From the NCBI RefSeq assembly GCF_008932245.1, contig NZ_CP034910.1, positions 1,302,001-1,366,000 on the forward strand: DNA of 64,000 nt, in the 5' to 3' direction. Under the pieces are notes generated by a model. That model was given only the letters and a program-made list of their open reading frames with translations, searched no databases and was not told the DNA's origin. Made by a program: the position numbers and the translations under genes. Positions 1 to 64,000 of this stretch are shown piece by piece. Origin of the DNA: Sinorhizobium alkalisoli (GTDB lineage: Bacteria; Pseudomonadota; Alphaproteobacteria; Rhizobiales; Rhizobiaceae). Position 1 is the first letter of the stretch. The number at the start of each line of letters is the position of its first letter.

Positions 1-1941
1 GAAGGTGTCGATGGCGGCCTGCCGGAAGAGAACCGCCGCGACATTGGGGATATCCTTCAGCCGCGTCAGCAGGGCCGCGCGGTCTGGCGCATCGACACGG
101 ATGTGCAGCCCGCTGACGACCCGACCGTCACCGGCCAGCCGGTTGAGTGCGGCCATGTCCATATACACGGGCGTGCCGATATAGGTATCGAAAATCTGCA
201 CCACCGGCAGGTTCACGCGCCGCTGATGCCCTTGCAGCATTTCAACGGCGACGGTGTCGCCGGTTTCGACCTCGAGGAGTTCGGCAAGCTTGCGCGAGAA
301 AATGAGCCCATCGGGCGGGATCTCGATGCGGCCGCGCTCGTTGTCGAAAACCGGGCTCAGGATGGCGCCCTGCGGCACGCCGATAATGCCTTGTCGTTCG
401 ATGAGGTGCCCGTGAGCGATGCGCGTCGAAACATACCGGTAAGGCTCTGCAGCCAGCACTCCGGGCAGGTCCTCGAAGCCCCTGACCGTGTCGATCGGCT
501 GCAGGTCGCTAAAGGCTACGGATGCGTCCTGATGCTGCCCGCGTTCGAAGACGGTTTCGACGAGGGAGTCGATGGCGTCCACCCATTGCAGCGCCATGAT
601 CAACACGGAGATGGACATGGCGAGGCCGAGGCTTGCCAGGAATGCCCGCACCGGCCAGCGGATGATGCGCCGCAGGATCATCCGCGACGGTTCGTCCAAG
701 GCACCCGCCAGCGCAGTTCGCGAGGCCCAGCTGCGCCGATAGATCGGCGGGGAGGGTGGCAGCATTGCCTCTGCCGGCGGCAGGCGCACGGCGCGACGCA
801 CAGCGAAAAGGCTGCCTGCCAGCGCGGCGGCAAGGCTGATCGCACCGGCGATCACGAAACCGTCGGGGCCTGGCCGATAGAGAAGGAAGGGAAAGCGGTA
901 GAACTGCGTATAGAGCTCGGTATTCCAATGGCCGAGCCAGGCGCCGAGCATGGAGCCGATCAGGATGCCGAGCGCTCCGATGGCGAGGACCATCTTGGCG
1001 AAATGCCAGCCAATCGCCAGATTGCCGTAGCCGAAGGCCTTCAGGAGACCGATTTCCCGGCGTTCGGTCTCGATCAGACGTGCCATCACCATGTTCGTCA
1101 GGAAGGCAGCGACCGCAAGGAAGATGGTCGGCATGATCTTCGACATGTTCTTCTGTTGAGCGATCTCGCTCTGGAGGAACCAGTTCGAAGTCTGGTCGGC
1201 ACGGTCGTAAGCTCCGGTGCCGCCGAAGGGAGCCAACAGGTTGTCGAGACGCCGGATGACGTCCCTGGGGTCCGCGCCCGGCAGAAGGCTCACGGTCACG
1301 CTGTTGAACGCAGATTGGAGGTCGAAGGCGGCCGCCAGCGCATCTCTCCCCATCCATAAAACGCCGAAACGCTCGTCGTCCGGCATGAGCCCTCCCGGGG
1401 CGATGGCGTAGACGAATTCCGGGCTCAGCGCAGTCCCGACCACCTGGAGCCTGCGTTTGTTTCCTCTGAGGATCGCGTCGAAAGTGTCGCCGGGCTTTAA
1501 TCCATGCGCATCGGCGAAGGGCTCGCTGACGACCACCTCGTCCGACCGGTTCGGGTCGACCAGACGTCCGGAGCGGATCACCAGCGCGTTCAGGAGCTGC
1601 GGCCCGCGTTCGGGGAGCGAAATCAGTTGGGCGACGACCGGCTCGGAATAGCCGGGCATGTCGAGGATGGCGCCATCGACGATACGCGTTTCGGCCAGCC
1701 GCACGCCTGGCATTTCGGCGATATCGCGTCCGAGATACTCGGGAGCGCGTTTCGCCCGGGCGAAGACGTCGGCGAAGCGGGTCCGCTCGTAATAGGCGGT
1801 GGTGGTCTCTTCGAGCGCTTCAATGGTGGTCAGCGCCATGATGAGCAACGCCGTGCCTGAAGCGATCACCAGAGCGATCGCCACGACCTGAGCCTTTAAC
1901 TGCCAAAGGCCACGGAGGAGTTTTCGGTCGAGACTGCTCAT
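1..1941 (-). CDS. FtsX-family ABC transporter permease, partial (C-terminus beyond window)
   Basis: Reading the minus strand from an ATG at 1941 gives an open frame that is still open after 647 codons at the window edge, so the C-terminus is missing. A hydrophobic segment lies near residues 15-38, followed by a large extracytoplasmic region and an FtsX core (segment MPTIFLAVAAFLTNMVMARL, then a conserved ETERREIGLLKAFGYG coupling helix); a second FtsX unit begins about 200 residues later (RAFLASLGLAMSISVLIMAL). This is the duplicated DUF214/MacB-like permease layout. It starts 4 bases after the stop of the ATPase gene, so the two form one operon and probably one LolCDE/MacB-like machine acting at the inner membrane. 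Substrate unknown. Confidence 0.85.
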   Translation of the reverse strand, partial: MSSLDRKLLRGLWQLKAQVVAIALVIASGTALLIMALTTIEALEETTTAYYERTRFADVFARAKRAPEYLGRDIAEMPGVRLAETRIVDGAILDMPGYSEPVVAQLISLPERGPQLLNALVIRSGRLVDPNRSDEVVVSEPFADAHGLKPGDTFDAILRGNKRRLQVVGTALSPEFVYAIAPGGLMPDDERFGVLWMGRDALAAAFDLQSAFNSVTVSLLPGADPRDVIRRLDNLLAPFGGTGAYDRADQTSNWFLQSEIAQQKNMSKIMPTIFLAVAAFLTNMVMARLIETERREIGLLKAFGYGNLAIGWHFAKMVLAIGALGILIGSMLGAWLGHWNTELYTQFYRFPFLLYRPGPDGFVIAGAISLAAALAGSLFAVRRAVRLPPAEAMLPPSPPIYRRSWASRTALAGALDEPSRMILRRIIRWPVRAFLASLGLAMSISVLIMALQWVDAIDSLVETVFERGQHQDASVAFSDLQPIDTVRGFEDLPGVLAAEPYRYVSTRIAHGHLIERQGIIGVPQGAILSPVFDNERGRIEIPPDGLIFSRKLAELLEVETGDTVAVEMLQGHQRRVNLPVVQIFDTYIGTPVYMDMAALNRLAGDGRVVSGLHIRVDAPDRAALLTRLKDIPNVAAVLFRQAAIDTF

Positions 1942-1945
1942 GATG

Positions 1946-2665
1946 CTACCAGGAGAGTTCGGCTGGCGCGCGCTGAACGGTGTTTCGCCGCGTCTCGACG
2001 ATGCGCCCGTCCGCGAAGTAGAGCACGCGATTGGCAATCTCCGCAATCACAGCATTGTGGGTGATGAGCGCGGTGGTTGTTCCGAGCTCCCGATTGATCC
2101 TGAGTATCGCATCGAGCACGAGAATTCCCGTCTTGCTGTCGAGAGCGCCCGTGGGCTCGTCGCAAAGCAGCAGGTCGGGTCGCTTGGCGATGGCGCGGGC
2201 GATGGCGACCCGTTGCTGCTCGCCGCCGGAGAGCTGTGCGGGAAAATGATCCATCCGGTCGGAGAGGCCGACCATGGCCAGCGCGTCGCCAGGAGGCATC
2301 GGATCTCTGGCGATCTCGGTCACCAGCGAGACATTTTCGCGCGCGGTCAGGCTCGGAATTAGATTGTAGAACTGGAAGACGAAACCGACATGGTTGCGCC
2401 GGTAGAGATTCATCGCGCGCTCGCTGCCGAGCGAGAGCACGCGGTCGCGGAACATGACCGTACCGCTGGTCGGCGTATCGAGACCGCCGAGAATGTTGAG
2501 GAGGGTCGATTTGCCGCTTCCTGACGGTCCCAGCAGTACCACCAGCTCGCTTTCGCGGAGCTTGACGTCGACGCCCCGCAATGCATGGACCTCCACCGCT
2601 CCCATGCGATAGATCTTGATGAGATCGCGCGCCTCAAGGGCCAAGGCCGATGTCTCGTTTTCCAC
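1946..2665 (-). CDS. ABC transporter ATP-binding protein (LolD/MacB/DevA type)
   Basis: This is a 239-residue ABC ATPase. Walker A is GPSGSGKST, the signature is LSGGEQQRV, Walker B is [12 protein letters not shown] and the switch histidine is in ALITHN. The TGALD after Walker B is typical of the LolD/MacB class that pairs with FtsX permeases, and the permease gene follows 4 bases downstream. The frame opens at ATG 2704, but that codon lies inside a repeated intergenic element; GTG 2665 is preceded by AGGGAGA at a suitable distance and is preferred. It energises the partner permease, probably for lipoprotein, lipid or peptide handling rather than solute import. Confidence 0.87.
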
Positions 2666-2700
2666 CGGTTCTCCCTGTGTGACAAGGCGTTGCGACGACT

Positions 2701-2793
2701 GCATGTCTCGATAAATCGTTCAAGGACAAAGACGTGCAGCAATTCAAAGTGCTACGGTGACAGCCTTTGCACGTCTATTGGACGTGCGGAGCT
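2701..2793 (-). repeat. Rhizobial intergenic palindromic repeat, copy 1
   Basis: The stretch starts GCATGTCTC, continues through GCAGCAATTCAAAGTGCTAC (2736-2755), then CCTTTGCACGTC and ends in GGACGTGCGG. The same succession of blocks occurs at 45317-45407 and, in the other orientation, at 3801-3847 and 50158-50210. It resembles the RIME-type palindromic elements known between genes in Rhizobiaceae; the family name is inference. It overlaps the longest possible start of the ABC ATPase frame. Confidence 0.65.
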
Positions 2794-2888
2794 GTAATGC
2801 GCGAAATTGCTTCCGGGCGTCTTGCAGGGAGATAGCGCTCTATCTCCGAAATGGGAGATATGACAGAATTCTTTGGTTCCTCCGGCGT

Positions 2889-3719
2889 TCACCGCGCCAT
2901 CAAGACGGGGAGCTTCGTTTTGTCGAGCATCGATCGGGTTACGCCGCCGAAGATGAATTCACGCATTCGGGAGTGGCCGTAGGCGCCCATCACGATGATA
3001 TCGGCGGACACGTCGACCGCGTGTTGCTGGAGAACCTGCGCCACGGACTTTCCGCCGCTCGGCAATGTATCGACCGTCACCTTGATACCGTGCCGGGCGA
3101 GATAGGTGGCGACATCCGCACCGGGTTCATCGCCGCTCCCCCTGAGCGATGCCGTCGGATCGACCATCGTGACGCGAACGGAATCGGCTTTTGTCATCAT
3201 CTCCAGCGCTTCCCGCGCGGCGCGCGCGGACTGCGCCCGCGAATCCCACGCCAGCAGCACGGTCTTCGGCTGCAGCGTCGGTTCTGTGTCAGGCGGAATC
3301 AACAAGAGCGGGCGACCGGACTGGAGCAGCCCGCCGCCTATAACCTGTCGCTTCAAATCGGGATCGGCAAAGGCATTCGGGCCAACCAGGAGGAGATCGC
3401 AGTAGATCGAGCGTTCGCCAATGTCGTAGTCCGCGGCAGCCACTTCCGAATAGACGCTGTCGACGTCGTAGGAGATCTCACGTCGGCCGAGCAGTTGGCG
3501 TGCCCGCTCGACGCTTTCCTTGAGCGCCTGCACACTTCGATCTCGTTGTTCCACCCATCCCGGGGTCATGGTCGGATAACGCCCCATCGGCTCCGGCGCC
3601 CAGGAAGCGACGAGAATGCTCAGGTGCGCGTCTGCCTGAGCGCACAGATCGGCGGCAATCCGAACGTCCTCGTCGCCGTGCGAGGCGCCGACGACAGCGA
3701 GTATCGTCCTGACAGACAT
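2889..3719 (-). CDS. Universal stress protein, two Usp domains
   Basis: A 276-residue tandem Usp protein. The first domain opens with VRTILAVVGASHGDEDV; the second carries the nucleotide-binding signature G-x2-G-x9-G-(S/T) as GAYGHSRMREFIFGGVTRSM near the C-terminus. Tandem Usp proteins are cytoplasmic ATP-binding stress proteins, often induced by oxygen limitation. It lies 130 bases downstream of hsp20 on the same strand, separated by a perfect 11-bp inverted repeat (3741-3778), so it may be co-transcribed with hsp20 at reduced level. A second tandem Usp at 8989-9816 has nearly the same C-terminal signature, which suggests paralogy. Exact role unknown. Confidence 0.88.
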   Translation of the reverse strand: MSVRTILAVVGASHGDEDVRIAADLCAQADAHLSILVASWAPEPMGRYPTMTPGWVEQRDRSVQALKESVERARQLLGRREISYDVDSVYSEVAAADYDIGERSIYCDLLLVGPNAFADPDLKRQVIGGGLLQSGRPLLLIPPDTEPTLQPKTVLLAWDSRAQSARAAREALEMMTKADSVRVTMVDPTASLRGSGDEPGADVATYLARHGIKVTVDTLPSGGKSVAQVLQQHAVDVSADIIVMGAYGHSRMREFIFGGVTRSMLDKTKLPVLMAR

Positions 3720-3740
3720 GAGTTCGCTCCTCCTTCAGGC

Positions 3741-3778
3741 GGCGGCGAGACGCGTCTGCGAGACTGTGTCTCGCCGCC
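3741..3778. repeat. Perfect inverted repeat between hsp20 and usp
   Basis: GGCGGCGAGAC (3741-3751) is exactly complementary to GTCTCGCCGCC (3768-3778), with a 16-base loop that itself contains GTCT and AGAC. There is no T-run on either side, so it is more likely an mRNA processing or stability hairpin, or an attenuator, than a simple terminator. Confidence 0.6.
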
Positions 3779-3800
3779 GGAAACGTGACTGTTGCACGAC

Positions 3801-3847
3801 AGCGCCGCACGTCCTTTCAGACGCGTAACGGTCGCTGTAACCCTTTG
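3801..3847 (+). repeat. Rhizobial intergenic repeat, copy 2
   Basis: AGCGCCGCACGTCCTTTCAG followed by ACGCG, GGTCGCTGTAAC and CCTTTG aligns almost base for base with 50158-50210 (AGCGCCGTGCGTCTTTTCAG, ACGCG, GGTCGCTCTAAC, ACTTTG). It is the reverse complement of the copies at 2701 and 45317. Confidence 0.65.
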
Positions 3848-3849
3848 CG

Positions 3850-4377
3850 CTAGGCGGCCTTCACCGCGACCTTGCGCTCCTTCTTTTGCGCGTCCTCGGT
3901 TTTCGGCAGGGTGATTGTCAGCACCCCCTTTGCGAAGGCTGCCTCAATCTTGTCGGCGTCGACGCCCTCTGGCACTTGGAAGGTGCGCTGAAACGATCCA
4001 TAACGGCGCTCGGAAAGGAAGTACTCCTTGCCCTTCTCTTCCTTCGTCTCCTGCTTCTCACCCTTGATCGTGAGGCTCCTGTTCGAGATCTTTACCTCGA
4101 TGTCCTTCTCCTCGATGCCGGGCAATTCGGCGGTGATCTCGTAAGCCTTCTCCGTCTCCGCGACGTCGACAGCCGGGGCCATAGCCCATTCCGATATGCG
4201 CGGCATCCGCTGCATCAGCGCGGACCCGAAGGGGCGGCGCCAGAGCGACGGGGCGAACTCGTCGAACAGGCGGTCGATTTCGGAGCGAAGGCTTTCAAAT
4301 GGAACCCAGGATTCTGCGCCTCGCTTGACTGCTTTCTCTTCCGTCTTGACGGGGAGTTTCGTTGCTTTCTCAGCCAT
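3850..4377 (-). CDS. Small heat-shock protein, Hsp20 family
   Basis: The frame extends to 4704, but the ATG at 4377 has GGAGGACC just upstream and starts the natural protein MAEKATKLPVK (175 residues). An alpha-crystallin domain occupies about residues 65-165: PAVDVAETEKAYEITAELPGI, then KISNRSLTIKGEKQ, and the A-x-x-x-n-GVLTITLPK motif at the end. It is an ATP-independent holdase chaperone of the class A bacterial type (RSEIDRLFDEF near the N-terminus). A FixK/FNR-type palindrome lies at 4508-4521, 137 bp ahead of the start, in the shared promoter region with ppsA. Usp follows downstream. Confidence 0.92.
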   Translation of the reverse strand: MAEKATKLPVKTEEKAVKRGAESWVPFESLRSEIDRLFDEFAPSLWRRPFGSALMQRMPRISEWAMAPAVDVAETEKAYEITAELPGIEEKDIEVKISNRSLTIKGEKQETKEEKGKEYFLSERRYGSFQRTFQVPEGVDADKIEAAFAKGVLTITLPKTEDAQKKERKVAVKAA

Positions 4378-4507
4378 GACTGGTCCTCCATGGAGTGTTG
4401 GTTTCGGCCGCGGTTCCGATGAGAACGCCAAGCCAGACTGGCCACGGCGCCATGCGTTCCACGCCTGCCAGCTAGGGCGATTTAAACGCCGTCCGTGGCT
4501 TGGCTCA

Positions 4508-4521
4508 TTGATCGGCGTCAA
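4508..4521. promoter_or_regulatory. FNR/FixK-type box (hsp20 side)
   Basis: TTGATCGGCGTCAA fits the TTGAY-N4-RTCAA dyad recognised by CRP/FNR-family regulators such as FixK. It is centred 137 bp before hsp20 and 148 bp before ppsA. If it activates at -41.5, the hsp20 message would have a leader of about 96 nt. Confidence 0.7.
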
Positions 4522-4593
4522 ACCCCGCATGGATGCTCGCCTTTGGCCCACCCGGCTGACAGCCGGTGTCGCCCCCTGAGAGATACCTTCACT

Positions 4594-4607
4594 TTGATGG
4601 GCATCAA
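4594..4607. promoter_or_regulatory. FNR/FixK-type box (ppsA side)
   Basis: TTGATGGGCATCAA is a perfect dyad centred 62 bp before the ppsA start codon. A class II position (-41.5) would put transcription start about 20 bases before the ATG. Confidence 0.78.
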
Positions 4608-4662
4608 CGTCGCACCTGCCCAGCCGGACTAAGGTGTTATCGGTCAACTGCGGGAGAGACCG

Positions 4663-7053
4663 ATGGGCGCTGCAATCATTTGGTTCGAGAATGTGCAACG
4701 ACACGACGTCGCCAAGGTCGGCGGCAAGAACGCCTCCCTCGGAGAGATGATTACCGCCTTGTCTTCGCGCGGCATAGAGGTGCCGACGGGCTTTGCGACG
4801 ACTGCCGAGGCCTATTGGCGCTTCATCGATGCAAACGGCCTGCGGGAGCCAATCGTCGCCTGGCTACAAGATTGGGAAAGCGGCAAGGCGTCGCTTGCCG
4901 AAACGGGTGCTGCGATCCGCAAGGCCATCGTTGGCGGGCGCTGGCCCATCGACATCGAAAAGGAGATCATCGCCGCCTACCGCGAACTCTCGCGAAAGCT
5001 CGACTTCGGGGACGCTTCTGTTGCTGTTCGTTCGAGCGCTACTGCGGAGGATCTCCCGACGGCAAGCTTTGCCGGGCAGCAGGAGAGCTTTCTGAACGTC
5101 GTCGGCGAGGAGGCCCTGATGGACGGCTGCCGGCGCTGCTTCGCTTCGCTCTTTACCGATCGCGCCATCAGCTACCGCAAGACGAACGGCTTCGACCACA
5201 TGAAAGTTGCTTTGTCCGTGGGCGTCCAGCAGATGGTTCGTTCCGATCTTGGTGGCGCCGGCGTCATGTTCTCGATCGAGACCGAGACCGGCTTCGACAA
5301 GGTCGTGCTGATCAACGCCGCCTGGGGGCTCGGCGAATATGTCGTCAAGGGCGTCGTCGATCCTGACGAATATCGCGTCTTCAAGCCGCTACTCACCGAT
5401 GCGGCACTTGCGCCTATCCTCCAGAAGAGACGCGGTACCAAGGCCGGCAAACTCATCTATGGCGACACCGGCGCGCCGACGCGCGGCGTTGCGACGTCGG
5501 CAGACGAACAGGCGAGCCTTGTCTTGAGCGACGAGGAGATCTTGACGCTCGCGCGCTGGGCGTTGGCGATCGAGGAGCATTATGGCTGCCCAATGGATAT
5601 CGAATGGGCAAAGGACGGCGGTAACAACCGAATATACATCGTGCAGGCGCGGCCAGAAACGGTGCAGGCGAGAGCCGCCGCCGGACTGCTCCCGACCTAC
5701 CATCTCGGCAAGAAGGGACGCCTTCTGGCAAAGGGACTGGCGATCGGCAATGCCATTGCGGCAGGGCCTGTGTGCCTGATCGACCGCCCGGAAGACATCG
5801 GCAAGTTCGTCGATGGCGCCATACTGGTGACCACGACCACGGATCCCGATTGGGTGCCGGTCATGAAGCGCGCTTCGGCTATCGTCACCGATCATGGAGG
5901 CCGCACCTCCCATGCGGCAATCGTCAGCCGCGAGCTCGGCGTCCCGGCAATCGTCGGGTCGGGAAATGCGATGGAGGCATTGCGCTCCGGTGTCGTCGTG
6001 ACGGTTTCCTGCGCGGAGGGTGACGAGGGCTTCATCTATGAGGGACGTGCCGAGTTCAAGGCGGAGACGATCAGTCTCGCGGACATTCCTGAGACGCGAA
6101 CCAAGGTGATGCTGAACCTTGCCGATCCCCAATCCGCCTCCCGCTGGTGGAGGCTCCCGGCCGACGGGATCGGTTTGGCACGAATGGAGTTCGTGATCAG
6201 CAATGCGATCCAGATCCACCCGATGGCGCTCGTGCACTTCGACCGCCTCAAAGACCGACAGGCGCGGGAGAGGATTACCGCTTTGACAGCGGGCTATCCG
6301 GAGAGGACCGACTATTTCGTCGACCAACTCGCACAAGGGCTCGCACGGCTCGCCGCTGTCGCCTACCCGCATCCGATTATCGTCCGTATGAGCGATTTCA
6401 AGACCAACGAATATGCCGGCCTATGCGGTGGGGCGGAGTTCGAGCCGCAGGAAGAAAATCCGATGATCGGCTTTCGCGGCGCATCGCGCTACTACTCGCC
6501 GAAATACCGCGACGGCTTCGCGCTCGAGTGCCGGGCGATCAAGCGGCTGCGCGAGACGATGGGTTTCCGAAACGTCGTCGTCATGATCCCGTTCTGTCGC
6601 TCGGTGGCCGAGGCGGAAAAGGTGCTTGCCGTCATGGCTGAAAACGGGCTCGTGCGGGGCGCCGACGGCCTGGAGGTCTATGTCATGTGCGAGATACCCT
6701 CCAATGTCGTGTTGGCGAGCGCCTTCGCAAGGTCTTTCGACGGCTTTTCGATCGGCTCCAACGATCTGACGCAACTGACGCTGGGGGTCGATCGCGACTC
6801 CGCAGATCTCGCCCCCTCCTTCAATGAGCAGGATGAGGCGGTGAAATGGATGATTGCCAAGGTCATCACCGAGGCCAGACAGGCCGGGGCGAAGATCGGT
6901 CTGTGCGGTCAGGCGCCGAGCGACCACCCCGACTTCGCGGCTTTCCTGGTCGAATGCGGCATCGACTCCGTGTCCGTCACGCCCGACAGCTTCGTCGCGG
7001 TGAAGGTGGCCGTGGCAGCGGCGGAGAAGGCGAGGAAGACAGCGGGCGGGTAA
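4663..7053 (+). CDS. ppsA: Phosphoenolpyruvate synthase
   Basis: A 796-residue protein of normal PpsA length. The N-terminal ATP-grasp domain begins VGGKNASLGEM and contains VRSSATAEDLPTASFAGQQE (about residues 122-141). The central phosphohistidine domain has GGRTSHAAIVSRELGVPAIV (about 412-431) with the catalytic His. The C-terminal TIM barrel has IGLARMEF, NPMIGFRGASRY, SIGSNDLTQLTLGVDRD and IGLCGQAPSD. It converts pyruvate and ATP to PEP, AMP and phosphate, feeding gluconeogenesis from dicarboxylates. Divergent from hsp20, with two FNR-type boxes in the shared region. Pyruvate phosphate dikinase is less likely because motif order and length fit PpsA. Confidence 0.93.
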   Translation: MGAAIIWFENVQRHDVAKVGGKNASLGEMITALSSRGIEVPTGFATTAEAYWRFIDANGLREPIVAWLQDWESGKASLAETGAAIRKAIVGGRWPIDIEKEIIAAYRELSRKLDFGDASVAVRSSATAEDLPTASFAGQQESFLNVVGEEALMDGCRRCFASLFTDRAISYRKTNGFDHMKVALSVGVQQMVRSDLGGAGVMFSIETETGFDKVVLINAAWGLGEYVVKGVVDPDEYRVFKPLLTDAALAPILQKRRGTKAGKLIYGDTGAPTRGVATSADEQASLVLSDEEILTLARWALAIEEHYGCPMDIEWAKDGGNNRIYIVQARPETVQARAAAGLLPTYHLGKKGRLLAKGLAIGNAIAAGPVCLIDRPEDIGKFVDGAILVTTTTDPDWVPVMKRASAIVTDHGGRTSHAAIVSRELGVPAIVGSGNAMEALRSGVVVTVSCAEGDEGFIYEGRAEFKAETISLADIPETRTKVMLNLADPQSASRWWRLPADGIGLARMEFVISNAIQIHPMALVHFDRLKDRQARERITALTAGYPERTDYFVDQLAQGLARLAAVAYPHPIIVRMSDFKTNEYAGLCGGAEFEPQEENPMIGFRGASRYYSPKYRDGFALECRAIKRLRETMGFRNVVVMIPFCRSVAEAEKVLAVMAENGLVRGADGLEVYVMCEIPSNVVLASAFARSFDGFSIGSNDLTQLTLGVDRDSADLAPSFNEQDEAVKWMIAKVITEARQAGAKIGLCGQAPSDHPDFAAFLVECGIDSVSVTPDSFVAVKVAVAAAEKARKTAGG

Positions 7054-7142
7054 CGCCCATCCGGCAAAAGCCAGCATGACAACGTCGACGCCCGTGCCGA
7101 GTCGGCGTAGCCTATTTCCTTTGAAGGCTGTTGGAGCAAGGA

Positions 7143-8765
7143 CTACACCTGCATTGCGGCCTCGGACAAGCCTTCCTTCGGCGCTTCGGGGATTTCTGTC
7201 ATCGTTGCCTCGGTCAGCAACAGCACGCTCGCAACGGAAACGGCGTTTTCGAGCGCAACGCGGATGACCTTCGTGGGATCGATGATACCCGCGGAGACCA
7301 GGTCGACATAGACTTTCCGACTCGCGTCAAAACCGAAATTGCCTTTTCCCTCCAGCATCTTGGCGACCACTACACCACCGTCGGTCGACGAGTTTTCGGC
7401 GATCTGCCGGGCTGGCAGCTCCAGCGCCCGCCTGAGGATCTGGACGCCTGTGCGCTCGTCTCCCTCGCAGGCCTCTTCTTCTTCCTCGACAGCCTGGATG
7501 CAGCGTAGCAGGGCAAGTCCCCCACCGGGCAGAATGCCTTCGGCCACGGCGGCCTTGGTCGCGCTGATCGCATCGTCGAGCGCCTCCTTCTTCGACTTCA
7601 GCTCCGCTTCGGTCGCAGCCCCCACCTTGATCACGGCAACGCCGCCTGAAAGCTTGGCCAGTCGCTCTTCGAGCTTCTCGCGATCGTAGCTGCTGGTCGT
7701 CGTCACTATTTCTCGCCGTATTTGCTCGGTGCGCGCACTGATCGCCTTCTTGTCTCCGGCCCCGCCGATGATCGTCGTAGTCTCTTTCGTGACGACGACT
7801 CGCTCGGCGCGGCCGAGCTGCTCGAAAGCGACGGTTTCGAGAGTTATGCCCAGCTCCTCGGAGATGAGCTGACCGCCCGTGAGAATGGCGATGTCCTGCA
7901 GCAGCGCCTTGCGGCGGTCTCCGAAGCCCGGCGCCTTGACCGCGCAATTCCTGAGCGTTCCGCGCATCTGGTTGACGATGAGCGTCGCCAGCGCTTCCGT
8001 CTCGACATCTTCGGCGATGATCAGCAGCGGTGTTCCGGATTTCGCGACGGCCTCCAGCAATTGCACGCAGTCCTTGAGGGAGTTGATCTTTCGGTCGAAC
8101 AGGAGGACCGCCGCTCCTTCGAGCACGACCTCCATTCGCTCGGCGTCGGTGACGAAATAGGGTGAGATGTAACCGCGATCGAACTGCATGCCCTCGACCA
8201 CCTCGAGAACGGTCTCGGTCGACTTCGATTCCTCGACGCTGATCACGCCCTCGTCTCCGACCTTTTCCAGGGCCTCGCCGATGAGCGCGCCGATCTGCGT
8301 GTCATTATGGGCGGAGATCGTCGCGACCTGTTCCTTCTCGCGCTTTTCCGAGACGGGACGCGAATTCTTCTTCAGTTCGGCGATGGCACGTTTCAGGGCC
8401 CGGTCGAGTCCGTGCTTGATGTCGATGGCGCTCGCGCCGGCGACGACGTTTCGCAGCCCATCGGCGAAGATCGCCTGAGCGAGGATGGTCGACGTGGTCG
8501 TCCCGTCGCCAACGATTTCCCCAGTCTTTTCCGCTGCCTGCCGCAGCATCCGCGCCCCAAGATTTTCTTCCGGATCCTTGAGATCGAACTCCTTCGCAAT
8601 GGTCACGCCGTCATTGCAGACGATCGGGGTTCCCCACTTTCTTTCGATCAGGACGGCCTTCGAGCGGGGGCCGAGCGTGACGCGTACCGCATCCGCCAGT
8701 TGCGTGGTGCCCCTCAAGATCTTCTCTCGGGCCGCAGAATGGAAAAGCACTTGCTTGTGAGCCAT
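7143..8765 (-). CDS. groEL: 60-kDa chaperonin GroEL, additional copy without groES
   Basis: A full-length 540-residue GroEL. ATP-site motifs are [30 protein letters not shown] (about residues 86-98), and [18 protein letters not shown] near 400-417. The C-terminus ends [14 protein letters not shown] and lacks the usual GGM-rich tail, and acidic runs such as [11 protein letters not shown] mark it as divergent. No groES precedes it: upstream is a regulatory region with two FNR-type boxes and a divergent usp gene. Rhizobia carry several groEL copies, some symbiosis-related; this one would need GroES from another locus. Confidence 0.95.
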
Positions 8766-8872
8766 GTTCCCACACTCCGTTGGCTATGGCGCACCGAAAA
8801 TCGTCCTCGATTTTCAGAAGGCTCGATGCGCACGGCGCTGTAATGTTTTTAACGCAGCGTGAAAACGGCGCT

Positions 8873-8886
8873 TTGACGCGCGTCAA
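8873..8886. promoter_or_regulatory. FNR/FixK-type box (groEL side)
   Basis: TTGACGCGCGTCAA is a perfect dyad centred 115 bp upstream of the groEL start and 109 bp upstream of usp. Position favours groEL control, with a predicted leader of roughly 73 nt. Confidence 0.72.
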
Positions 8887-8915
8887 ACCGGCATGCGGTC
8901 GACTCGTCCGAAACC

Positions 8916-8929
8916 TTGACCCCGGTCAA
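8916..8929. promoter_or_regulatory. FNR/FixK-type box (usp side)
   Basis: TTGACCCCGGTCAA is a perfect dyad centred 66 bp before the usp start at 8989, the same spacing as at ppsA (62) and the CBS gene (68). Confidence 0.78.
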
Positions 8930-8988
8930 GGCAGGTGGCGCGGTCGATGACTTATTCTCGCGAGTGACGAAGAATTGAGGTCACTGCG

Positions 8989-9816
8989 ATGATCTACAAC
9001 ACAATACTGGTACACCTTGGCATCCATGACGGCGCAGCACGGCAGTTGAAGTTCGCCCGTGAGCTCGCCTCGCGCTTCGACGCGAATCTGATCGGCTTCG
9101 CCGCGGGCGATATCCATCCGATCACCGCACCGCCACCGGGCGTGATCTTGGACGACGAGTTCCTTCGCCTCGAGACAAGGGAGATCGAACGGCGGCTGGT
9201 GGCGCTCAAGGCTGAATTCGAGGCCGACAGTGAGCGGGAAGGCGGCGGCTCACTCCGCACCGTGGTGGGCGATCCGACCCGGGAACTGGCCATCGCCGCA
9301 CGGGCGGCGGATCTCGTCATTGCCGGGCTGGGCCTTGGAAGCGGCGAATGCGACGGCCGCGACGCCGTCGATCTCGGTGAGCTGGTTCACTCCGCCGGCC
9401 GGCCGGTTCTCATCCCGCGGGACGATCTCGAACCATTACGGGCCAACAGCGTCGTCGTCGCGTGGAAGGATGCCCGCGAGGCGAGACGCGCAGTCGTGGA
9501 TGCGATGCCATTCCTCGTCCATGCGCGCGAAGTCCTTGTTGCCACGATTGCCGACCGCGAGCAGGATCTGGCGATGGCCAGTGCCGGCGATGTTGTCCGA
9601 TACTTGGTCAACCACGGAGCGAGAGCCCGTGCGGATGTCTTCAGCCCCGGCGATCGCCAGGATGGCGAGGCCTTGGCGGACATTTCCAGGCAGAATGGGG
9701 CGGATCTCATCGTATCCGGAGCCTATGGACACACCAGGTTTCGCGAGTGGCTATTGGGAGGCGTGACCCGTTCGCTGCTCAAGGAAGGAACTCTGAATCG
9801 CCTCATGTCGGCTTGA
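8989..9816 (+). CDS. Universal stress protein, two Usp domains
   Basis: A 275-residue tandem Usp protein. The first domain begins MIYNTILVHLGIHDGAARQL; the second ends with GAYGHTRFREWLLGGVTRSLL, matching the G-x2-G-x9-G-(S/T) ATP-binding signature. The final part closely matches the Usp at 2889-3719. Start chosen at the ATG after a short purine-rich stretch, 60-70 bases from an FNR-type box. The APH-like kinase gene follows 33 bases later and is probably co-transcribed. Function beyond stress association is unknown. Confidence 0.9.
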   Translation: MIYNTILVHLGIHDGAARQLKFARELASRFDANLIGFAAGDIHPITAPPPGVILDDEFLRLETREIERRLVALKAEFEADSEREGGGSLRTVVGDPTRELAIAARAADLVIAGLGLGSGECDGRDAVDLGELVHSAGRPVLIPRDDLEPLRANSVVVAWKDAREARRAVVDAMPFLVHAREVLVATIADREQDLAMASAGDVVRYLVNHGARARADVFSPGDRQDGEALADISRQNGADLIVSGAYGHTRFREWLLGGVTRSLLKEGTLNRLMSA

Positions 9817-9848
9817 GATGCCGATGGCGGCGTGCCGAGCGTTGAGCC

Positions 9849-10877
9849 ATGGCAAGCAGGACTGGAGCGATGACGGCACTGGGTGCCAAAGTGCAATTCC
9901 TCGCCGACCCGGCGTCCTATTTCGACCCTCCGGGCAGGATCATGACGAAGGAAACCCATATGTCCTGGGTTTTCATCGCCGATCGCTGGGTGCTGAAGCT
10001 GAAAAAGCCAGTAAAGCGAGCCTATCTGGATTTCAGCACGATCGCAGCACGAGAATTCTATTGTAACGAGGAACTCCGGCTGAACCGGCGACTGGCCCGC
10101 GATACCTATCTTGCCGTCAGACCGCTTTACTGCAGCGAAGACGGCTATCTGACATTCAAGCCGGCCGAGCGGATTGCCGATTGGCTCGTCGAGATGCGGC
10201 GGCTACCGACCGACGAGATGCTGGACGCCCGCATTGGGGCGAGCCGGATTGCGCCCGACGAGATTGCCGGCATCGGTGACCGACTTGCCCGCTTCTATAG
10301 TGACAGCACGCCGGAGATCGCCGACGGCCCGGCGTATATCCGACATCTACTCGAAGAACATGAGATAAACCGGGAGACGCTCCTGCGCCCGGAATTCGAC
10401 CTGGCGACCGCCGGAATCGATGCATTGATCGGATGGGTCGGAGCGGGGCTCAGTGACATGCGCAGCCTGATAGAGGCGCGCATAGCGCAAGGTCGGATCG
10501 TAGAAGGGCATGGGGACCTCAGACCGGAGCATGTCTGCCTCATCGACCCACCCCAGGTCATCGACTGTCTCGAGTTCAATCGCGCTATGCGGATCATCGA
10601 TCCTTACGACGAGATGAGCTACCTGGGGCTCGAATGCGAGGTGCTGGGAGCCGCTTGGATCACGCCGCTGCTTCTGTCCGCGCTTGACAAAGTGCTGGGC
10701 GATCGGCCGGACGATCGCCTGATCGCCTTGTACGGCGGATTTCGTGCCTTGCTGAGGGCAAGGCTTTGCCTTGTTCACTTGCTGGAGCACCCGGTACGCG
10801 AAGCCGAGAAGTGGCGCCCATTGGCGCTCGCCTACCTCAATGCCGCCAGGCAACGCATGTCACTCGTCGTCGCCTAG
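9849..10877 (+). CDS. Aminoglycoside phosphotransferase-like kinase (COG2187 type)
   Basis: A 342-residue protein with a protein-kinase-like fold. Its catalytic loop is HGDLRPEHVCL (around residue 222) and the metal-binding segment is IDCLEFN, with an N-terminal VLKLKKPVKRAYLDFS strand-lysine region. This matches the APH-like domain that in some bacteria is fused to an AAA/P-loop kinase; here it stands alone. Substrate unknown; antibiotic resistance is not implied. It follows usp by 33 bases and overlaps the end of prs by 18 bases (convergent). The ATG at 9870 is an alternative start. Confidence 0.78.
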   Translation: MASRTGAMTALGAKVQFLADPASYFDPPGRIMTKETHMSWVFIADRWVLKLKKPVKRAYLDFSTIAAREFYCNEELRLNRRLARDTYLAVRPLYCSEDGYLTFKPAERIADWLVEMRRLPTDEMLDARIGASRIAPDEIAGIGDRLARFYSDSTPEIADGPAYIRHLLEEHEINRETLLRPEFDLATAGIDALIGWVGAGLSDMRSLIEARIAQGRIVEGHGDLRPEHVCLIDPPQVIDCLEFNRAMRIIDPYDEMSYLGLECEVLGAAWITPLLLSALDKVLGDRPDDRLIALYGGFRALLRARLCLVHLLEHPVREAEKWRPLALAYLNAARQRMSLVVA

Positions 10878-11837
10878 GAGTGCGGCAATCGATCCGCCGT
10901 CGGCGAGCCGGCGGATGGCCTCGGCAAAAAGCGGAGCGCTCGGGATTACCTCGACAGAGGAGTGAAGGAGGTCCCTCTCAAGCGGGAAGGGAGCCACGGA
11001 ATCGGTCACGATGGTTCGTTCGATTGCGGGATGCGCCAGCGCCGCTTCGGCGCCCTTGCCGAAGAGCCCGTGCGTCACAACCGCGTAAACGGCCTTGGCA
11101 CCCCGCTGCCGACACGCTTCAGCAGCCCTCAACATCGTTCCGCCGGTGCTGATCATATCATCCACGATGAAGACGGTCGCGTTCTCGACCTCTCCGGCAA
11201 AGAGTTCGCCGGAAACAATGCCTCGGCTGCGCCGTTTTTCAAGCAGGCCGAACAGCGCGGCTTTTCCGGAGACGCGCTCGTACGCGTCCTTCAGCAGTTG
11301 CGCGCGCTTAACGCCGCCGCTGTCTGGAGAGAAAATCGCAACCGGCCCATCGGAAGTCTTTTGCGCAATGCGTGACGCGAACACGCCCTTGGCGCTCAGA
11401 TGTATGGTGCGGGAGCGGAAAGCGTTTTGAAAGGCCACGACATTGTGCACGTCGAATGCCACTAACTGATCGGTGCCGACGGCCTCGAAGAGCTCGGCCA
11501 CATAGCGCGTGGTCACGGGATCACGCGCCTTGGTTTGCCGGTCCTTGCGCGCATAGGCAAGGTAGGGAACGACAGCGGTAACCCGCGAGGCGCCGTTTTC
11601 GCGACAGGCGGCAATGAAGAAAAGCAGCTTCAGGAGCTTGTCATTGGCCGAACCATCCCTGTTGCCGTTGAGCGCATGGATGATGAAGACATCTTCGCCC
11701 CGCACGCTGACGAGCGGACGCGCCTTGTGTTCGCCATCCTCGAAATCGCGTTCTTCGTGCGCAGCGAGGGCAACCCCGGCGTTCGCGGCGATTTCCTGTC
11801 CGAGAGGTCTCGTTCCGTTCAGTGCAAAGATGCGCAT
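10860..11837 (-). CDS. prs: Ribose-phosphate pyrophosphokinase (PRPP synthetase), additional copy
   Basis: The frame extends to 11864, but MRIFALNGTRPLGQ at 11837 fits the family start (325 residues; usual length about 315). Recognisable parts are VVPYLAYARKDRQTK (ATP-binding flexible region), AFDVHN, SPDSGGVKRA and the PRPP loop VFIVDDMISTGGTMLRAA. It makes PRPP from ribose 5-phosphate and ATP for nucleotide, His and NAD synthesis. It diverges enough from housekeeping Prs that it is probably a second copy. A single FNR-type box is shared with the divergent CBS gene. No good ribosome site precedes the ATG, which would sit almost exactly at the predicted transcription start. Confidence 0.85.
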   Translation of the reverse strand: MRIFALNGTRPLGQEIAANAGVALAAHEERDFEDGEHKARPLVSVRGEDVFIIHALNGNRDGSANDKLLKLLFFIAACRENGASRVTAVVPYLAYARKDRQTKARDPVTTRYVAELFEAVGTDQLVAFDVHNVVAFQNAFRSRTIHLSAKGVFASRIAQKTSDGPVAIFSPDSGGVKRAQLLKDAYERVSGKAALFGLLEKRRSRGIVSGELFAGEVENATVFIVDDMISTGGTMLRAAEACRQRGAKAVYAVVTHGLFGKGAEAALAHPAIERTIVTDSVAPFPLERDLLHSSVEVIPSAPLFAEAIRRLADGGSIAALLGDDE

Positions 11838-11872
11838 GGGCAACACCATGAAACAAAGGCCCAATGCGTTCC

Positions 11873-11886
11873 TTGACCGTGGTCAA
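11873..11886. promoter_or_regulatory. FNR/FixK-type box shared by prs and the CBS-BON gene
   Basis: TTGACCGTGGTCAA is a perfect dyad. Its centre is 68 bp before the CBS-BON ATG (11947) and 42 bp before the prs ATG (11837). It is the only such site in this divergent region. Confidence 0.78.
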
Positions 11887-11946
11887 AGGCGCGTGGGCAC
11901 AGTCGAATCCCGCGAAACGTCGATCTGGTGCGGGAGTTGCAAAATC

Positions 11947-12606
11947 ATGCAGGCAAAGGATTTCATGACCCGAGGCGTTATCAGTATAAGCCCCGAGCAC
12001 AGCGTTAGCCATGCCGCGCGCCTTATGCTCGAAAACCACATTAGCGGTCTGCTCGTCCGAGACGATGAAGGCCAGCTACTTGGCGTATTGTCGGAGGGTG
12101 ACCTCCTGCGGCGCGCCGAACTGGGGCCGGCGGCGTGGAAGAGTTCGACGGAAAAACAGCATGCCTCGGCAGAGCGTTTCATCAAGAGCCACAGCTGGCA
12201 GGTCGGTGATGTCATGACGCGGAAACTCGTTACGGTCGACGGCGACACGCCGCTTGACCGCGTCGCTGCCATCATGGCGGCCAATCAAGTCAACCGTGTC
12301 CCTGTAATGCAGGGCGACGAAATCCTCGGCATCGTCACCCGCAGCGACATCCTGAGGGCGGTGGCCACATCCGTTCCGGATGTGGCGGCGACCGGGGACC
12401 AGGCGAAGCGGCGCGCGGTGTTCACGCGGCTGACGAGTGATCTCGGACTTGATCGCGAGAGCATAGACGTCACCGTCGACGATGGTATCGTCTGCCTATG
12501 GGGCGAGGTCGAGAGCGAGGCAAAGCGCGAGGCGGCCCGGGTCGTGGCCGAGAAGATCGGCGGGGTCGGTTGCGTCAAGAACAGGCTTCGCGTTGTTTCG
12601 AGTTGA
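11947..12606 (+). CDS. CBS-pair and BON domain protein
   Basis: The open frame reaches back to 11614, but the domain begins at ATG 11947 (MQAKDFMTRGVISI), giving 219 residues. Two CBS motifs cover about residues 1-60 (MTRGVISISPEHSVSHAARL, HISGLLVRDDEGQLLGVLSE) and 85-140 (VMTRKLVTVDGDTPLDRVAA, VNRVPVMQGDEILGIVTRSD). A BON domain (about 155-219) ends VAEKIGGVGCVKNRLRVV. CBS pairs sense adenosine nucleotides; BON domains bind membranes or phospholipid. The protein may act as an energy-status sensor. It is followed 9 bases later by the pfkB gene, so they are one transcription unit under the FNR-type box. Confidence 0.88.
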   Translation: MQAKDFMTRGVISISPEHSVSHAARLMLENHISGLLVRDDEGQLLGVLSEGDLLRRAELGPAAWKSSTEKQHASAERFIKSHSWQVGDVMTRKLVTVDGDTPLDRVAAIMAANQVNRVPVMQGDEILGIVTRSDILRAVATSVPDVAATGDQAKRRAVFTRLTSDLGLDRESIDVTVDDGIVCLWGEVESEAKREAARVVAEKIGGVGCVKNRLRVVSS

Positions 12607-12615
12607 GGACATTCG

Positions 12616-13560
12616 ATGACGGAACCCAGACCGAAGTCTGCACTGGCGATCGCACTGAACCCCACCATCGACGTCTCGAGCGAGGTCGACCGCGTGCAGC
12701 CGACCCGCAAGATGCGGACGCGTAACGAGCGCCGCCAGGCCGGCGGTGGCGGCGTGAACGTGGCGCGAGTCATTGCCGAACTCGGCGGGCGGCCCGAACT
12801 CCTGATCCTAACCGGTGGCGCAACGGGTGCAATGCTCGAGGATTGGCTGAGGAAACTGCCGATCGATCTGCACGTCGTGCCGATCACCGAATCCACGAGA
12901 ATTGCCTTTATGGTGCAAGAGAAGGAGAGCGGCTTCGAGTATCGCTTTGTTCCCGAAGGGCCGGAAGTATCGAAGGAGAACCTTGCGAATGCCTTGGAGA
13001 TCGTCAAGCGCTTCAACGGCGACTTCGTCGTGGCGAGCGGCAGCCTGCCTCGGGGGGCGCCGGAAGACACCTACGCGCGGATGGCCGAAGCGGCGGCTGC
13101 GAACGGCGCCAAGGTTCTGTTGGATTGTCCGGGATCGACCTTGCGGGAGACCTTGGGCAGGGCTCCCATTCTGCTGGTGAAGCCGAGCATCGGCGAGTTG
13201 GAGACGCTGGTCGGCCGCCGTCTCAACGAACACGGCGTCGGCGAAGCGGCGGCGACGCTGGTCAAGAATGGCGCCGCCGAATATGTCGCGGTCACCATGG
13301 GTCGCGAGGGTGCCTGGCTGGCCGGTCCGAATGGAATCCTGCGCGTACCCTCGAAACATGTCGTCGTCCAATCCGCCGTCGGGGCCGGCGACAGCTTCGT
13401 CGGGGCGGTGGTCTGGTTCCTGATGCAGGGCAAACCGATGGAAGATGCGTTCCGCTTGGGGGTGGCCGCGGGTGCGGCCGCTGCGATGACGCCCGGCACC
13501 GAGCTTTGCAGGCGCGACGATGTGTTCGCCATCTACGAAGCCGAGGCAGGGCGTTCTTGA
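12616..13560 (+). CDS. PfkB-family sugar kinase, probable (1-)phosphofructokinase
   Basis: A 314-residue ribokinase-fold enzyme. It opens ALAIALNPTIDVSSEVDRV, has the substrate motif RRQAGGGGVNVARVIAELGG (about residues 40-59) and the PfkB signature VGAGDSFVGAVVW (about 256-268) with the catalytic Asp. The NPTID start is characteristic of the FruK/LacC/PfkB phosphofructokinase branch. It would phosphorylate fructose 6-phosphate or 1-phosphate; without a PTS gene nearby the 6-phosphofructokinase II role is more likely. In operon with the CBS-BON gene. Confidence 0.85.
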   Translation: MTEPRPKSALAIALNPTIDVSSEVDRVQPTRKMRTRNERRQAGGGGVNVARVIAELGGRPELLILTGGATGAMLEDWLRKLPIDLHVVPITESTRIAFMVQEKESGFEYRFVPEGPEVSKENLANALEIVKRFNGDFVVASGSLPRGAPEDTYARMAEAAAANGAKVLLDCPGSTLRETLGRAPILLVKPSIGELETLVGRRLNEHGVGEAAATLVKNGAAEYVAVTMGREGAWLAGPNGILRVPSKHVVVQSAVGAGDSFVGAVVWFLMQGKPMEDAFRLGVAAGAAAAMTPGTELCRRDDVFAIYEAEAGRS

Positions 13561-13615
13561 TCGCCTGCGATCCGAAGACGAACGGTCGTCTGTACCGTCC
13601 GCGGGGTCATTCCTC

Positions 13616-15946
13616 TCAACCGTCCTCGAGCATCCGATAGATTTCCTGCTCCTGGGCGAAATGCAGCCGCGTGATCGCTTCGAGGCCGTGGAGCAGTCGC
13701 TGGATTTCGTAGCGTTGCGCGGGACTTGGCCCATCCTCGCCGACTGCCTTGCGAAGCGAAGCGAGGCTGTGTACCCGCCGCCGCATCTCCATATGCGTCC
13801 GACTCATGCCCGCAAGCGCGTCCGGCGTGTCCGTGCTACCACGCAGTTTCGGATAAAGTTCTTCATCGTCCTGCCGCTCGTGCTGAAGGAGACGTTGCCT
13901 GAGCAACACGTCCAGATCCGCAAGCTGCCGGCGGAATTCAGGTCCCGGCAAGTGCCCGACGCGTTCGGCCGTGTGGCGGATTTCGTCCACGACGTCGATC
14001 AAGTCACGATGCTCCTCTTCCAAGCGCAGGAGCTCCGCATGCGGCAGTCGCGGTCGCTTTCTCCAGCCCTGCACCGGCCCTGCAAGGGCGCGCAATGCAT
14101 TGAGGATCGCCACCACGTCGATGAGTTCCTGCAAGAGTGCGCCTTGGACCGGGGCCAGGTAGCCGAGTGCCGCGGCGATCATGCCGGCAATGGACAGGCC
14201 CATGCCGGCATAGACGCTCTGAAGGGCGATGCGGTGCGAACGCCGGGCGATCCGGATCGCGCTGACGAGGCGGTCGAGCCTGTCCACGAGAATGACGACG
14301 TCGGCCGCTTCGGAGGACGCGGCGGCGCCGCGCGCACTCATCGCCACCCCGATATCGGCGGCGGCGAGCGCCGGCGCGTCGTTCACGCCGTCGCCCACCA
14401 TCATGACTGGTCTCCCCGCGGCCTTTTCCGCCTCAACGATCCGGGTCTTGTCCTCCGGGGTCAATTCGGCCATCACACTGTCGACGTGGAGGAAGGATGC
14501 GAGGATCTCGGCCATTTCCGCACGATCGCCGGTAGCGAGCACGATACGCCGGGCCCCAGCCTCGCGTAAATGCCGGAGTACCGAGCCCGCCTCGGGCCTG
14601 ACCTCGTCCGCCAACAGGAACGCGCCTGCCAAGGACCTGTCCACGGCGACGAGGACGGCGACGAAACCGTCTCTTGCGATCCATTCTCGGATCTCTCGAG
14701 AAAAGCCACTCGCCTCGACTCGCGCGCTCACGAAGTCCCACCCTCCGACGGCAATCTCGTGACCTTCTACGCAGCCGGTCACTCCGGCTCCCGCCGTCTC
14801 GCGGGAAGCGGAGGGTGTGGAAAGTTCAAGTCCGCGTTCGCGCGCCGCCGCGACGAGCGCCCGGGCGATGACATGGTGGGAACCCTGGTCCAGCGATGCT
14901 GCAAGGCGCAGCACCTCGATCGGGTCGAGGTCGCCGCGGCATCTCGCATCGATCAGCCCGGCCCGGCCGTCGGTGATCGTGCCCGTCTTGTCCAGAAGCA
15001 CCGTTTTCGTGTTGGCCAGCATCTCCAGGGCGCCGCCACCTTTGACGAGCACGCCTTTGCCGGCGCAGCGCGACACGCCCGAGATGATTGCCACCGGCAC
15101 GGCAAGGATCAACGGACAGGGCGTGGCGACAACGAGGACGGCGAGCGCCCGGATCGCCTCCCCGGATACGGCCCAGGCCCCGCCGGCAAGCAGTAGCGTG
15201 ATGGCCAGAAAAACGAGTGCGTAGCGGTCCGCGAGACGCGCCATCGGTGCCTTGGCGGCCCTTGCCGCCTCGACCAGTCTTGCAATCGCGGCGTAGGTGC
15301 TCTCGGCTGCCGTGTGCGATGCAGTCATTTGGAAGGCATCGCCGGCATTCGTCGTGCCGCTCAGCACCGGTTCGCCGGACCGCCGGCGGACTGGCAGGGC
15401 CTCTCCGGTCAGAGCCGACTCGTCGATGACGGCGACATTGCCGTCCTCCACATTTCCGTCCACCGCCACGACTTCTCCTGCACGCACCAGGATGCAATTG
15501 CCGGCCGCCAGCGCTCCGACGGGTACCTCCTCCCATTGCCCTTCCGCAAAGCGCATGGCGGTGCGCGGCGCCCGATCAAGCAGCGCCGTCAGCTCGCGCC
15601 GCGCCCGCCGCTGCGCAAACTCCTCCAATGCCTGCCCGCCCGTGAACATCAGCGCGACGATGCTGCCGGTCAGGTATTCTCCAAGGAGAAGCGCGCCCGC
15701 CATCGCGAGTGCGGCGATGATGTCGAGCCCGAATTCCCTTTTGCCGAGGCTGATCGCGATCTCGGTGATGAGGCTCGCCAGCACAACTGCGGTGCCCGCA
15801 GCCCAAGCGGCTGTGCTGATCTCGGGCCGGCCGGCGAACCAGGCGGCGCCGCCCGTCAGCAGCGCCGAAGCAATCAGCGCGAGGAGAAGGCGCCTGCCCA
15901 ATTCCTCTCCCTGCGAAATCAGTTTGGAAAAGCGGTTCGGCCTCAA
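13616..15946 (-). CDS. P1B-type metal-transporting ATPase with C-terminal hemerythrin domain
   Basis: The frame is open to 16048, but TTG 15946 has AAAGGAG immediately upstream and is preferred (776 residues). Core P-type motifs are present: actuator TGEALPV, phosphorylation site DKTGTI, and MVGDGVNDAPALAAADIGVA. The transmembrane metal motif is TPCP (ATPCPLILAVPVAI) and helix 8 has QELIDVVAILNALR. No N-terminal CxxC metal domain is seen. The last roughly 140 residues form a hemerythrin-like domain (EEEHRDLIDVV, QHERQDDEELYP, HMEMRR, HFAQEQEIY) with the expected His/Glu ligands. TPCP plus hemerythrin is the P1B-5 pattern (for example S. meliloti Nia, linked to Ni/Fe in nodules). Probable inner-membrane metal exporter. 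Confidence 0.9.
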   Translation of the reverse strand: MRPNRFSKLISQGEELGRRLLLALIASALLTGGAAWFAGRPEISTAAWAAGTAVVLASLITEIAISLGKREFGLDIIAALAMAGALLLGEYLTGSIVALMFTGGQALEEFAQRRARRELTALLDRAPRTAMRFAEGQWEEVPVGALAAGNCILVRAGEVVAVDGNVEDGNVAVIDESALTGEALPVRRRSGEPVLSGTTNAGDAFQMTASHTAAESTYAAIARLVEAARAAKAPMARLADRYALVFLAITLLLAGGAWAVSGEAIRALAVLVVATPCPLILAVPVAIISGVSRCAGKGVLVKGGGALEMLANTKTVLLDKTGTITDGRAGLIDARCRGDLDPIEVLRLAASLDQGSHHVIARALVAAARERGLELSTPSASRETAGAGVTGCVEGHEIAVGGWDFVSARVEASGFSREIREWIARDGFVAVLVAVDRSLAGAFLLADEVRPEAGSVLRHLREAGARRIVLATGDRAEMAEILASFLHVDSVMAELTPEDKTRIVEAEKAAGRPVMMVGDGVNDAPALAAADIGVAMSARGAAASSEAADVVILVDRLDRLVSAIRIARRSHRIALQSVYAGMGLSIAGMIAAALGYLAPVQGALLQELIDVVAILNALRALAGPVQGWRKRPRLPHAELLRLEEEHRDLIDVVDEIRHTAERVGHLPGPEFRRQLADLDVLLRQRLLQHERQDDEELYPKLRGSTDTPDALAGMSRTHMEMRRRVHSLASLRKAVGEDGPSPAQRYEIQRLLHGLEAITRLHFAQEQEIYRMLEDG

Positions 15947-16109
15947 GTTTTCTCCTTTGCAGGGGACAAGAATATGCGAGGTGCCTTGACCCTGCGCAAG
16001 TCGCCTGCAAGCGCGCTTTTTAGGCCGCCATCTCGAGTAATCGCTCAAATTGTCGTGAGCCAGGCGCCCACCGCATGGCTGTGCTGCGCTTTGGCTCTAG
16101 GTCGTGGGC

Positions 16110-17117
16110 ATGATCAGGTTCTTGGCCGTTATTCTATCGCTTCTGGTCTGCCTTTCGCCAGTGATCGCGCGGCAGACCTCCGCTGTGCCGGGTCTTCTCA
16201 AGAGCCTCGCAGGCCGGGACGATCTCAAGTCCCTGAAGGCGATCATCGTCGCCCAGGACGGCGAAGTGGTCGCGGAAGAGGGCTATCGCGGCCATCGGCC
16301 ATCGGAATCGACCAATATCAAGTCAGCGTCGAAATCGATCGTCTCGGCTCTCGTCGGCATTGCTATCGACAAAGGTCTTCTTACGGGACCCGAGCAGAAG
16401 ATCGCCCCCATTCTCAACTCGGACCTGCCTTCCCCGGCCGACCCGCGCATCGGCGACATCACGATCGGCAACCTGTTGTCGATGCAGGCGGGATTGGGCC
16501 GACTGTCCGGCCCGAACTACGGGCGCTGGGTTTCAAGCCGCAATTGGGTTCGTTTCGCACTTGCGCAGCCGTTCGACGCGGAGCCGGGAGGGAGGATGCT
16601 CTATTCGACGGCGTCGACGCATCTCCTGTCAGCGATCCTGACGAAAGTTGGCGGCAAGTCGACCCTGGCCCTTGCGCGCGAATGGCTGGGTCCGGTCGAT
16701 GGGTTTCGCATCGACGCCTGGTCGCGCGATCCGCAGGGGATCTATCTCGGCGGAAACGAGATGGCCATGACCGCCCGCTCTCTGCTCGCCTTCGGCGAGC
16801 TCTACCGCAATCGCGGCCGGACGGAGGATGGGCGCCAAGTCATCCCGGACAATTGGATCGATCTCTCCTGGCAGGCACACACGAATTCGCGATTTTCCGG
16901 CGACGCCTATGGCTACGGCTGGTTCACCCGGCAGATCGGCGGCGAAGACGTGCATTTCGCCTGGGGTTACGGCGGCCAGATGCTCTATATCGTGCCGGAC
17001 TTGAAGCTGACCGTCGTGATGACCTCCGAACAGGATGGGCCTTCCGCCCGTACCGGCTATCGAGACGCACTGCACGGCGTCCTCGCCGACATCATCGACA
17101 CGCTGGAGGCCGACTGA
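16110..17117 (+). CDS. Serine hydrolase of the class C beta-lactamase family, exported
   Basis: Start set at ATG 16110 (MIRFLAVILSLLVCLSPVIA), giving a 335-residue protein with a clear signal peptide. The nucleophile motif SxxK appears as SASK in IKSASKSIVSALVG (about residue 75); the YxN-like element is in the GPNYGRW/STASTHL region, and HFAWGYGGQM supplies the third box. Members hydrolyse or transfer peptides or esters in the periplasm; beta-lactamase activity cannot be assumed. It stands alone, with the peroxiredoxin gene converging downstream. Confidence 0.85.
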   Translation: MIRFLAVILSLLVCLSPVIARQTSAVPGLLKSLAGRDDLKSLKAIIVAQDGEVVAEEGYRGHRPSESTNIKSASKSIVSALVGIAIDKGLLTGPEQKIAPILNSDLPSPADPRIGDITIGNLLSMQAGLGRLSGPNYGRWVSSRNWVRFALAQPFDAEPGGRMLYSTASTHLLSAILTKVGGKSTLALAREWLGPVDGFRIDAWSRDPQGIYLGGNEMAMTARSLLAFGELYRNRGRTEDGRQVIPDNWIDLSWQAHTNSRFSGDAYGYGWFTRQIGGEDVHFAWGYGGQMLYIVPDLKLTVVMTSEQDGPSARTGYRDALHGVLADIIDTLEAD

Positions 17118-17163
17118 TGAAATCCTCCGCGCTCGTGCATCCGCAGGAACGTACCGCGCGGCT

Positions 17164-17200
17164 CAAAAAAGACCGCCACGAAACCCGTGGTTTCGCGGCG
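17164..17200 (-). terminator. Rho-independent terminator of the peroxiredoxin gene
   Basis: On the minus strand CGCCGCGAAACC and GGTTTCGTGGCG pair over 12 bp (one G-U) around a 3-base loop, followed by TCTTTTTTGAG (A-run at 17165-17170 on the plus strand). It lies 35 bases after the peroxiredoxin stop. Confidence 0.85.
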
Positions 17201-17234
17201 AATGATGGTATCTATCCCCGGTTGGCCGGCGGTC

Positions 17235-17894
17235 TCAAGCCGTCGGCTGCTTGGTCTTCCTGAGATAGGGCAGAACCGTCTCGAAGGAGCCGAAGCGCTG
17301 GACGGCATCCTCGTTCGACACCGCGGCCGTGATGATGACATCCTCGCCCTGTTTCCAATTGGCAGGCGTTGCCACCTGATGCTTGGCGGTGAGCTGGATC
17401 GAATCGATCGCCCGCAGGATCTCTTCGAAATTGCGGCCGGTGGTCATCGGATAGCTCAGCATCAGCTTGATCTTCTTGTCCGGACCAATGACGTAAACCG
17501 ATCGCACCGTCGCATTATCGGCAGGCGTGCGGCCCTCGGAAGTGTCCCCGGCGTCGGCCGGCAGCATGTCGTAAAGCTTGGCCACCTTGAGATCGCGATC
17601 GCCGATCAGCGGATATTCGACGTCAAAGCCCGTCGCGAGCTTGATGTCGCCCTTCCACTTGGCATGGCTCTCGACCGGATCGACGGAGATGCCGACGATC
17701 TTGACGCCGCGTTTGCGGAATTCGTCTTCCACCCCCGCCATGGCGCCGAGTTCGGTGGTGCATACGGGCGTGAAATTCTTCGGGTGAGAGAAGAGGACCG
17801 CCCATCCGTCACCGATCCATTCGTGGAAATTGATCGTGCCGTGGGTTGTCTCGGCGGTAAAATCGGGGGCAGTGTCGTTGATGCGCAGGGCCAT
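17235..17894 (-). CDS. Peroxiredoxin, 1-Cys (Prx6) type
   Basis: Start chosen at ATG 17894 (MALRINDTAPDFTAETTHG), preceded by AAAGGAGCAC; the frame itself runs to 17990. The product has 219 residues, the usual Prx6 length. The peroxidatic site is SHPKNFTPVCTTELG (Cys about residue 47), and the C-terminal Prx6 domain has the PADAGDTSEGRTPADNATVR segment. It reduces hydrogen peroxide and alkyl peroxides in the cytoplasm. It has its own terminator at 17164-17200. Confidence 0.92.
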   Translation of the reverse strand: MALRINDTAPDFTAETTHGTINFHEWIGDGWAVLFSHPKNFTPVCTTELGAMAGVEDEFRKRGVKIVGISVDPVESHAKWKGDIKLATGFDVEYPLIGDRDLKVAKLYDMLPADAGDTSEGRTPADNATVRSVYVIGPDKKIKLMLSYPMTTGRNFEEILRAIDSIQLTAKHQVATPANWKQGEDVIITAAVSNEDAVQRFGSFETVLPYLRKTKQPTA

Positions 17895-18080
17895 GATGTG
17901 CTCCTTTCGTGTCGGAGGAATTGCGCAAGAATAGCGCAAACGGCAAAGTTTTCGAGCGCGAAACGCGTCGTCGCTCCCGGCAATGAGCAAGATCGTCCGG
18001 CTTCACGTCGACCGGCTCGTGCGCCAGTGCCGCGGCCGCATTGCATTGACACCCCGGGGCTGCTGACGCATAGAATGCCG

Positions 18081-18172
18081 CCATTCCGAGGGGAGCGCCG
18101 GGCGGCGCTGAGACGGTGGTGAGCCGGACCCTTGAACCTGATCCGGGTCATGCCGGCGTAGGAACGGAATGG
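18081..18172 (+). promoter_or_regulatory. TPP riboswitch (THI element)
   Basis: The conserved core is present: GGGAGCGCCGGGCGGCGCTGAGA (split 18091-18113; the CTGAGA is at 18108-18113), then ACCCTTGAACCTGATCCGGG and CATGCCGGCGTAGGAACGGA. The closing helix P1 is CCATTCCG (18081-18088) with CGGAATGG (18165-18172), eight perfect pairs. It lies 71 bases before thiD and should switch thiD off when thiamine pyrophosphate is plentiful. Confidence 0.95.
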
Positions 18173-18243
18173 GTCGCCCTCGGCAAGCCAAGCCAATTCT
18201 TCGCCTTACCGGATCTCCGTGACGTGTGTCGGGAGTTCGATAG

Positions 18244-19062
18244 ATGATGCCTCCTCGCCCCATTGCGCCGGTGGCGCTCACCATTGCCGGATCGGATTCG
18301 GGCGGCGGTGCCGGCATCCAGGCCGACCTCAAGACCTTCTCGGCGCTCGGGGTTTACGGTGCAAGCGTCGTTACGGCGATCACCGCGCAGAACACCAGGG
18401 GTGTTGCCGCCGTTGAGGACGTCTCGGCCGGAATGGTGGCGGCACAGATGGAAGCTGTACTTAGCGACCTGGACGTGAAGGCGGTGAAGATCGGCATGGT
18501 GTCGCGACGGGAGACAATTGCCGTCATCGCCGATGGCCTGCGCCGTTACGGCAGGCTTGCGGTCGTCGACCCGGTGATGGTTGCAACCTCCGGCGATCGT
18601 CTGCTCCACCCGGGAGCGATCGCAGCACTCATCGAAGACCTGCTGCCTCTGGCACTCGTCGCGACCCCGAACCTGGCCGAAGCGGCACTTCTGACCGGCC
18701 GTCCGACCGCCGAGAGTGAAGGAGAGATGGTGCGCCAGGCCGAGGCGCTCTTGAAGACTGGAGCCCGTTCCGTGCTGGTCAAAGGAGGACATCTGCCCGG
18801 TGGCGACGCCACGGACGTCTTCCTCGATGGCCAAACGTTGCTGCGTCTGCCGGCATCGCGCATAGAGACACACAATGATCACGGTACCGGCTGCACCCTT
18901 TCAGCTGCAATCGCCGCGGGCCTCGCTTCGGGGCTACCGCTCGCCGAAGCGGTCCGCGCAGCCAAACATTATCTGCATGGAGCAATTTCCGCCGCCGACG
19001 ACCTGAAGGTCGGGCAGGGGCGGGGACCGGTGCATCATTTCCACCAATGGTGGAACTCTTAA
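18244..19062 (+). CDS. thiD: Hydroxymethylpyrimidine/phosphomethylpyrimidine kinase
   Basis: A 272-residue ribokinase-fold enzyme. N-terminal signature [20 protein letters not shown], then [11 protein letters not shown]; the anion hole is [16 protein letters not shown] near residue 215. It phosphorylates HMP and HMP-P to HMP-PP for thiamine synthesis. A TPP riboswitch directly upstream supports the assignment. ATG 18244 or the next codon ATG 18247 could be used. It is not followed by other thi genes. Confidence 0.95.
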
Positions 19063-19164
19063 CGTCAAATTGGGAGGCATGCCAGCCTCATGCCCTGCTA
19101 TTGCCATGGTTGAGCCGGAAAAGACTATCGTCTATGGTTAACGAAAGACAGCGGGTTCAGCGAT

Positions 19165-19377
19165 ATGCACTTTCTTGCTCGTCGACTGGAGGCTTTCAAT
19201 CGTGACGAACTGCCGGACTGGCGGCAGTCGCCAAGCCTATTGTGGCGTGCACTCCTGTTCGCGCCCCGGCTGATCGAATATTTCCTGTTTTACCTTCTGG
19301 CGTTCGGCGCCCTGATGGCGGCGATCGTCTTCATGGTTGCGGCCTGGATCGTCGGCCTCGACCGCAAGTCCAATTGA
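19165..19377 (+). CDS. Small membrane protein of unknown function
   Basis: Seventy residues beginning MHFLARRLEAFNRDELPDW, with a hydrophobic stretch of about 30 residues (FLFYLLAFGALMAAIVFMVA) and a basic end LDRKSN. The composition suggests one long or two short membrane helices. The start has only a weak ribosome site (CAGCG). It does not match any family I recognise. Its GC-rich codon use fits the neighbours, so it is probably real. Confidence 0.6.
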   Translation: MHFLARRLEAFNRDELPDWRQSPSLLWRALLFAPRLIEYFLFYLLAFGALMAAIVFMVAAWIVGLDRKSN

Positions 19378-19848
19378 ATCAGTCGCGCGGCGGCGCCTGC
19401 CGACCTGAGGTCCCGCACGGTAGAATTCTCACACGTGGAACATCGGCGGCGACATTGACGACAGTGCACGCGCTGGCGGCAAACCAGGACCTCCCAACCT
19501 GCTATGAGTGCCCGTTCCTTCCCTGGAGCGGGCACTCGTTGCAGGCGCGGATGCCGTGAACGTGATCCCCGATAGCCTCGCCAAGTCTCGATTGTGCCAT
19601 CTCCATGCGTATAATCTCATTTAGGAAGAAATGTAATTCGATGAAATTACGATGATTCTCCGCAACGCGCGAGAATAGTCTGTGCAAATATCAGCATTGT
19701 CTATTATACCGTTGGAGAGAGACTGCGAAAACGACGGCTAATTGTCCATTAGGACTTGAAAAAAGCCTTTTGTAATAGCAATGTCATTCGCCACGCATGC
19801 GAGCGTCTATTCTGCGGCGACTTTGTGCAGCTTACGGGAGGTGAAAGT
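19378..19848. other. Gene-free stretch upstream of the large LysM gene
   Basis: The first half contains a perfect 9-bp inverted repeat, GAGTGCCCG (19506-19514) with CGGGCACTC (19529-19537), without a T-run. From about 19605 to 19850 the sequence becomes clearly AT-rich compared with the rest of the window, as expected of a promoter region or acquired DNA. No convincing gene or sRNA was seen. Confidence 0.55.
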
Positions 19849-22800
19849 ATGGGCATTTTCGACTTCAATCGTCTTTTGCGCACATCGCTTCATCGCAATA
19901 TGGCCGCTCTGCATGATTCAAAGGCGAGCCAGTTTTCAGACGCCGTCCAAAAAGCCAGGAAGTCATTGGTACCGCAGGGCAAACCCGAGCAAGAGCAGGA
20001 CGGTCGCGTTGATCATAAGATCAGAAAGGACGAGACGCTTACCGGCATTGCGCCGCTCTACGAGCAGAGCATTCCCGATATCCTGCTGACGAATCCAGCC
20101 ATTCGCAACCCGGACGTCATCAACGAAGGCGAGTCGTTGCGGATCCTGAGCGAAGAGCGGCGCACGAGCCTTGAGACCATCAAAGAACTGCATACGGACA
20201 TCGACAAGGCCTCGAGCCCTGCTGGAAAGGACGAGAAGAGCAAGGCGCTCAAGCTCGCGATCCAGACAGATCTCCAATCTGCTGCCCAGAACCAGGCCCA
20301 CACGCCCGAGAAGCTCAAGTCCTCCCTCGATCAACGAGAGGTGGACCTCATCGCGCTCGGCCCCGATACGGATGCCTACAAGAAGCTCGTGCAGGAGGAG
20401 CGGAAATCCGTCGAGACCGATCTGAACGCTGTTTTCGAGCCGATCGGCAAGCTGGTGGCGAACGCGCAGCAAAATCCTGCGGAATGGCAGAAAGTTCAAA
20501 CCGAGCTGACGGGCCAGTTCGAGAGACTCGCCAAGGATGCGCCCGACGGCGGCGAAGCCGCGATCAACAGCGCTCGGGAAACGCTGAAAGCCTTCGGGCC
20601 CGCCGACAAGGGCTTTCTCGAGGCGCTCGATGCCAGCGGACGGGAGATCCTGGTCAATCGACCGGCCAAACGTGTGCAGGATGCCTTCCGCGATGGCAAG
20701 AACGACTTCAAAGGCTTCGACGGCAAGGATGCCACGGCGTTCAAGAAGGAGGACGGTGCGGCCCGCGCCGCCAAGGTACTCGATGAGGTGACCAGGAACG
20801 TCACCGACGAAACGGCGGTTCTGATTGTCCAGCAAGCAAATCAACCGATCGAGGCGTTCGGGAACAAGGACTCCAAGGTTCTGGATGTCATCCAGCAGAC
20901 GATCGGCCAGCAAACGGCAATCAATTCCGGTGCGCTTCCCGACGGTCTGGCCGGCCGCTACGTCAACCCGGAAGTCAATCTGTCGCGGACTTTGACGCAG
21001 CAGGACACGATAGCACATTATTCCGAAGCTCTCGGGAGGCTATCGAAAGCTCCTGGCGGCGCAAAGATCATCGATGACAGCGCGAAATCGATCGCCAAGG
21101 CCGTGAAAGACACGACCGACAAGACGTTCGCCGATTGGGAAGCCAAACTTCCCGAAGAGGCAAGAACGTTCTCTCTCGAAGACAAGAAGAAGATCGGTAA
21201 TGAAATCGGCATGCCTTACCCCGAGATCAAACCTGCCGACCCACAGGCCGCCGGGGAGCCATTCCGCAAGGCTGTGGCGGGTGGCAACGATCCGACTCTG
21301 AGCCTCGCCGTCGTCAAGGAGCTCAACAAGAGCGGCATTGTCAGCGGCTCGAACGCAATCTTCGATGCCGTAGTCAAAGGCACCGACGACCTGACCAAGA
21401 ACAGTCAGAACGTCGTCGGCGAATTCGCCAAGGATCACCTCGTCGTCGCCAATGACTGGAAGTCATCGCTCTCTGCCAAGCAACTGACCGATGGGCTCAA
21501 TGATTCGATCGCCAGCAACAAGGGTAGCAAGGACAAGATGGACGACCAGGGTGCACGGATCTTCCGCACCTTGAGCGCGCTTCATGGGGCCGAAGGCGAC
21601 CTAAAAGAGCTGAAGGGACTTGAAGGTCTCGACCGCTTCAAGGAGGCCACCAACCGCTTGGAACGGGACGAGAGAAGCCAGTTTGCGGTGAGCAACAGCG
21701 AGCAGGCCTGGACGGAAATGGGCAAGGCCTATGTCGAAGCAACCGCGAAGCCTGAAACCGAGCCGGTTCCTGCCGCACCCACCTTGTATTGGTCCGGCCG
21801 GGCCGTCATCGGCATGCACAGAACGGTGGCCGCCTATGAGGCCCTCGGCGGCAACAAGGCCTACAATCCGCCGACCCCCGGCAGCATCGCTACGGCTTCG
21901 CGGATGAGCCCCGGCCAGCACGATCCGAAGCTCGCACAAAGCGCATCCCTGCTTCTCAACGGACCGAACGCCGCGACCGAACCGAGGGCGCGCAAGGCTG
22001 CAATCGAAAGTCTCAGCAAGGCCTTTGACGGATCGAAATTCGATCCCCGCGCCGGCATAACCACCGCGTCAGGCTTCGGCAAAAGCCTGGCAGCGGTTCA
22101 GGGGCTGCTCTATCTCGGAAGCGCCAAGGACAATTTCGCCACGCCCGGCCTGCTCACCCAGTCCTTCGGCGTCTGGCTCACGGCGGGAATTGCGCAGGAG
22201 GCGGCTCAATTGAGCGCGGGCGGCGTTCGCTCCCTCATCGAAAAGGGCACCGTCGCAAAGGGCGGCTTCCTGGACCGGGCCACCCGGTTCGCCGAAGTCA
22301 GCGGCACGTCGAAGTGGGGATGGTTTTCCAAGTACTTTGACCGCGCCGGCGGAGCGCTGATGATTGCCTATACCCTCGATCATGCGGCGAAGGGCAAATG
22401 GGCGAACTCAGCCTTTGCGGCGACGACCACGGTCGGCACGTTCCTCGCGATGATGAAGTCACCGAAGGCCGGCCTCTGGGGGGCGGGACTCGCAGCGGTC
22501 GGTATTATCGGCGAGGCGATTTATAACGATTACCGCAGGAGCAAGATCGCAAGCTACTACGAGGGTCCGACCGAGAACTTCCTTGTTCAAGCAGGATTTG
22601 AACGGGAAGCGGCGAAGATACTTTCCAATCACGATGAGGATGGGAACAGTATCGGTTCCGTCATTGAGCCGCTTGCCAAGGAGCTGGGTATGACTCCTGA
22701 GGCCCTCGCCGATAGTCTGCGAGCGACCGTGGACATGGCGAAGCTGCGAGAATTCGTGGCGGGCGTTCACCAAACAAAGCCGGACAAGAATGGCATATAC

Positions 22801-22941
22801 CCGAGGTCGGCTCCGGAGCGGCTGGAAAATTTGGAGCTGCCGGATGGTGAAACCATTTATCGTGATCCTTCACTTGGCCGTCCCCGCACGATTCCGGAAT
22901 TGGCCGAATGGACACGTGAAAATCTTATCCTGACGAGTTGA
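19849..22941 (+). CDS. Large LysM-domain protein of unknown function
   Basis: Start at ATG 19849 has GGGAGGTG seven bases upstream; the frame opens at 19756. The product has 1030 residues and no signal peptide. A single LysM-like domain sits at about residues 56-99 (HKIRKDETLTGIAPLYEQ to NEGESLRIL). The middle, about 100-700, is charged and rich in Lys, Ala, Asp and Glu, probably mostly helical. Around residues 765-910 there are Gly/Ala-rich hydrophobic segments (FGVWLTAGIAQEAAQLSAGG, AFAATTTVGTFLAMM, GLWGAGLAAVGIIGEAIYN) that could insert into a membrane. The tail ends RPRTIPELAEWTRENLILTS. I do not recognise the family. An exported effector or toxin is possible, but nothing beyond the LysM and hydrophobic segments supports it. 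Confidence 0.8.
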   Translation: MGIFDFNRLLRTSLHRNMAALHDSKASQFSDAVQKARKSLVPQGKPEQEQDGRVDHKIRKDETLTGIAPLYEQSIPDILLTNPAIRNPDVINEGESLRILSEERRTSLETIKELHTDIDKASSPAGKDEKSKALKLAIQTDLQSAAQNQAHTPEKLKSSLDQREVDLIALGPDTDAYKKLVQEERKSVETDLNAVFEPIGKLVANAQQNPAEWQKVQTELTGQFERLAKDAPDGGEAAINSARETLKAFGPADKGFLEALDASGREILVNRPAKRVQDAFRDGKNDFKGFDGKDATAFKKEDGAARAAKVLDEVTRNVTDETAVLIVQQANQPIEAFGNKDSKVLDVIQQTIGQQTAINSGALPDGLAGRYVNPEVNLSRTLTQQDTIAHYSEALGRLSKAPGGAKIIDDSAKSIAKAVKDTTDKTFADWEAKLPEEARTFSLEDKKKIGNEIGMPYPEIKPADPQAAGEPFRKAVAGGNDPTLSLAVVKELNKSGIVSGSNAIFDAVVKGTDDLTKNSQNVVGEFAKDHLVVANDWKSSLSAKQLTDGLNDSIASNKGSKDKMDDQGARIFRTLSALHGAEGDLKELKGLEGLDRFKEATNRLERDERSQFAVSNSEQAWTEMGKAYVEATAKPETEPVPAAPTLYWSGRAVIGMHRTVAAYEALGGNKAYNPPTPGSIATASRMSPGQHDPKLAQSASLLLNGPNAATEPRARKAAIESLSKAFDGSKFDPRAGITTASGFGKSLAAVQGLLYLGSAKDNFATPGLLTQSFGVWLTAGIAQEAAQLSAGGVRSLIEKGTVAKGGFLDRATRFAEVSGTSKWGWFSKYFDRAGGALMIAYTLDHAAKGKWANSAFAATTTVGTFLAMMKSPKAGLWGAGLAAVGIIGEAIYNDYRRSKIASYYEGPTENFLVQAGFEREAAKILSNHDEDGNSIGSVIEPLAKELGMTPEALADSLRATVDMAKLREFVAGVHQTKPDKNGIYPRSAPERLENLELPDGETIYRDPSLGRPRTIPELAEWTRENLILTS

Positions 22942-23042
22942 GGAAAGCCTGGCACAAAGGCGTGACGGTGGGCATCAGCCTTGCGAAGGCCCACCGGTTC
23001 GACTAGTGGAGGAGCCTGCGCTTGCGCCGTTTGCCGTGTGCG

Positions 23043-23704
23043 TTATAGCACAACGACCTTCGCACCGACTTTCACCCGCTTATAAAGGTCGATGACGTCT
23101 TCATTCGTCATGCGAAAACACCCCGATGACGAGGAACGGCCGACGCTTTCCGGCTCGTTCGAGCCATGGATGCGGTAAAGCGTGTCACCGAGATAGATGG
23201 CCCGCGCACCAAGCGGATTACCGAGTCCGCCCGCCATGGAGGCCGGAATCTCCGGCCGCCTGGCGCGCATCTCGGCAGGTGGGTGCCACTCCGGCCAGGC
23301 GCGCTTGCGGCTCACCACTTCGGTTCCATGCCAACCATAGCATTCGCGGCCAACCCGACGCTGTACCGCAGCGCCTCACCGGCGGGTAGGATGTAATAAA
23401 GGGCGTAGCGGCTCGTATCTATTATGATTGTTCCAGGCGCCTCCCCGGTGCGGTATCCCACCAGATGCCTCGGCACGAACGCTCCCGCGTGCTGAGACAT
23501 CAGCGCTCCCTGCTCATGGCGCGGCGGGTAGGATGGCGGCGACATCAGGAAATCGATATAGCCGCTGTCGATCCAGACCTGCTTGTTCTTATTGTCTAGG
23601 ACCGGTGGCCAAGGTTGGTCCGCGGACCGGTGCGCAGCGTGCGTCAGAAGAAGGACAAGAAGCAGCAGCCTCGAACACTGCAGCCGCAGCGGCAAATCAG
23701 ACAT
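23043..23704 (-). pseudogene. L,D-transpeptidase (YkuD), frameshifted
   Basis: Two overlapping minus-strand frames together make one L,D-transpeptidase. The first (23704 down to 23312) has an N-terminal signal-like region and PGTIIIDTSRYALYYILPAG, then shifts. The second (to 23043) continues VVSRKRAWPEWHPPAEM, GNPLGARAIYLG and the active-site stretch HGSNEPESVGRSSSSGCFRM with its His and Cys. Adding one base at about 23340/23341 (AATGCTATGG to AATGGCTATGG) would give NGYGWHGTEVVSRK and join both halves. The enzyme would form 3-3 cross-links in peptidoglycan. A sequencing error is the main alternative to a true pseudogene. Confidence 0.82.
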
Positions 23705-23841
23705 GTGAAGTCTTCTGGGATGTTCCGGGCGTTCAAATCAAACTATTGGCGACCAGGGCGTTCGCCACCTTCTGGAAGAGCCGGTCCGGAACCGGCGCCC
23801 CCATGGGGTCTTGCTGAGCCCGGCGGAAAGTTCCGCGTCGG

Positions 23842-24602
23842 CTAGGAAGGGAATTTCCTGATTTCTCGCCTGCGCCTCATCGAGGAGGCCGCTTGGCGAA
23901 CGGAACGACAGACGACGATCGGCACGGGCGTTTCACCGCGGACATCAAAATGCCGCCGTTCGGCAAGCGGCGAGCCCACGACACTCGTCATATGCGTCAC
24001 CGCCTGCGTAAGACCATTCGAGAGGGCTTCGGCAAGTGCAAGATTTGTCGTCGTGTCGAGATTGGAGGGCTGCAGCGCGGGCGCTCTCGAAAAGGCTCCT
24101 TTCGCCGGGGCTCCGTTGCCGGCGAAGACGAGGGCTCGTTCCCCGAGCCGATTGTACGCCACCACCGAGTTCAGCGCCTCGGCGGCCGACCCCAGACTTC
24201 GCGCCGCCGCCTCGCCATTCTGCATCTGGGGGGTCCCCAGCCCAAGCAGGGCGTCCGCATCCTTAGCATTGATCTCGAGGGCAGCGCGGAAGGCCGCCTC
24301 GGCCCCGTCAGCATCGCCTGCCTTGAGGCGCGCATTGCCGAGCCGAACGCGCATCGATGCATCGTGCGGCGCATTGACGGCGGCCCGCTCGTATAGGGCC
24401 AGGGCCGTCGCGCTTTTGCCTTTGGCTTCGATGCTTTCGGCAACGCTTAACAGCTTTGCCTGAGCACTCCCCTGCTTGTCCTTCTCCTTGTCGGCCGGAA
24501 CCGTAGTGCAGGCGGAAAGCGCCAGAAGCGCAATGATAGCGCCGATACCCCGGCGCGTGACAAGCCGGAGACTGCGAATTTCGAAATCGAATGCAAAGTC
24601 AT
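23842..24602 (-). pseudogene. TadD-like tetratricopeptide lipoprotein, degraded
   Basis: From about 24596 the minus strand encodes RLVTRRGIGAIIALLALSAC (a lipoprotein-type leader), then TPR-like repeats (AKLLSVAESIEAKGKSATAL, MRVRLGNARLKAGDADGAEA, KDADALLGLGTPQMQNGEAA). This is the pattern of TadD, the pilus-assembly lipoprotein of Tad/Flp systems. No usable start exists in this frame: a TAG lies just upstream, and ATG 24602 is in another frame, so an indel near 24560-24570 is likely. The C-terminus (VCRSVRQAASSMRRRREIRK) no longer looks like a TPR. No other tad genes are near. An intact shorter frame of 170 residues starts at 24354. Confidence 0.6.
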
Positions 24603-24826
24603 TCTACCCCCGTCGCATTGGCCGCGTAGCGGCGCCGGCGGCGCTCGTCCCCATATCCTTCGATGTAGTTTTTTGCGGCGCGCGCCACGGGAAGCCGCCA
24701 TGGCCCGCCCCATTTTCCGGCCCTTGAGCAGATGCCGCTCGTCCTCCGCCATGAACTGCAGATTAAAGCGCCTTTCAGCCGGATCTGCACCCATCGCGTG
24801 CCGCATAGGACGAGGAGTCTCCACCA

Positions 24827-25063
24827 ATGTGCTTTCGCATCGATGTCGACGGCAAGAACCGCTATTCCGCGAGCGGCGGCCGCGCCACCGCCCCTTCCGA
24901 AGAGCAGCAGCGGTTCTTCATCGAGCAGATCAATCAGGCCGTGCGCCAGCGAGCCGAGGCAGGTGGGTCGAAGACGATCGATCCTCTTACGGAAAAGGCG
25001 ATCGTCGTCGAGAAGGGCGACAATCTTTGGGAAATAGCCAAAGAGAACCACGTCTGTCTCTAG
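24827..25063 (+). pseudogene. LysM-domain gene interrupted by a stop
   Basis: Begins MCFRIDVDGKNRYSASGGRA after GAGGAG, with a short charged region and then a LysM motif VVEKGDNLWEIAKENHVCL that is cut by TAG at 25061-25063. Reading through, the next residues are DLIATNRI, the expected middle of a LysM repeat (normally SLEDLIAAN), so the TAG probably replaced a Glu or Lys codon. Further on the frame decays (AGNTA versus an alternative frame). It was probably related to the LysM protein gene 2 kb upstream. Confidence 0.6.
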
Positions 25064-25239
25064 GATCTCATCGCAACCAATCGCATAATGCTCGCCGGGA
25101 ACACGGCTCGGTCGTCTTGCGGGCGATCCGAGCGCGCTTTACACCCCGCTCGAAGCGGAAGGAAGGTAAGGCAGCGATGACGCCGCCTTAAAGTCCCTCG
25201 AAACAGATCTGAGGCGGAGGCCGCTGAAGGGTTCACTGG
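25064..25239. other. Remnant of LysM gene and exoP 3' flank
   Basis: The first 100 bases hold the untranslated tail of the interrupted LysM gene. After that nothing recognisable is present up to the exoP stop; no strong terminator hairpin with a T-run was seen. Confidence 0.4.
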
Positions 25240-27609
25240 TCAAGCGGCCGTGTAGCGCGCCTCGGGTACATCCGGTTCGATGTAGTATTTGCCGTAACGA
25301 TGCCGGTATTTCTCTGCGCCGTCGAAGTCACTGTATTTCTGCAGCTCCTTCATATCGGTCTTGTTGAGAATGACACCGAGAACCTTGGCATCGATCTGCG
25401 GCTCGGAATTGAGGAGATCGCGCACGAGCCTTGTCGGTGTCCTGCCCCATTCGACGACGAAGAGAACGCCGTCGGCGAGCGGGGCGAAGGCCTTCGCATC
25501 GACCACGGGGGCGAGGGCTGCGAGGTCCACGACGACATAGTCGAAGGAATTGCGGGCGTTCTCGATCAGGCCCGCCATGGCAGGCGATGCGAGCAATTCA
25601 TTGCTCTGATGCCGCCTTTCGTTCGATGTGCCGCCGCCTGCAGGCAGGATTGCGAGCTTGGAGCGCTGATCCACCTTGATGCCCGCGGGCCAAGTGGCCT
25701 CGCCCGTCAACACTTCCACCAGCCCTCCACGCGGCGCAGGCGTGATCAATCGGGTCAGGCCGGGCTTGCGGATATCGGCGTCGATCAGCAAGGTTCTCTT
25801 TCCGCTCGCGGCGAGAAGCGCCGCAAAGTTTGCCGCCACGACCGATTTGCCCTCGTCGGGCAGCGCGGAGGCGATTGCGATCACCCGGCTCTCGTTGCCG
25901 GGCAGCATATGATCGCAGGCGAGTTTTGCATTCCGGAACGTCTCCGCGAAAGCCGAGCGTGGCGCGTCGATGACGAGGCGCGAGAGCCGCGGGAACGGCA
26001 GAGAAGTTTCCTCGGCTTCGTGTGGTGGTCGGTCGGAGCCGAATCGCGCCCGCACGAGCTCCGTCGCTTTCTTGTGCCGGGATCCGACCAGGGGCAGGTA
26101 ACCGAGCGACCGGTGGCCGAGGGCCGAGCGTACGTCACCTTCCAGGCGGAACGTGCGTTCGCGGAATTCGAGAAATGCCGCATAGGCACCGCCGACCAAA
26201 AGTCCGAGCACCGCCGAAAGCGCGAGCGTCATCGTCTTCTTCGGGCTCGAGGGTCCAACCGGAACACCGGCCTCGGAAATGACGCGAGCCTTGGCGATCG
26301 GGAAGGAGCGCTGCTGTGTCGCCTGCTCGTAGCGCCCAAGATAGGACTCGTAGAGCGACTTCAGCGCCGCAGCTTTCTGTTCCAGGCCGCGCAATTGCAC
26401 CAGCGATTGGCTGGCATCGGAATTCTTGCCGGTAATACCTTCGATGCTCTCGCGAAGCGATGCCTCGCGCGAGCGGGCGACTTCATATTCGTTCCGGTAG
26501 CTGGCGGTCAGCTGCTTCAGTTCCTGATAGATCTGCCGCGCGATGTCCTCGCGCTCCCCGCGCAGCGAGACGGCCTGGGGATGATCCTCCCCGAAATTCT
26601 CCGAGACTTCGCGTTCGCGCTTGCCAATGGTGAGATAGCGGTTGCGGAGCTCCTTTATCACGGAATTGTCGCCCTCTTTAGGGGAGATGGTGGCGTTGTT
26701 GACTGCGCCCTCCGGTCCCTGATCGACAATCGATTTGTACTGGTTGTAGCGTGCGGAGGCGCTCGCCGTGTCCGCCTGTGCGACGATTAGCTGACTGTTG
26801 AGATCGGAGAGCTGTTGCTCGGACATCAGTTCGCCGCGAGCAGCCGTTAGCCCCTTCTCGCTGCGGAAACGTTCGACCTCGAGGGCCGCCGTCTGCGACC
26901 GCTGTCTCAGGTCGTCTAGCCGCTCCTGCAGCCACACCGTCGCCCGCTCCGTCGCTTCGAAATTGGCGTTCAACTGATCCGTGAGATAGGCGTCGGCATA
27001 GGCCCGGGTCACCGTCGCCGCGAGTTGTGGATCGCTGGAGCGGTAGGCAAGGGCCACCACCGAGCTTCGTGACACGCGCTCGACATTCAGTGCCTGCTGG
27101 AGGAGTGCGGCCGCCTTCAGCCGACGTCCGTTGCGCGCAGCTTCTTCCGAGACAGCCGGTCCGCTCGAAAAGACATCGGCTGCCGACTTCACCCAACCGA
27201 TGACGATCGCGACCGGCGAACGCGGCGGATTGAGGATCGTCTCGTTCTCCGAAAGTTTCAGCGTGTCCACCACACGCAGCGCCAGTTCGCCGGACTTCAG
27301 GATTTCTACGGCACTCGCAATTTGGTTGTCCAGCAACTGGCTGTTCGTGGGTGTTCTCTCCTCCTCGGCATATTTCGACAGGTCGTCGTCGAGAAGGATG
27401 CTCGTCATCGAGGTATAGAGCGGCGTCGTGAAGAGGAGATAGGCGGCCCCGAGCATGATGAAGAGCACCACGAAGCCCGCCACCAACCGCGCCCGGCGAA
27501 CGACGGCGGCAAAAAGCCGATCGAGATCGATAAAGCCGTCCGGCTGGTCTTCGCGGGGTATGATGCTCAATGGAACGCTTTTCTGTTTCATCGGGGCCGC
27601 TCTGTTCAT
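25240..27609 (-). CDS. exoP: EPS polymerisation/export protein with tyrosine kinase domain
   Basis: A 789-residue Wzz/BY-kinase fusion. The N-terminal half has a membrane helix (LVAGFVVLFIMLGAAYLLF, about residues 40-58), a long coiled periplasmic domain, and a second helix with a Pro-rich start (GPSSPKKTMTLALSAVLGLL). The C-terminal cytoplasmic kinase has Walker A ALPDEGKSVVAANFA, Walker A' TLLIDADIRKPG and Walker B FDYVVVDLAALAP. The end is Tyr-rich (YRHRYGKYYIEPDVPEARY), the usual autophosphorylation cluster. It controls chain length and export with ExoQ and ExoF. ATG 27609 has GGAGAAGAAT upstream. It is the last gene of the leftward exo operon. Confidence 0.95.
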   Translation of the reverse strand: MNRAAPMKQKSVPLSIIPREDQPDGFIDLDRLFAAVVRRARLVAGFVVLFIMLGAAYLLFTTPLYTSMTSILLDDDLSKYAEEERTPTNSQLLDNQIASAVEILKSGELALRVVDTLKLSENETILNPPRSPVAIVIGWVKSAADVFSSGPAVSEEAARNGRRLKAAALLQQALNVERVSRSSVVALAYRSSDPQLAATVTRAYADAYLTDQLNANFEATERATVWLQERLDDLRQRSQTAALEVERFRSEKGLTAARGELMSEQQLSDLNSQLIVAQADTASASARYNQYKSIVDQGPEGAVNNATISPKEGDNSVIKELRNRYLTIGKREREVSENFGEDHPQAVSLRGEREDIARQIYQELKQLTASYRNEYEVARSREASLRESIEGITGKNSDASQSLVQLRGLEQKAAALKSLYESYLGRYEQATQQRSFPIAKARVISEAGVPVGPSSPKKTMTLALSAVLGLLVGGAYAAFLEFRERTFRLEGDVRSALGHRSLGYLPLVGSRHKKATELVRARFGSDRPPHEAEETSLPFPRLSRLVIDAPRSAFAETFRNAKLACDHMLPGNESRVIAIASALPDEGKSVVAANFAALLAASGKRTLLIDADIRKPGLTRLITPAPRGGLVEVLTGEATWPAGIKVDQRSKLAILPAGGGTSNERRHQSNELLASPAMAGLIENARNSFDYVVVDLAALAPVVDAKAFAPLADGVLFVVEWGRTPTRLVRDLLNSEPQIDAKVLGVILNKTDMKELQKYSDFDGAEKYRHRYGKYYIEPDVPEARYTAA

Positions 27610-27628
27610 ATTCTTCTCCGGTCCTCTT

Positions 27629-27652
27629 CCGGTGGCCGTAACCGGCCACCGG
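27629..27652. terminator. Intercistronic hairpin between exoN and exoP
   Basis: CCGGTGGCCG (27629-27638) and CGGCCACCGG (27643-27652) form a perfect 10-bp stem with a 4-base loop in the 51-base gap between exoN and exoP. There is no T-run on the minus strand, so it may be an RNA-stability or attenuating hairpin rather than a full terminator. Confidence 0.6.
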
Positions 27653-27660
27653 GAACTTTC

Positions 27661-28566
27661 TTATGCCGCGCGCGTGCGGCTTTCGTGAGACAGGACGATT
27701 TCGCGAACAGACTGGAACACGGTTTCGCCGATATCCGCTCGGGCAAGCGCGAAGGTGACGTTGGCCTCGATGAAGCCCTGCTTGGAGCCACAATCGAAGG
27801 TGCGGCCTTCATAGGGATGAGCGTGGAAGGCTTGCTCGGCCGAAAGCTTGAGCATGCCGTCCGTCAATTGGATCTCGTTGCCGGCGCCGCGCGGCTGGTG
27901 CGTCAGGATCGAGAATATCTCCGGTTGCAGGATATAGCGGCCGTTGAGATAGTAGTTGGAGGGCGCTTTGCCGGGCGCCGGCTTCTCGACCATTTCGCTC
28001 ACGGTGAAACCGTGCCGCACAGCGTCACCCTTGCCGACGATGCCGTATTTTGAGGCGTCTTCAGGCGTGCATTGCTCCACGCCGACGACGTTGCCACCGA
28101 CTTCGCGGTAAAGCTCCATGAGCCCGGCCATGCAGCCGCGCTGGCCGAAGGAGACCATGTCCGGTAGCAACAGCGCGAACGGCTCGTCGCCGATGAGATC
28201 GCGGGCACACCAGACCGCATGGCCGAGGCCGAGAGGCGCCTGCTGGCGGGTGAAGCTGACGGACCCTGCCTTCGGCAGCATGGCCTCCAACTCGGAGATC
28301 TGTGCCTCCTTGCCCGAGCGCGTGAGTGAGGAAATGAGCTCCGGAGTGTCGTCGAAATGATCCTCGATTGCCTGCTTGTTGCGGCTGGTGACAAAGACGA
28401 CGTGCTCGATTCCGGCCTGGCGCGCTTCGTCGACGGCATATTGTACCACCGGCCGATCCACGATGGTCAACATCTCCTTCGGCACAGCCTTCGTGGCTGG
28501 AAGGAATCTCGTTCCGCTTCCGGCCACGGGGATCACTGCTTTCCTGACGGTCCTGATACGGTCCAT
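27661..28566 (-). CDS. exoN: UTP-glucose-1-phosphate uridylyltransferase
   Basis: A 301-residue GalU-type enzyme. Signature [21 protein letters not shown] near the N-terminus, [14 protein letters not shown], and the late [10 protein letters not shown] and GCFD-like [10 protein letters not shown] motifs. It makes UDP-glucose, the donor for the EPS repeat and, through ExoB, for UDP-galactose. It follows exoO by 4 bases and precedes exoP in the leftward exo operon. Confidence 0.95.
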
Positions 28567-28570
28567 GGTA

Positions 28571-29593
28571 TCATCCTTTGCTCGTATGGGGGGCTTTGCC
28601 CAAGGGGGATCGTTCGGCCGCCGCCGTCATGGCGGCGGGATGCTTCGGCCGCGCCGTCAGGCGGCGCAGCCGGGCGGCGATCGGCATGCTTAGATGCCGA
28701 AGCGCAAGCGGGTCGGCGAGCGCGGTCCTCAGCGCACCGGCCAACGATTTCTTCTTCAATTGATCGACGAGGACAAGAAACGAACGCGCCTGGCGGAAGC
28801 CGCGTTTGCGCTTGCGCTGCATCCGTTGGGAGAGGGGATCGAGCGCGTAGCGGCTGAGGAAGAGTTCGTCGGCGGCCATCATCGCGTCGATATGCTCGAC
28901 CCTCAAGACGCGCGAGATCGAACCTTCGCGGATATGATAGGCGTAGCCGGCGGAGGGTTCCACGGCGCAGCGCCCGCCGCAGGCAAGCGCGGAGGCGAGT
29001 AAGACATAGTCTTCGCCGATGCGCAGCGTCTCGTCGAATCGCAGGCTATGCGCCTCGAGAAACCTGCGCTCGAAGACCGGCTTCATATAGCCGAAATTGT
29101 GTTCCGAGCGGAAAATCACATTCGACTCGATGAAGGCGGGGAGCGTCAGTTCCCCGAGTTCCGCAAGCGCCGCTTCCGGGAACATTCTGACGCTGCCGCC
29201 ATCGAGTGAGACCACATCGAGATTGTCGACCACGACCTGCGCCCCGGCGGCCTCGGCGCGGTCGACCATTCGCCTCAGCCGCAGCGGCTCCACCGTGTCG
29301 TCTGCATCGAGAATGGCGATCCACCGGCCGCGCGCCGCGGCCAGACCGGCATTGCGTGCACCGCCAGGTCCACGGTTGCGCTCAAGCGCGATCAGCCGTA
29401 GCCGAGGGTGCTGCATCGCTGCGACGACGGCAGCGGTCTTGTCGGACGAGCAATCGTCGACAACGATCACCTCGATAGAGACGCCCTCCTGGGCAAGGGC
29501 GCTGTCGATGGCGCGCCTGATCGTGTCGGCGGCGTTGAAGGCGGCGATGACGAAGGTCACGTCCGGGCTGAAGGCGAGGCTCGCTTTGTTCAT
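28571..29593 (-). CDS. exoO: Glycosyltransferase, succinoglycan type (ExoO)
   Basis: A 340-residue family 2 glycosyltransferase. [20 protein letters not shown] opens the GT-A fold, with [15 protein letters not shown] and the DxD-like [10 protein letters not shown] (about residue 95). By synteny and length it is ExoO, which in S. meliloti adds the first beta-1,6 glucose of the side chain on the lipid-linked intermediate. It overlaps exoM by 4 bases. Its sequence is related to the ExoU protein here. Confidence 0.88.
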
Positions 29594-30516
29594 CGCGACG
29601 GCGCCTCCCGAGCCCCATACTGCTCGATTGCTTCATGCCCGAGAAGGCCGCTCACGACGCCGGCATGGAGAAGGGCGCGCACGGCGTAGCGATAGCGCGG
29701 GACCGGTGCTGGAAAGGTGGCGACAGCTGCCAGCACGCAATAGGTGAATTTCGCGGCTGCAAGCGCCAGATGGCGAAGTTGACCGAGACCATGCGCGCTT
29801 TCGGCGAGCAGCCGGCCGTGCGTCTGTCCGGAGCGGAAGCGCCGTTTCGCGAGCCAGGAGAGCGAGGCTCGCGCTTCGGGAACCGGCTCGTGGACCCAAG
29901 CCTCCGGCGCAAAGGCTATTCTTCCGCCAGAGCGGTGCATGCCGGTGAAGAAATCCGTGTCTTCGCCGCCGCTTCTGCCGAGCGCAAGCTTGAAACGACG
30001 GCCTTCGAGCGAGGGTGCCTTGAGCTTGAGCAGGGCATTGCACGTATAGCCCGTGCGGATATCTCCCCCGACCCAGACCGGCAGCGTCGAATGGAAATCG
30101 CCGCGGCGCATCCAGCTCGGCGCCGATTGGCCATAATGGGCCTTCACGGGACCGAGCACCGCATCGGCGCCCGTGGAGCGAGCGGTCTCCAGGAGCTGCG
30201 CCAGCCACTCCTGCGAAGCGGTCTCGTCGTCGTCGATGAAAGCGAGAAATTCGGCGGTGCTGTTGTCGAGGCAGGCATTGCGGGCGAGCGAAATGTTTGA
30301 TGCAGGACAGTGAAGATACGTGACCTCAAAGGGCAGCTCGGGCCGAAGCGCTTCGACGAGGCCGCGGGCACTCGGCGTCACGTCGTTGTCGGCGAGGATG
30401 ATATGCACCAGCGCATCCGCTGGTTGCTTCATAGCTGCGAGAGAGCGAAGCGTTTCCGTGAGTTCCGGCCGGCGGAACGTGCAGATGCCGATGTCGACTC
30501 GGAGTTTCTCGATCAT
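29590..30516 (-). CDS. exoM: Glycosyltransferase, succinoglycan type (ExoM)
   Basis: Start at ATG 30516 (MIEKLRVDIGICTFRRPELT), overlapping exoA by 4 bases; the frame itself is open to 30672. The 308-residue product is a GT2 enzyme with VDIGICTFRRPEL, HIILADNDVTPSA and the metal-binding FIDDDETASQEWL (about residue 100). In S. meliloti ExoM adds a beta-1,4 glucose to the growing repeat. It is translationally coupled in the exo operon. Confidence 0.9.
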   Translation of the reverse strand: MIEKLRVDIGICTFRRPELTETLRSLAAMKQPADALVHIILADNDVTPSARGLVEALRPELPFEVTYLHCPASNISLARNACLDNSTAEFLAFIDDDETASQEWLAQLLETARSTGADAVLGPVKAHYGQSAPSWMRRGDFHSTLPVWVGGDIRTGYTCNALLKLKAPSLEGRRFKLALGRSGGEDTDFFTGMHRSGGRIAFAPEAWVHEPVPEARASLSWLAKRRFRSGQTHGRLLAESAHGLGQLRHLALAAAKFTYCVLAAVATFPAPVPRYRYAVRALLHAGVVSGLLGHEAIEQYGAREAPSR

Positions 30517-31502
30517 CGTGCCGCCCTGTGCCGGAAAGAGAGAAGCTCCCGCCAGAAGCCGGTGGACCATGCGAGATGCATGATCATCGCCGAAACCGCG
30601 GCAAGTGGGCCATAAGGATTTCGCTGACCAATCGCGATCCACACGCCATAGCCGAGGCAGGCGGCCGCCCAAACGCCAAAGGGAATGATGGCGGCCCAGT
30701 TGATGATGGCGAGAAACGCGCCGAAGGCGACGGGCGCTACCGCCATCGGGACCATCTGCCGCATTCCGGGCATGGCGCGGTGTTTGAGGAAATTTCTGGC
30801 GCGGCCGCGGCCATAGCCGAAATACTGGCGAAAGAGCGGTCCGATCCGGGTGCGCGGATAGTAGACCATGCTCGTCTTGTCGGTCATCCAGATGCGGTAG
30901 CCGGCCTGTCGCAAGCGATAGTCGAACTCCGCATCTTCGTTGTGGCTGAAGCTTTCGTCATAGCCGCCGATCGCTCGAAAGGCGTCGATCCGCATCAGCG
31001 CGTGGTGCCCATGCTCGACCCAGTGGCCGGCTGCGCCGGTCCGGTGCTTCGAGCCTCCATTGCCGAGCTTGGAGTTTTGGGCGACAGCCGTCGCTTTCTG
31101 GAAAGTGCTGTGGCCGACGGTCTCCATGGCGACAACGACCGAGTCGGCCTCAATGGCGATCGCTTCCTCCACGAGTCGTACGCAATAGTCGTCCGGATAG
31201 GTGGCGTGCGCATCGATGCGGATCAGAAAATCGAAGCCGGAGCCGAACTCGGCGACTGCAAGGTTGATCGCGGCGCTCTGGATCCGTTGCGGATTGTCAA
31301 GGAAGAGCACGCGCGGATCGTCCGTGGCGAGGTCGTCGGCGATTTCGCGTGTGCCGTCGGTACTGCCGCCGTCGGCAATCACGATTCTCGCATTCAGCGG
31401 CTCGAGCGAAGGACGAAGCTTGTCGACGAGAGCCTCTATGTGCATGGCTTCGTTGAGGCATGGGATGACGATCAGGCTCGATGTCGAGCGCGCCGTAGTC
31501 AT
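30513..31502 (-). CDS. exoA: Glycosyltransferase, succinoglycan type (ExoA)
   Basis: A 329-residue GT2 enzyme: SLIVIPCLNEAMHIEALVD, RIVIADGGSTDGTREIADD, and IRIDAHATYPDDY as the DxD-type site. Two or three hydrophobic segments at the C-terminus (VAFGAFLAIINWAAIIPFGV and following) anchor it to the membrane. ExoA transfers the beta-1,3 glucose to the galactose primer laid down by ExoY. It overlaps exoL and exoM by 4 bases each. Confidence 0.92.
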   Translation of the reverse strand: MTTARSTSSLIVIPCLNEAMHIEALVDKLRPSLEPLNARIVIADGGSTDGTREIADDLATDDPRVLFLDNPQRIQSAAINLAVAEFGSGFDFLIRIDAHATYPDDYCVRLVEEAIAIEADSVVVAMETVGHSTFQKATAVAQNSKLGNGGSKHRTGAAGHWVEHGHHALMRIDAFRAIGGYDESFSHNEDAEFDYRLRQAGYRIWMTDKTSMVYYPRTRIGPLFRQYFGYGRGRARNFLKHRAMPGMRQMVPMAVAPVAFGAFLAIINWAAIIPFGVWAAACLGYGVWIAIGQRNPYGPLAAVSAMIMHLAWSTGFWRELLSFRHRAAR

Positions 31503-32707
31503 GGCATTCCACCTTCATTGTGTCGGGGCGCCGTCATTGCCGCAGCCGGTGCGAATGCGTGCGGTTCGCGCGTGAGCGCCGCCAATCGCTGCACCAGCGC
31601 CTCGCAGTCGGAGCGGTTGAAAATCCAGGTTGTTGCGTGGCACTGCTCGATGCGCGCAGCGGCATCGGTGAAGCGATCCGGTGTCATTGCCCCGACAAGG
31701 GAGGCAAGGCCTTCGGCACTGGCTTCCTCGAGCACGAGACCGATGTTGCGTGCCGAAAGGAAGCGGGCGGTTTCGGTTCCCCGCATGGCGATCGGCACTC
31801 GCCCGTAGCGGCAACCCTCATAGAGACGGTTCGGCAGAAGCCAGGCGGAGTTCTGGCCTTCCTCGAAGAAATCGATGGCCCAAGTGAAATGCGCGCCGCC
31901 ATAGATTTCGGGGAGGTCCTCTGGGTTACGATAGGCGCCGTCGAAGCGCATGAACGGCTCATTGTGAACGAAGCCTTCGAAATCGTCGAACTCGGAATGG
32001 GCGGGGCGGCCGCGCAGGACGATTTCGAAGCGGCCCTCCATCCTCCTGGAAAATTCCGCAAGAAGTGCGAGCGATTTGCTGCAGCGCAATGCACCGAACC
32101 AACCGATTTTCCATGGTGTGGCGCGCGGCGGATAGGTTCCTGTCTCATGTGCCGCTTCTTTCGCGTCAGAGATTTCGAGCACTTTGTTCTCGATGAGCAT
32201 CGGTGTTGCTTCGAGGTGCGACAGAGGGCGGAAATAGTGTTCGAGGAACGCAGGCGAACTGGTGATCAGCAAGCGCGCGTCACGACCAAGACTGCCTTCG
32301 GCGGCGCGCAAGGCGCGCCCGATCATGTCGTCGCGCAGCATGAGCCGGTGAATATCGAGGCATTCGTAGACGATCGGAACGTCGCCGCCGAAGAGTGCCG
32401 CAGCCCGTCTTGCAACGGCGAGCATTTCAAGATTGCGGGCGATGATCACGTCAGGCTTGCGAAGGTGCCCAAGCTTGCGCTTGAGCGACAGGCATGCGCC
32501 GGCCACGGCGCCGATGCGCTGCAGGAAGCGGCCGTCGGCGGTCTTGCCGAGCGCAACCGACATCACGCCCTCGATCGCCGCAAGCGGGTTGTCGCTACGG
32601 CGAAAACCCGCCAGCGTGACGCTGGCCCCGCCGCTGATGAGCGCAAGGGTCCTGCGCCGCACGGCAGGGTCGGCAAGATCCTGTGCCAAGTAAAGTATCT
32701 GCAGCAT
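31499..32707 (-). CDS. exoL: Glycosyltransferase, succinoglycan type (ExoL)
   Basis: Start at ATG 32707 (MLQILYLAQDLADPAVRRRT); the frame is open to 32794 but the upstream part is unlike the family. The product has 402 residues, matching ExoL, with GT-B-like features (GWFGALRCSKSL, GVFLRGRP-like IVLRGRPAHSEFDDF, and a late YEGCRYGRVPIAMRGTETA). ExoL adds a beta-1,4 glucose. First of the tightly overlapping exoL-A-M-O-N-P run, 100 bases after exoK. Confidence 0.9.
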   Translation of the reverse strand: MLQILYLAQDLADPAVRRRTLALISGGASVTLAGFRRSDNPLAAIEGVMSVALGKTADGRFLQRIGAVAGACLSLKRKLGHLRKPDVIIARNLEMLAVARRAAALFGGDVPIVYECLDIHRLMLRDDMIGRALRAAEGSLGRDARLLITSSPAFLEHYFRPLSHLEATPMLIENKVLEISDAKEAAHETGTYPPRATPWKIGWFGALRCSKSLALLAEFSRRMEGRFEIVLRGRPAHSEFDDFEGFVHNEPFMRFDGAYRNPEDLPEIYGGAHFTWAIDFFEEGQNSAWLLPNRLYEGCRYGRVPIAMRGTETARFLSARNIGLVLEEASAEGLASLVGAMTPDRFTDAAARIEQCHATTWIFNRSDCEALVQRLAALTREPHAFAPAAAMTAPRHNEGGMP

Positions 32708-32807
32708 GAAAACGCCCGTTTTCCTGCCCAGCCCGGGGGCGAGCTTAATCCAGTTGTTTGTGCGTCGCAACATAATGTTGCAAGTGCTCAGCAATCAGTG
32801 GTTTATC

Positions 32808-33602
32808 TCAGTCCAGCCGGCATGCCACCGACTCAGCGAATTGGCAGTCGTCGCCGGCGGCCGTGAAGGCTACGCGGTCAACCTCGAGCTTCGTCGGCTC
32901 CTTGTAGGCAAACGTGCCCATCCAATCGGTCAGGGTGTCGGTTCCCCACAGGCTGAAAAAGATCTTCTGGGCGTTGACTGGAATCTTGGCGGGATCGTTC
33001 ACTTCGTGCACCAATTCGCCATTGACGTAGTAGCGAAGCCGGTCTTTCTCCCAGACGAAGGCGTAGTCATTGAAGCCTTGGTTGGCACCACCCGGTACAT
33101 CGGCGAGGAACTCGTTGCCGCCCTTGGCCGAGACATATTGATTGACCTGCACCTTTGCAGTGTTCTTGCCGAGCACCTCGAAGTCGATTTCGTCATGCGG
33201 CTTCTTGTTGGTGGGACCTATATAGGTAAAGAAGGCTGAGTTCAGCCCCGATCCGTCCGCCGCCTTGATCCTGGCTTCATAGGTGCCGTAGCCATAACGC
33301 TTGCGCGTCTGGATCTCGCCGCAGGCGTAATTCCGGTCCCCTTCCTTGCGCTCCTCGAAGGTCAGTTGCAGCACACCGTTCACCACCTTCACCTGCTTCT
33401 CCGACCAAGTGCAATTTTGAAACGTGCCATTGTTCCAACCGTCCGAGATAAACCAGAACTTGCGGTCGAGCCGATCGAAATCGTCCAGGAAGGACGTGCC
33501 GTTGGCGCCCTCCTGGGCCACGGCAATATGTCCGATGCCAACGACAGAGAACGTCGCGGCGAGAGCGAGACGATAGTGGCGCCTGAGACGGTCAATGTTC
33601 AT
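32808..33602 (-). CDS. exoK: Secreted endo-1,3-1,4-beta-glycanase (GH16)
   Basis: A 264-residue family 16 glycosidase. Signal peptide MNIDRLRRHYRLALAATFSV ending about AVAQ; catalytic E-x-D-x-E motif as HDEIDFEVLG (about residue 140), with GYGTYEARIKAADGSGLNSA before it. It cuts nascent EPS chains to lower their mass. ATG 33602 has AGAAAGG upstream. It is the first gene of the leftward exoK-L-A-M-O-N-P set, with an unusually long gap upstream where exoH sits in S. meliloti. Confidence 0.95.
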   Translation of the reverse strand: MNIDRLRRHYRLALAATFSVVGIGHIAVAQEGANGTSFLDDFDRLDRKFWFISDGWNNGTFQNCTWSEKQVKVVNGVLQLTFEERKEGDRNYACGEIQTRKRYGYGTYEARIKAADGSGLNSAFFTYIGPTNKKPHDEIDFEVLGKNTAKVQVNQYVSAKGGNEFLADVPGGANQGFNDYAFVWEKDRLRYYVNGELVHEVNDPAKIPVNAQKIFFSLWGTDTLTDWMGTFAYKEPTKLEVDRVAFTAAGDDCQFAESVACRLD

Positions 33603-34486
33603 ATCGCGCTACCTTTCTGCGGCGAACGGCTCCCCGGCGCGGATGGCGCGGAAGCCCTTCGGTGCTTCGAATGGAACGCCGCCGGGAAGGACTCCCGGGG
33701 CGGAGGCTTGTCTTCGGGTTTGCGATGCACCGCGAAGAAACATTCGCTTCGATCACGATTTCAGTCGCTCCCCTACTGGGCAGTGCCGCAGCCGCGGCCG
33801 TTTCAACAGAGCAGACTTGAGCCCGCAGCCGGTAAGCTAGGGCACTTGCAGAGAAAAAATATGGCATCACGGCGGAAAACCGGATGCAAACCCCTGCAGC
33901 ATGACACCTGGTTGGTATGAGGGGCCGCGATATCGCAGCGGACCGCCGAACCCCCAGCCTGCCAAATCCCTGTTTCGTCGCATGTTGCGGAGGTTGTGCC
34001 GGCCGGAACTCTGAGCGTAACGACTCGGTGCAGCGGGACGCCCGATCCCCGTGCCTGCGCTGACGTCCATGTCGAATTTGGAAGCTCTTTCCGGGGTGCG
34101 GACCGTGGAATGCGGCAATGTTTGGGCAGGATTCATGGACGGTCGATTCGCGTGCGGGTGAGGCGGTTCACAACCACAGAAGGAATGGGAAGAGTGCCAC
34201 GGCGCTACCCTACGGGTGCAATGGCGCCTGCAATTGCCCCTAAAATGGTACTGGAAAATCGCCAAAAGTGCGTTCATATTGCTTGCATACTTTAATGTTT
34301 TCATCACGAGAGTAGGCCCGCCCTCCAAAGGCGGGCCAATTTTATGTGTGCAATTACAGTTCCTTAAGCGCCGAATGATTCACGTCCGCTGTTTGGTGTA
34401 CTTCTTCGCCGCAGACGTATCCGCACGCTTTACGAGGCGTAAAGCCGCTGACGAGTCGCCCTTGCCTTCCGCTCACCGCTCTGTGG
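33603..34486. other. Gene-free stretch between exoI and exoK (exoH position)
   Basis: About 880 bases without a credible gene. In S. meliloti this position holds exoH (succinyltransferase); I could not find ExoH-like acyltransferase-3 segments in any frame. The short minus-strand frames at 33592-33870 and 33867-34328 have low-complexity or arginine-rich products and look random. It contains a strong plus-strand terminator at 34315-34343 and probably the promoter of exoK. Confidence 0.6.
34315..34343 (+). terminator. Rho-independent terminator inside the exoI-exoK gap
   Basis: GGCCCGCC (34315-34322) and GGCGGGCC (34330-34337) form a perfect 8-bp stem with loop CTCCAAA, followed by AATTTTAT. 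It points along the plus strand, opposite to both flanking exo genes, so it ends a transcript that has no annotated gene. Confidence 0.75.
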
Positions 34487-34981
34487 TCACTGCGCGTCTT
34501 CGGTTCTCAAGCCCTCTCGGGTGATCCGCTCCGTGCGCCCGCCTTGGGGCTGTCCGCGCCAAATGCCGATGCCGGCCGATTGGGCCATGGCTTGGGCCGC
34601 GGTATAGAGACCTTGGTTGAGGTTTGCCCGCTCCAACGCATTGCCCGTCTCGACCAACCACCGATTGACGTCCTCGCCGTCCGCGCGAAAGCAGGTCGCA
34701 ACGAAGCGGCCGTAGCGGTCACGCGCGACGATCTCACAGCGTGTCGGGCGGGAGGCGGAAAGAAAGATGTTCAAGGCCCGTGTGGATACCTTTCCGCACT
34801 GATAATCCGCTCCCGTTTCGTCGAGGCAGACCTGCCAGCCCTCCGGCGCGTCGACGCCGCTCAACTGAATGCGTTCCCCGGCGATTTCGATCGTATCACC
34901 GTCGATCACGATGGCGTCGCCAACGATCGGTTCCGACGCATGTGCGTTGCCTGTGGCAATCAACAGAGCCAATGCAACCAT
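34487..34981 (-). CDS. exoI: ExoI, exported SNase-like protein
   Basis: The frame is open to 35152; I place the start at ATG 34981 (MVALALLIATGNAHA, a short signal peptide), though GTG about 45 bases upstream is possible. The mature part has a thermonuclease-like (SNase) fold: AIVIDGDTIEIAGERIQLSG, DAPEGWQVC, ARDRYGRFVATCF and AQSAGIGIWRG. ExoI is encoded in exo clusters; its biochemical role in EPS synthesis is not settled. It lies between exoU and the exoK gap on the same strand. Confidence 0.82.
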   Translation of the reverse strand: MVALALLIATGNAHASEPIVGDAIVIDGDTIEIAGERIQLSGVDAPEGWQVCLDETGADYQCGKVSTRALNIFLSASRPTRCEIVARDRYGRFVATCFRADGEDVNRWLVETGNALERANLNQGLYTAAQAMAQSAGIGIWRGQPQGGRTERITREGLRTEDAQ

Positions 34982-35221
34982 CGACCTGGTGGCGCAAGAC
35001 CAAGGGCAGCCGCATGCCGGCACTGCTGCTCGCGGGAGGGAGAGGGCCCTATAGCCGAAGGTCTTTGCAGCCATCCCCATGCGCATCATGCGACATCCCC
35101 GCGAGTCGTTGCTGACGGCAATAAGGTAAGGCATGGCGGTGGCGCGGCGCATCCCCTAAAACTTAGGGTTTATGTTGCACTGCACATCTTCGGGCCTCGC
35201 TACGTGATATTCGCAGGGCGT

Positions 35222-36247
35222 CTATTCCGTCCGCTCGGTTGCTGGCCCTTGCAGCAGATAGCGCACCTCACCGGCGCCGCCGAGGGCGACCGGCGCCGGC
35301 GAGCGGGCAGGGCGAAAACGCTCTGTCTTGTCGGCAAGGATTCCGCCTGCGATCGCCGGGAGGGCGGCCGGATGGGAGAAGGCATAGGCGAGCGCGCTTG
35401 CGAGGCCGCCTTGCTTCTTGAGATCAAGGAAATGCCTGAGTTCGTAGCGGGCGCGGACATGGCGCTCGTGCCGCCTGAAAGCGGCTCTTTCGTCGCTGGT
35501 CAGGTTCTGCTCGGAAAGGATGTTACGATCGGCCTCGTAGAGGCGCTTCAGGTCGATGGTCCTGTGGCGGCCGCTGAGCGAATTCCCTCGAACCAGCGCG
35601 GCATAGCCGCAGCTGTGGATGATTTTGTAGCGGGCCCCGCGCGCAAGTGCCCGTGCATAGAGTTCGTAATCCTCCCCGAGGCGCAGGGTCTCGTTGTAGC
35701 GAAGTCGATGCTTATCGAGAAAGGATCGCCGCATCAGCGGCTTCAAAAACCCGATTTCGCCGCGGCGGACGCCCCGCTGGGATATGTTGCCGTCGACGAA
35801 TCCGATGAGGTCGAGAGGGCGAGGGGTGGCCGCAAACCGCAGAATCTTGCTGCGGATATTTGCCACCTGCTCTGCATCTACGAAGGCGATGTTGTCGGCG
35901 ATGAAATCCCAATCGTCGTGCGCCAGCAACCCCCGCAGCCGCCCGGGCAGGAAGAAGTCGTCCGCATCGAGCACCGCCAGTAATGGCGACTGTGAGATCG
36001 CAATCGCATGGTTTCGTGCCGCGGCCGGCCCGCGGTTCTCTTCAAAGCGGACGACGACAAGGCGGCCGCTACCGTCGTCGACAGCGCGCGCCGCAGCAAT
36101 GGTTCCGTCGTCGGAGGCGTCGTCGATCACGATGATTTCGGCCGCTTCTGGCTCGGCGAGGGCGGACCTGATGGCTCTCCCGATCGTATCGGCGGCGTTT
36201 TTGGCGGCAATGATAACGCAAACATTCGTCGGCGCGGCTGCGGTCAT
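35222..36247 (-). CDS. exoU: Glycosyltransferase, succinoglycan type (ExoU)
   Basis: Start ATG 36247 (MTAAAPTNVCVIIAAKNAAD) has GGAGG upstream; the product has 341 residues. GT2 motifs: AEIIVIDDASDDGTI, AVLDADDFFLPGRL (about residue 90), RLGEDYELYARAL. In S. meliloti ExoU adds the second beta-1,6 glucose of the side chain. It is followed after only 69 bases by exoI: the exoT, exoW and exoV genes that separate them in S. meliloti are absent. Confidence 0.9.
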   Translation of the reverse strand: MTAAAPTNVCVIIAAKNAADTIGRAIRSALAEPEAAEIIVIDDASDDGTIAAARAVDDGSGRLVVVRFEENRGPAAARNHAIAISQSPLLAVLDADDFFLPGRLRGLLAHDDWDFIADNIAFVDAEQVANIRSKILRFAATPRPLDLIGFVDGNISQRGVRRGEIGFLKPLMRRSFLDKHRLRYNETLRLGEDYELYARALARGARYKIIHSCGYAALVRGNSLSGRHRTIDLKRLYEADRNILSEQNLTSDERAAFRRHERHVRARYELRHFLDLKKQGGLASALAYAFSHPAALPAIAGGILADKTERFRPARSPAPVALGGAGEVRYLLQGPATERTE

Positions 36248-36391
36248 ATGGGGCCTCCAGTGGTCATTGAACGCGGCAGTGCAGCGTCGCTCGACGGGCG
36301 AGCGAGACCATGCCGGCCGATCATGACGCAATCGCGTCAGGCGCAGAATTTTTTCTGCTTCCAAATGATTCGGGAAGCCCGCAGTCCCCGG

Positions 36392-36688
36392 TCAGGAATT
36401 GAAATGCCGCGGACGGCCAACCCTGCGCAGGGAAAACCTGGCGGACTGCTTTTCCTCAGTCGCCACCTCGGTGGCTGCTGCCTGTTTGGTAGGGGAAAGT
36501 TTGCGACGATCGCGAGCCTCCTTCCAGATCAGAAATAGCACGCCAACAAAATACCCGACCTGGATGAGCACGGCACAGATCAGCGTCTGAACCGCCGTGG
36601 AAGCGAACGATCCGGTCAAGTAATAGGTCGCGATGGCGAACGCCACCAACGCGCCGAGCATGCTCACAAAAAAACGCGGTGCGAACAT
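36392..36688 (-). CDS. exoX: EPS production modulator ExoX
   Basis: A 98-residue inner-membrane protein with two hydrophobic segments (FVSMLGALVAFAIATYYLTG, TLICAVLIQVGYFVGVLFLI) and a polar C-terminal tail KEARDRRKLSPTK. The size, topology and place opposite exoY identify ExoX, a post-translational inhibitor of ExoY; the exoX:exoY dosage sets EPS output. It is transcribed divergently from exoY across a long regulatory gap. Confidence 0.92.
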   Translation of the reverse strand: MFAPRFFVSMLGALVAFAIATYYLTGSFASTAVQTLICAVLIQVGYFVGVLFLIWKEARDRRKLSPTKQAAATEVATEEKQSARFSLRRVGRPRHFNS

Positions 36689-37456
36689 TCGGCTATCCTA
36701 CTCTCCCGCTCTCGGATGCAACCGTCATCTGCCTCTACTCCCACCTGCACTATATTAGTGGTGGCTTGTCTCTTCAACACGCAAAAAGCTATCCTGCGCC
36801 CATTTTATGCCGCAAATCTTTCCATCGGCTTTATGAGGCCAAATCAATTAGATAAATCCTTGCGCCCGCACCTGAATGCAATCTGTGATGTGTCTGCCAG
36901 ATCTATATGTATATCGTATCTGGGAAGCTGTCGCAGCCGGTTGACCCGCCCGGCCGCCCCTAAAATAAAGGGGGAAGGCGCCAAACCCTTCTGATTGCAG
37001 CGTCTTGTCGGCGATGGGTGGTCTGCCTGCTGCGATCAACTTTTGTTACAATCGCGGACTGTGTCGTTGAGAAATGTGCGCCGCAAAATAATGTTGCATC
37101 GCACCAATTCTCTCCAAAATTGCATTTCGTCAAACTCCGCCGCGGCTTCTCGTTTCGAATCCGAGTGAAAATCCGCCGCCGAAAGTACAAAGCGGGAGCT
37201 AAAATAAGTAAGAGAGCTGATCAGTGCTTTGTCATGTCAAAATAGTGACAAGAAGACCTGATTGAAGATTTAAATTTACTAAATTTTGATTTGGGTGATG
37301 TTCTCGGGCCTAACCACCCCAGGAACGGCTCGGCGCGTGGTGCCTGGCCGGCGCCATATTTCGGCCTTCAAAAAACAAATTCTCACCATACACTCGTTTT
37401 AGATGGCTCCCGTCCCCCGGGATCGACAATCGCCAAACGTAAATGGAGTCCACTCT
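36689..37456. promoter_or_regulatory. exoX-exoY divergent control region
   Basis: A 768-base gene-free, AT-enriched region, with the lowest GC in about 37190-37300 (for example TTTAAATTTACTAAATTTTG at 37269-37288). In S. meliloti this region holds exoY and exoX promoters bound by MucR and influenced by ExoS/ChvI. I could not define a specific operator by eye. Confidence 0.6.
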
Positions 37457-38137
37457 ATGAAGTCCGCGACGCGCTCGGCCAGTTCGCCATTTTTCATCTC
37501 CCCGGACATGGGCGCAGCCCGGCCGATCGGGGGGATATCCAAACGGAGTTTCGACATACTGATTGCTTCCCTGGGGCTCCTCGCCCTCAGCCCGCTTTTC
37601 CTGCTTCTGATGGCTTTGGTAAAGTTATCGGATGGCGGAAGCGCATTTTATGGACATCGTCGGATCGGTCACAACGGTCAGGCCTTTAGATGCCTGAAGT
37701 TCCGCACGATGAGGGAAGACGGCGACCGTGTGCTGCAGGAGTATTTCAGGGCGAATCCCGCCGCCTACGAGGAATGGCGTGCGACCCGCAAGCTTCAACA
37801 CGATCCGCGCGTGACGGTTCTCGGCAGCGTGCTGCGCAAGCTCAGCCTTGATGAGTTGCCGCAATTGCTCAACGTGATTCGCGGCGAGATGAGCCTCGTC
37901 GGTCCGCGCCCGGTCGTGGAAGACGAGCTCGAGCTCTATGACGCGGCTGCGGTCTATTATCTGCGCTCGCGACCGGGCCTGACGGGTCTCTGGCAGATCA
38001 GTGGCCGGAACGACGTGTCCTATGCCGCCCGCGTGGCGTTCGATACGCACTATGTCGAGAACTGGTCGCTGCTCACCGATCTTGTCATTGTGTTCAAGAC
38101 AATCCCTGCCGTCTGCTTCAGTCGCGGCAGCTATTGA
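37457..38137 (+). CDS. exoY: Undecaprenyl-phosphate galactose phosphotransferase
   Basis: Start ATG 37457 after GGAG; 226 residues, the ExoY length. One membrane helix ([20 protein letters not shown], about residues 31-50), then the polyprenyl-phosphate sugar transferase motifs [30 protein letters not shown] and [14 protein letters not shown], ending [16 protein letters not shown]. It attaches galactose 1-phosphate from UDP-galactose to the lipid carrier, starting each EPS repeat. First gene of exoYFQZ. Confidence 0.96.
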
Positions 38138-38191
38138 GACTTGGCGCTGTCCGAGCCGCCGGAATCACGTCGAGTAATAGGAAATCCAGAA

Positions 38192-39454
38192 ATGCCTTCC
38201 ATCAGAATTGCAGCGAAACCTGCCTCACACCGCACGCTCTTCAAGTGGGTCCGTCTCGCTATCGTGGCAGCGGTCGTTTGCGGCGCGAGCGTCGTGCAGG
38301 CCGAGGAATATCGACTTGGAGTCATGGACAAGTTGCGTGTCCGCGTCGCTGAATGGCAGACCGCCGAAGGTGCCGTGCGTGACTGGTCCGCCGTCAGCGG
38401 CGAATACACGGTGGGTGCTTCGGGCAATCTTTCACTCCCTTTCGTCGGTGACCTGCCAGCTTCCGGCAGGACGACGGCGGAGCTCGCCGAAGATATCGGC
38501 GACAAGATACAGAAGCTTTTCGGTCTCAGGGATCGCCCCTCAGCCTCGGTCGAGATGGCGCAATATCGCCCCGTCTATCTTTATGGCGAGGTGCAAAACC
38601 CAGGCGAATATCCCTACGCGCCGAACATGACAGTGCTCAAGGCGATCAGCCTTGGCGGCGGGTTGCGGCGCGCCGACAATGGCCAGCGTTTCGCGCGCGA
38701 CTATATCAACGCGGCGGGCGACTCCGCCGTGCAGATTGCCGAGCGCAACCGGCTGCTCATCCGACGCGCGAGACTTATCGCCGAAATCGGCAAGCAGGAT
38801 GAGATTGCGCTTCCTGAGCAATTGAAGAATTTTCCCGGCGTCGACAAGCTGCTTTCGAGCGAAACGGCGCTGATGCGATCGCGCGACAAGCGACAGCAGC
38901 GGCAACTCGCCGCGCTTGGCGACCTCAAGTCGTTGCTGCAAAGCGAGATCGAATCGCTTGCCAAGAAGTCCCAGACCCAACAGCACCAGCTCGAGCTCGT
39001 CACACAGGATCGGGATAATGTTGACAGTCTGGCGGATAAGGGATTGGCACTCGCTCAACGCAAGCTCTCGCTCGAGCAAAGGGTTGCCGACGTGCAGTCT
39101 TCGCTGCTCGACATCGACACGGCGTCGCTCAAGGCAAAGCAGGAAATGAGCAAGGCGGCCCAGGACGAAACCAATCTGCGCGACGATTGGGATGCACAGC
39201 TTGCACAGGAATTGCAGAATACCGAGGCCGAACTCGACGCATTGACGCTGAAGCTCGGCACCAGCCGCGATCTGATGACCGAGGCGCTGACGCAATCGGC
39301 AGAGGCGGCACATCTGTCTGCGCAGGCCGCAAACATCACCTACACGATCATCCGGGAAAAGGACGGAAAGCCGACCGAGATCGCTGCGAACGAGACTACC
39401 CAGGTGCTGCCAGGTGATGTCATCAAGGTCAATGCCCTGGTGGCGATGCAGTGA
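38192..39454 (+). CDS. exoF: Outer-membrane/periplasmic EPS export protein ExoF
   Basis: Start ATG 38192 (MPSIRIAAKPASHRTLFKWV); 420 residues. Signal sequence to about VVQAEE, then a Wza-type export domain (YRLGVMDKLRVRVAEW, GASGNLSLPFVGDLPASGRT) and SLBB-like part (VYLYGEVQNPGEYPYAPNMT). A long coiled coil follows (about 180-370, rich in Leu, Gln and Glu). ExoF works with ExoP in export and polymerisation. It follows exoY by 54 bases and its stop overlaps the exoQ start. Confidence 0.93.
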   Translation: MPSIRIAAKPASHRTLFKWVRLAIVAAVVCGASVVQAEEYRLGVMDKLRVRVAEWQTAEGAVRDWSAVSGEYTVGASGNLSLPFVGDLPASGRTTAELAEDIGDKIQKLFGLRDRPSASVEMAQYRPVYLYGEVQNPGEYPYAPNMTVLKAISLGGGLRRADNGQRFARDYINAAGDSAVQIAERNRLLIRRARLIAEIGKQDEIALPEQLKNFPGVDKLLSSETALMRSRDKRQQRQLAALGDLKSLLQSEIESLAKKSQTQQHQLELVTQDRDNVDSLADKGLALAQRKLSLEQRVADVQSSLLDIDTASLKAKQEMSKAAQDETNLRDDWDAQLAQELQNTEAELDALTLKLGTSRDLMTEALTQSAEAAHLSAQAANITYTIIREKDGKPTEIAANETTQVLPGDVIKVNALVAMQ

Positions 39455-40743
39455 GCGTGGGGTTGAGGATCTCGAAGGCGAGCCTCATCACCCCGGGGGC
39501 GAACAGGCTTTACGCGACTGCAGCCGTCGCCCTTTCGCTCTTCGTCTTTGCCTATTCGACCCGCTTTGGGCAGATTTCGATTCTGCTCTATTACGGTCTC
39601 TGGCTTCCGCTCGTCCTCGTCGACTACAAAAAGGTCCTCGGTAATTACGGCAAGTTTCTCTGGATCTTCGCCTTCGCCGTGTTCGCCTGCCTTTCGATGT
39701 TCTGGTCGGCAGCGCCGGGTGTCACGCTGCGAACAGGCGTCCAATATCTGAGCCAAATCGTCTGTGCCTTGATCGCCATGCGGGTGATCGACATCCGCAC
39801 CCTTTCCCGCGGCATGATGGCCGGCGTTGCCATTGTGCTCGTCTATTCACTGCTGTTCGGCATCTATCACTATGATCCGCTCGACGGCACCTATAGTTTC
39901 GTCGGCGCCTTCGCCTCGAAGAACCAGTTGGGCTTCTACGCCTCGCTCGGCATCTACTTCGCATTTGCCGCGGTATTCGTCCTGGGGGAAGGGGCCGTGT
40001 GGCGGGCGGTCGCCGCGGTCACCGGAGCGATTTCCGCCTATTCACTCTTCGCTTCGCAATCGGCGACCTCGGTCCTCACCACGGCTGCGATCCTCGGGCT
40101 TTGCCTTTCCATGCGAGCGATAACGGCGCTGAGGCCAGCCAGCCGCAAAGGCCTGTTCCTGGGAATTGCCGCGTTCGCTGGAGTGGCTGCATTCGCCTTG
40201 ATCTCCAGCGGCGCCTTCGATCTGGTTCTCGGTGCCTTCGGCAAGGATTCGACGCTGACCGGCCGCACCTACCTATGGCAACAGGGCATCGACGCGGCGA
40301 AGACCGCCCCCATATTCGGCATGGGTTATCAGGCCTATTGGGTGCAAGGCTTTGCCGAGGCCGAACGGCTGTGGGAAGAATTTTACATCACCGCCCGCAG
40401 CGGCTTCCATTTCCACAACACCTATATCGAGACCGCCGTCGAAACGGGACTGGTCGGGCTCGTGCTCTTGAGTCTCGTACTGTTTGCCGCCGTCGTGGGG
40501 CAGTTGAAGCGCGTGCTTTCGGCGAACCGTGACCCGGAAGCCATGGTGCTCTTTGGCGTCGCGGTGCTGCTCCTCATCCGCTCCTTCGTGGAGATCGACA
40601 TCCTCAACCCGTACCACGTCGGATCCTTCCTCATGTATTTCACGGCGGGCAAACTGACGGTGGCAAGCAAGCGCCCCACCCCGGCCTGGATTTGGCCCGG
40701 CGAGGAGGAGCAGCCCGCCTACGGGCGCCGTTGGACGGCCTGA
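39451..40743 (+). CDS. exoQ: EPS polymerase ExoQ (Wzy type)
   Basis: A 430-residue membrane protein beginning with GTG 39451 that overlaps the exoF stop (GTGA). It has about ten hydrophobic helices and the O-antigen ligase/polymerase motif region GRTYLWQQGIDAAKTAPIFG followed by FHFHNTYIETAVETGLVGL. ExoQ is needed for high-mass EPS. The C-terminal tail PEEEQPAYGRRWTA-like region is cytoplasmic. Confidence 0.92.
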   Translation: MSVGLRISKASLITPGANRLYATAAVALSLFVFAYSTRFGQISILLYYGLWLPLVLVDYKKVLGNYGKFLWIFAFAVFACLSMFWSAAPGVTLRTGVQYLSQIVCALIAMRVIDIRTLSRGMMAGVAIVLVYSLLFGIYHYDPLDGTYSFVGAFASKNQLGFYASLGIYFAFAAVFVLGEGAVWRAVAAVTGAISAYSLFASQSATSVLTTAAILGLCLSMRAITALRPASRKGLFLGIAAFAGVAAFALISSGAFDLVLGAFGKDSTLTGRTYLWQQGIDAAKTAPIFGMGYQAYWVQGFAEAERLWEEFYITARSGFHFHNTYIETAVETGLVGLVLLSLVLFAAVVGQLKRVLSANRDPEAMVLFGVAVLLLIRSFVEIDILNPYHVGSFLMYFTAGKLTVASKRPTPAWIWPGEEEQPAYGRRWTA

Positions 40744-40766
40744 AGGCGGGAGAGGGGGCGCAAACA

Positions 40767-41774
40767 ATGGGGACGATCCGGGCAATCCAGTACTTGCGGG
40801 CCCTGGCGGCGCTTGCGGTGGTCGCCTTCCATGCGGCCGAGAAGACCGGCCATCACTTCGTGATCGGTGCGGCAGGGGTCGACGTCTTCTTCGTCATCAG
40901 CGGCTTCATCATGTGGGTCATCAGCGCGCGGCGGCCGGTCACGCCGGTCAAATTCCTCGCCGATCGCGCGCGGCGCATCTTGCCGATCTACTGGTTTGCG
41001 ACGGCGATCATGGTCGCGGGCGGCCTGGTGGGCCTTTTTCCGAACCTGGTCGTCACGGCCGAACACGTCGTTGCGTCCCTGCTTTTCGTTCCCGCGCGCT
41101 CGCCGAGCACCGGTGAGATCTGGCCTGTTCTCGTGCAAGGCTGGACGCTGAATTATGAAATGTTCTTCTACGCGGTCTTTGCGGCCTCGCTCGTCCTGCC
41201 GCGGTTCTGGCGTTTGCCGGCGGTAGCGGGATTCTTCCTCGTGCTGGTGGTAGCGGGCTTATCCGTCACCAGCGAAAATCCTCTTTTGCTCACCTATACC
41301 CGTCCCCTCGTCCTTGAGTTCGTCGCCGGAATGATCATCGGTGCATTTTGGTTGGAGGGGAGGGTGCCGCCCGTCGGCGCCGGGCTCGGGCTTGCCGCCT
41401 GTTCATTCGGCGGCTTTGCACTCATTGCGGGCTTGAGCCTGCCTTTTGATGAACGCTTGACCGGGCCGCTTTCAGTGCTTCTCGTTCTCGGCGCGCTTTC
41501 GCTCGAAGCGCATGGGCGAGTTCCGACTGTGCGGATACTGAAGCTTCTCGGCAACGCGTCCTACTCTATCTATCTCTGGCACACCTTTGCGATTTCCGTC
41601 GTGGCGAAGGCAGGCACTCTGTTCGACCTTCATTCGAAGCTCTCGATGGTGATGGCGACAGCCACGGGAACGCTCGTCGGGATCGTCGGCTATCTGCTGC
41701 TCGAGCGCCCCCTGTTGCAGCGCGACCGGACACCGCCGCCTGCGCCGGGCCTGGCAGGCGGCACCGCCGAATAG
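40767..41774 (+). CDS. exoZ: EPS acetyltransferase ExoZ
   Basis: Start ATG 40767 (MGTIRAIQYLRALAALAVVA) after GGGAGAGGGGG; 335 residues. An acyltransferase-3 protein with about ten membrane helices; family motifs are FHAAEKTGHH, GVDVFFVISGFIMW and FLADRARRILPIYW. It acetylates a glucose of the EPS repeat. The frame extends upstream to 40692 within exoQ, but the ATG with its ribosome site is better. Confidence 0.92.
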   Translation: MGTIRAIQYLRALAALAVVAFHAAEKTGHHFVIGAAGVDVFFVISGFIMWVISARRPVTPVKFLADRARRILPIYWFATAIMVAGGLVGLFPNLVVTAEHVVASLLFVPARSPSTGEIWPVLVQGWTLNYEMFFYAVFAASLVLPRFWRLPAVAGFFLVLVVAGLSVTSENPLLLTYTRPLVLEFVAGMIIGAFWLEGRVPPVGAGLGLAACSFGGFALIAGLSLPFDERLTGPLSVLLVLGALSLEAHGRVPTVRILKLLGNASYSIYLWHTFAISVVAKAGTLFDLHSKLSMVMATATGTLVGIVGYLLLERPLLQRDRTPPPAPGLAGGTAE

Positions 41775-41807
41775 GCGCAGTTGGCGCCGCAGGAGGTGGT
41801 AACCTGC

Positions 41808-42788
41808 TTAGCCGTTTTTGCGCGAATGCCAGTTCCAGGCCGACTCGGTGATCGCTGCCAGATCATATTGCGGTTCCCACCCGAGCACGCGGCGGGCCTT
41901 GTCATTGTTGGCGACGAGCGTCGTGGAATCGCCCTCGCGGCGACCGGCGTAACCGACATTGAAGGGACGCCGCGCAACCTTCTCGATTGCTCCAACCAGT
42001 TCCTTGACCGTCGTTCCCGTGCCGGTTCCAAGGTTCAATTCGACGCTCTCGCCCCCCTTGAGCAGGTAGTCGACGGCACGGACATGGGCATCCGCAAGGT
42101 CGAGCACGTGGATATAGTCGCGCACGCAGGTGCCGTCACGCGTGTCGTAATCCGTCCCGAAAACCTTGAAGCCCGCACGCCGGCCGAGGGCCGCATCGAT
42201 CGCCAGCGGGATCGCATGGGTCTCCGGCTCGTGCCATTCGCCGATCCGGCCCTCGAAATCGGCACCGGCAGCATTGAAATAGCGCAGGATGACGGACCGA
42301 AGCCCTTTGTACAGTCCGTAATCCTTCATTGCCTGTTCGCAGATCCATTTTGTGCGGCCATAGGGATTGATCGGCGCCTGCTTGTGCGACTCGTCCATCG
42401 GGACGCTGTCGGGAAGGCCGTAAGTGGCGCAGGTGGAGGAGAAGACGAAAGCGTCGATGCCTGCGGCGAGCGTCGCCGACAATAGCGTCAACGTGCCGAT
42501 GACGTTGTTATCGTAGAAGGAGACCGGATCCTTTACGGACTCACCGACCTCGATCATGGCGGCAAAGTGCAGGATGGCCCGCGGCCTGTGGCGCGCGATC
42601 ACCTCGTCGAGGCGCGGACGATCACGGATGTCGCCCTTCTCCAGCACCCCCCAGCGGACGAACTCTTCGTGACCGTTGGAGAGGTTGTCGTAAACGACGG
42701 GCTGGTAGCCCTTTTCGGAGAGCCGAAGACATGTATGGGAGCCAATATAGCCGGCGCCGCCGACGACGAGAATGGTATTGTTCTGCAC
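41808..42788 (-). CDS. exoB: UDP-glucose 4-epimerase
   Basis: Start at GTG 42788 (M/V QNNTILVVGGAGYIGSHTCL), preceded by GAGG; 326 residues. NAD-binding GGAGYIGSH, then SSTCATYG and the catalytic Y-x3-K in PYGRTKWICEQ. It interconverts UDP-glucose and UDP-galactose for ExoY and other surface polysaccharides. Convergent with exoZ, divergent from queC. The longer open frame to 42974 is not used by the family. Confidence 0.95.
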   Translation of the reverse strand: MQNNTILVVGGAGYIGSHTCLRLSEKGYQPVVYDNLSNGHEEFVRWGVLEKGDIRDRPRLDEVIARHRPRAILHFAAMIEVGESVKDPVSFYDNNVIGTLTLLSATLAAGIDAFVFSSTCATYGLPDSVPMDESHKQAPINPYGRTKWICEQAMKDYGLYKGLRSVILRYFNAAGADFEGRIGEWHEPETHAIPLAIDAALGRRAGFKVFGTDYDTRDGTCVRDYIHVLDLADAHVRAVDYLLKGGESVELNLGTGTGTTVKELVGAIEKVARRPFNVGYAGRREGDSTTLVANNDKARRVLGWEPQYDLAAITESAWNWHSRKNG

Positions 42789-43014
42789 GGGTAACCTCGG
42801 TTGATGACGTCTGAAACGCACGTGGGCCTGTACGCCTCGCAATGAATAGCGGCGAATTTCGAACACATCGTGAAAGCGCCGACGCGATTTACCGGATATC
42901 GGGTTTTTATGCCGCGCAACCGGTTGGCCATTCACAAACCGTCCCCTTTGGCCTAAAAGCCGGACAGGTAACACTCCGGTCGCAGCCTACCCGGTCAAAA
43001 CAAGGACACCTGTT

Positions 43015-43725
43015 ATGAAAACCATAGTCATCTGCTCCGGCGGATTGGATTCCGTTTCGCTCGCCCACAAGGTCGCCGCGGAACACGAGCTTGTTCGGCT
43101 CGTCTCCTTCGATTACGGCCAGCGGCACCGCAAGGAACTGGATTTCGCCGCCGCTTGCGCCAGGCGTCTCGGTGTGCCGCATCAGCTCATCGACATAAGC
43201 GAAATCGGCCGGCATCTTACCGGTTCGGCCCTGACCGACGACGTCGAGGTGCCGGATGGGCATTATGCGGAAGAGACGATGAAGACGACTGTCGTGCCGA
43301 ACCGCAACGCCATCATGCTTGCGATCGCCTTCGGCGTCGCCGCCGCCCGCAAGGCCGAGGCAGTGGCGACAGCGGTCCACGGCGGGGATCATTTCATCTA
43401 TCCGGACTGTCGCCCAGGATTCATCAATGCCTTTCGGGCGATGCAGAACCATGCGCTCGAGGGATATGCGGAGGTGAGGCTTTATGCACCCTACGTCAAT
43501 GTCTCCAAAGCCGACATCGTCGCAGACGGCGCGAAGCACGATACGCCCTTTGCCGAAACATGGTCATGCTACAAGGGCGGTCCGCTCCATTGCGGCCGTT
43601 GCGGCACCTGTGTCGAGCGGCGCGAGGCTTTTCACCTCGCCGGCATTGCCGACCCAACGGAGTATTTGGATCCGGAATTCTGGACCAAGGCCATCGGCGC
43701 CTTTGCTGCAGAGGAGGTTAAATGA
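43015..43725 (+). CDS. queC: 7-cyano-7-deazaguanine synthase
   Basis: A 236-residue PP-loop enzyme: VICSGGLDSVSLAHK gives the SGGxDS ATP pyrophosphatase motif, and four zinc Cys appear in the C-terminal stretch (SCYKGGPLHCGRCGTCVERR). It converts carboxy-deazaguanine to preQ0 in queuosine synthesis. In S. meliloti the same gene was named exsB because it lies beside exoB. Here exoB and queC are divergent, 226 bases apart; the exsA transporter gene is absent. It overlaps queD by 4 bases. Confidence 0.95.
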   Translation: MKTIVICSGGLDSVSLAHKVAAEHELVRLVSFDYGQRHRKELDFAAACARRLGVPHQLIDISEIGRHLTGSALTDDVEVPDGHYAEETMKTTVVPNRNAIMLAIAFGVAAARKAEAVATAVHGGDHFIYPDCRPGFINAFRAMQNHALEGYAEVRLYAPYVNVSKADIVADGAKHDTPFAETWSCYKGGPLHCGRCGTCVERREAFHLAGIADPTEYLDPEFWTKAIGAFAAEEVK

Positions 43726-44081
43726 TGTTCCGCATCACCAAGGAATTCCATTTCTCCGCCTCGCACCAGCTGAAGAGCCTGCCGCCGGAACATCAATGCG
43801 CGCGGCTGCACGGACATAATTACATCGTCGAGGTCGAGCTTTCGGCGGAGACGCTGAACGAGCATGGGTTCGTGCGCGACTATCACGAGCTCGCGCCGTT
43901 GAAACGCTATATCGACGAAGCCTTCGACCACCGTCACTTGAATGACATACTCGGCCATGACCGGGTGACTGCCGAGTGCCTGGCGCAGCATTTCTTTGAA
44001 TGGTGCAAAGGGCGATTTCCGGAAACGGCCGCCGTGCGCGTCAGCGAGACGGCAAAGACCTGGGCGGAATACAGGCCATGA
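43722..44081 (+). CDS. queD: 6-carboxytetrahydropterin synthase
   Basis: A 119-residue QueD-type protein: [20 protein letters not shown], then the HGHNY zinc and active-site motif ([14 protein letters not shown]), and DHRHLND. It produces the pterin used by QueE. ATG 43722 overlaps the queC stop as ATGA; ATG 43725 is the alternative. Its stop overlaps the queE start. Formerly exsC in S. meliloti naming. Confidence 0.95.
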
Positions 44082-44815
44082 TCGGCACACGACCGACCGA
44101 AATCCGCGTCAGCGAGATCTTCGGGCCAACTATCCAGGGCGAGGGCGCGTTGATCGGAGTGCCGACCGTGTTCGTCAGGACCGGCGGCTGCGATTACCGT
44201 TGTTCCTGGTGCGACAGCCTTCACGCCGTCGACAGCCGCTATCGTGACGAGTGGCGCCCTATGTCGACGGAGGAGGTGTGGCAGGAGGTCACGGCGCTTT
44301 CCGGCGGCACGCCGGTCATGGTTTCCCTGTCGGGCGGCAACCCGGCAATTCAGCCGCTTGGAGACCTGATCACGTGCGGCCATGCACAGGGATATCGCTT
44401 CGCCCTCGAAACGCAAGGCTCGATCGCACGCGACTGGTTCGCCGATCTCGACGTGCTGGTGCTCAGTCCCAAACCGCCATCGAGCGGAATGGAGACGGAT
44501 TGGGATGCGTTCGGCGCCTGCCTCGAGGCGAGCGGGGGTAGGCCACAGACGATTCTCAAGATCGTGATCTTCGACGAGGCAGATTATTCCTATGCGCGGA
44601 ATGCCGCAGCACGCTACCCGCAACTGCCCGTTTATCTCCAGCCCGGCAACCACACGCCGCCGCCACCCGAGGAATTCGATGCGCCGATCGACATCGAGGG
44701 CGTGACGGAGCGCATGCGCTGGCTGGTCGAGCGCGTCACGGAGGACAGATGGTTCGAGGCGCGCGTTCTTCCGCAGTTGCACGTCCTTCTTTGGGGTAAC
44801 AAGCGCGGCGTGTAG
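44078..44815 (+). CDS. queE: 7-carboxy-7-deazaguanine synthase (radical SAM)
   Basis: Start ATG 44078 overlaps the queD stop; 245 residues. The radical-SAM cluster motif is CDYRCSWC (C-x3-C-x2-C, about residues 33-40), preceded by [31 protein letters not shown] is the GGE-like SAM segment. It makes 7-carboxy-7-deazaguanine. The queC-queD-queE trio is complete and translationally coupled. Confidence 0.95.
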
Positions 44816-45007
44816 ATCACATCTGCATACCCGCAGCATTGCGCGGCCATCGCGGTCCCGCAGGCGCTTTGCTGGATGAAGCGTGGTATTTCGGCTTGTC
44901 GATGTTACAGTCATGACATAAAACGTTACCGCCGCGTTAACGGCGCCTGTCACCCACACTCCAAGCAGATTCGAAAGAATTTTTAATGCCACGAGAAGGA
45001 GACATTT

Positions 45008-45256
45008 ATGTCCATTTCCCCCACCCTTGGCGAAGAACAGGTCCCGATCTTGCTCGCCAGCGATATTGCCGCCCGCGTGAGGGCCGCCCGTGAGGCAGTC
45101 GGCTACAGTATCGAGGACCTTGCCGTCACCTGTGGTCTTACCAGTATCGAGATAAGCGACATCGAAAGCGGGGGCGACAGCGATCCGGTGAAACTGAAGC
45201 GCGTTGCGACTGCTCTTCAGGTCCCGATTTCGCATTTGCTGCCAGGCGAGGTGTAG
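45008..45256 (+). CDS. Small XRE-type helix-turn-helix protein
   Basis: An 82-residue protein with one Cro/CI-type HTH: IAARVRAAREAVGYSIEDLA, VTCGLTSIEISDIESGG, then LKRVATALQVPISHLLPGEV. AAGGAGAC precedes ATG 45008 closely. It is a lone DNA-binding domain, probably a regulator; its target is unknown. A repeat element lies just downstream. Confidence 0.75.
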   Translation: MSISPTLGEEQVPILLASDIAARVRAAREAVGYSIEDLAVTCGLTSIEISDIESGGDSDPVKLKRVATALQVPISHLLPGEV

Positions 45257-45316
45257 AGGGCCGAGCCGGGCGGCTGCCAGTCCATTCGACAAGAGGGATT
45301 TGCCGACAGCCGCGAC

Positions 45317-45407
45317 TGCATGTCTCCTTAAATCGACTTCGGCTTAAGGAGACATGCAGCAATTCAATGCGCCACAGCGCCGCGTGTCCGATAAGACGCG
45401 CGGCGCT
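45317..45407. repeat. Rhizobial intergenic palindromic repeat, copy 3
   Basis: It starts with perfect 15-bp arms TGCATGTCTCCTTAA (45317-45331) and TTAAGGAGACATGCA (45344-45358), continues CAGCAATTCAATGCGCCACA, and closes with a second stem AGCGCCGCG (45376-45384) / CGCGGCGCT (45399-45407). The block order matches 2701-2793. It may also end transcription of the XRE gene or the response regulator. Confidence 0.72.
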
Positions 45408-45424
45408 TGCGGGTTTGATGAGGT

Positions 45425-45790
45425 TCATTGTGTTGAAAGCAGGTTCCGGATGCTTCGGATCAGCGCAGTGCCATCGAAGGGTTTCGTCAGGCACGGCAGC
45501 GTCCTGTATTGCTCCGGCAGATCCGACCGCGCATAGCCGGTCAGCAGCAGAACCGGCACATGCCGCTCGATCAACTCGTCGACCAATGGATAGCCGAGTT
45601 CGCCGCGCAGATTGAGATCCAGTGTAGCGACCTCGAAAAGTTCCGTTCGTGAGGCTGCGATCGACGCGCTGAGGGTTGTGAAGGGGCCGATGACGGCGTA
45701 ACCGGCGGCGACGAGATCTTCCTCGATCTGCAATGCGACGAGAAATTCATCCTCCACGACGAAAACGCGGTCTTTGCCGTCCGGGTTCAT
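45425..45790 (-). CDS. Single-domain response regulator
   Basis: A 121-residue receiver domain with no output domain: RVFVVEDEFLVALQIEEDLV (acidic pair), ATLDLNLRGELGYPL (phospho-acceptor Asp about residue 57), LLLTGYAR (Thr) and LTKPFDG (Lys). It starts 2 bases before the end of the sensor kinase gene, so it is its partner. HWE kinases often use such stand-alone receivers. From memory the pair corresponds to exsF/exsG beside exsH in S. meliloti; the symbol is not asserted. Confidence 0.9.
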   Translation of the reverse strand: MNPDGKDRVFVVEDEFLVALQIEEDLVAAGYAVIGPFTTLSASIAASRTELFEVATLDLNLRGELGYPLVDELIERHVPVLLLTGYARSDLPEQYRTLPCLTKPFDGTALIRSIRNLLSTQ

Positions 45791-45791
45791 C

Positions 45792-48512
45792 TCAGGGCTT
45801 CCTGGGATGGGGAACGTCGATGGTGCATCTCAGACCCTCCGAGGCAAAGTCAAGCCGCACTTCACCGCCAAGATCCGAGGCCACCACCCGCTCCAACAAC
45901 AGCCGGCCGAATCCGTTTTCTTTCGGTTCCGGGACGGGTGGGCCGCCGGTCTCCTGCCACGAGACATGAAGTCGTCTCTCTTCTGGGTCGACACTCCACG
46001 CGATTGCGACTTTGCCGCTCTTCACAGAGAGCGCACCGTGCTTGGCCGCATTGGTGGCAAGCTCATGCGCGGCCATTCCGAGGGTCAGCGCATACTTGGG
46101 CGGCAACATTGTCGTTGGTCCGGATAGCGAGACGTTGCTCCCGCTCGCGTCGCTGTAGGGGGACAGTTCGTCGAAGAGGACCGTTTCAAGCGAAACCCCG
46201 GACCAGCTCGATTCGGCAAGACGGGTGTGTGTTTGCGCCAACGCCCGAATGCGTGCATTGAACGAATCGCGCGCCTCGCGCAGCTCCGGGTTTGTAGAGA
46301 AGGATTGACGCGCGATCGAACTGACGATCGCAAGGGTGTTCTTCACCCGATGGCTGAGTTCGGCGACAAGAAGGCTGCGCTGGGATTCTGCCTCCTTGCG
46401 CTCGGTTATGTCCATGCAGACACCGGCCAGCTTGGGGGCACGCCCGGTTCCCGGCAGCGAGAACTGCCCAAAGGCCTCCACCCATCGGATCGATCCTTCA
46501 GGAAGTTTGACCCGGTAAATAACATGATAGTTTTCGTGGGTTTTCAGGGCCTTGGCGATCTCCAACTCGACAAGGGGAAGATCGGCCGGATGAATGTCCC
46601 GTTTGAAATCGGCAAGCGTTCCGCCGAAGGTTCCCGGCTCGAGATGATGAAGGGACTCCAGGCCGGGCGACCATATCACGTGGCCGGTGCCCGTATCCCA
46701 TTCCCAGGCCCCCATTCGCCCCGCCTCCAGTGCGATCTGAAGCCGTCGCTCGCTCTCCTGCAGCGCTTCTTCCGCCACCTTGCGTTCGGTTATGTCCACC
46801 GATGCTGCCACGGCGCCGACCACCGCGCCGGTGGCATCGCGCAACGGTGTCGCGTTTCCAAAAATGTGGCGCATCGAACCGTCTTCGAAGCGGATTTCTT
46901 CTTCGAAATTGGGGACCTCTTCGCCCCGCGCAGCCCTTTGAACGGGTAGTTCATCGGCTGCCAATAGCCGTCCCTGCGAGAACACTTGGAAATTGTCTGG
47001 TCCCTCGCCGGCTGGCGCGGACAGCGACAAATTGCTGCCGGAAGGCCGCCGCAGGAGGTCGTAGGCCGCACGGTTGCCGGCGATTTCCGTACAATCCGGC
47101 GAGCGGGTGATCCAGATCAAAGCGGGCACTGCCTGCATGATCGCCATCAATTCTGCGGCGCGCTCTCTCTCCATTGCCTCTTTCCGGCGCAACTGCTCCT
47201 CCGCGCGTTGCCTCGCCTCTTCGGCGCGGAGGCGCTGGATGCTGAAGCCGAGTTGCCGGGCTATGGTCATCGCCACGCTGGTTTCACTGTCTGCGAAGGC
47301 ATGCGGCAGGTCGTAATAGGTCATGAATTTGCCGATGAGCCGCCCTCCGGCGACGAGTGGGATGAAGCCGAGCGCGTGTATGCCCTCCGCCTCGACGACC
47401 CGTCTCAGTTCCTGCGAGATGTCAGCCACGGCAATGTCTTCGATGTATATCGGCTCCGGATCCTTTTCGTCGGCGGCCCAGGGAGAATGCCCGTCGACCG
47501 CCTGCCGATATTGATCCGAGAGGCCGCGCCACGCGACGAAACGCATCGTCTCGGACTTGTCGAAAAGCAGTATGGACGCGCGCTCGCAGGAGAGGGCACT
47601 CTGGATGGCGTCCAGCGACGCATCGTAGACTTCTTCGATGTCCTGCGCCCGTTGCTGCCTTTCCGCGAGGCTGTAAAGGGAGGCCTGTTCGCGCAGGCGC
47701 GCCGCCAATGCTTCCGTTGCGCGCTTGTGTCCGGTGATGTCCCGGGCAATCTTCGACGCCCCGATGATGCTGCCGTCAGCATCGCGCACGGGCGAAACCG
47801 TAAGGGAGATGTTGACGAGGCTCCCGTCCTTCCGCCGGCGCAAAGTCTCGTAATGGTCGATGCGCTCGCCGCTGCGGATGCGGCTGAGAATCATCGGCTC
47901 TTCGTCTTGATAGCCGGGCGGCATGAGAATGGTGATCGATTTGCCCACCACTTCATCGGCGGTGTATCCGAACAGCCTTTCGGCCCCCAGGTTCCAACTT
48001 GTGATCGTGCCGTTCAGATCCTTGGCAACGATGGCGTCATCCGAGGATTCGACGATTGCGGCGAGATAACGGGAGTCGTTTTCCGCACTTCTGCGCTCGG
48101 TCATGTCGACAAGGAGATTGACGGCACCCGAGAGCACCCCGGCCTCGTTGAAGGTCGGTGTCGGATAAGGGAGAACCAGGGCGGTCGTCCCGTTCGGACG
48201 GACGGCGAGCAACTCCTTTCCCCAGATCGGCCGACCCGTCTCCAACGCTATCGCCATTGGGCACTGATCGTGCGGCAGCGCCGTCCCGTCAAGCCGCTGC
48301 AGCTTCCAACACACGCACCAGCGGTCTTTTCCCACCGTCGGTTCCCGCCCGGCAAGGTCGACCGCGGCGCGGTTGAAATAGGTGACATATCCGTCTGCGT
48401 CCGTCATATAAACGGCGACCGGAAGGGCATCCAGTGCCGTCCGAAAGTCTGGTGAGGCAAGCACCCCCGCGTCGGCCATCAGGCACGAGGGCAGTATATC
48501 CGCGCTGCTCAT
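45792..48512 (-). CDS. HWE-family sensor histidine kinase with PAS and GAF domains
   Basis: Start ATG 48512 after GGAGGGAAC; 906 residues (frame open to 48617). No clear membrane helix, so likely cytoplasmic. Domains: PAS about 20-140, PAS 155-275 (FGYTADEVVGKSITILMPPG), GAF 300-450, PAS 475-580, PAS 590-715, then an HWE kinase (about 715-906): phospho-His in ELSHRVKNTLAIVSSIARQS, N-box HELATNAAKHGALS, and the WxE element HVSWQETGG. Multiple PAS and GAF modules suggest redox, light or small-molecule sensing. Co-transcribed with the receiver protein; divergent from exsH. Confidence 0.92.
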   Translation of the reverse strand: MSSADILPSCLMADAGVLASPDFRTALDALPVAVYMTDADGYVTYFNRAAVDLAGREPTVGKDRWCVCWKLQRLDGTALPHDQCPMAIALETGRPIWGKELLAVRPNGTTALVLPYPTPTFNEAGVLSGAVNLLVDMTERRSAENDSRYLAAIVESSDDAIVAKDLNGTITSWNLGAERLFGYTADEVVGKSITILMPPGYQDEEPMILSRIRSGERIDHYETLRRRKDGSLVNISLTVSPVRDADGSIIGASKIARDITGHKRATEALAARLREQASLYSLAERQQRAQDIEEVYDASLDAIQSALSCERASILLFDKSETMRFVAWRGLSDQYRQAVDGHSPWAADEKDPEPIYIEDIAVADISQELRRVVEAEGIHALGFIPLVAGGRLIGKFMTYYDLPHAFADSETSVAMTIARQLGFSIQRLRAEEARQRAEEQLRRKEAMERERAAELMAIMQAVPALIWITRSPDCTEIAGNRAAYDLLRRPSGSNLSLSAPAGEGPDNFQVFSQGRLLAADELPVQRAARGEEVPNFEEEIRFEDGSMRHIFGNATPLRDATGAVVGAVAASVDITERKVAEEALQESERRLQIALEAGRMGAWEWDTGTGHVIWSPGLESLHHLEPGTFGGTLADFKRDIHPADLPLVELEIAKALKTHENYHVIYRVKLPEGSIRWVEAFGQFSLPGTGRAPKLAGVCMDITERKEAESQRSLLVAELSHRVKNTLAIVSSIARQSFSTNPELREARDSFNARIRALAQTHTRLAESSWSGVSLETVLFDELSPYSDASGSNVSLSGPTTMLPPKYALTLGMAAHELATNAAKHGALSVKSGKVAIAWSVDPEERRLHVSWQETGGPPVPEPKENGFGRLLLERVVASDLGGEVRLDFASEGLRCTIDVPHPRKP

Positions 48513-48718
48513 AGTTCCCTCCGAGCGCCCCGTAACACGGGTGAACGCGGCCAACATCAGCTTTGTTCCGGATTGCCCCAAAAGAGGTAAAGCGGCTTCA
48601 TGCCATAGTAGCAACACAGGGCTGCACTACAGTTGCCGGACTCCGACGCCAGGTTGAAACCGAAAAGCTGTCACAGGAGCGCGGGGGCAAATCCAACTTC
48701 AAACTGGAGACGATCTGA

Positions 48719-50116
48719 ATGAGCAGATTTGTGCTGAACGCCGTAGGTAAACCGCTCTATTACAGCGGCAGCTCCACGGCATGGTTTTCCGCCACCGGAT
48801 CCGGCCCCATGCTCTACGGAACGGCTGGCAACGACTCGATGTGGGGCGACAGCTCCGTGAACGTTACGATGATCGGCGGCAAGGGCGACGACATCTATTA
48901 TCTCTATTCATCGATAAACCGCGCCTATGAGGCTCCGGGTGAGGGCGTCGACACCATCAGCACCTGGATGAGCTACACCTTGCCGGAAAATTTCGAGAAC
49001 CTCACCGTCACCGGCGACAATCGCTTCGCCTTCGGCAACGACCTGGACAACATCATCAAAGGCGGCTCAAGCCGCCAGACGATCGACGGTGGTGCCGGCG
49101 ACGACGTCCTGATCGGTGGGGGAGGTGCCGACACCTTCGTCGTCGCCCGCGGGAACGGAAGCGACCTTATCACGGATTTCAACTTCGATGACATCGTCCG
49201 CCTAGACGGCTACGGATTTACATCCTTCCAGCAGGTTCTCGCCAACGTGGCCCAGGAGGGGATGGATCTTCGGCTCAATCTCGCAGACGGCGAGAGCCTG
49301 GTGTTCAGGAACACCACTGCCGATCAGTTGCAGGCGAACCAATTCCGGTTGAGCCTCGATCGCTCCGTGCTGACGCAGACGTTTTCCGACGACTTCGACA
49401 CGCTGCAACTGCACGACGGCACGAGCGGCGTCTGGGACCCCAAGTTCTGGTGGGCCCCGGATAAAGGTGCGACGCTTACGGGGAACGGCGAACTGCAATG
49501 GTATATCAATCCGAGCTACCAGCCGACGGCGTCCGCCAATCCGTTTTCGGTCAAGGACGGAGTGCTGACGATCACCGCAAAGCCGGCTTCCGAGGCAATC
49601 CAGACCGAAATCGAAGGCTACGATTACACGTCGGGCATGCTGACGACGCACTCGTCCTTCGCACAGACCTACGGCTATTTCGAGATCCGGGCCGACATGC
49701 CGGATGACCAGGGCGTGTGGCCGGCCTTCTGGCTGCTGCCCGCCGACGGCTCCTGGCCGCCGGAACTCGATATCGTGGAAATGCGCGGGCAGGATCCGAA
49801 TACCATCATAGGCACCGTCCATTCCAATGAAACCGGCTCCCAGACCAGCGTCGCAAGTGCCGTGAAAGTGACCGACACCAGCGGCTTCCATAAATACGGG
49901 GTGCTTTGGACCGAGGAGGAGATCGTCTGGTATTTCGACGACGCAGCGATTGCCCGCGCCGACACACCGTCGGACATGCACGATCCGATGTATATGATCG
50001 TCAACCTGGCCGTCGGAGGCATCGCCGGCGCGCCGAACGACGGGCTCGCCGACGGATCCGAAATGAAAATCGATTACGTCAGGGCCTATTCGCTCGACGC
50101 TGATTGGCATATCTGA
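48719..50116 (+). CDS. exsH: Secreted EPS glycanase, RTX plus GH16
   Basis: A 465-residue protein with no N-terminal signal peptide. The N-terminal half contains RTX-type repeats (GTAGNDSMWGD, GGKGDDIYY, GGAGDDVLIGGGGADTFVV), marking type I secretion (PrsDE in rhizobia). The C-terminal GH16 domain (about 215-465) has the catalytic E-x-D-x-x-E as PPELDIVEMRG. ExsH cleaves nascent EPS, complementing ExoK. Length and domain order fit S. meliloti ExsH. It is divergent from the sensor kinase gene with a 206-base gap. Confidence 0.93.
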   Translation: MSRFVLNAVGKPLYYSGSSTAWFSATGSGPMLYGTAGNDSMWGDSSVNVTMIGGKGDDIYYLYSSINRAYEAPGEGVDTISTWMSYTLPENFENLTVTGDNRFAFGNDLDNIIKGGSSRQTIDGGAGDDVLIGGGGADTFVVARGNGSDLITDFNFDDIVRLDGYGFTSFQQVLANVAQEGMDLRLNLADGESLVFRNTTADQLQANQFRLSLDRSVLTQTFSDDFDTLQLHDGTSGVWDPKFWWAPDKGATLTGNGELQWYINPSYQPTASANPFSVKDGVLTITAKPASEAIQTEIEGYDYTSGMLTTHSSFAQTYGYFEIRADMPDDQGVWPAFWLLPADGSWPPELDIVEMRGQDPNTIIGTVHSNETGSQTSVASAVKVTDTSGFHKYGVLWTEEEIVWYFDDAAIARADTPSDMHDPMYMIVNLAVGGIAGAPNDGLADGSEMKIDYVRAYSLDADWHI

Positions 50117-50127
50117 GCGGTGGACGG

Positions 50128-50151
50128 GCCGGCGGCGTCGCCGCCGCCGGC
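50128..50151 (+). terminator. GC-rich hairpin after exsH
   Basis: GCCGGCGGCG (50128-50137) and CGCCGCCGGC (50142-50151) make a perfect 10-bp stem with a 4-base loop, 12 bases after the exsH stop. Only TCT follows, so it is a weak or stability hairpin. Confidence 0.55.
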
Positions 50152-50157
50152 TCTACA

Positions 50158-50210
50158 AGCGCCGTGCGTCTTTTCAGACGCGCAAAGGTCGCTCTAACAC
50201 TTTGAAACTG
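50158..50210 (+). repeat. Rhizobial intergenic repeat, copy 4
   Basis: Aligns with 3801-3847 with few changes: AGCGCCGTGCGTCTTTTCAG, ACGCGCAAAGGTCGCTCTAA, CACTTTGAAACTGCGC. Same orientation as copy 2 and opposite to copies 1 and 3. Confidence 0.65.
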
Positions 50211-50252
50211 CGCATCGGCCGGATTATCGGGTCCGATTTTGGGGCCGATGCG
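50211..50252 (-). terminator. Inverted repeat downstream of the binding-protein gene
   Basis: CGCATCGGCC (50211-50220) and GGCCGATGCG (50243-50252) are perfect 10-bp arms with a nested ATCGG/CCGAT stem. It sits 16 bases after the stop of the minus-strand binding-protein gene and probably stabilises or ends that message. Confidence 0.55.
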
Positions 50253-50268
50253 CCGGTCGCAATTCGAT

Positions 50269-51258
50269 TCACTTCTGGATGCAGGTGTCGGCGGTGTCCT
50301 TGGTGCATTCGTCGAGGCCGGTATAGACCGGATCCTCGACTGGCTTGCCGGCGATGAGGTCCAGCATGACCTGCGGGGCCTTGTAGCCCATTTCGAACGG
50401 CCGTTGGCCGACGAGAGCAGTCACCAGCCCCTCCTTGGCGATGGCGACCTCTTCACCGATCGTATCGGCCGCACCGATGACGAATTCGTTGTTGGCGATC
50501 TTGTCGGCCATCGGTCTGAACAGATCGCGGTAGGGCTGCGGTGCTCCGAACAGGGGCCATCCACCCATGATGCCGAAGGCATCCAGGTCGGGATTGGCTG
50601 CCAGTATGTCGGTCATCGCCTGCACGCCCTTCGCCCCATCGTCATTGGTGAAGACCGGGCAGCCCGCCACTTCCGTCCATCCGCCTTCGCCCTTGAGCTC
50701 ACCCAGGTCCTTCTGGCCGGTGAGGGCATCCCGCATGCCCTGAGCCCGGCGCAGAATGTTGTCGGCGCCCGGATTGCCTTCGATCGTGCAGATCTTGCCG
50801 CCGTCCGGTTTTGCCTTCTTTATATACTCGCCGATGCGATAGCCCATCAGATAGTTATCAGTGCCGAGATATGTCTGGCGCAGCGACGAATCCTCGGGGG
50901 CGAGGTCGGCGTCGACCGTCATGACAGGCACTGTCGGGTTGGCGGTCTTCAGGGTCTGGGCGATCAGCTTGGCATTTGACGGCGAAATGGCGATCGCGGC
51001 CGTATCGGGTTTGCTCAGCATATCCTGAACGATTTGCGCTTCGCCCGCTTCGTCCGATGTCGATGCAGGTCCGGTGTAGAAGCACTCATATTCGGAATCC
51101 TGATTTTCGCTGTTCCACTTCTGACAGCCTTGGTTGATTGCCTCGAAGAACGGGTTGTCTAGGCCCTTCACGACGATGACAAGCTGCTTCTTCTGGGCCA
51201 GAGCCGTTCCCGCGCCAAGCGCAAGGACCGCTGCGGCAAGCAATAATGCCTTCCTCAT
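50269..51258 (-). CDS. Sugar ABC transporter periplasmic binding protein (ribose/galactose type)
   Basis: A 329-residue protein with signal peptide MRKALLLAAAVLALGAGTAL and cleavage near ALAQ. It is a Peripla_BP_4 type protein: LVIVVKGLDNPFFEAINQGC, ISPSNAKLIAQTLKTANPTV, VMTVDADLAPED, GGKICTIEGNPGADNI, GIMGGWPL. AAAGGAGGAG precedes ATG 51258. Partner ATPase and permease genes lie on the other strand 1.2 kb away (52494-54293). Sugar not determined. Four Cys in the mature protein (ECFY, KICT, AGCPV, and a late CTKDTADTC) are unusual for the family. Confidence 0.88.
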   Translation of the reverse strand: MRKALLLAAAVLALGAGTALAQKKQLVIVVKGLDNPFFEAINQGCQKWNSENQDSEYECFYTGPASTSDEAGEAQIVQDMLSKPDTAAIAISPSNAKLIAQTLKTANPTVPVMTVDADLAPEDSSLRQTYLGTDNYLMGYRIGEYIKKAKPDGGKICTIEGNPGADNILRRAQGMRDALTGQKDLGELKGEGGWTEVAGCPVFTNDDGAKGVQAMTDILAANPDLDAFGIMGGWPLFGAPQPYRDLFRPMADKIANNEFVIGAADTIGEEVAIAKEGLVTALVGQRPFEMGYKAPQVMLDLIAGKPVEDPVYTGLDECTKDTADTCIQK

Positions 51259-51303
51259 TCTCTCCTCCTTTGGACAAGCGGACCTCCAATGTCCGCGGCG
51301 AAA

Positions 51304-52284
51304 TCAACCCGGATACCAGACGATACGTCGATCATCCGCTGTGCGCTCGTACTGCCAGGCCGAGTCGATGAGCTTTTCGAGATCATAGCCGGGCTGCCAA
51401 CCCAGCAGGTATTTGGCCTTGCTGTTGTCCATCCAGTTTGAATGGAACCGGCTCGGTATTTCGACGGAACGCAGGCCGCGGGTGCGGGCAAGATAGGTCG
51501 CGACTTCGCCGTAATCTACCGGCCGGTCCATAGAGATGTTGAAGAGTTGGCGCACCGCACGGGGATTGTCGATCGCCGCGAGTATCGCCGACACAAGGTC
51601 ATCGACATGAACGAAATTGCGCTTAAGCGGCCGGCCGTCGGCGTCTCGGAGCAGCGGAACGGTGCCGTCCTCCGCATAACGCTTCGCGTCTGCCTCGGGA
51701 ACGAGGTCCTTCCATACGGGACCGCCGAACACGTTGTCGCCGAAGGACAGGGTATATTTGAAGTCGTCCTTCTCCATGATCCATGGCGCGCGCAGGCAGC
51801 AGCCGTTCACGCCATATTGGATGCCGTATTGCTCGAGCATGACTTCCTCGAGCACCTTCGATAGGGCATAGCAGCCCGGATAGGCGCGGTGCGCTGCCGC
51901 TTCGGTGATCGGCCCCTGATGGCGATAGTAGAAGTGGCCGATGCCGGCGTCGCCGCCGATAAGAATGAATTGGCTGGCCGTCGCGCTCGCACGGAAGCCC
52001 TCCAGGAGCCAGAACAAGCCCTTTACCGTCACGTCCATGACTTGGTCGGGGAGTTCCTTGCAGGTGGCGAGATGCACGACATGCGTAACGTCTTCCAGAG
52101 CTCGCGCGACTGAAGCGCGGTCGGCAATCGAGCCGCGTGCCACCTCGACGCGTTCCGCTTCGGCAAACAGCCGGTTGTGGCAGAGCGCACGGATGCGGGC
52201 ATCGAGAAAACGCGGATCGTCAAGCAGCGCCGCGATGAAGTGCCGCCCGACCTTGCCAGTTGCTCCGGTGACGAGGATCAGCAT
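51304..52284 (-). CDS. NAD-dependent epimerase/dehydratase
   Basis: A 326-residue extended SDR: N-terminal VTGATGKVGRHFIAAL (NAD-binding), THVVHLATCKE, and active-site Y-x3-K in YPGCYALSKVLEE. It ends with the GWQPGYDLEKLIDSAW element shared with ExoB/GalE-like enzymes. Predicted to act on a nucleotide sugar or a sugar acid. It precedes the binding-protein gene by 45 bases, so uptake and conversion of the same sugar are probably coupled. Confidence 0.85.
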   Translation of the reverse strand: MLILVTGATGKVGRHFIAALLDDPRFLDARIRALCHNRLFAEAERVEVARGSIADRASVARALEDVTHVVHLATCKELPDQVMDVTVKGLFWLLEGFRASATASQFILIGGDAGIGHFYYRHQGPITEAAAHRAYPGCYALSKVLEEVMLEQYGIQYGVNGCCLRAPWIMEKDDFKYTLSFGDNVFGGPVWKDLVPEADAKRYAEDGTVPLLRDADGRPLKRNFVHVDDLVSAILAAIDNPRAVRQLFNISMDRPVDYGEVATYLARTRGLRSVEIPSRFHSNWMDNSKAKYLLGWQPGYDLEKLIDSAWQYERTADDRRIVWYPG

Positions 52285-52338
52285 GCCGACCTCCCGCTGA
52301 TAGCTAATATGCGCTTACTTCGCGCGTCAACGGGTATT

Positions 52339-52352
52339 CATATTACAATATG
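52339..52352. promoter_or_regulatory. Candidate operator in divergent sugar-transport promoter
   Basis: CATATTACAATATG has perfect 6-bp arms around AC, in the AT-rich divergent region between the epimerase (52284) and the ATPase (52494). Its position fits an operator for a co-regulated divergon. No regulator gene lies next to it. Confidence 0.45.
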
Positions 52353-52493
52353 TAAAATGCCGCAGATGCGGCTCAATTTGTAGGACAATTCATTGACGCT
52401 ATCGCTCGCTTTTGCGTAAATGGGCTCGTGGTCGTTGGGAAGGAACGTGGCGGCCATAGCGTGCACGTTCTGGTTCTGGGAGGCTGGACGGCG

Positions 52494-53234
52494 GTGGCGG
52501 TTCTCGAACTTGCCGATATTTCCAAACACTTCGGCGCTATCCAGGCGGTCAGTGACGTTTCGCTGACGCTTCAGCCGGGCGAAGTCGTGGGGCTGATGGG
52601 GGACAACGGCGCGGGGAAGTCCACGCTTGTCAAAATGATCGCCGGCAATTTCCGGCCGAGTCATGGCACGATGCGCATGAATGGTGTCGAACTCGTGCTT
52701 CATCGTCCGGTCGAAGCGCGCCAGCACGGAATTGAAATCGTCTACCAGGATCTCGCGCTTTGCGACAACCTCACTGCGGCAGCAAATGTCTTTCTCGGTC
52801 GTGAGCTGCGCCGAGGCGTCGGACCAATAAGCATCCTCGATTACAAGGCGATGTATCGTCGCGCCGGCGAAATTTTCAAGGAACTGAAGTCGGAGACCCG
52901 GCCGCGCGATCTCGTCAAACAAATGTCCGGTGGGCAGCGGCAGGCCGTGGCGATCGCGCGCACTATGCTCTCGGAGGCCAAGATCGTACTTATGGACGAG
53001 CCGACGGCAGCGATTTCCGTCCGGCAGGTCGCCGAAGTACTGAACCTGATCCGCCACCTACGTGACAGCGGCATCGCGGTCGTGCTGATCAGCCATCGCA
53101 TGCCGGATGTCTTTGCGGTCGCGGACCGCGTCATCGTGATGCGTCGCGGCAGAAAGGTAGCGGATAAGCCGATTGCCGCCAGTTCGCCGGAAGAGGTTAC
53201 GGGGCTGATCACCGGCGCACTCGAAAGGGCATGA
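52494..53234 (+). CDS. Sugar ABC transporter ATP-binding protein
   Basis: Start chosen at GTG 52494 (VAVLELADISKHF), preceded by GGGAGG; the frame opens at 52428. The 246-residue product is a single ABC domain: Walker A GDNGAGKST, signature MSGGQRQAV, Walker B IVLMDEPTAAIS, switch LISHR. This is the short single-domain form (FrcA-like) used with RbsC-type permeases. The permease gene follows after 60 bases. Confidence 0.9.
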   Translation: MAVLELADISKHFGAIQAVSDVSLTLQPGEVVGLMGDNGAGKSTLVKMIAGNFRPSHGTMRMNGVELVLHRPVEARQHGIEIVYQDLALCDNLTAAANVFLGRELRRGVGPISILDYKAMYRRAGEIFKELKSETRPRDLVKQMSGGQRQAVAIARTMLSEAKIVLMDEPTAAISVRQVAEVLNLIRHLRDSGIAVVLISHRMPDVFAVADRVIVMRRGRKVADKPIAASSPEEVTGLITGALERA

Positions 53235-53294
53235 CAGAAAGAGTGTGGGCAAAAGCCGATATAGAGCCGGCATAGAAGAAAGCGAAGGGCGTCC

Positions 53295-54293
53295 ATGGCA
53301 ATCACCTTGGATCGGGCAGTCGGCCAGAGGCAGCAGTCGTGGCTCGGCTCGATACTGTCGAGTCAGACGTTCTGGGTTCTGATAGCCGTCATCGCAGCCT
53401 GCATTTTCCTTTCATTTGCGACCGACACTTTTGCAACATCGCGAAATCTCTACAACATCACCCGGAACTTCACCTTCGTCGCCATCATCGCACTCGGCAT
53501 GACATTGGTGATCATCACCGGTGGTATCGACCTTTCGGTCGGATCCGTGCTCTGCCTGTGCAGCATGGTGCTCGCCGTCACCATGAATGCGGGCTACAGC
53601 CTCGAGGTAGGCATTACCGTCTCCATCGGGACGGCGATGATTATCGGCGCGTTCAACGGCGTATTGATCGCCTATCTCGGGTTCCCACCCTTCGTGGTCA
53701 CCCTCGGCATGCTGTCCATTGCCCGCAGCCTGGCCATGGTGGTGTCGAACAACACGGTGGTTTTCCAGTTCGGTCCTGATCACGACCTGCTTCTGTCGAT
53801 CGGGGGCGGGGCCTGGTTCTTCGGTATAGCCAATCCGGTGATCTACATGATCGTTCTGGCCGTGCTCACGGGTTTCGTGCTGCGCTGGACCCGGTTTGGT
53901 CGCTATATATTCGCAATAGGCGGAAACGAGCATGCCGCACGGCTGACCGGCGTGCCGGTCAATCGCATCAAGGTGACGGTCTACATGATCTCCGCGATTG
54001 CAGCCGGCGTCGCCGGCATCATCCAAACCGGCTGGCTTGGCGCCGTCACGACCAATATCGGCGCCGGCATGGAGCTTCAGGTCATTGCCGCGGCGGTTAT
54101 CGGCGGCGCCAATCTTGCCGGCGGCGTTGGTACCGCCTCCGGAGCCCTGATCGGCGCCGCGCTGATCGAAGTCATCCGAAACAGCCTTGGCCTGCTCGGA
54201 ATCAGCGCCTTCTGGCAGGGCACGTTCATTGGCGGCGCGACGATCCTGGCTGTCCTTTTCGACCGGATCCGGAACCTTCGCCAGAGTGACTAG
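53295..54293 (+). CDS. Sugar ABC transporter permease (RbsC/FrcC type)
   Basis: A 332-residue membrane protein with about eight to ten helices and the family segments ALGMTLVIITGGIDLSVGSV, VTLGMLSIARSLAMVVSNNT and AIGGNEHAARLTGVPVNRIK (EAA-like loop). It forms the channel for the binding protein encoded at 50269-51258. It ends 27 bases before the convergent S41 peptidase gene. Confidence 0.92.
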   Translation: MAITLDRAVGQRQQSWLGSILSSQTFWVLIAVIAACIFLSFATDTFATSRNLYNITRNFTFVAIIALGMTLVIITGGIDLSVGSVLCLCSMVLAVTMNAGYSLEVGITVSIGTAMIIGAFNGVLIAYLGFPPFVVTLGMLSIARSLAMVVSNNTVVFQFGPDHDLLLSIGGGAWFFGIANPVIYMIVLAVLTGFVLRWTRFGRYIFAIGGNEHAARLTGVPVNRIKVTVYMISAIAAGVAGIIQTGWLGAVTTNIGAGMELQVIAAAVIGGANLAGGVGTASGALIGAALIEVIRNSLGLLGISAFWQGTFIGGATILAVLFDRIRNLRQSD

Positions 54294-54320
54294 AGCCTAA
54301 GCAGGTTCCGCTAAGGGAAC

Positions 54321-55568
54321 TCAACCCTTGGCAAGGATGCGCTGCATCTCCTCCATGGCCGCGTCGAGTTGTGGGTCGCGACCATTGGCAAAAGGGAGGC
54401 TGAATGGCACGGGAATATCCGGCTCGACCCCGCGCCCTTCGAGCCGCAGGCCGTTCTCGATCACAGCGTCCGAGACGGCTACTTCGAGCAGGCTGTCGTC
54501 GGGAAGGATAAAGGCACGCCCTGCAAGCAGCGCCCCGGCCGTGCGCGTTCCGACGAGTGGTATGCCGTTTGTTTTCAGTGCATAGGCGAAGAGCTCGAGA
54601 CCGCTTCTCGCGCCATCATCAATGATCGCGACGACCGGCCGGTGCCACAGGGCATTGGCTACCGTTTCTTTCCCACTGCGCGCGATCAGCCGGAAGTTGG
54701 GTACGCCGCCGACGAAGAGTTCGGCCGCGTCCGGCGGCCCGCCGCCCCAGCGCCCGCGCAGGTCGACGACGACGCCCTCGGCATCCTTGAGGCGCCCGGT
54801 GGCAAGTGCGCGGGCGACGATCTCAAGTCCATCGGACGTGGAGAGCGTCCAGAGGCGCAGATAGCCGATGCGACGCCCCTCGCGCAGCTTCATCTCTATG
54901 CTCTCGTCGATCGCCTTGGCGAACGACTCCAGCGGGCGCATACGCTCCACCGTCACGGCGACGGTGGAGGGTGGTGCATCGCGATCGCGGCGCAAGGCGA
55001 TCTCGACGCTCTCTCCGACTCTGTTCCGGAAGGAAGCGATCTCCCTGTACGGGGCTCCGTCGACAAGCAGGATCTCGTCGCCGATCCGGATGCCGGCGCG
55101 GTCCGCCGGGCCGCCGTCATAGACATCGCTGACGAACCGTCCGCCCCCTTCGAGCCGCGTCACCATCCCGATGCCGGTATAGCTGACATCGCCGTTCGGC
55201 GGAAACACGCGCCTGATATCGTTGCGGATTGCGAAGCGGAAGATGTCGGAGAGTTCGTAATAGTCGATCGTATCGCTGGTGAAGCGGGCGGTGTGCGAAG
55301 CGCCGAGACTCGCCAATACGGTGTCGATTGCGGTGTCGACGCGCGCCGCCGGGCTGTTTTCCGTCAGTGGATCGTCCGCATCCTGGACTTCCCGCCGTAC
55401 CGCTGCGCCAAACCGCTCGAGGGCAGAGGGGTCGTAGAAATTGTCGAGCACCAATTCGACGGCGCGGTCGAAGATCGGGTGACCGGAGCGGGGCGGCTCA
55501 AGCGCGCGGCCCGGCTCGGGCATGACGAGCAGCAGGAGCACGAATGATAGGACGCCGAAAATCTTCAC
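54321..55568 (-). CDS. S41-family (tail-specific) peptidase, exported
   Basis: A 415-residue protein with signal peptide MKIFGVLSFVLLLLVMPEPG. A PDZ domain lies at about 115-180 (GIGMVTRLEGGGRFVSDVYD, GPADRAGIRIGDEILLVDG), then an S41 catalytic domain: GVVVDLRGRWGGGPPDAAEL and the Ser-bearing DDGARSGLELFAYALK. Where CtpA-type enzymes have the catalytic Lys (about GKG-VQ), this protein has GTRTAGALLAGRAF without Lys, so it is nearer the tricorn branch or inactive. Convergent with the sugar permease. Confidence 0.78.
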   Translation of the reverse strand: MKIFGVLSFVLLLLVMPEPGRALEPPRSGHPIFDRAVELVLDNFYDPSALERFGAAVRREVQDADDPLTENSPAARVDTAIDTVLASLGASHTARFTSDTIDYYELSDIFRFAIRNDIRRVFPPNGDVSYTGIGMVTRLEGGGRFVSDVYDGGPADRAGIRIGDEILLVDGAPYREIASFRNRVGESVEIALRRDRDAPPSTVAVTVERMRPLESFAKAIDESIEMKLREGRRIGYLRLWTLSTSDGLEIVARALATGRLKDAEGVVVDLRGRWGGGPPDAAELFVGGVPNFRLIARSGKETVANALWHRPVVAIIDDGARSGLELFAYALKTNGIPLVGTRTAGALLAGRAFILPDDSLLEVAVSDAVIENGLRLEGRGVEPDIPVPFSLPFANGRDPQLDAAMEEMQRILAKG

Positions 55569-55867
55569 TTCACACGAACCATTCCTTTTGCTGCGGCCAG
55601 TATGCCGAAGACCGCGGCCGGATTTGAGGCTTCGCTACAACAAGATTGTGTGAAGACGTCGTGTTCGCGTGTGTTCGCCGCCGGCATCATACCGAGGAAC
55701 GCCCGCCACGGTAGGAAAGAGCGCCCTTTTGGAACAACTGCGGGTAGCTGTGGTTACAGGCAACGAGCACGACCATCGCAACCTGGAGTGCGAGAAACAT
55801 GCCACGACTCCCGTTTCTCGCGCCGAACCGCTCAAAGCGCAATCGGTTCCCTATTGTTTCTGGTGTT
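55569..55867. other. Gene-free stretch between peptidase and M50 protease genes
   Basis: About 300 bases. Both flanking genes are on the minus strand, so it holds the peptidase promoter and the M50 protease 3' flank. No convincing gene, hairpin with T-run or repeat was identified. Confidence 0.4.
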
Positions 55868-56995
55868 TCAGATCCGTGCGTCGGGCTTGCTCCGGCGCAA
55901 ATGACCAAAGCGGAAGCCGCCTGCCGCAGCGGCGCGCACCATCATCATCTCCCCGATATTCTCGTGCGTCATCAGACCGACGAGGTGGTTGTGGCTGTCA
56001 ACGACTGCAACGGCTGGCGAATTCGCCTGCTGCATCAATCGCAGGCTTTCCTCGAGACGCTTGCGGAAATGGACGGTCGGCACGTCCTGGCGCATCGCCT
56101 GAACGACCGGTGTGGCCGAGCCGCTCTCTTTCAGGTTCCGGATGATGTCGTCGCGTGTGAGGAGCCCCATGAAATGTCCGGCGCCGTCGACCACGGGGAA
56201 CTCGCGTTGCGTCGTCGCCAGCAGGCTCTCGATCGCCTCGTCGATGCTTGCCGACCGCTCGAGCCGTGCAAATTCCGTGATCATCACATCGCCGACCAGC
56301 ACGCTGTCGGAAAGATCGCGGATCTGCGCGTTCTGAGCCTCCGCAGTCGCGGCCAAGTAGACGAAAATGCCGATGAATATCAGCAGCGGGTTGTAGAAGA
56401 GGCCGACGAAGCCGAAGACGAAGGCAAGGCCCTGGCCGATGGTGGCGGCGACCTGGGTCGCGCGGGACCAACTCATGCGAGAGGCGAGCGCGGCACGCAG
56501 CACGCGGCCGCCGTCCATCGGGAAGGCCGGGATCAAATTGAAAAGGACCAGAAAGATATTGACTCCGGCGAGCCGTGCCAGGAAGCCAAGCTGCGGGTCC
56601 TCGATATCCTGTATCTGTTCCATGCCCGCCGTCGTGCCGAGCAGCAGAAGAAGAATCCCGGCGATCGCCACATTGACGAGTGGGCCGGCAATGGCGATCA
56701 GGAACTCCTCCTTCGGTTCTTCCGGCATGCGCTCCAGGCGCGCGACGCCGCCGATGGGCAGCAGCGTGATGTCGGGTGTTTTGACGCCGAAGTGACGGGC
56801 AACGGCAATATGGCCGAATTCATGCAGAACGACGCAGACGAAGATCGCCAGCACGAACGCAATGCCTGCAATGGCCGCAGGAGTGCCGCCGATGCGATAG
56901 TGCATCAGCCATATCCAAGCAAGCAGGATCGCGAAGGTCACATGCACGCGGATCGCGGTGCCACCGATCGTTCCGATTTTGAAGGACCAAGCCAT
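55868..56995 (-). CDS. Site-2 protease (M50) with CBS pair
   Basis: Start ATG 56995 (MAWSFKIGTIGGTAIRVHVT) with GCAGGAGC upstream; 375 residues. Zinc motif VVLHEFGHIAVARHFGV (HExxH about residues 60-64) and the second ligand motif NLIPAFPMDGGRVLRA; about five membrane helices. Two CBS domains follow (VLVGDVMITEFARLERSASI and VVQAMRQDVPTVHFRKRLEE). This is an intramembrane metalloprotease of the SpoIVFB-like, CBS-bearing class, which cleaves membrane-anchored regulators; CBS may sense nucleotides. The substrate is unknown. Confidence 0.92.
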   Translation of the reverse strand: MAWSFKIGTIGGTAIRVHVTFAILLAWIWLMHYRIGGTPAAIAGIAFVLAIFVCVVLHEFGHIAVARHFGVKTPDITLLPIGGVARLERMPEEPKEEFLIAIAGPLVNVAIAGILLLLLGTTAGMEQIQDIEDPQLGFLARLAGVNIFLVLFNLIPAFPMDGGRVLRAALASRMSWSRATQVAATIGQGLAFVFGFVGLFYNPLLIFIGIFVYLAATAEAQNAQIRDLSDSVLVGDVMITEFARLERSASIDEAIESLLATTQREFPVVDGAGHFMGLLTRDDIIRNLKESGSATPVVQAMRQDVPTVHFRKRLEESLRLMQQANSPAVAVVDSHNHLVGLMTHENIGEMMMVRAAAAGGFRFGHLRRSKPDARI

Positions 56996-57100
56996 CAATA
57001 TGCTCCTGCGACTTGTCCGCCCAGACTCCGTCCGAACGCCGGGCACAGCTTCGAGTTTACGCCGATAGCAACCGGTTTAACATTCGCCGCGCCTTCATTC

Positions 57101-57400
57101 TCAGTAGGCTCTTGGAGGTACGAACAGGCAAATCGTCCTGCCGTGGTCGTCGCCGGCAGCCGAGCACCAGTGATATTCACCGTCCGGCGAGATGCGCACC
57201 CTCCTGTCCGCATAGGGAACCACTTCGCCGGTGGCATTGATGATATAGCCTTGGGGCCGTTCACTTATCGCCGTGAAGCTGACGTGACGGCAGTCGAAAT
57301 TCGAGCAACATGAATAGGGGTATGTCCAGCCGGAGGGCGCGTCATGGCCGTAGGCGACGGTGGCTGCTGACAATCCGACCAGCGCAAAGAAAATCCGCAT
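57101..57400 (-). CDS. Small exported Cys-rich protein, unknown
   Basis: Start ATG 57400 (MRIFFALVGLSAATVAYG) after GAAGGAGATCAC; 99 residues with a signal peptide. The mature part has five Cys (YSCCSNFDCRHV, EYHWCSAAGDD, TICLFVP), suggesting disulfides or metal binding, and a conserved-looking HDAPSGWTYPYSCC start. Similar short exported proteins occur in rhizobia but I know no function. Lies alone, about 100 bases upstream of the M50 protease start on the same strand. Confidence 0.75.
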   Translation of the reverse strand: MRIFFALVGLSAATVAYGHDAPSGWTYPYSCCSNFDCRHVSFTAISERPQGYIINATGEVVPYADRRVRISPDGEYHWCSAAGDDHGRTICLFVPPRAY

Positions 57401-57692
57401 CGTGATCTCCTTCCGCAGCGGGGACATCATGGGACGCAATTCTCGCCCGGCCCCGCTCTGACCTCTTGTAATCGATCACTTCGACATGCGATGACTGTGT
57501 AGTACCGGTGATCGACGGAACGATCGCCAATTCTCCAACGAGAGACAGGGTCAGAACCGACAGCGTTCGACTTATTAATCGCAGGATCCGCGAAAATGAT
57601 CCACCAATCGCCGTTATATTCTGATTCAGGCGAATTGACGTCCCGCGGCCGATCCGAGTGTCGCCTGCAAACCCCGGTTCCATGGAGCGTGC

Positions 57693-58730
57693 TCAAGACT
57701 TGTGCGCCCGAAAAGCATCGCTCTCGCCGTCCACCAGTTCCATCGGCCACAGGCGATTGACCGGCGCATCCGGATAATGCTGCGTGAAAGCCGGCATGCT
57801 TGAGAGCAAGGTCTCGGCCAGCGCTATGCCGAGGTCATGCAGCGACAGGCGGAAACAGGTAAGCGATGGCGAGAGAAAATGCGCATGCGGACTGTGCCGG
57901 CCGATTACGGCAATGTCGCTTCCCGGTCTGACGCCAGCCTCCGAGAGCGCCCGGTATAAGCCGATTGCGATCGTTTCGTTTATCAAGACGATGGCCGTCG
58001 GGCGCTCTTCCAGCGCGAGAAGATCACGGCCGATCTGATAACCGCCGGCTTCGTTCGGGGTCGAACGGAACACGAGCTTCTCCTCGAGCGTCAGTCCGTG
58101 CGCGGCGAGAGCCTCGCGGCATCGCTCGACAAAGATATAACCAAGATTGGCGTCATCGTGGGGCCTTGTGATCGCTATGCGGCGGTGTCCGCGCGCAACA
58201 AGCCGATCGATCGATGCTTGCGCCATGCCCTCGAAATCGAGGTCCAGCCAGGGCTGGCCGGCGTCGGTCAGGGTTCGGCCGAGTGTGACGAAGGGGATGT
58301 TGCGTTCGGCCAGCAACTGGACGCGGGCGTCTTGGCGCTGCGTTGCAGAGAGTATGAGTCCGTCGGCAAAACCGCGCGCAACGGCGCGGCGCAGATATTC
58401 CGCCGGATCCTCCTGCGAAGAGCAGAGTAGGGCGACAAGGTCGAGCTTGTGCCTTGCAAAGACCTCCTGGACACCGTCGAAGACGCTCATGAAGAAGGTG
58501 TCGCCCTGTCCGTTGATCTCCGTTCCGGTCTGAATCATGAAGCCGATGATGTTGGTCGTGCCCTGTCTCAGGCTGCGGCCCGACTGGTTCGGCACGTAGC
58601 CCAATTTCCGGGCGGCCTCCAGCACCCGGTTACGCGTTTCTTCCTTCACGTCGGGGCGACCATTGAGCGCGCGCGAAACGGTTCCGATCGAGATGTCCAG
58701 ATGATCCGCCAGGTGCCGAATTCCCTTCAT
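57693..58730 (-). CDS. LacI-family transcriptional regulator
   Basis: A 345-residue LacI/GalR regulator. N-terminal HTH: GIRHLADHLDISIGTVSRAL, NGRPDVKEETRNRVLEAARK and LGYVPNQSGRSL, then a periplasmic-binding-like effector domain (GFMIQTGTEINGQGDTFFMS, DGLILSATQRQDARV, RRIAITRPHDDANLGY). It is divergent from a sugar catabolism/transport operon with a perfect palindromic operator in between, and most likely represses that operon until the sugar or its derivative binds. Confidence 0.93.
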   Translation of the reverse strand: MKGIRHLADHLDISIGTVSRALNGRPDVKEETRNRVLEAARKLGYVPNQSGRSLRQGTTNIIGFMIQTGTEINGQGDTFFMSVFDGVQEVFARHKLDLVALLCSSQEDPAEYLRRAVARGFADGLILSATQRQDARVQLLAERNIPFVTLGRTLTDAGQPWLDLDFEGMAQASIDRLVARGHRRIAITRPHDDANLGYIFVERCREALAAHGLTLEEKLVFRSTPNEAGGYQIGRDLLALEERPTAIVLINETIAIGLYRALSEAGVRPGSDIAVIGRHSPHAHFLSPSLTCFRLSLHDLGIALAETLLSSMPAFTQHYPDAPVNRLWPMELVDGESDAFRAHKS

Positions 58731-58776
58731 GCAGATTACATCCTCCTCCGGTATCCGCCGGTTTCCGAAATCCCTA

Positions 58777-58804
58777 TTGACATGTTTCGGAAACTGCTCA
58801 TAGT
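58777..58804 (+). promoter_or_regulatory. Sigma-70-type promoter of the sugar operon
   Basis: TTGACA (58777-58782) and CATAGT (58799-58804) are spaced 16 bases. The expected transcription start, about 58811, falls inside the palindromic operator. A second dyad GTTTCGGAAAC (58784-58794) lies in the spacer. Confidence 0.6.
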
Positions 58805-58822
58805 TCCGTAAACGTTTACGGA
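58805..58822. promoter_or_regulatory. LacI-family operator
   Basis: TCCGTAAACGTTTACGGA is a perfect 18-bp palindrome with the central AACGTT typical of LacI-family operators. It covers the predicted start of transcription of the dehydrogenase operon. Confidence 0.85.
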
Positions 58823-58863
58823 CGACGAAACAAGGCGAAATCGCAGGTTAGTGGAGGAGAAGC

Positions 58864-59895
58864 GTGATCTTGCGCACAGTTCTGTGCGGGTGCGGAGCTA
58901 TGGCCAAGGGCTGGGTCAGGGCCATCGCCGCGGACCCCGGACTACAGACGGCGATCCGGATCGTCGGTCTCGTCGACGTGAACCTTGACGCCGCCCGGAA
59001 GTTCGCCGGAGAGTTCAGCCTCCGTGATGTCGTGATCGGTTCCGACCTCGAGGCAGTGCTCTCGCAAACGCGGCCCGACATTCTCTTCGACATCGTTGTT
59101 CCCTCGGCGCGGCTGGAGGTCGTCGCCGCCGGACTGCGGCACGGATGCCACGTGCTCAGCGAGAAGCCGATGGCGACCTCGCTTGCAGACGGCCGTGAAC
59201 TGGTGCGGTTGGCCGCGGAGGCCGGTAAGCTTCACGCCATCGTTCAGAACCGCCGCTTCGTCCCGGGCATACGCCGCATCCGCAGCATCATCGAAAGCGG
59301 TGCGATTGGCGATATCACGGCGATCCATTGCGATTTCTTCATCGGTGCGCATTTCGGCGGTTTCCGCGAGGAGATGGAGCATGTGCTGCTCCTGGATATG
59401 GCGATCCACACCTTCGACGCCGCCCGATTCCTCGCGGACAGGAAACCGATCGCAGTCTATTGCCACGAGGAGAATCCGCGCGGCTCCTGGTATGCGCATG
59501 GTGCGGCCGCCACGGCCATATTCGAGCTGGAGGGCGACGTGACCTTCACCTATCGCGGCTCCTGGTGCGCGGAAGGCGCGAACACGAGTTGGGAAAGCGA
59601 ATGGCGCATCATCGGCAGCCGCGGCACGCTGCTCTGGGATGGCGCCGATAATTTCCGGGCCAACAAGGTCGCCGGCACCGAGGGTTTTCTGCGCGAGCTA
59701 GCACCGATCGAAGTGCCGGCGGCTGCCGATCACCGCCGGACACAGGGACATGCCAGCGTCATTGCCGATTTCGTCGCGGCAATTCAAGAGGGCGGAAAGC
59801 CGGAAACGGCAGGCGACGACAACATCAACAGCCTTGCCATGGCATTTGCGGCGATCGAGAGCGCCCGGAGCCGGCAGCGCGTCACAATCGAATGA
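58864..59895 (+). CDS. Gfo/Idh/MocA-family oxidoreductase
   Basis: A 343-residue NAD(P)-dependent sugar dehydrogenase. Nucleotide-binding ILRTVLCGCGAMAKGWVRAI, then HVLSEKPMATSLADGRELVR (the EKP motif, about residue 100) and the late LLLDMAIHTFDAARF with the catalytic Asp/His pair. GGAGGAGAAGC precedes the start. It oxidises a sugar or sugar acid imported by the downstream ABC system. First gene of the LacI-controlled operon. Confidence 0.9.
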   Translation: MILRTVLCGCGAMAKGWVRAIAADPGLQTAIRIVGLVDVNLDAARKFAGEFSLRDVVIGSDLEAVLSQTRPDILFDIVVPSARLEVVAAGLRHGCHVLSEKPMATSLADGRELVRLAAEAGKLHAIVQNRRFVPGIRRIRSIIESGAIGDITAIHCDFFIGAHFGGFREEMEHVLLLDMAIHTFDAARFLADRKPIAVYCHEENPRGSWYAHGAAATAIFELEGDVTFTYRGSWCAEGANTSWESEWRIIGSRGTLLWDGADNFRANKVAGTEGFLRELAPIEVPAAADHRRTQGHASVIADFVAAIQEGGKPETAGDDNINSLAMAFAAIESARSRQRVTIE

Positions 59896-59903
59896 GGCCA
59901 TCG

Positions 59904-60806
59904 ATGAACAATCCCGCCAACTCCATCCGCATCGGCACCATGGTCAGCGCTACCAAGGGCGAGGCGGCCAGGCGGATTGCGGAGATCGCCGATCTGGGCT
60001 TTGAAAGTTTCCAGCCTTTCTTCTGGCAAACCACCGGTGGCCAGGATCTAGCCGAACTCGCAAAACGCTGCCGAGAGGCAATCGGCGAGCGCGACATTAC
60101 GATTTCGACGATCGGCATATTCGGCAATCCGCTCGAGGAGACGGAGATCGATCTTGAGACGCTCGAGGGGTGGAAGGCATGCATCGACAATGCCCATCAC
60201 TTCGGCGCGACCTGCGTTGCCGGTTTCACCGGCAGAATCCGCAACCGTCCTCTGACCGACAGCCTGCCGCGCTACCGCAAGGTCTGGCGCGAGCTTGCGG
60301 CGCGCGCCGCCGATAAAGGCGTGAAGATCGCTTTCGAGAACTGTGCCATGGACGGGAATTGGGCCACCGGCGACTGGAACATCGCCCACAATCCGGATGC
60401 ATGGGAACTGATCTTCAACGAAACCCCGGACGAGCACATCGGCATCGAATGGGAACCGTGCCACCAGATGGTCTATCTGATCGACCCGCTTCCGCAGATA
60501 CGAAAGTGGGCGCACAGGATTTTCCATGTGCACGGCAAGGATGCCACGATCCGCTGGGACGTCATTCGTGAGCACGGGATCTTCGGCAAGGAACAATTCG
60601 TATTCATGCGCACGCCGGGCTTTGGTGACAGCAACTGGACCGACATCATCTCGGAGCTGAGGCTCGCCGGCTGGACCGGCTCGATCGACATCGAAGGCTG
60701 GCACGATCCGGTCTATCGCGATGCGTTGGAGATGACGGGCCAGGTCCGCGCGCTCAATTATCTCAAGAGCTGCCGGGGAGGCGACTTCGTCGATCTTCCG
60801 GCCTGA
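59904..60806 (+). CDS. Sugar phosphate isomerase/epimerase (TIM barrel)
   Basis: The frame begins at ATG 59892, which overlaps the dehydrogenase stop; ATG 59904 ([20 protein letters not shown]) with GAGG at -8 is preferred (300 residues). AP-endonuclease-2 / xylose-isomerase-like barrel: [28 protein letters not shown] (metal Glu), [26 protein letters not shown] and [12 protein letters not shown]. It probably isomerises or epimerises the dehydrogenase product; exact substrate unknown. Confidence 0.86.
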
Positions 60807-60868
60807 CCCCAATCCGGCGGTTGGCATGGAGGAACGCTGCCCGCCGGACAACACGAGAGGAGGAATTC

Positions 60869-62101
60869 ATGGGTATTCGCAGACGTGCCATGCTGGGGGT
60901 GATCGCCCTCGCCAGTATCTCCCTGCCGGCTCTTTCCGCGCATGCGGAGGATGTTACCATCACGGTCTGGTCGCTGGATCGGGACATTCAGCCGGCGCCA
61001 AACCTGATCAACGATTTCAACAAGCTCAATACGGGAATCAAAGTCGAATATCGCCAGATCCAGTTCGACGACGTGGTCAGCGAGGCAATGCGTGCCTATT
61101 CGACCGGCCAGGCGCCGGACATTATCGCCGTCGACAATCCCGAGCACGCGCTCTTTTCGTCGCGCGGGGCGTTTCTCGATCTGACCGGCATGATCGCCGC
61201 GTCCTCCGTCGTCAAGCCGGAGAACTATTTTCCAGGGCCTCTGGCATCCGTAACTTGGGAAGGAAAACTCTACGGCATTCCCAAGGCCACCAATACGATT
61301 GCGCTCTACTACAACAAGGATATGTTCAAGGCGAAAGGGCTGGACCCGGAAAAACCGCCGCAGACCTGGGACGAACTGGTGGATGCGGCGCGCAAGCTGA
61401 CCGACCCGGCGGCGAATGTCTACGGCCTCGCCTTTTCCGCCAAGGCGAACGAGGAGGGGACGTTCCAGTTCCTGCCCTGGGCGCAGATGGCGGGTGGCGG
61501 CTACGACAACATCAACGCCGAGGGCGTGGTCAAGGCACTCGACATCTGGAAAACGATCATCGACGAGAAGCTCGCCTCTCCCGATAGTCTGACGCGGGGT
61601 CAATGGGATTCGACGGGGACCTTCAATTCCGGAAATGCCGCGATGGCGATTTCCGGCCCGTGGGAGCTCGACCGGATGATGCAGGAGGCGAAGTTCGACT
61701 GGGGCGTGGCGCTGCTCCCGGTGCCGGAAATCGGTGCCGAGCGATCCTCTGCGATGGGCGACTTCAACTGGGCGGTCTTCTCCAGCACTAAGCACCCGGA
61801 AGAAGCGTTCAAGGTTCTCGAATACTTCGCTTCACAGGACGAGAGGATGTTCAAGGATTTCGGTCAGTTGCCGGCCCGTTCCGACATTGCCATTCCGCCG
61901 ACCGGCGAACCGCTGAAGGACGCGGCGCTCCAGGTGTTCCTGGAGCAATTGAAATACGCCAAGCCCCGCGGCCCGCATCCGCAATGGCCGAAGATCTCAA
62001 AGGCTATCCAGGATGCAATCCAGGCGGCGCTGACGGGCCAGATGAGCTCGAAGGACGCGCTGGACCAGGCGGCCGAGAAGATCAAGGGCGTTCTCGGCTG
62101 A
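60869..62101 (+). CDS. Sugar ABC transporter binding protein (family 1)
   Basis: Start ATG 60869 after GAGAGGAGGA; 410 residues. Signal peptide [20 protein letters not shown] to about AHAED. Maltose-binding-like fold: [74 protein letters not shown]. It delivers a mono- or oligosaccharide to the permeases encoded next. A strong hairpin follows the stop. Confidence 0.92.
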
Positions 62102-62190
62102 GGCGAACTGCCGCTCTTCGAGCGACAGCAGGCAGTCACAGGCGGATCGTCGTCAGTCGCTCCGCCCGAATTTCCTCCCGAGGCGGCGAT

Positions 62191-62208
62191 CCCCGGCTTA
62201 GGCCGGGG
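62191..62208 (+). terminator. Intercistronic hairpin after the binding-protein gene
   Basis: CCCCGGC (62191-62197) pairs with GCCGGGG (62202-62208) across a 4-base loop, in a 132-base gap of an otherwise tight operon. Such a hairpin usually protects the binding-protein message and lowers expression of the permease genes. Confidence 0.55.
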
Positions 62209-62233
62209 GTCGTCCTGCGGGCGAGGGGTGAAT

Positions 62234-63136
62234 ATGAAGAAGATCCTATCCAGCGTGAAGGACGGCACAGGCTTCGACATCGGGCTTGTCCTGTTGCCAC
62301 TTGTCTTTCTGTTCGTGATGTCCGGGCTGCCGCTCGTCTACAATGTGGTGATGAGCTTCCAGGAAGTGGACATGTTCAGCCTCGGCAGCTTCGCCCGGCC
62401 CTTCGTCGGCTTCAAGAACTATGTGGATCTGTTCGCGCAGCCGGAGACCCGGCCCATCCTTTTCAATACAGCGCTTTTCGTCAGTGCCTCGATCGCCGGC
62501 CAATTCGTCATCGGCTTCGGGCTTGCCCTGTTCTTCTGGATGAATTTTCCGGGTGCGTCGTGGCTGCGCGGGCTTTTTCTCGTCTCCTGGGTAATGCCTG
62601 GGCTCGTCGTCGGCGCCATCTGGAACTGGATACTCTCGGGCGATTTCGGTGTCCTGAACTTCTTTTTGCGGGAGTTGGGCATCATCGATGGCAACATCTT
62701 CTGGCGCTCCGATCCGCACTATTCGCTCTGGGCGGTGGTCATCGCCAATATCTGGCTCGGCACCTCGTTCAACATGATCCTGCTTTCAGTCGGGCTATCG
62801 GGTATCCCGAAAGACCTCTACGAGGCGGCCGAACTGGACGGAGCCACCATGCTTCAGCGTTTCTTCACGATCACGCTGCCGATGATGCGCTCGACGATCG
62901 GCGCGATCGTAGCGCTCGGCCTGATCTTCACCCTTCAGCAATTCGATCTCTTCGCCGGCATCACCTCGGGGGGGCCGAACAATTCGTCCAACGTCACCCA
63001 GTACTGGGCCTGGGATCTTTCGTTCCGGCAGTACGACTTTGCCAAGGGCGCGACGATATCCGTGCTCATGATCATCTTCGTGATGATCGCTTCCGTCGTC
63101 TACGTGCGCTCCACACGCCATGAGGTGCGAGGATGA
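62234..63136 (+). CDS. Sugar ABC transporter permease 1 (MalF type)
   Basis: Start ATG 62234 (MKKILSSVKDGTGFDIGLVL) with GAGGGG five bases upstream; 300 residues, six predicted helices. The cytoplasmic EAA loop is DLYEAAELDGATMLQRFFTI. It pairs with the next permease, overlapping it by 4 bases. Confidence 0.93.
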   Translation: MKKILSSVKDGTGFDIGLVLLPLVFLFVMSGLPLVYNVVMSFQEVDMFSLGSFARPFVGFKNYVDLFAQPETRPILFNTALFVSASIAGQFVIGFGLALFFWMNFPGASWLRGLFLVSWVMPGLVVGAIWNWILSGDFGVLNFFLRELGIIDGNIFWRSDPHYSLWAVVIANIWLGTSFNMILLSVGLSGIPKDLYEAAELDGATMLQRFFTITLPMMRSTIGAIVALGLIFTLQQFDLFAGITSGGPNNSSNVTQYWAWDLSFRQYDFAKGATISVLMIIFVMIASVVYVRSTRHEVRG

Positions 63137-63960
63137 GTGAGCAAATCCGCAACCGGCTGCTGCTGGGGGTCGCGCTCGTGCTCGCGGCGATCTACCTCTT
63201 CCCGCTCTATTGGATGTACGTCACGGCGCTGAAGACCGGCTCCGCGATGTTCGCGACGCCGCCGAAATTCCTGCCGAGCGATCCGCAATGGAGCATCTAC
63301 GCCTATGTCTGGGAAAGCCGCAATATGGGGCGCTACCTCTGGAACTCGCTGGTGATTGCCGTGGGCGCTGTGTCGCTGATCGCGGTGCTCGGAGTCGGCT
63401 GCGCCTATGTGCTCGCACGCTATCGCAATGTCTGGATCGACGTCGGCCTGTTCCTGATCCTGATGTTGCAGGTTCTACCCGCCTCCTTGATGATCACGCC
63501 GATCTTCGTCGGCTTTTCGCAGGTCGGGCTCCTGGAAACGCCGCGGCTCGCGGTCGTCCTGGCGATCGCGGCAAAGAGCATGCCCTTCTTCGTGGTCCTC
63601 GTGCGGGCCGCCTTCATGAGTGTGCCGATGGAGCTCGAGGAGGCGGCACTCGTCGACGGCAATTCGCGTATCGGCGCCTTCTTCAACATCGTCCTGCCGC
63701 TCGCCCGAAACGGCATTCTCGTCAGCGCCATTTTGATCTTTATGCAGTCGTTCGGCGAATTCGTCTATTCGAAGTCGCTGATACAGGCGGTGGAACTCCA
63801 GCCCGCAAGTGTTGGTCTGAACACCTTCATGGGGCCGAACACCAACGAGTGGAACAACATCATGGCTTACGCCACGATCTATGTGACGCCGGTTCTCGCC
63901 GCCTTCGTTCTCTTGCAGCGCCGCATCGTCGCCGGCCTCACTTCGGGAGCCCTCAAATGA
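63133..63960 (+). CDS. Sugar ABC transporter permease 2 (MalG type)
   Basis: A 275-residue membrane protein with six predicted helices; starts at ATG 63133 in ATGA overlap with the first permease. The EAA loop is MELEEAALVDGNSRIGAFFN, followed by IVLPLARNGILVSAILIF. Its stop overlaps the ATPase start by 4 bases. Confidence 0.93.
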   Translation: MSEQIRNRLLLGVALVLAAIYLFPLYWMYVTALKTGSAMFATPPKFLPSDPQWSIYAYVWESRNMGRYLWNSLVIAVGAVSLIAVLGVGCAYVLARYRNVWIDVGLFLILMLQVLPASLMITPIFVGFSQVGLLETPRLAVVLAIAAKSMPFFVVLVRAAFMSVPMELEEAALVDGNSRIGAFFNIVLPLARNGILVSAILIFMQSFGEFVYSKSLIQAVELQPASVGLNTFMGPNTNEWNNIMAYATIYVTPVLAAFVLLQRRIVAGLTSGALK

Positions 63961-64000
63961 CCTTTCAGATCGAACTCAACGGCGTCAACAAGTTCTATGG
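63957..64000 (+). CDS. Sugar ABC transporter ATP-binding protein, partial
   Basis: Only the first 14 codons are in the window: MTFQIELNGVNKFYG, the usual start of a MalK/UgpC-type ATPase (strand 1 followed by K-x-YG). ATG 63957 overlaps the permease stop. It completes the transporter of the LacI-controlled operon. Confidence 0.75.
   Translation, partial: MTFQIELNGVNKFY

Follow-up and report, generated by a model that had tools for sequence, protein, structure and literature searches.

Predicted FixK/FnrN-type sites of a putative low-oxygen stress and energy island with hFixL, fxkR and fixK genes in Sinorhizobium alkalisoli

The stretch of Sinorhizobium alkalisoli DNA analyzed here (64 kb, referred to as the window) carries five perfect TTGAY-N4-RTCAA boxes, which very probably are activator sites of the FixK/FnrN type, belonging to a low-oxygen stress and energy island predicted to be fed by an hFixL-FxkR-FixK cascade. 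The five boxes reported by the first-pass annotation were all exact and lay where it had placed them. None is assigned to a strand. TTGATCGGCGTCAA (4508..4521) is centred 137.5 bp upstream of the hsp20 start codon, TTGATGGGCATCAA (4594..4607) 62.5 bp upstream of ppsA, TTGACGCGCGTCAA (8873..8886) 114.5 bp upstream of groEL, TTGACCCCGGTCAA (8916..8929) 66.5 bp upstream of usp, and TTGACCGTGGTCAA (11873..11886) 42.5 bp upstream of prs and 67.5 bp upstream of the CBS-BON gene. The distances given earlier for ppsA, usp and CBS-BON were thus reproduced, as was the divergent orientation of all three intergenic regions that hold boxes (hsp20/ppsA, groEL/usp and prs/CBS-BON). Even the relaxed pattern TTGA-N6-TCAA had no match other than these five in the whole window. 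By comparison, dinucleotide shuffles predicted 0.17 such sites per window, with a maximum of 2 among 100 shuffles. The excess is real, and the earlier chance rate of one site per 65 kb understated it, because that rate counted the eight fixed bases alone and the Y and R positions make the pattern rarer.

These five boxes form the right-hand part of a more extensive set. Scanning beyond it, as the first-pass annotation had proposed, we found 46 sites in the 6.13-Mb genome, compared with 5 for the reversed pattern. Four further boxes lie just left of the window on the same replicon, C2 (C2:1289022, 1297506, 1297542 and 1298684), bringing the set to nine boxes within 24,865 bp. The density of sites in the remaining genome predicts about 0.15 for such a span (Poisson P ~1e-13, a value that is indicative only, since the span was picked after the cluster was seen). 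All nine boxes are in intergenic DNA, which makes up 15.5% of the counted span. Elsewhere in the genome the pattern precedes fixN, fixG, hemN, hemA and an fnrN-like gene, among others. The sole fixN above the cut-off sits on C1, a different replicon from that of the island.

The island would extend over approximately 25-35 kb, with its right half in the window. An ABC transporter ATP-binding subunit (1946..2704) lies on the minus strand; it has an FtsX-type permease piece and HlyD to its left and is retained in the S. fredii and S. meliloti islands. It is followed by a universal stress protein (2889..3719, minus strand; Pfam Usp) downstream of hsp20, which encodes an Hsp20/alpha-crystallin small heat shock protein (3850..4377, minus strand). 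Phosphoenolpyruvate synthase, ppsA (4663..7053, plus strand), and the GroEL chaperonin (7143..8765, minus strand) match TIGR01418 and TIGR02348, respectively, above cut-off. A second universal stress protein (8989..9816, plus strand) has a partial Pfam Usp match, and its S. fredii orthologue is annotated likewise. The next gene encodes an APH-like kinase (9849..10877, plus strand), which matched neither Pfam nor NCBIfam and shares 29% identity with the APH half of the APH/AAA protein encoded in the island. Then come prs, ribose-phosphate diphosphokinase (10860..11837, minus strand; TIGR01251 above cut-off), a protein with two CBS domains and a BON domain (CBS-BON; 11947..12606, plus strand), a PfkB-type hexose kinase (12616..13560, plus strand; TIGR03168 above cut-off) and a heavy-metal P-type ATPase (13616..15967, minus strand), an orthologue of which occurs near related islands. 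No box of their own was found in this genome for usp1, acsADP, APH and pfkB, nor a perfect box in front of the P-type ATPase and HlyD-ABC genes. Therefore, these genes are counted as members by operon or neighbourhood.

In other species, and in other genera too, the same genes are preceded by boxes with this promoter spacing. In 23 loci of relatives there were 1-14 boxes each and none for the reversed control (0 in 23 of 23); since the relatives were selected by the presence of genes of the island, with close kinship among several and one genome entered in more than one row, these counts describe recurrence and not an unbiased survey. Across 65 aligned promoters, the AT fraction was 0.62-0.86 at bases 30-35 downstream of the box centre, a rise not seen on the upstream side. 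As a set, the promoters combine TTGAY-N4-RTCAA with a -10 element about 32 bp further downstream. In the S. alkalisoli genome itself the CBS-BON promoter is an exception, and prs has a weak -10. The ppsA box stands at -60.5 to -62.5 in S. alkalisoli, its relative G045 and S. sojae, at -62.5 in E. adhaerens and at -119.5 in S. fredii, and the usp box at -62.5 to -70.5 in 8 of 10 rows, S. alkalisoli among them. For groEL the nearest box is at -57.5 to -67.5 in 9 of 13 rows, though not in S. alkalisoli, G045 and S. sojae. For hsp20 it is at -128.5 to -165.5 in 11 of 13 rows, and a TTAAAT/TCTAAT-like -10 recurs. The long hsp20 leader (~96 nt if this -10 is correct) was considered as an RNA thermometer and rejected, with no Rfam match, an RNAalifold energy of -4.73 kcal/mol and one both-sided change in 13 pairs. 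The box of the APH/AAA gene is merely 21.5 bp upstream of the called start, and the gene likely starts later than called.

The prs/CBS-BON region deserves separate treatment. In the alignment with G045 and S. sojae, a 44-bp gap in S. alkalisoli removes the box and the -10 of CBS-BON, both of which are kept in the two relatives. The CBS-BON promoter looks damaged by this deletion. The remaining box belongs to the prs side and happens to stand at the usual CBS distance, so that the earlier assignment of a box to CBS-BON holds as to the distance and is doubtful as to the promoter. The idea that two boxes had fused here was ruled out by the same alignment, in which the CBS-side box and -10 are missing. 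In S. sojae the opposite, prs-side box is the damaged one. Judging from the position of its box, the prs mRNA may be leaderless.

The predicted regulators are encoded just outside the window to its left, where the hFixL, fixK and fxkR genes occupy C2:1293461-1296972. The domain order of hFixL is PAS-PAS-HisKA-HATPase-receiver. Its second PAS domain aligns with FixL haem-PAS structures (1dp6, E 1.3e-46) and retains the HD.Y histidine and the IIGIGR stretch, so that it is predicted to be the FixL-type haem-PAS kinase with C-terminal receiver that such a cascade needs. It appears to be the sole FixL of the genome. A haem-motif pattern matched in 4 of 20 PAS loci (S. alkalisoli, G045, S. sojae and the relative G071) and in 4 of 4 plasmid loci; the pattern is strict, so its misses carry no conclusion. 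FxkR, encoded beside fixK, consists of a receiver and a Trans_reg_C domain and is of the OmpR type, as the cascade requires. Its K-box, GTTACA-N4-GTTACA, lies between fixK and fxkR in perfect form (GTTACAAATTGTTACA), where the cascade should have it, and this is the single perfect match in the entire genome. Among ten fixK/fxkR intergenic regions, the K-box was perfect in 7, had one mismatch in 2 and two mismatches in 1. When one mismatch was allowed, the genome gave 10 matches versus 9 for the reversed control, and therefore the perfect conserved match alone counts. The island FixK has a CRP/FNR fold with cysteines at 129 and 166 only; it lacks the N-terminal cysteine cluster that would mark it as FNR or FnrN. 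What the DNA shows directly comprises the boxes with their recurrence and spacing, the genes of the three regulators and the K-box. An FnrN-like gene at C1:1853094 has a C-x2-C-x7-C cluster and two boxes upstream, although the FnrL match of its product, at 220.7 bits, falls short of the NCBI cut-off of 300 bits. The boxes might also be bound by a second FNR-like protein (C2:1755292, 33% identical).

From this arrangement we infer an oxygen response, a direction of phosphorelay, activation and a physiological role. Upon a drop in oxygen, the haem-PAS hybrid kinase hFixL would activate FxkR, which would bind the K-box and induce fixK. FixK bound at boxes about 41.5 bp upstream of transcription starts would then switch on hsp20-usp, ppsA, groEL, usp-APH, prs, argF, an MBL/beta-CASP protein and the APH/AAA kinase. 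When oxygen falls even further, the FnrN-like protein encoded on C1, of the Fe-S type by its cysteines, probably acts through these boxes too. The gene products would guard proteins and redirect the metabolism of carbon, arginine and nucleotides under oxygen-limited respiration. The oxygen module proposed by the first-pass annotation is retained insofar as FixK/FNR-type sites likely control these genes, as suggested by recurrence, -10 spacing and the adjoining hFixL-FxkR-FixK genes; its description as undescribed and as serving bacteroids is not.

Other users of the boxes need to be weighed. It is conceivable, though we consider it rather unlikely, that FnrN, as an Fe-S protein sensing oxygen directly, is their main user and that the island cascade mainly serves other targets. 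This alternative overlaps with the favoured explanation, and the probabilities of the two do not sum to one. FixK and FnrN share one box, and either may act at a given site. The boxed, cluster-bearing gene on C1 agrees with a role for FnrN, as does R. leguminosarum, in which a small Hsp rose ~50-fold at low oxygen and FnrN was required, according to the available parts of PMC11784457. However, the genes for FixK, FxkR and hFixL are part of the island and accompany it in S. sojae, S. fredii, S. meliloti and E. adhaerens, and in free-living R. leguminosarum 3841 at 1% O2 the key activator was hFixL-FxkR-FixK, not FnrN (PMC7888657, seen in part). A regulator of NO or nitrate, of the NnrR/DNR type, is a very improbable user. 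The genome does encode other CRP/FNR proteins, one of which (C2:797945) adjoins a boxed pseudoazurin gene; against this, the adjacent kinase bears a FixL haem-PAS, and every box has TTGA half-sites where the NnrR consensus is TTG-N8-CAAA (PMC5596199, in part), a difference that alone does not exclude NnrR. Clustering by chance could be entertained for the small number of sites and for nothing else that we found. With the shuffles, the genome-wide excess, the intergenic placement and the -10 spacing all opposed to it, and the finding of such boxes ahead of these genes in further genera speaking strongly against it, its probability is negligible.

A dedicated maintenance programme of bacteroids, as first suggested, is improbable as well. 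The S. alkalisoli genome carries nifH; indeed, all four genomes in which hFixL, fixK and fxkR stand beside island genes (S. alkalisoli, G045, S. sojae and G071) have nifH above cut-off, and the S. fredii and S. meliloti records come from legume symbionts. Nevertheless, the island is on C2 and nifH on C3, a replicon on which the genome-wide scan found no TTGAY-N4-RTCAA box. Among 17 genomes with part of the island, 12 had no nifH above cut-off (two of the 12 being less than 90% complete). Most of the island is present on an E. adhaerens plasmid from the sedge rhizosphere, and a Bosea plasmid holds groEL, usp, prs and the APH-like gene together; Azospirillum and Variovorax plasmids matched the APH-like protein only. 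A tie of the island to nitrogen-fixing symbionts or to the nif replicon is thus not supported.

The favoured reading, an island fed by hFixL-FxkR-FixK, would unite in a single DNA block the sensor, the relay, the activator and the targets of a low-oxygen programme. Relatives also carry this block on conjugative plasmids, and it occurs both in legume symbionts and in an isolate from a rhizosphere. With such an island one could cleanly test whether oxygen-controlled persistence can be transferred as a block. It also gives the APH-like kinase, which belongs to no named family, and the PRPP synthase gene low-oxygen roles open to testing. More tentatively, it might be a mobile, self-wired persistence island in which the cell's only haem-FixL commands the whole FixK network, including chromosomal fixNOQP and haem synthesis, and in which prs is leaderless, its start being set by a FixK box 39.5-42.5 bp upstream of the ATG.

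Systems of this kind have been described. The hFixL-FxkR-FixK cascade of R. etli and R. leguminosarum, in the available parts of PMC7888657 and PMC4999443, likewise has a hybrid FixL with C-terminal receiver, an OmpR-type FxkR, a FixK free of the cysteine cluster, a fixK-hfixL gene pair, the K-box GTTACA-N4-GTTACA before fixK and targets with anaeroboxes; the consensus of both K-box and anaerobox comes from these papers. In R. leguminosarum 3841, the fixK9a-hfixL9 operon adjoins fixNOQP9, whereas here the cascade heads stress and carbon genes. The FixK2 regulon of B. diazoefficiens already includes a large part of these genes, and therefore the programme is not undescribed. In the parts of PMC9104804 and PMC6515984 available to us, boxes precede groEL5, hspC2, usp, ppsA, a host attachment protein and a CBS gene, and low oxygen also raises a glucokinase and a kinase of the 1-phosphofructokinase family; those parts of the FixK2 table did not show prs, argF, MBL or the APH-like kinase. 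Unlike the island, that regulon is run by FixLJ-FixK2, and several of its boxes stray from the strict palindrome, e.g. TTGACCTGCCTCAA before ppsA. The 120-kb region SMa1077-SMa1297 of S. meliloti pSymA is rich in FixK-like motifs (PMC5596199, in part). In strain 1021 we found pSymA to share boxed hFixL, FixK, FxkR, MBL, HlyD-ABC, Hsp20 and acetate-CoA ligase genes and a perfect K-box; its fixK would be SMa1141, from its place in an unannotated record, in which fxkR does not run through a single reading frame. No match to ppsA, groEL, APH, prs, CBS-BON, pfkB or argF was obtained in 49 kb of pSymA (E 1e-15). The lxa locus of B. cenocepacia can be likened by gene names, with low-oxygen universal stress, small heat shock, BON, MBL and phosphofructokinase genes, and its paper draws a parallel to the DosR regulon (PMC6127331, in part). 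A description of the island in an S. sojae-like strain was not found in the literature searched, which covers closed journals thinly. While the kind of system is already known, what appears to be new is an apparently sole FixL placed in the island, a possibly leaderless prs and a damaged-looking CBS-BON promoter.

The first-pass annotation had claimed five perfect FixK/FNR-type boxes (TTGAY-N4-RTCAA) in divergent intergenic regions. All five are exact, three such regions (hsp20/ppsA, groEL/usp and prs/CBS-BON) hold them all, and the 64 kb contains no other TTGA-N6-TCAA site. Shuffling predicts 0.17 boxes per window, and five or more occurred in 0 of 100 shuffles. The proposed spacing also held, with box centres 62.5, 66.5 and 67.5 bp before the start codons of ppsA, usp and CBS-BON. 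In the whole genome (6.13 Mb in three contigs; window at C2:1302001-1366000) the box occurs 46 times and its reversed pattern 5 times. Four more boxes adjoin the window on the left (C2:1289022, 1297506, 1297542 and 1298684), and the five in the window are half of a larger set. Overall, this island holds nine boxes in 24,865 bp, where 0.15 are expected at the rate of the remaining genome; all nine are intergenic, and intergenic DNA makes up 15.5% of the span counted. Right of position 20000, the remaining 44 kb of the window has no box and one reversed-pattern site.

Elsewhere in the window, a TPP riboswitch (18079-18181; Rfam RF00059, 68.9 bits) lies directly 5' of the gene at 18244-19062, whose sequence resembles ThiD, and the open frame at 19756-22941 (1061 aa) looks LysM-like by eye in its N-terminal part. 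Outside the island, the palindrome TTGACAGCTGTCAA occurs three times in identical form in a 1.3-kb stretch (C2:452665, 453785 and 453930), possibly as a different regulator's site or a repeat.

From left to right, the part of the island in the 19 kb before the window (L061) encodes an APH/AAA kinase (L061:6050-7654) with a box in front, an ADP-type acetate-CoA ligase with a GNAT domain (acsADP), a PAS hybrid kinase (hFixL), a CRP/FNR regulator (fixK), an OmpR-type regulator (fxkR), a 147-aa protein without a Pfam match (L061:14002-14445), an ornithine carbamoyltransferase preceded by two boxes, an MBL/beta-CASP protein preceded by one, and HlyD. The 147-aa protein is also encoded next to fxkR in all nine other hFixL islands read, at 44-73% identity. 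The hybrid kinase has the order PAS-PAS-HisKA-HATPase-receiver. In the second of these PAS domains, which can be aligned to solved structures of FixL haem-PAS (8js5, E 6.5e-49; 1dp6, E 1.3e-46), the HD.Y histidine and the IIGIGR stretch, haem ligand and residues for signalling, are conserved. Cysteines occur in the CRP/FNR protein at 129 and 166 only, which makes it FixK-like and not an Fe-S sensor. Its recognition helix reads ETVSR, an ExxSR motif, as in the FnrN-like protein of the same genome. Between the head-to-head fixK and OmpR-type genes lies GTTACAAATTGTTACA, a perfect match to the FxkR K-box GTTACA-N4-GTTACA, as given in passages of PMC7888657 and PMC4999443. It is the single perfect K-box in the genome; once one mismatch is allowed, the pattern gives about as many matches as its control (10 vs 9). 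The K-box is perfect in seven of ten fixK/fxkR intergenic regions (three of them from S. meliloti records sharing the same box); two others deviate from it at one position and the last at two. The S. meliloti 1021 pSymA record has fxkR (L084:15375-16105) matching in two pieces in different frames.

A haem-PAS query of the S. alkalisoli genome found the island kinase (100%) and two weak matches (30% and 33%). The same query gave one strong match each in the relative G045 and S. sojae, and three at 61-79% in the relative G071, so a second FixL in our genome would have been detected; a whole-kinase query agrees. If this reading is correct, the island kinase is the genome's single FixL, and the cell's FixK network would get its haem-FixL signal from the island. 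Of the 37 boxes outside the island, some stand before named genes, among them fixN, fixG, hemN, hemA, one like fnrN, and those for pseudoazurin and three universal stress proteins; several of the 37 fall within predicted genes and may be chance sites.

The best plasmid-record match to a 9.7-kb query was S. sojae CCBAU 05684 pSJ05684b (89.0% identity over 93%). Within the family, 61 of 247 genomes matched the APH-like kinase (9849-10877), and the distant matches, at 25-32%, lay in longer open frames; the protein has no Pfam/NCBIfam match and shares 29% identity with the APH half of the island's APH/AAA protein. Neighbourhoods of the better matches were read in S. sojae and 15 further genomes, with the S. 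sojae locus counted among six named plasmid loci, to which two more were added. Boxes occurred in 23 of 23 loci sets (1 to 14 each), the reversed pattern in none. By rows, some of which repeat one genome, the nearest box lay at -62.5 to -70.5 for usp (8/10 rows), -68.5 to -70.5 for MBL (7/8), -61.5 to -68.5 for CBS-BON (5/6), -60.5 to -62.5 for ppsA (4/5, three species; S. fredii -119.5), -57.5 to -67.5 for groEL (9/13; our genome -114.5, its two closest relatives also farther) and -128.5 to -165.5 for hsp20 (11/13). E. adhaerens has ppsA at -62.5, prs at -42.5 and usp at -69.5, and its MBL gene lacks a box. When 65 promoters, which are related sequences and not independent, were lined up at their box centres, the AT fraction was 0.62-0.86 at gene-side positions 30-35 and at most 0.49 upstream past the box flank. 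This profile fits a predicted activator at about -41.5 with an adjoining -10.

Before prs (10860-11837), the box lies 39.5-42.5 bp upstream of the ATG in several genera (7 of 15 rows; missing there in the other 8). G045 has TATAAT between box and ATG, our genome a weaker -10, TTTCAT. From this spacing and the G045 hexamer we infer a transcription start at or beside the ATG, and the PRPP synthase mRNA should be leaderless in several genera. Leaderless transcripts were suggested for B. japonicum, where 192 transcription starts coincide exactly with a start codon (PMC4842269, in part). The divergent prs/CBS-BON promoter shows three states in three sisters: G045 has two boxes, one per gene; S. sojae keeps the CBS-side box and has one changed base in the prs-side box; our genome has, within 11838-11946, a 44-bp gap where the other two have the CBS-side box and CTATAC (-10). 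Thus CBS-BON, the third promoter claimed in the first-pass annotation, is the least secure.

A dedicated bacteroid maintenance programme, as the first-pass annotation proposed, is improbable. The genomes seen with hFixL, fixK and fxkR beside other island genes (our genome, G045, S. sojae and G071) do carry nifH. However, nifH lies on C3, where the genome-wide scan found no box, and the island on C2; nifH above cut-off was missing in 12 of 17 genomes sharing at least the APH-like gene with nearby boxes (2 of the 12 are <90% complete). An E. adhaerens plasmid from sedge rhizosphere also has the kinase-to-prs order, with 14 boxes in 44 kb, ppsA in two pieces in two frames (L167:30129-32499), and no match to acsADP, CBS-BON or pfkB. 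The island is not bound to nitrogen fixation itself. Since S. fredii pSF45436d (201 kb; near-full island) and S. meliloti pSmeSM11a (144 kb; partial island) are typed conjugative, it is probably mobile.

Nor is the programme undescribed. The hFixL-FxkR-FixK cascade is already published (sections of PMC7888657 and PMC4999443), and the B. diazoefficiens FixK2 list contains, with boxes, groEL5, hspC2, usp, ppsA and a CBS gene (PMC9104804); excerpts of a low-oxygen proteome of that species add glucokinase and a 1-phosphofructokinase-family kinase (PMC6515984). Parts of other reports describe dense FixK-like motifs and extra FNR-like regulators in an S. meliloti pSymA region (PMC5596199) and a small Hsp that depends on FnrN and acts in the symbiosis of R. 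leguminosarum (PMC11784457). Look-alikes are the B. cenocepacia lxa locus and DosR (PMC6127331, in part). The island is a well-formed example of an already known system, not a new kind.
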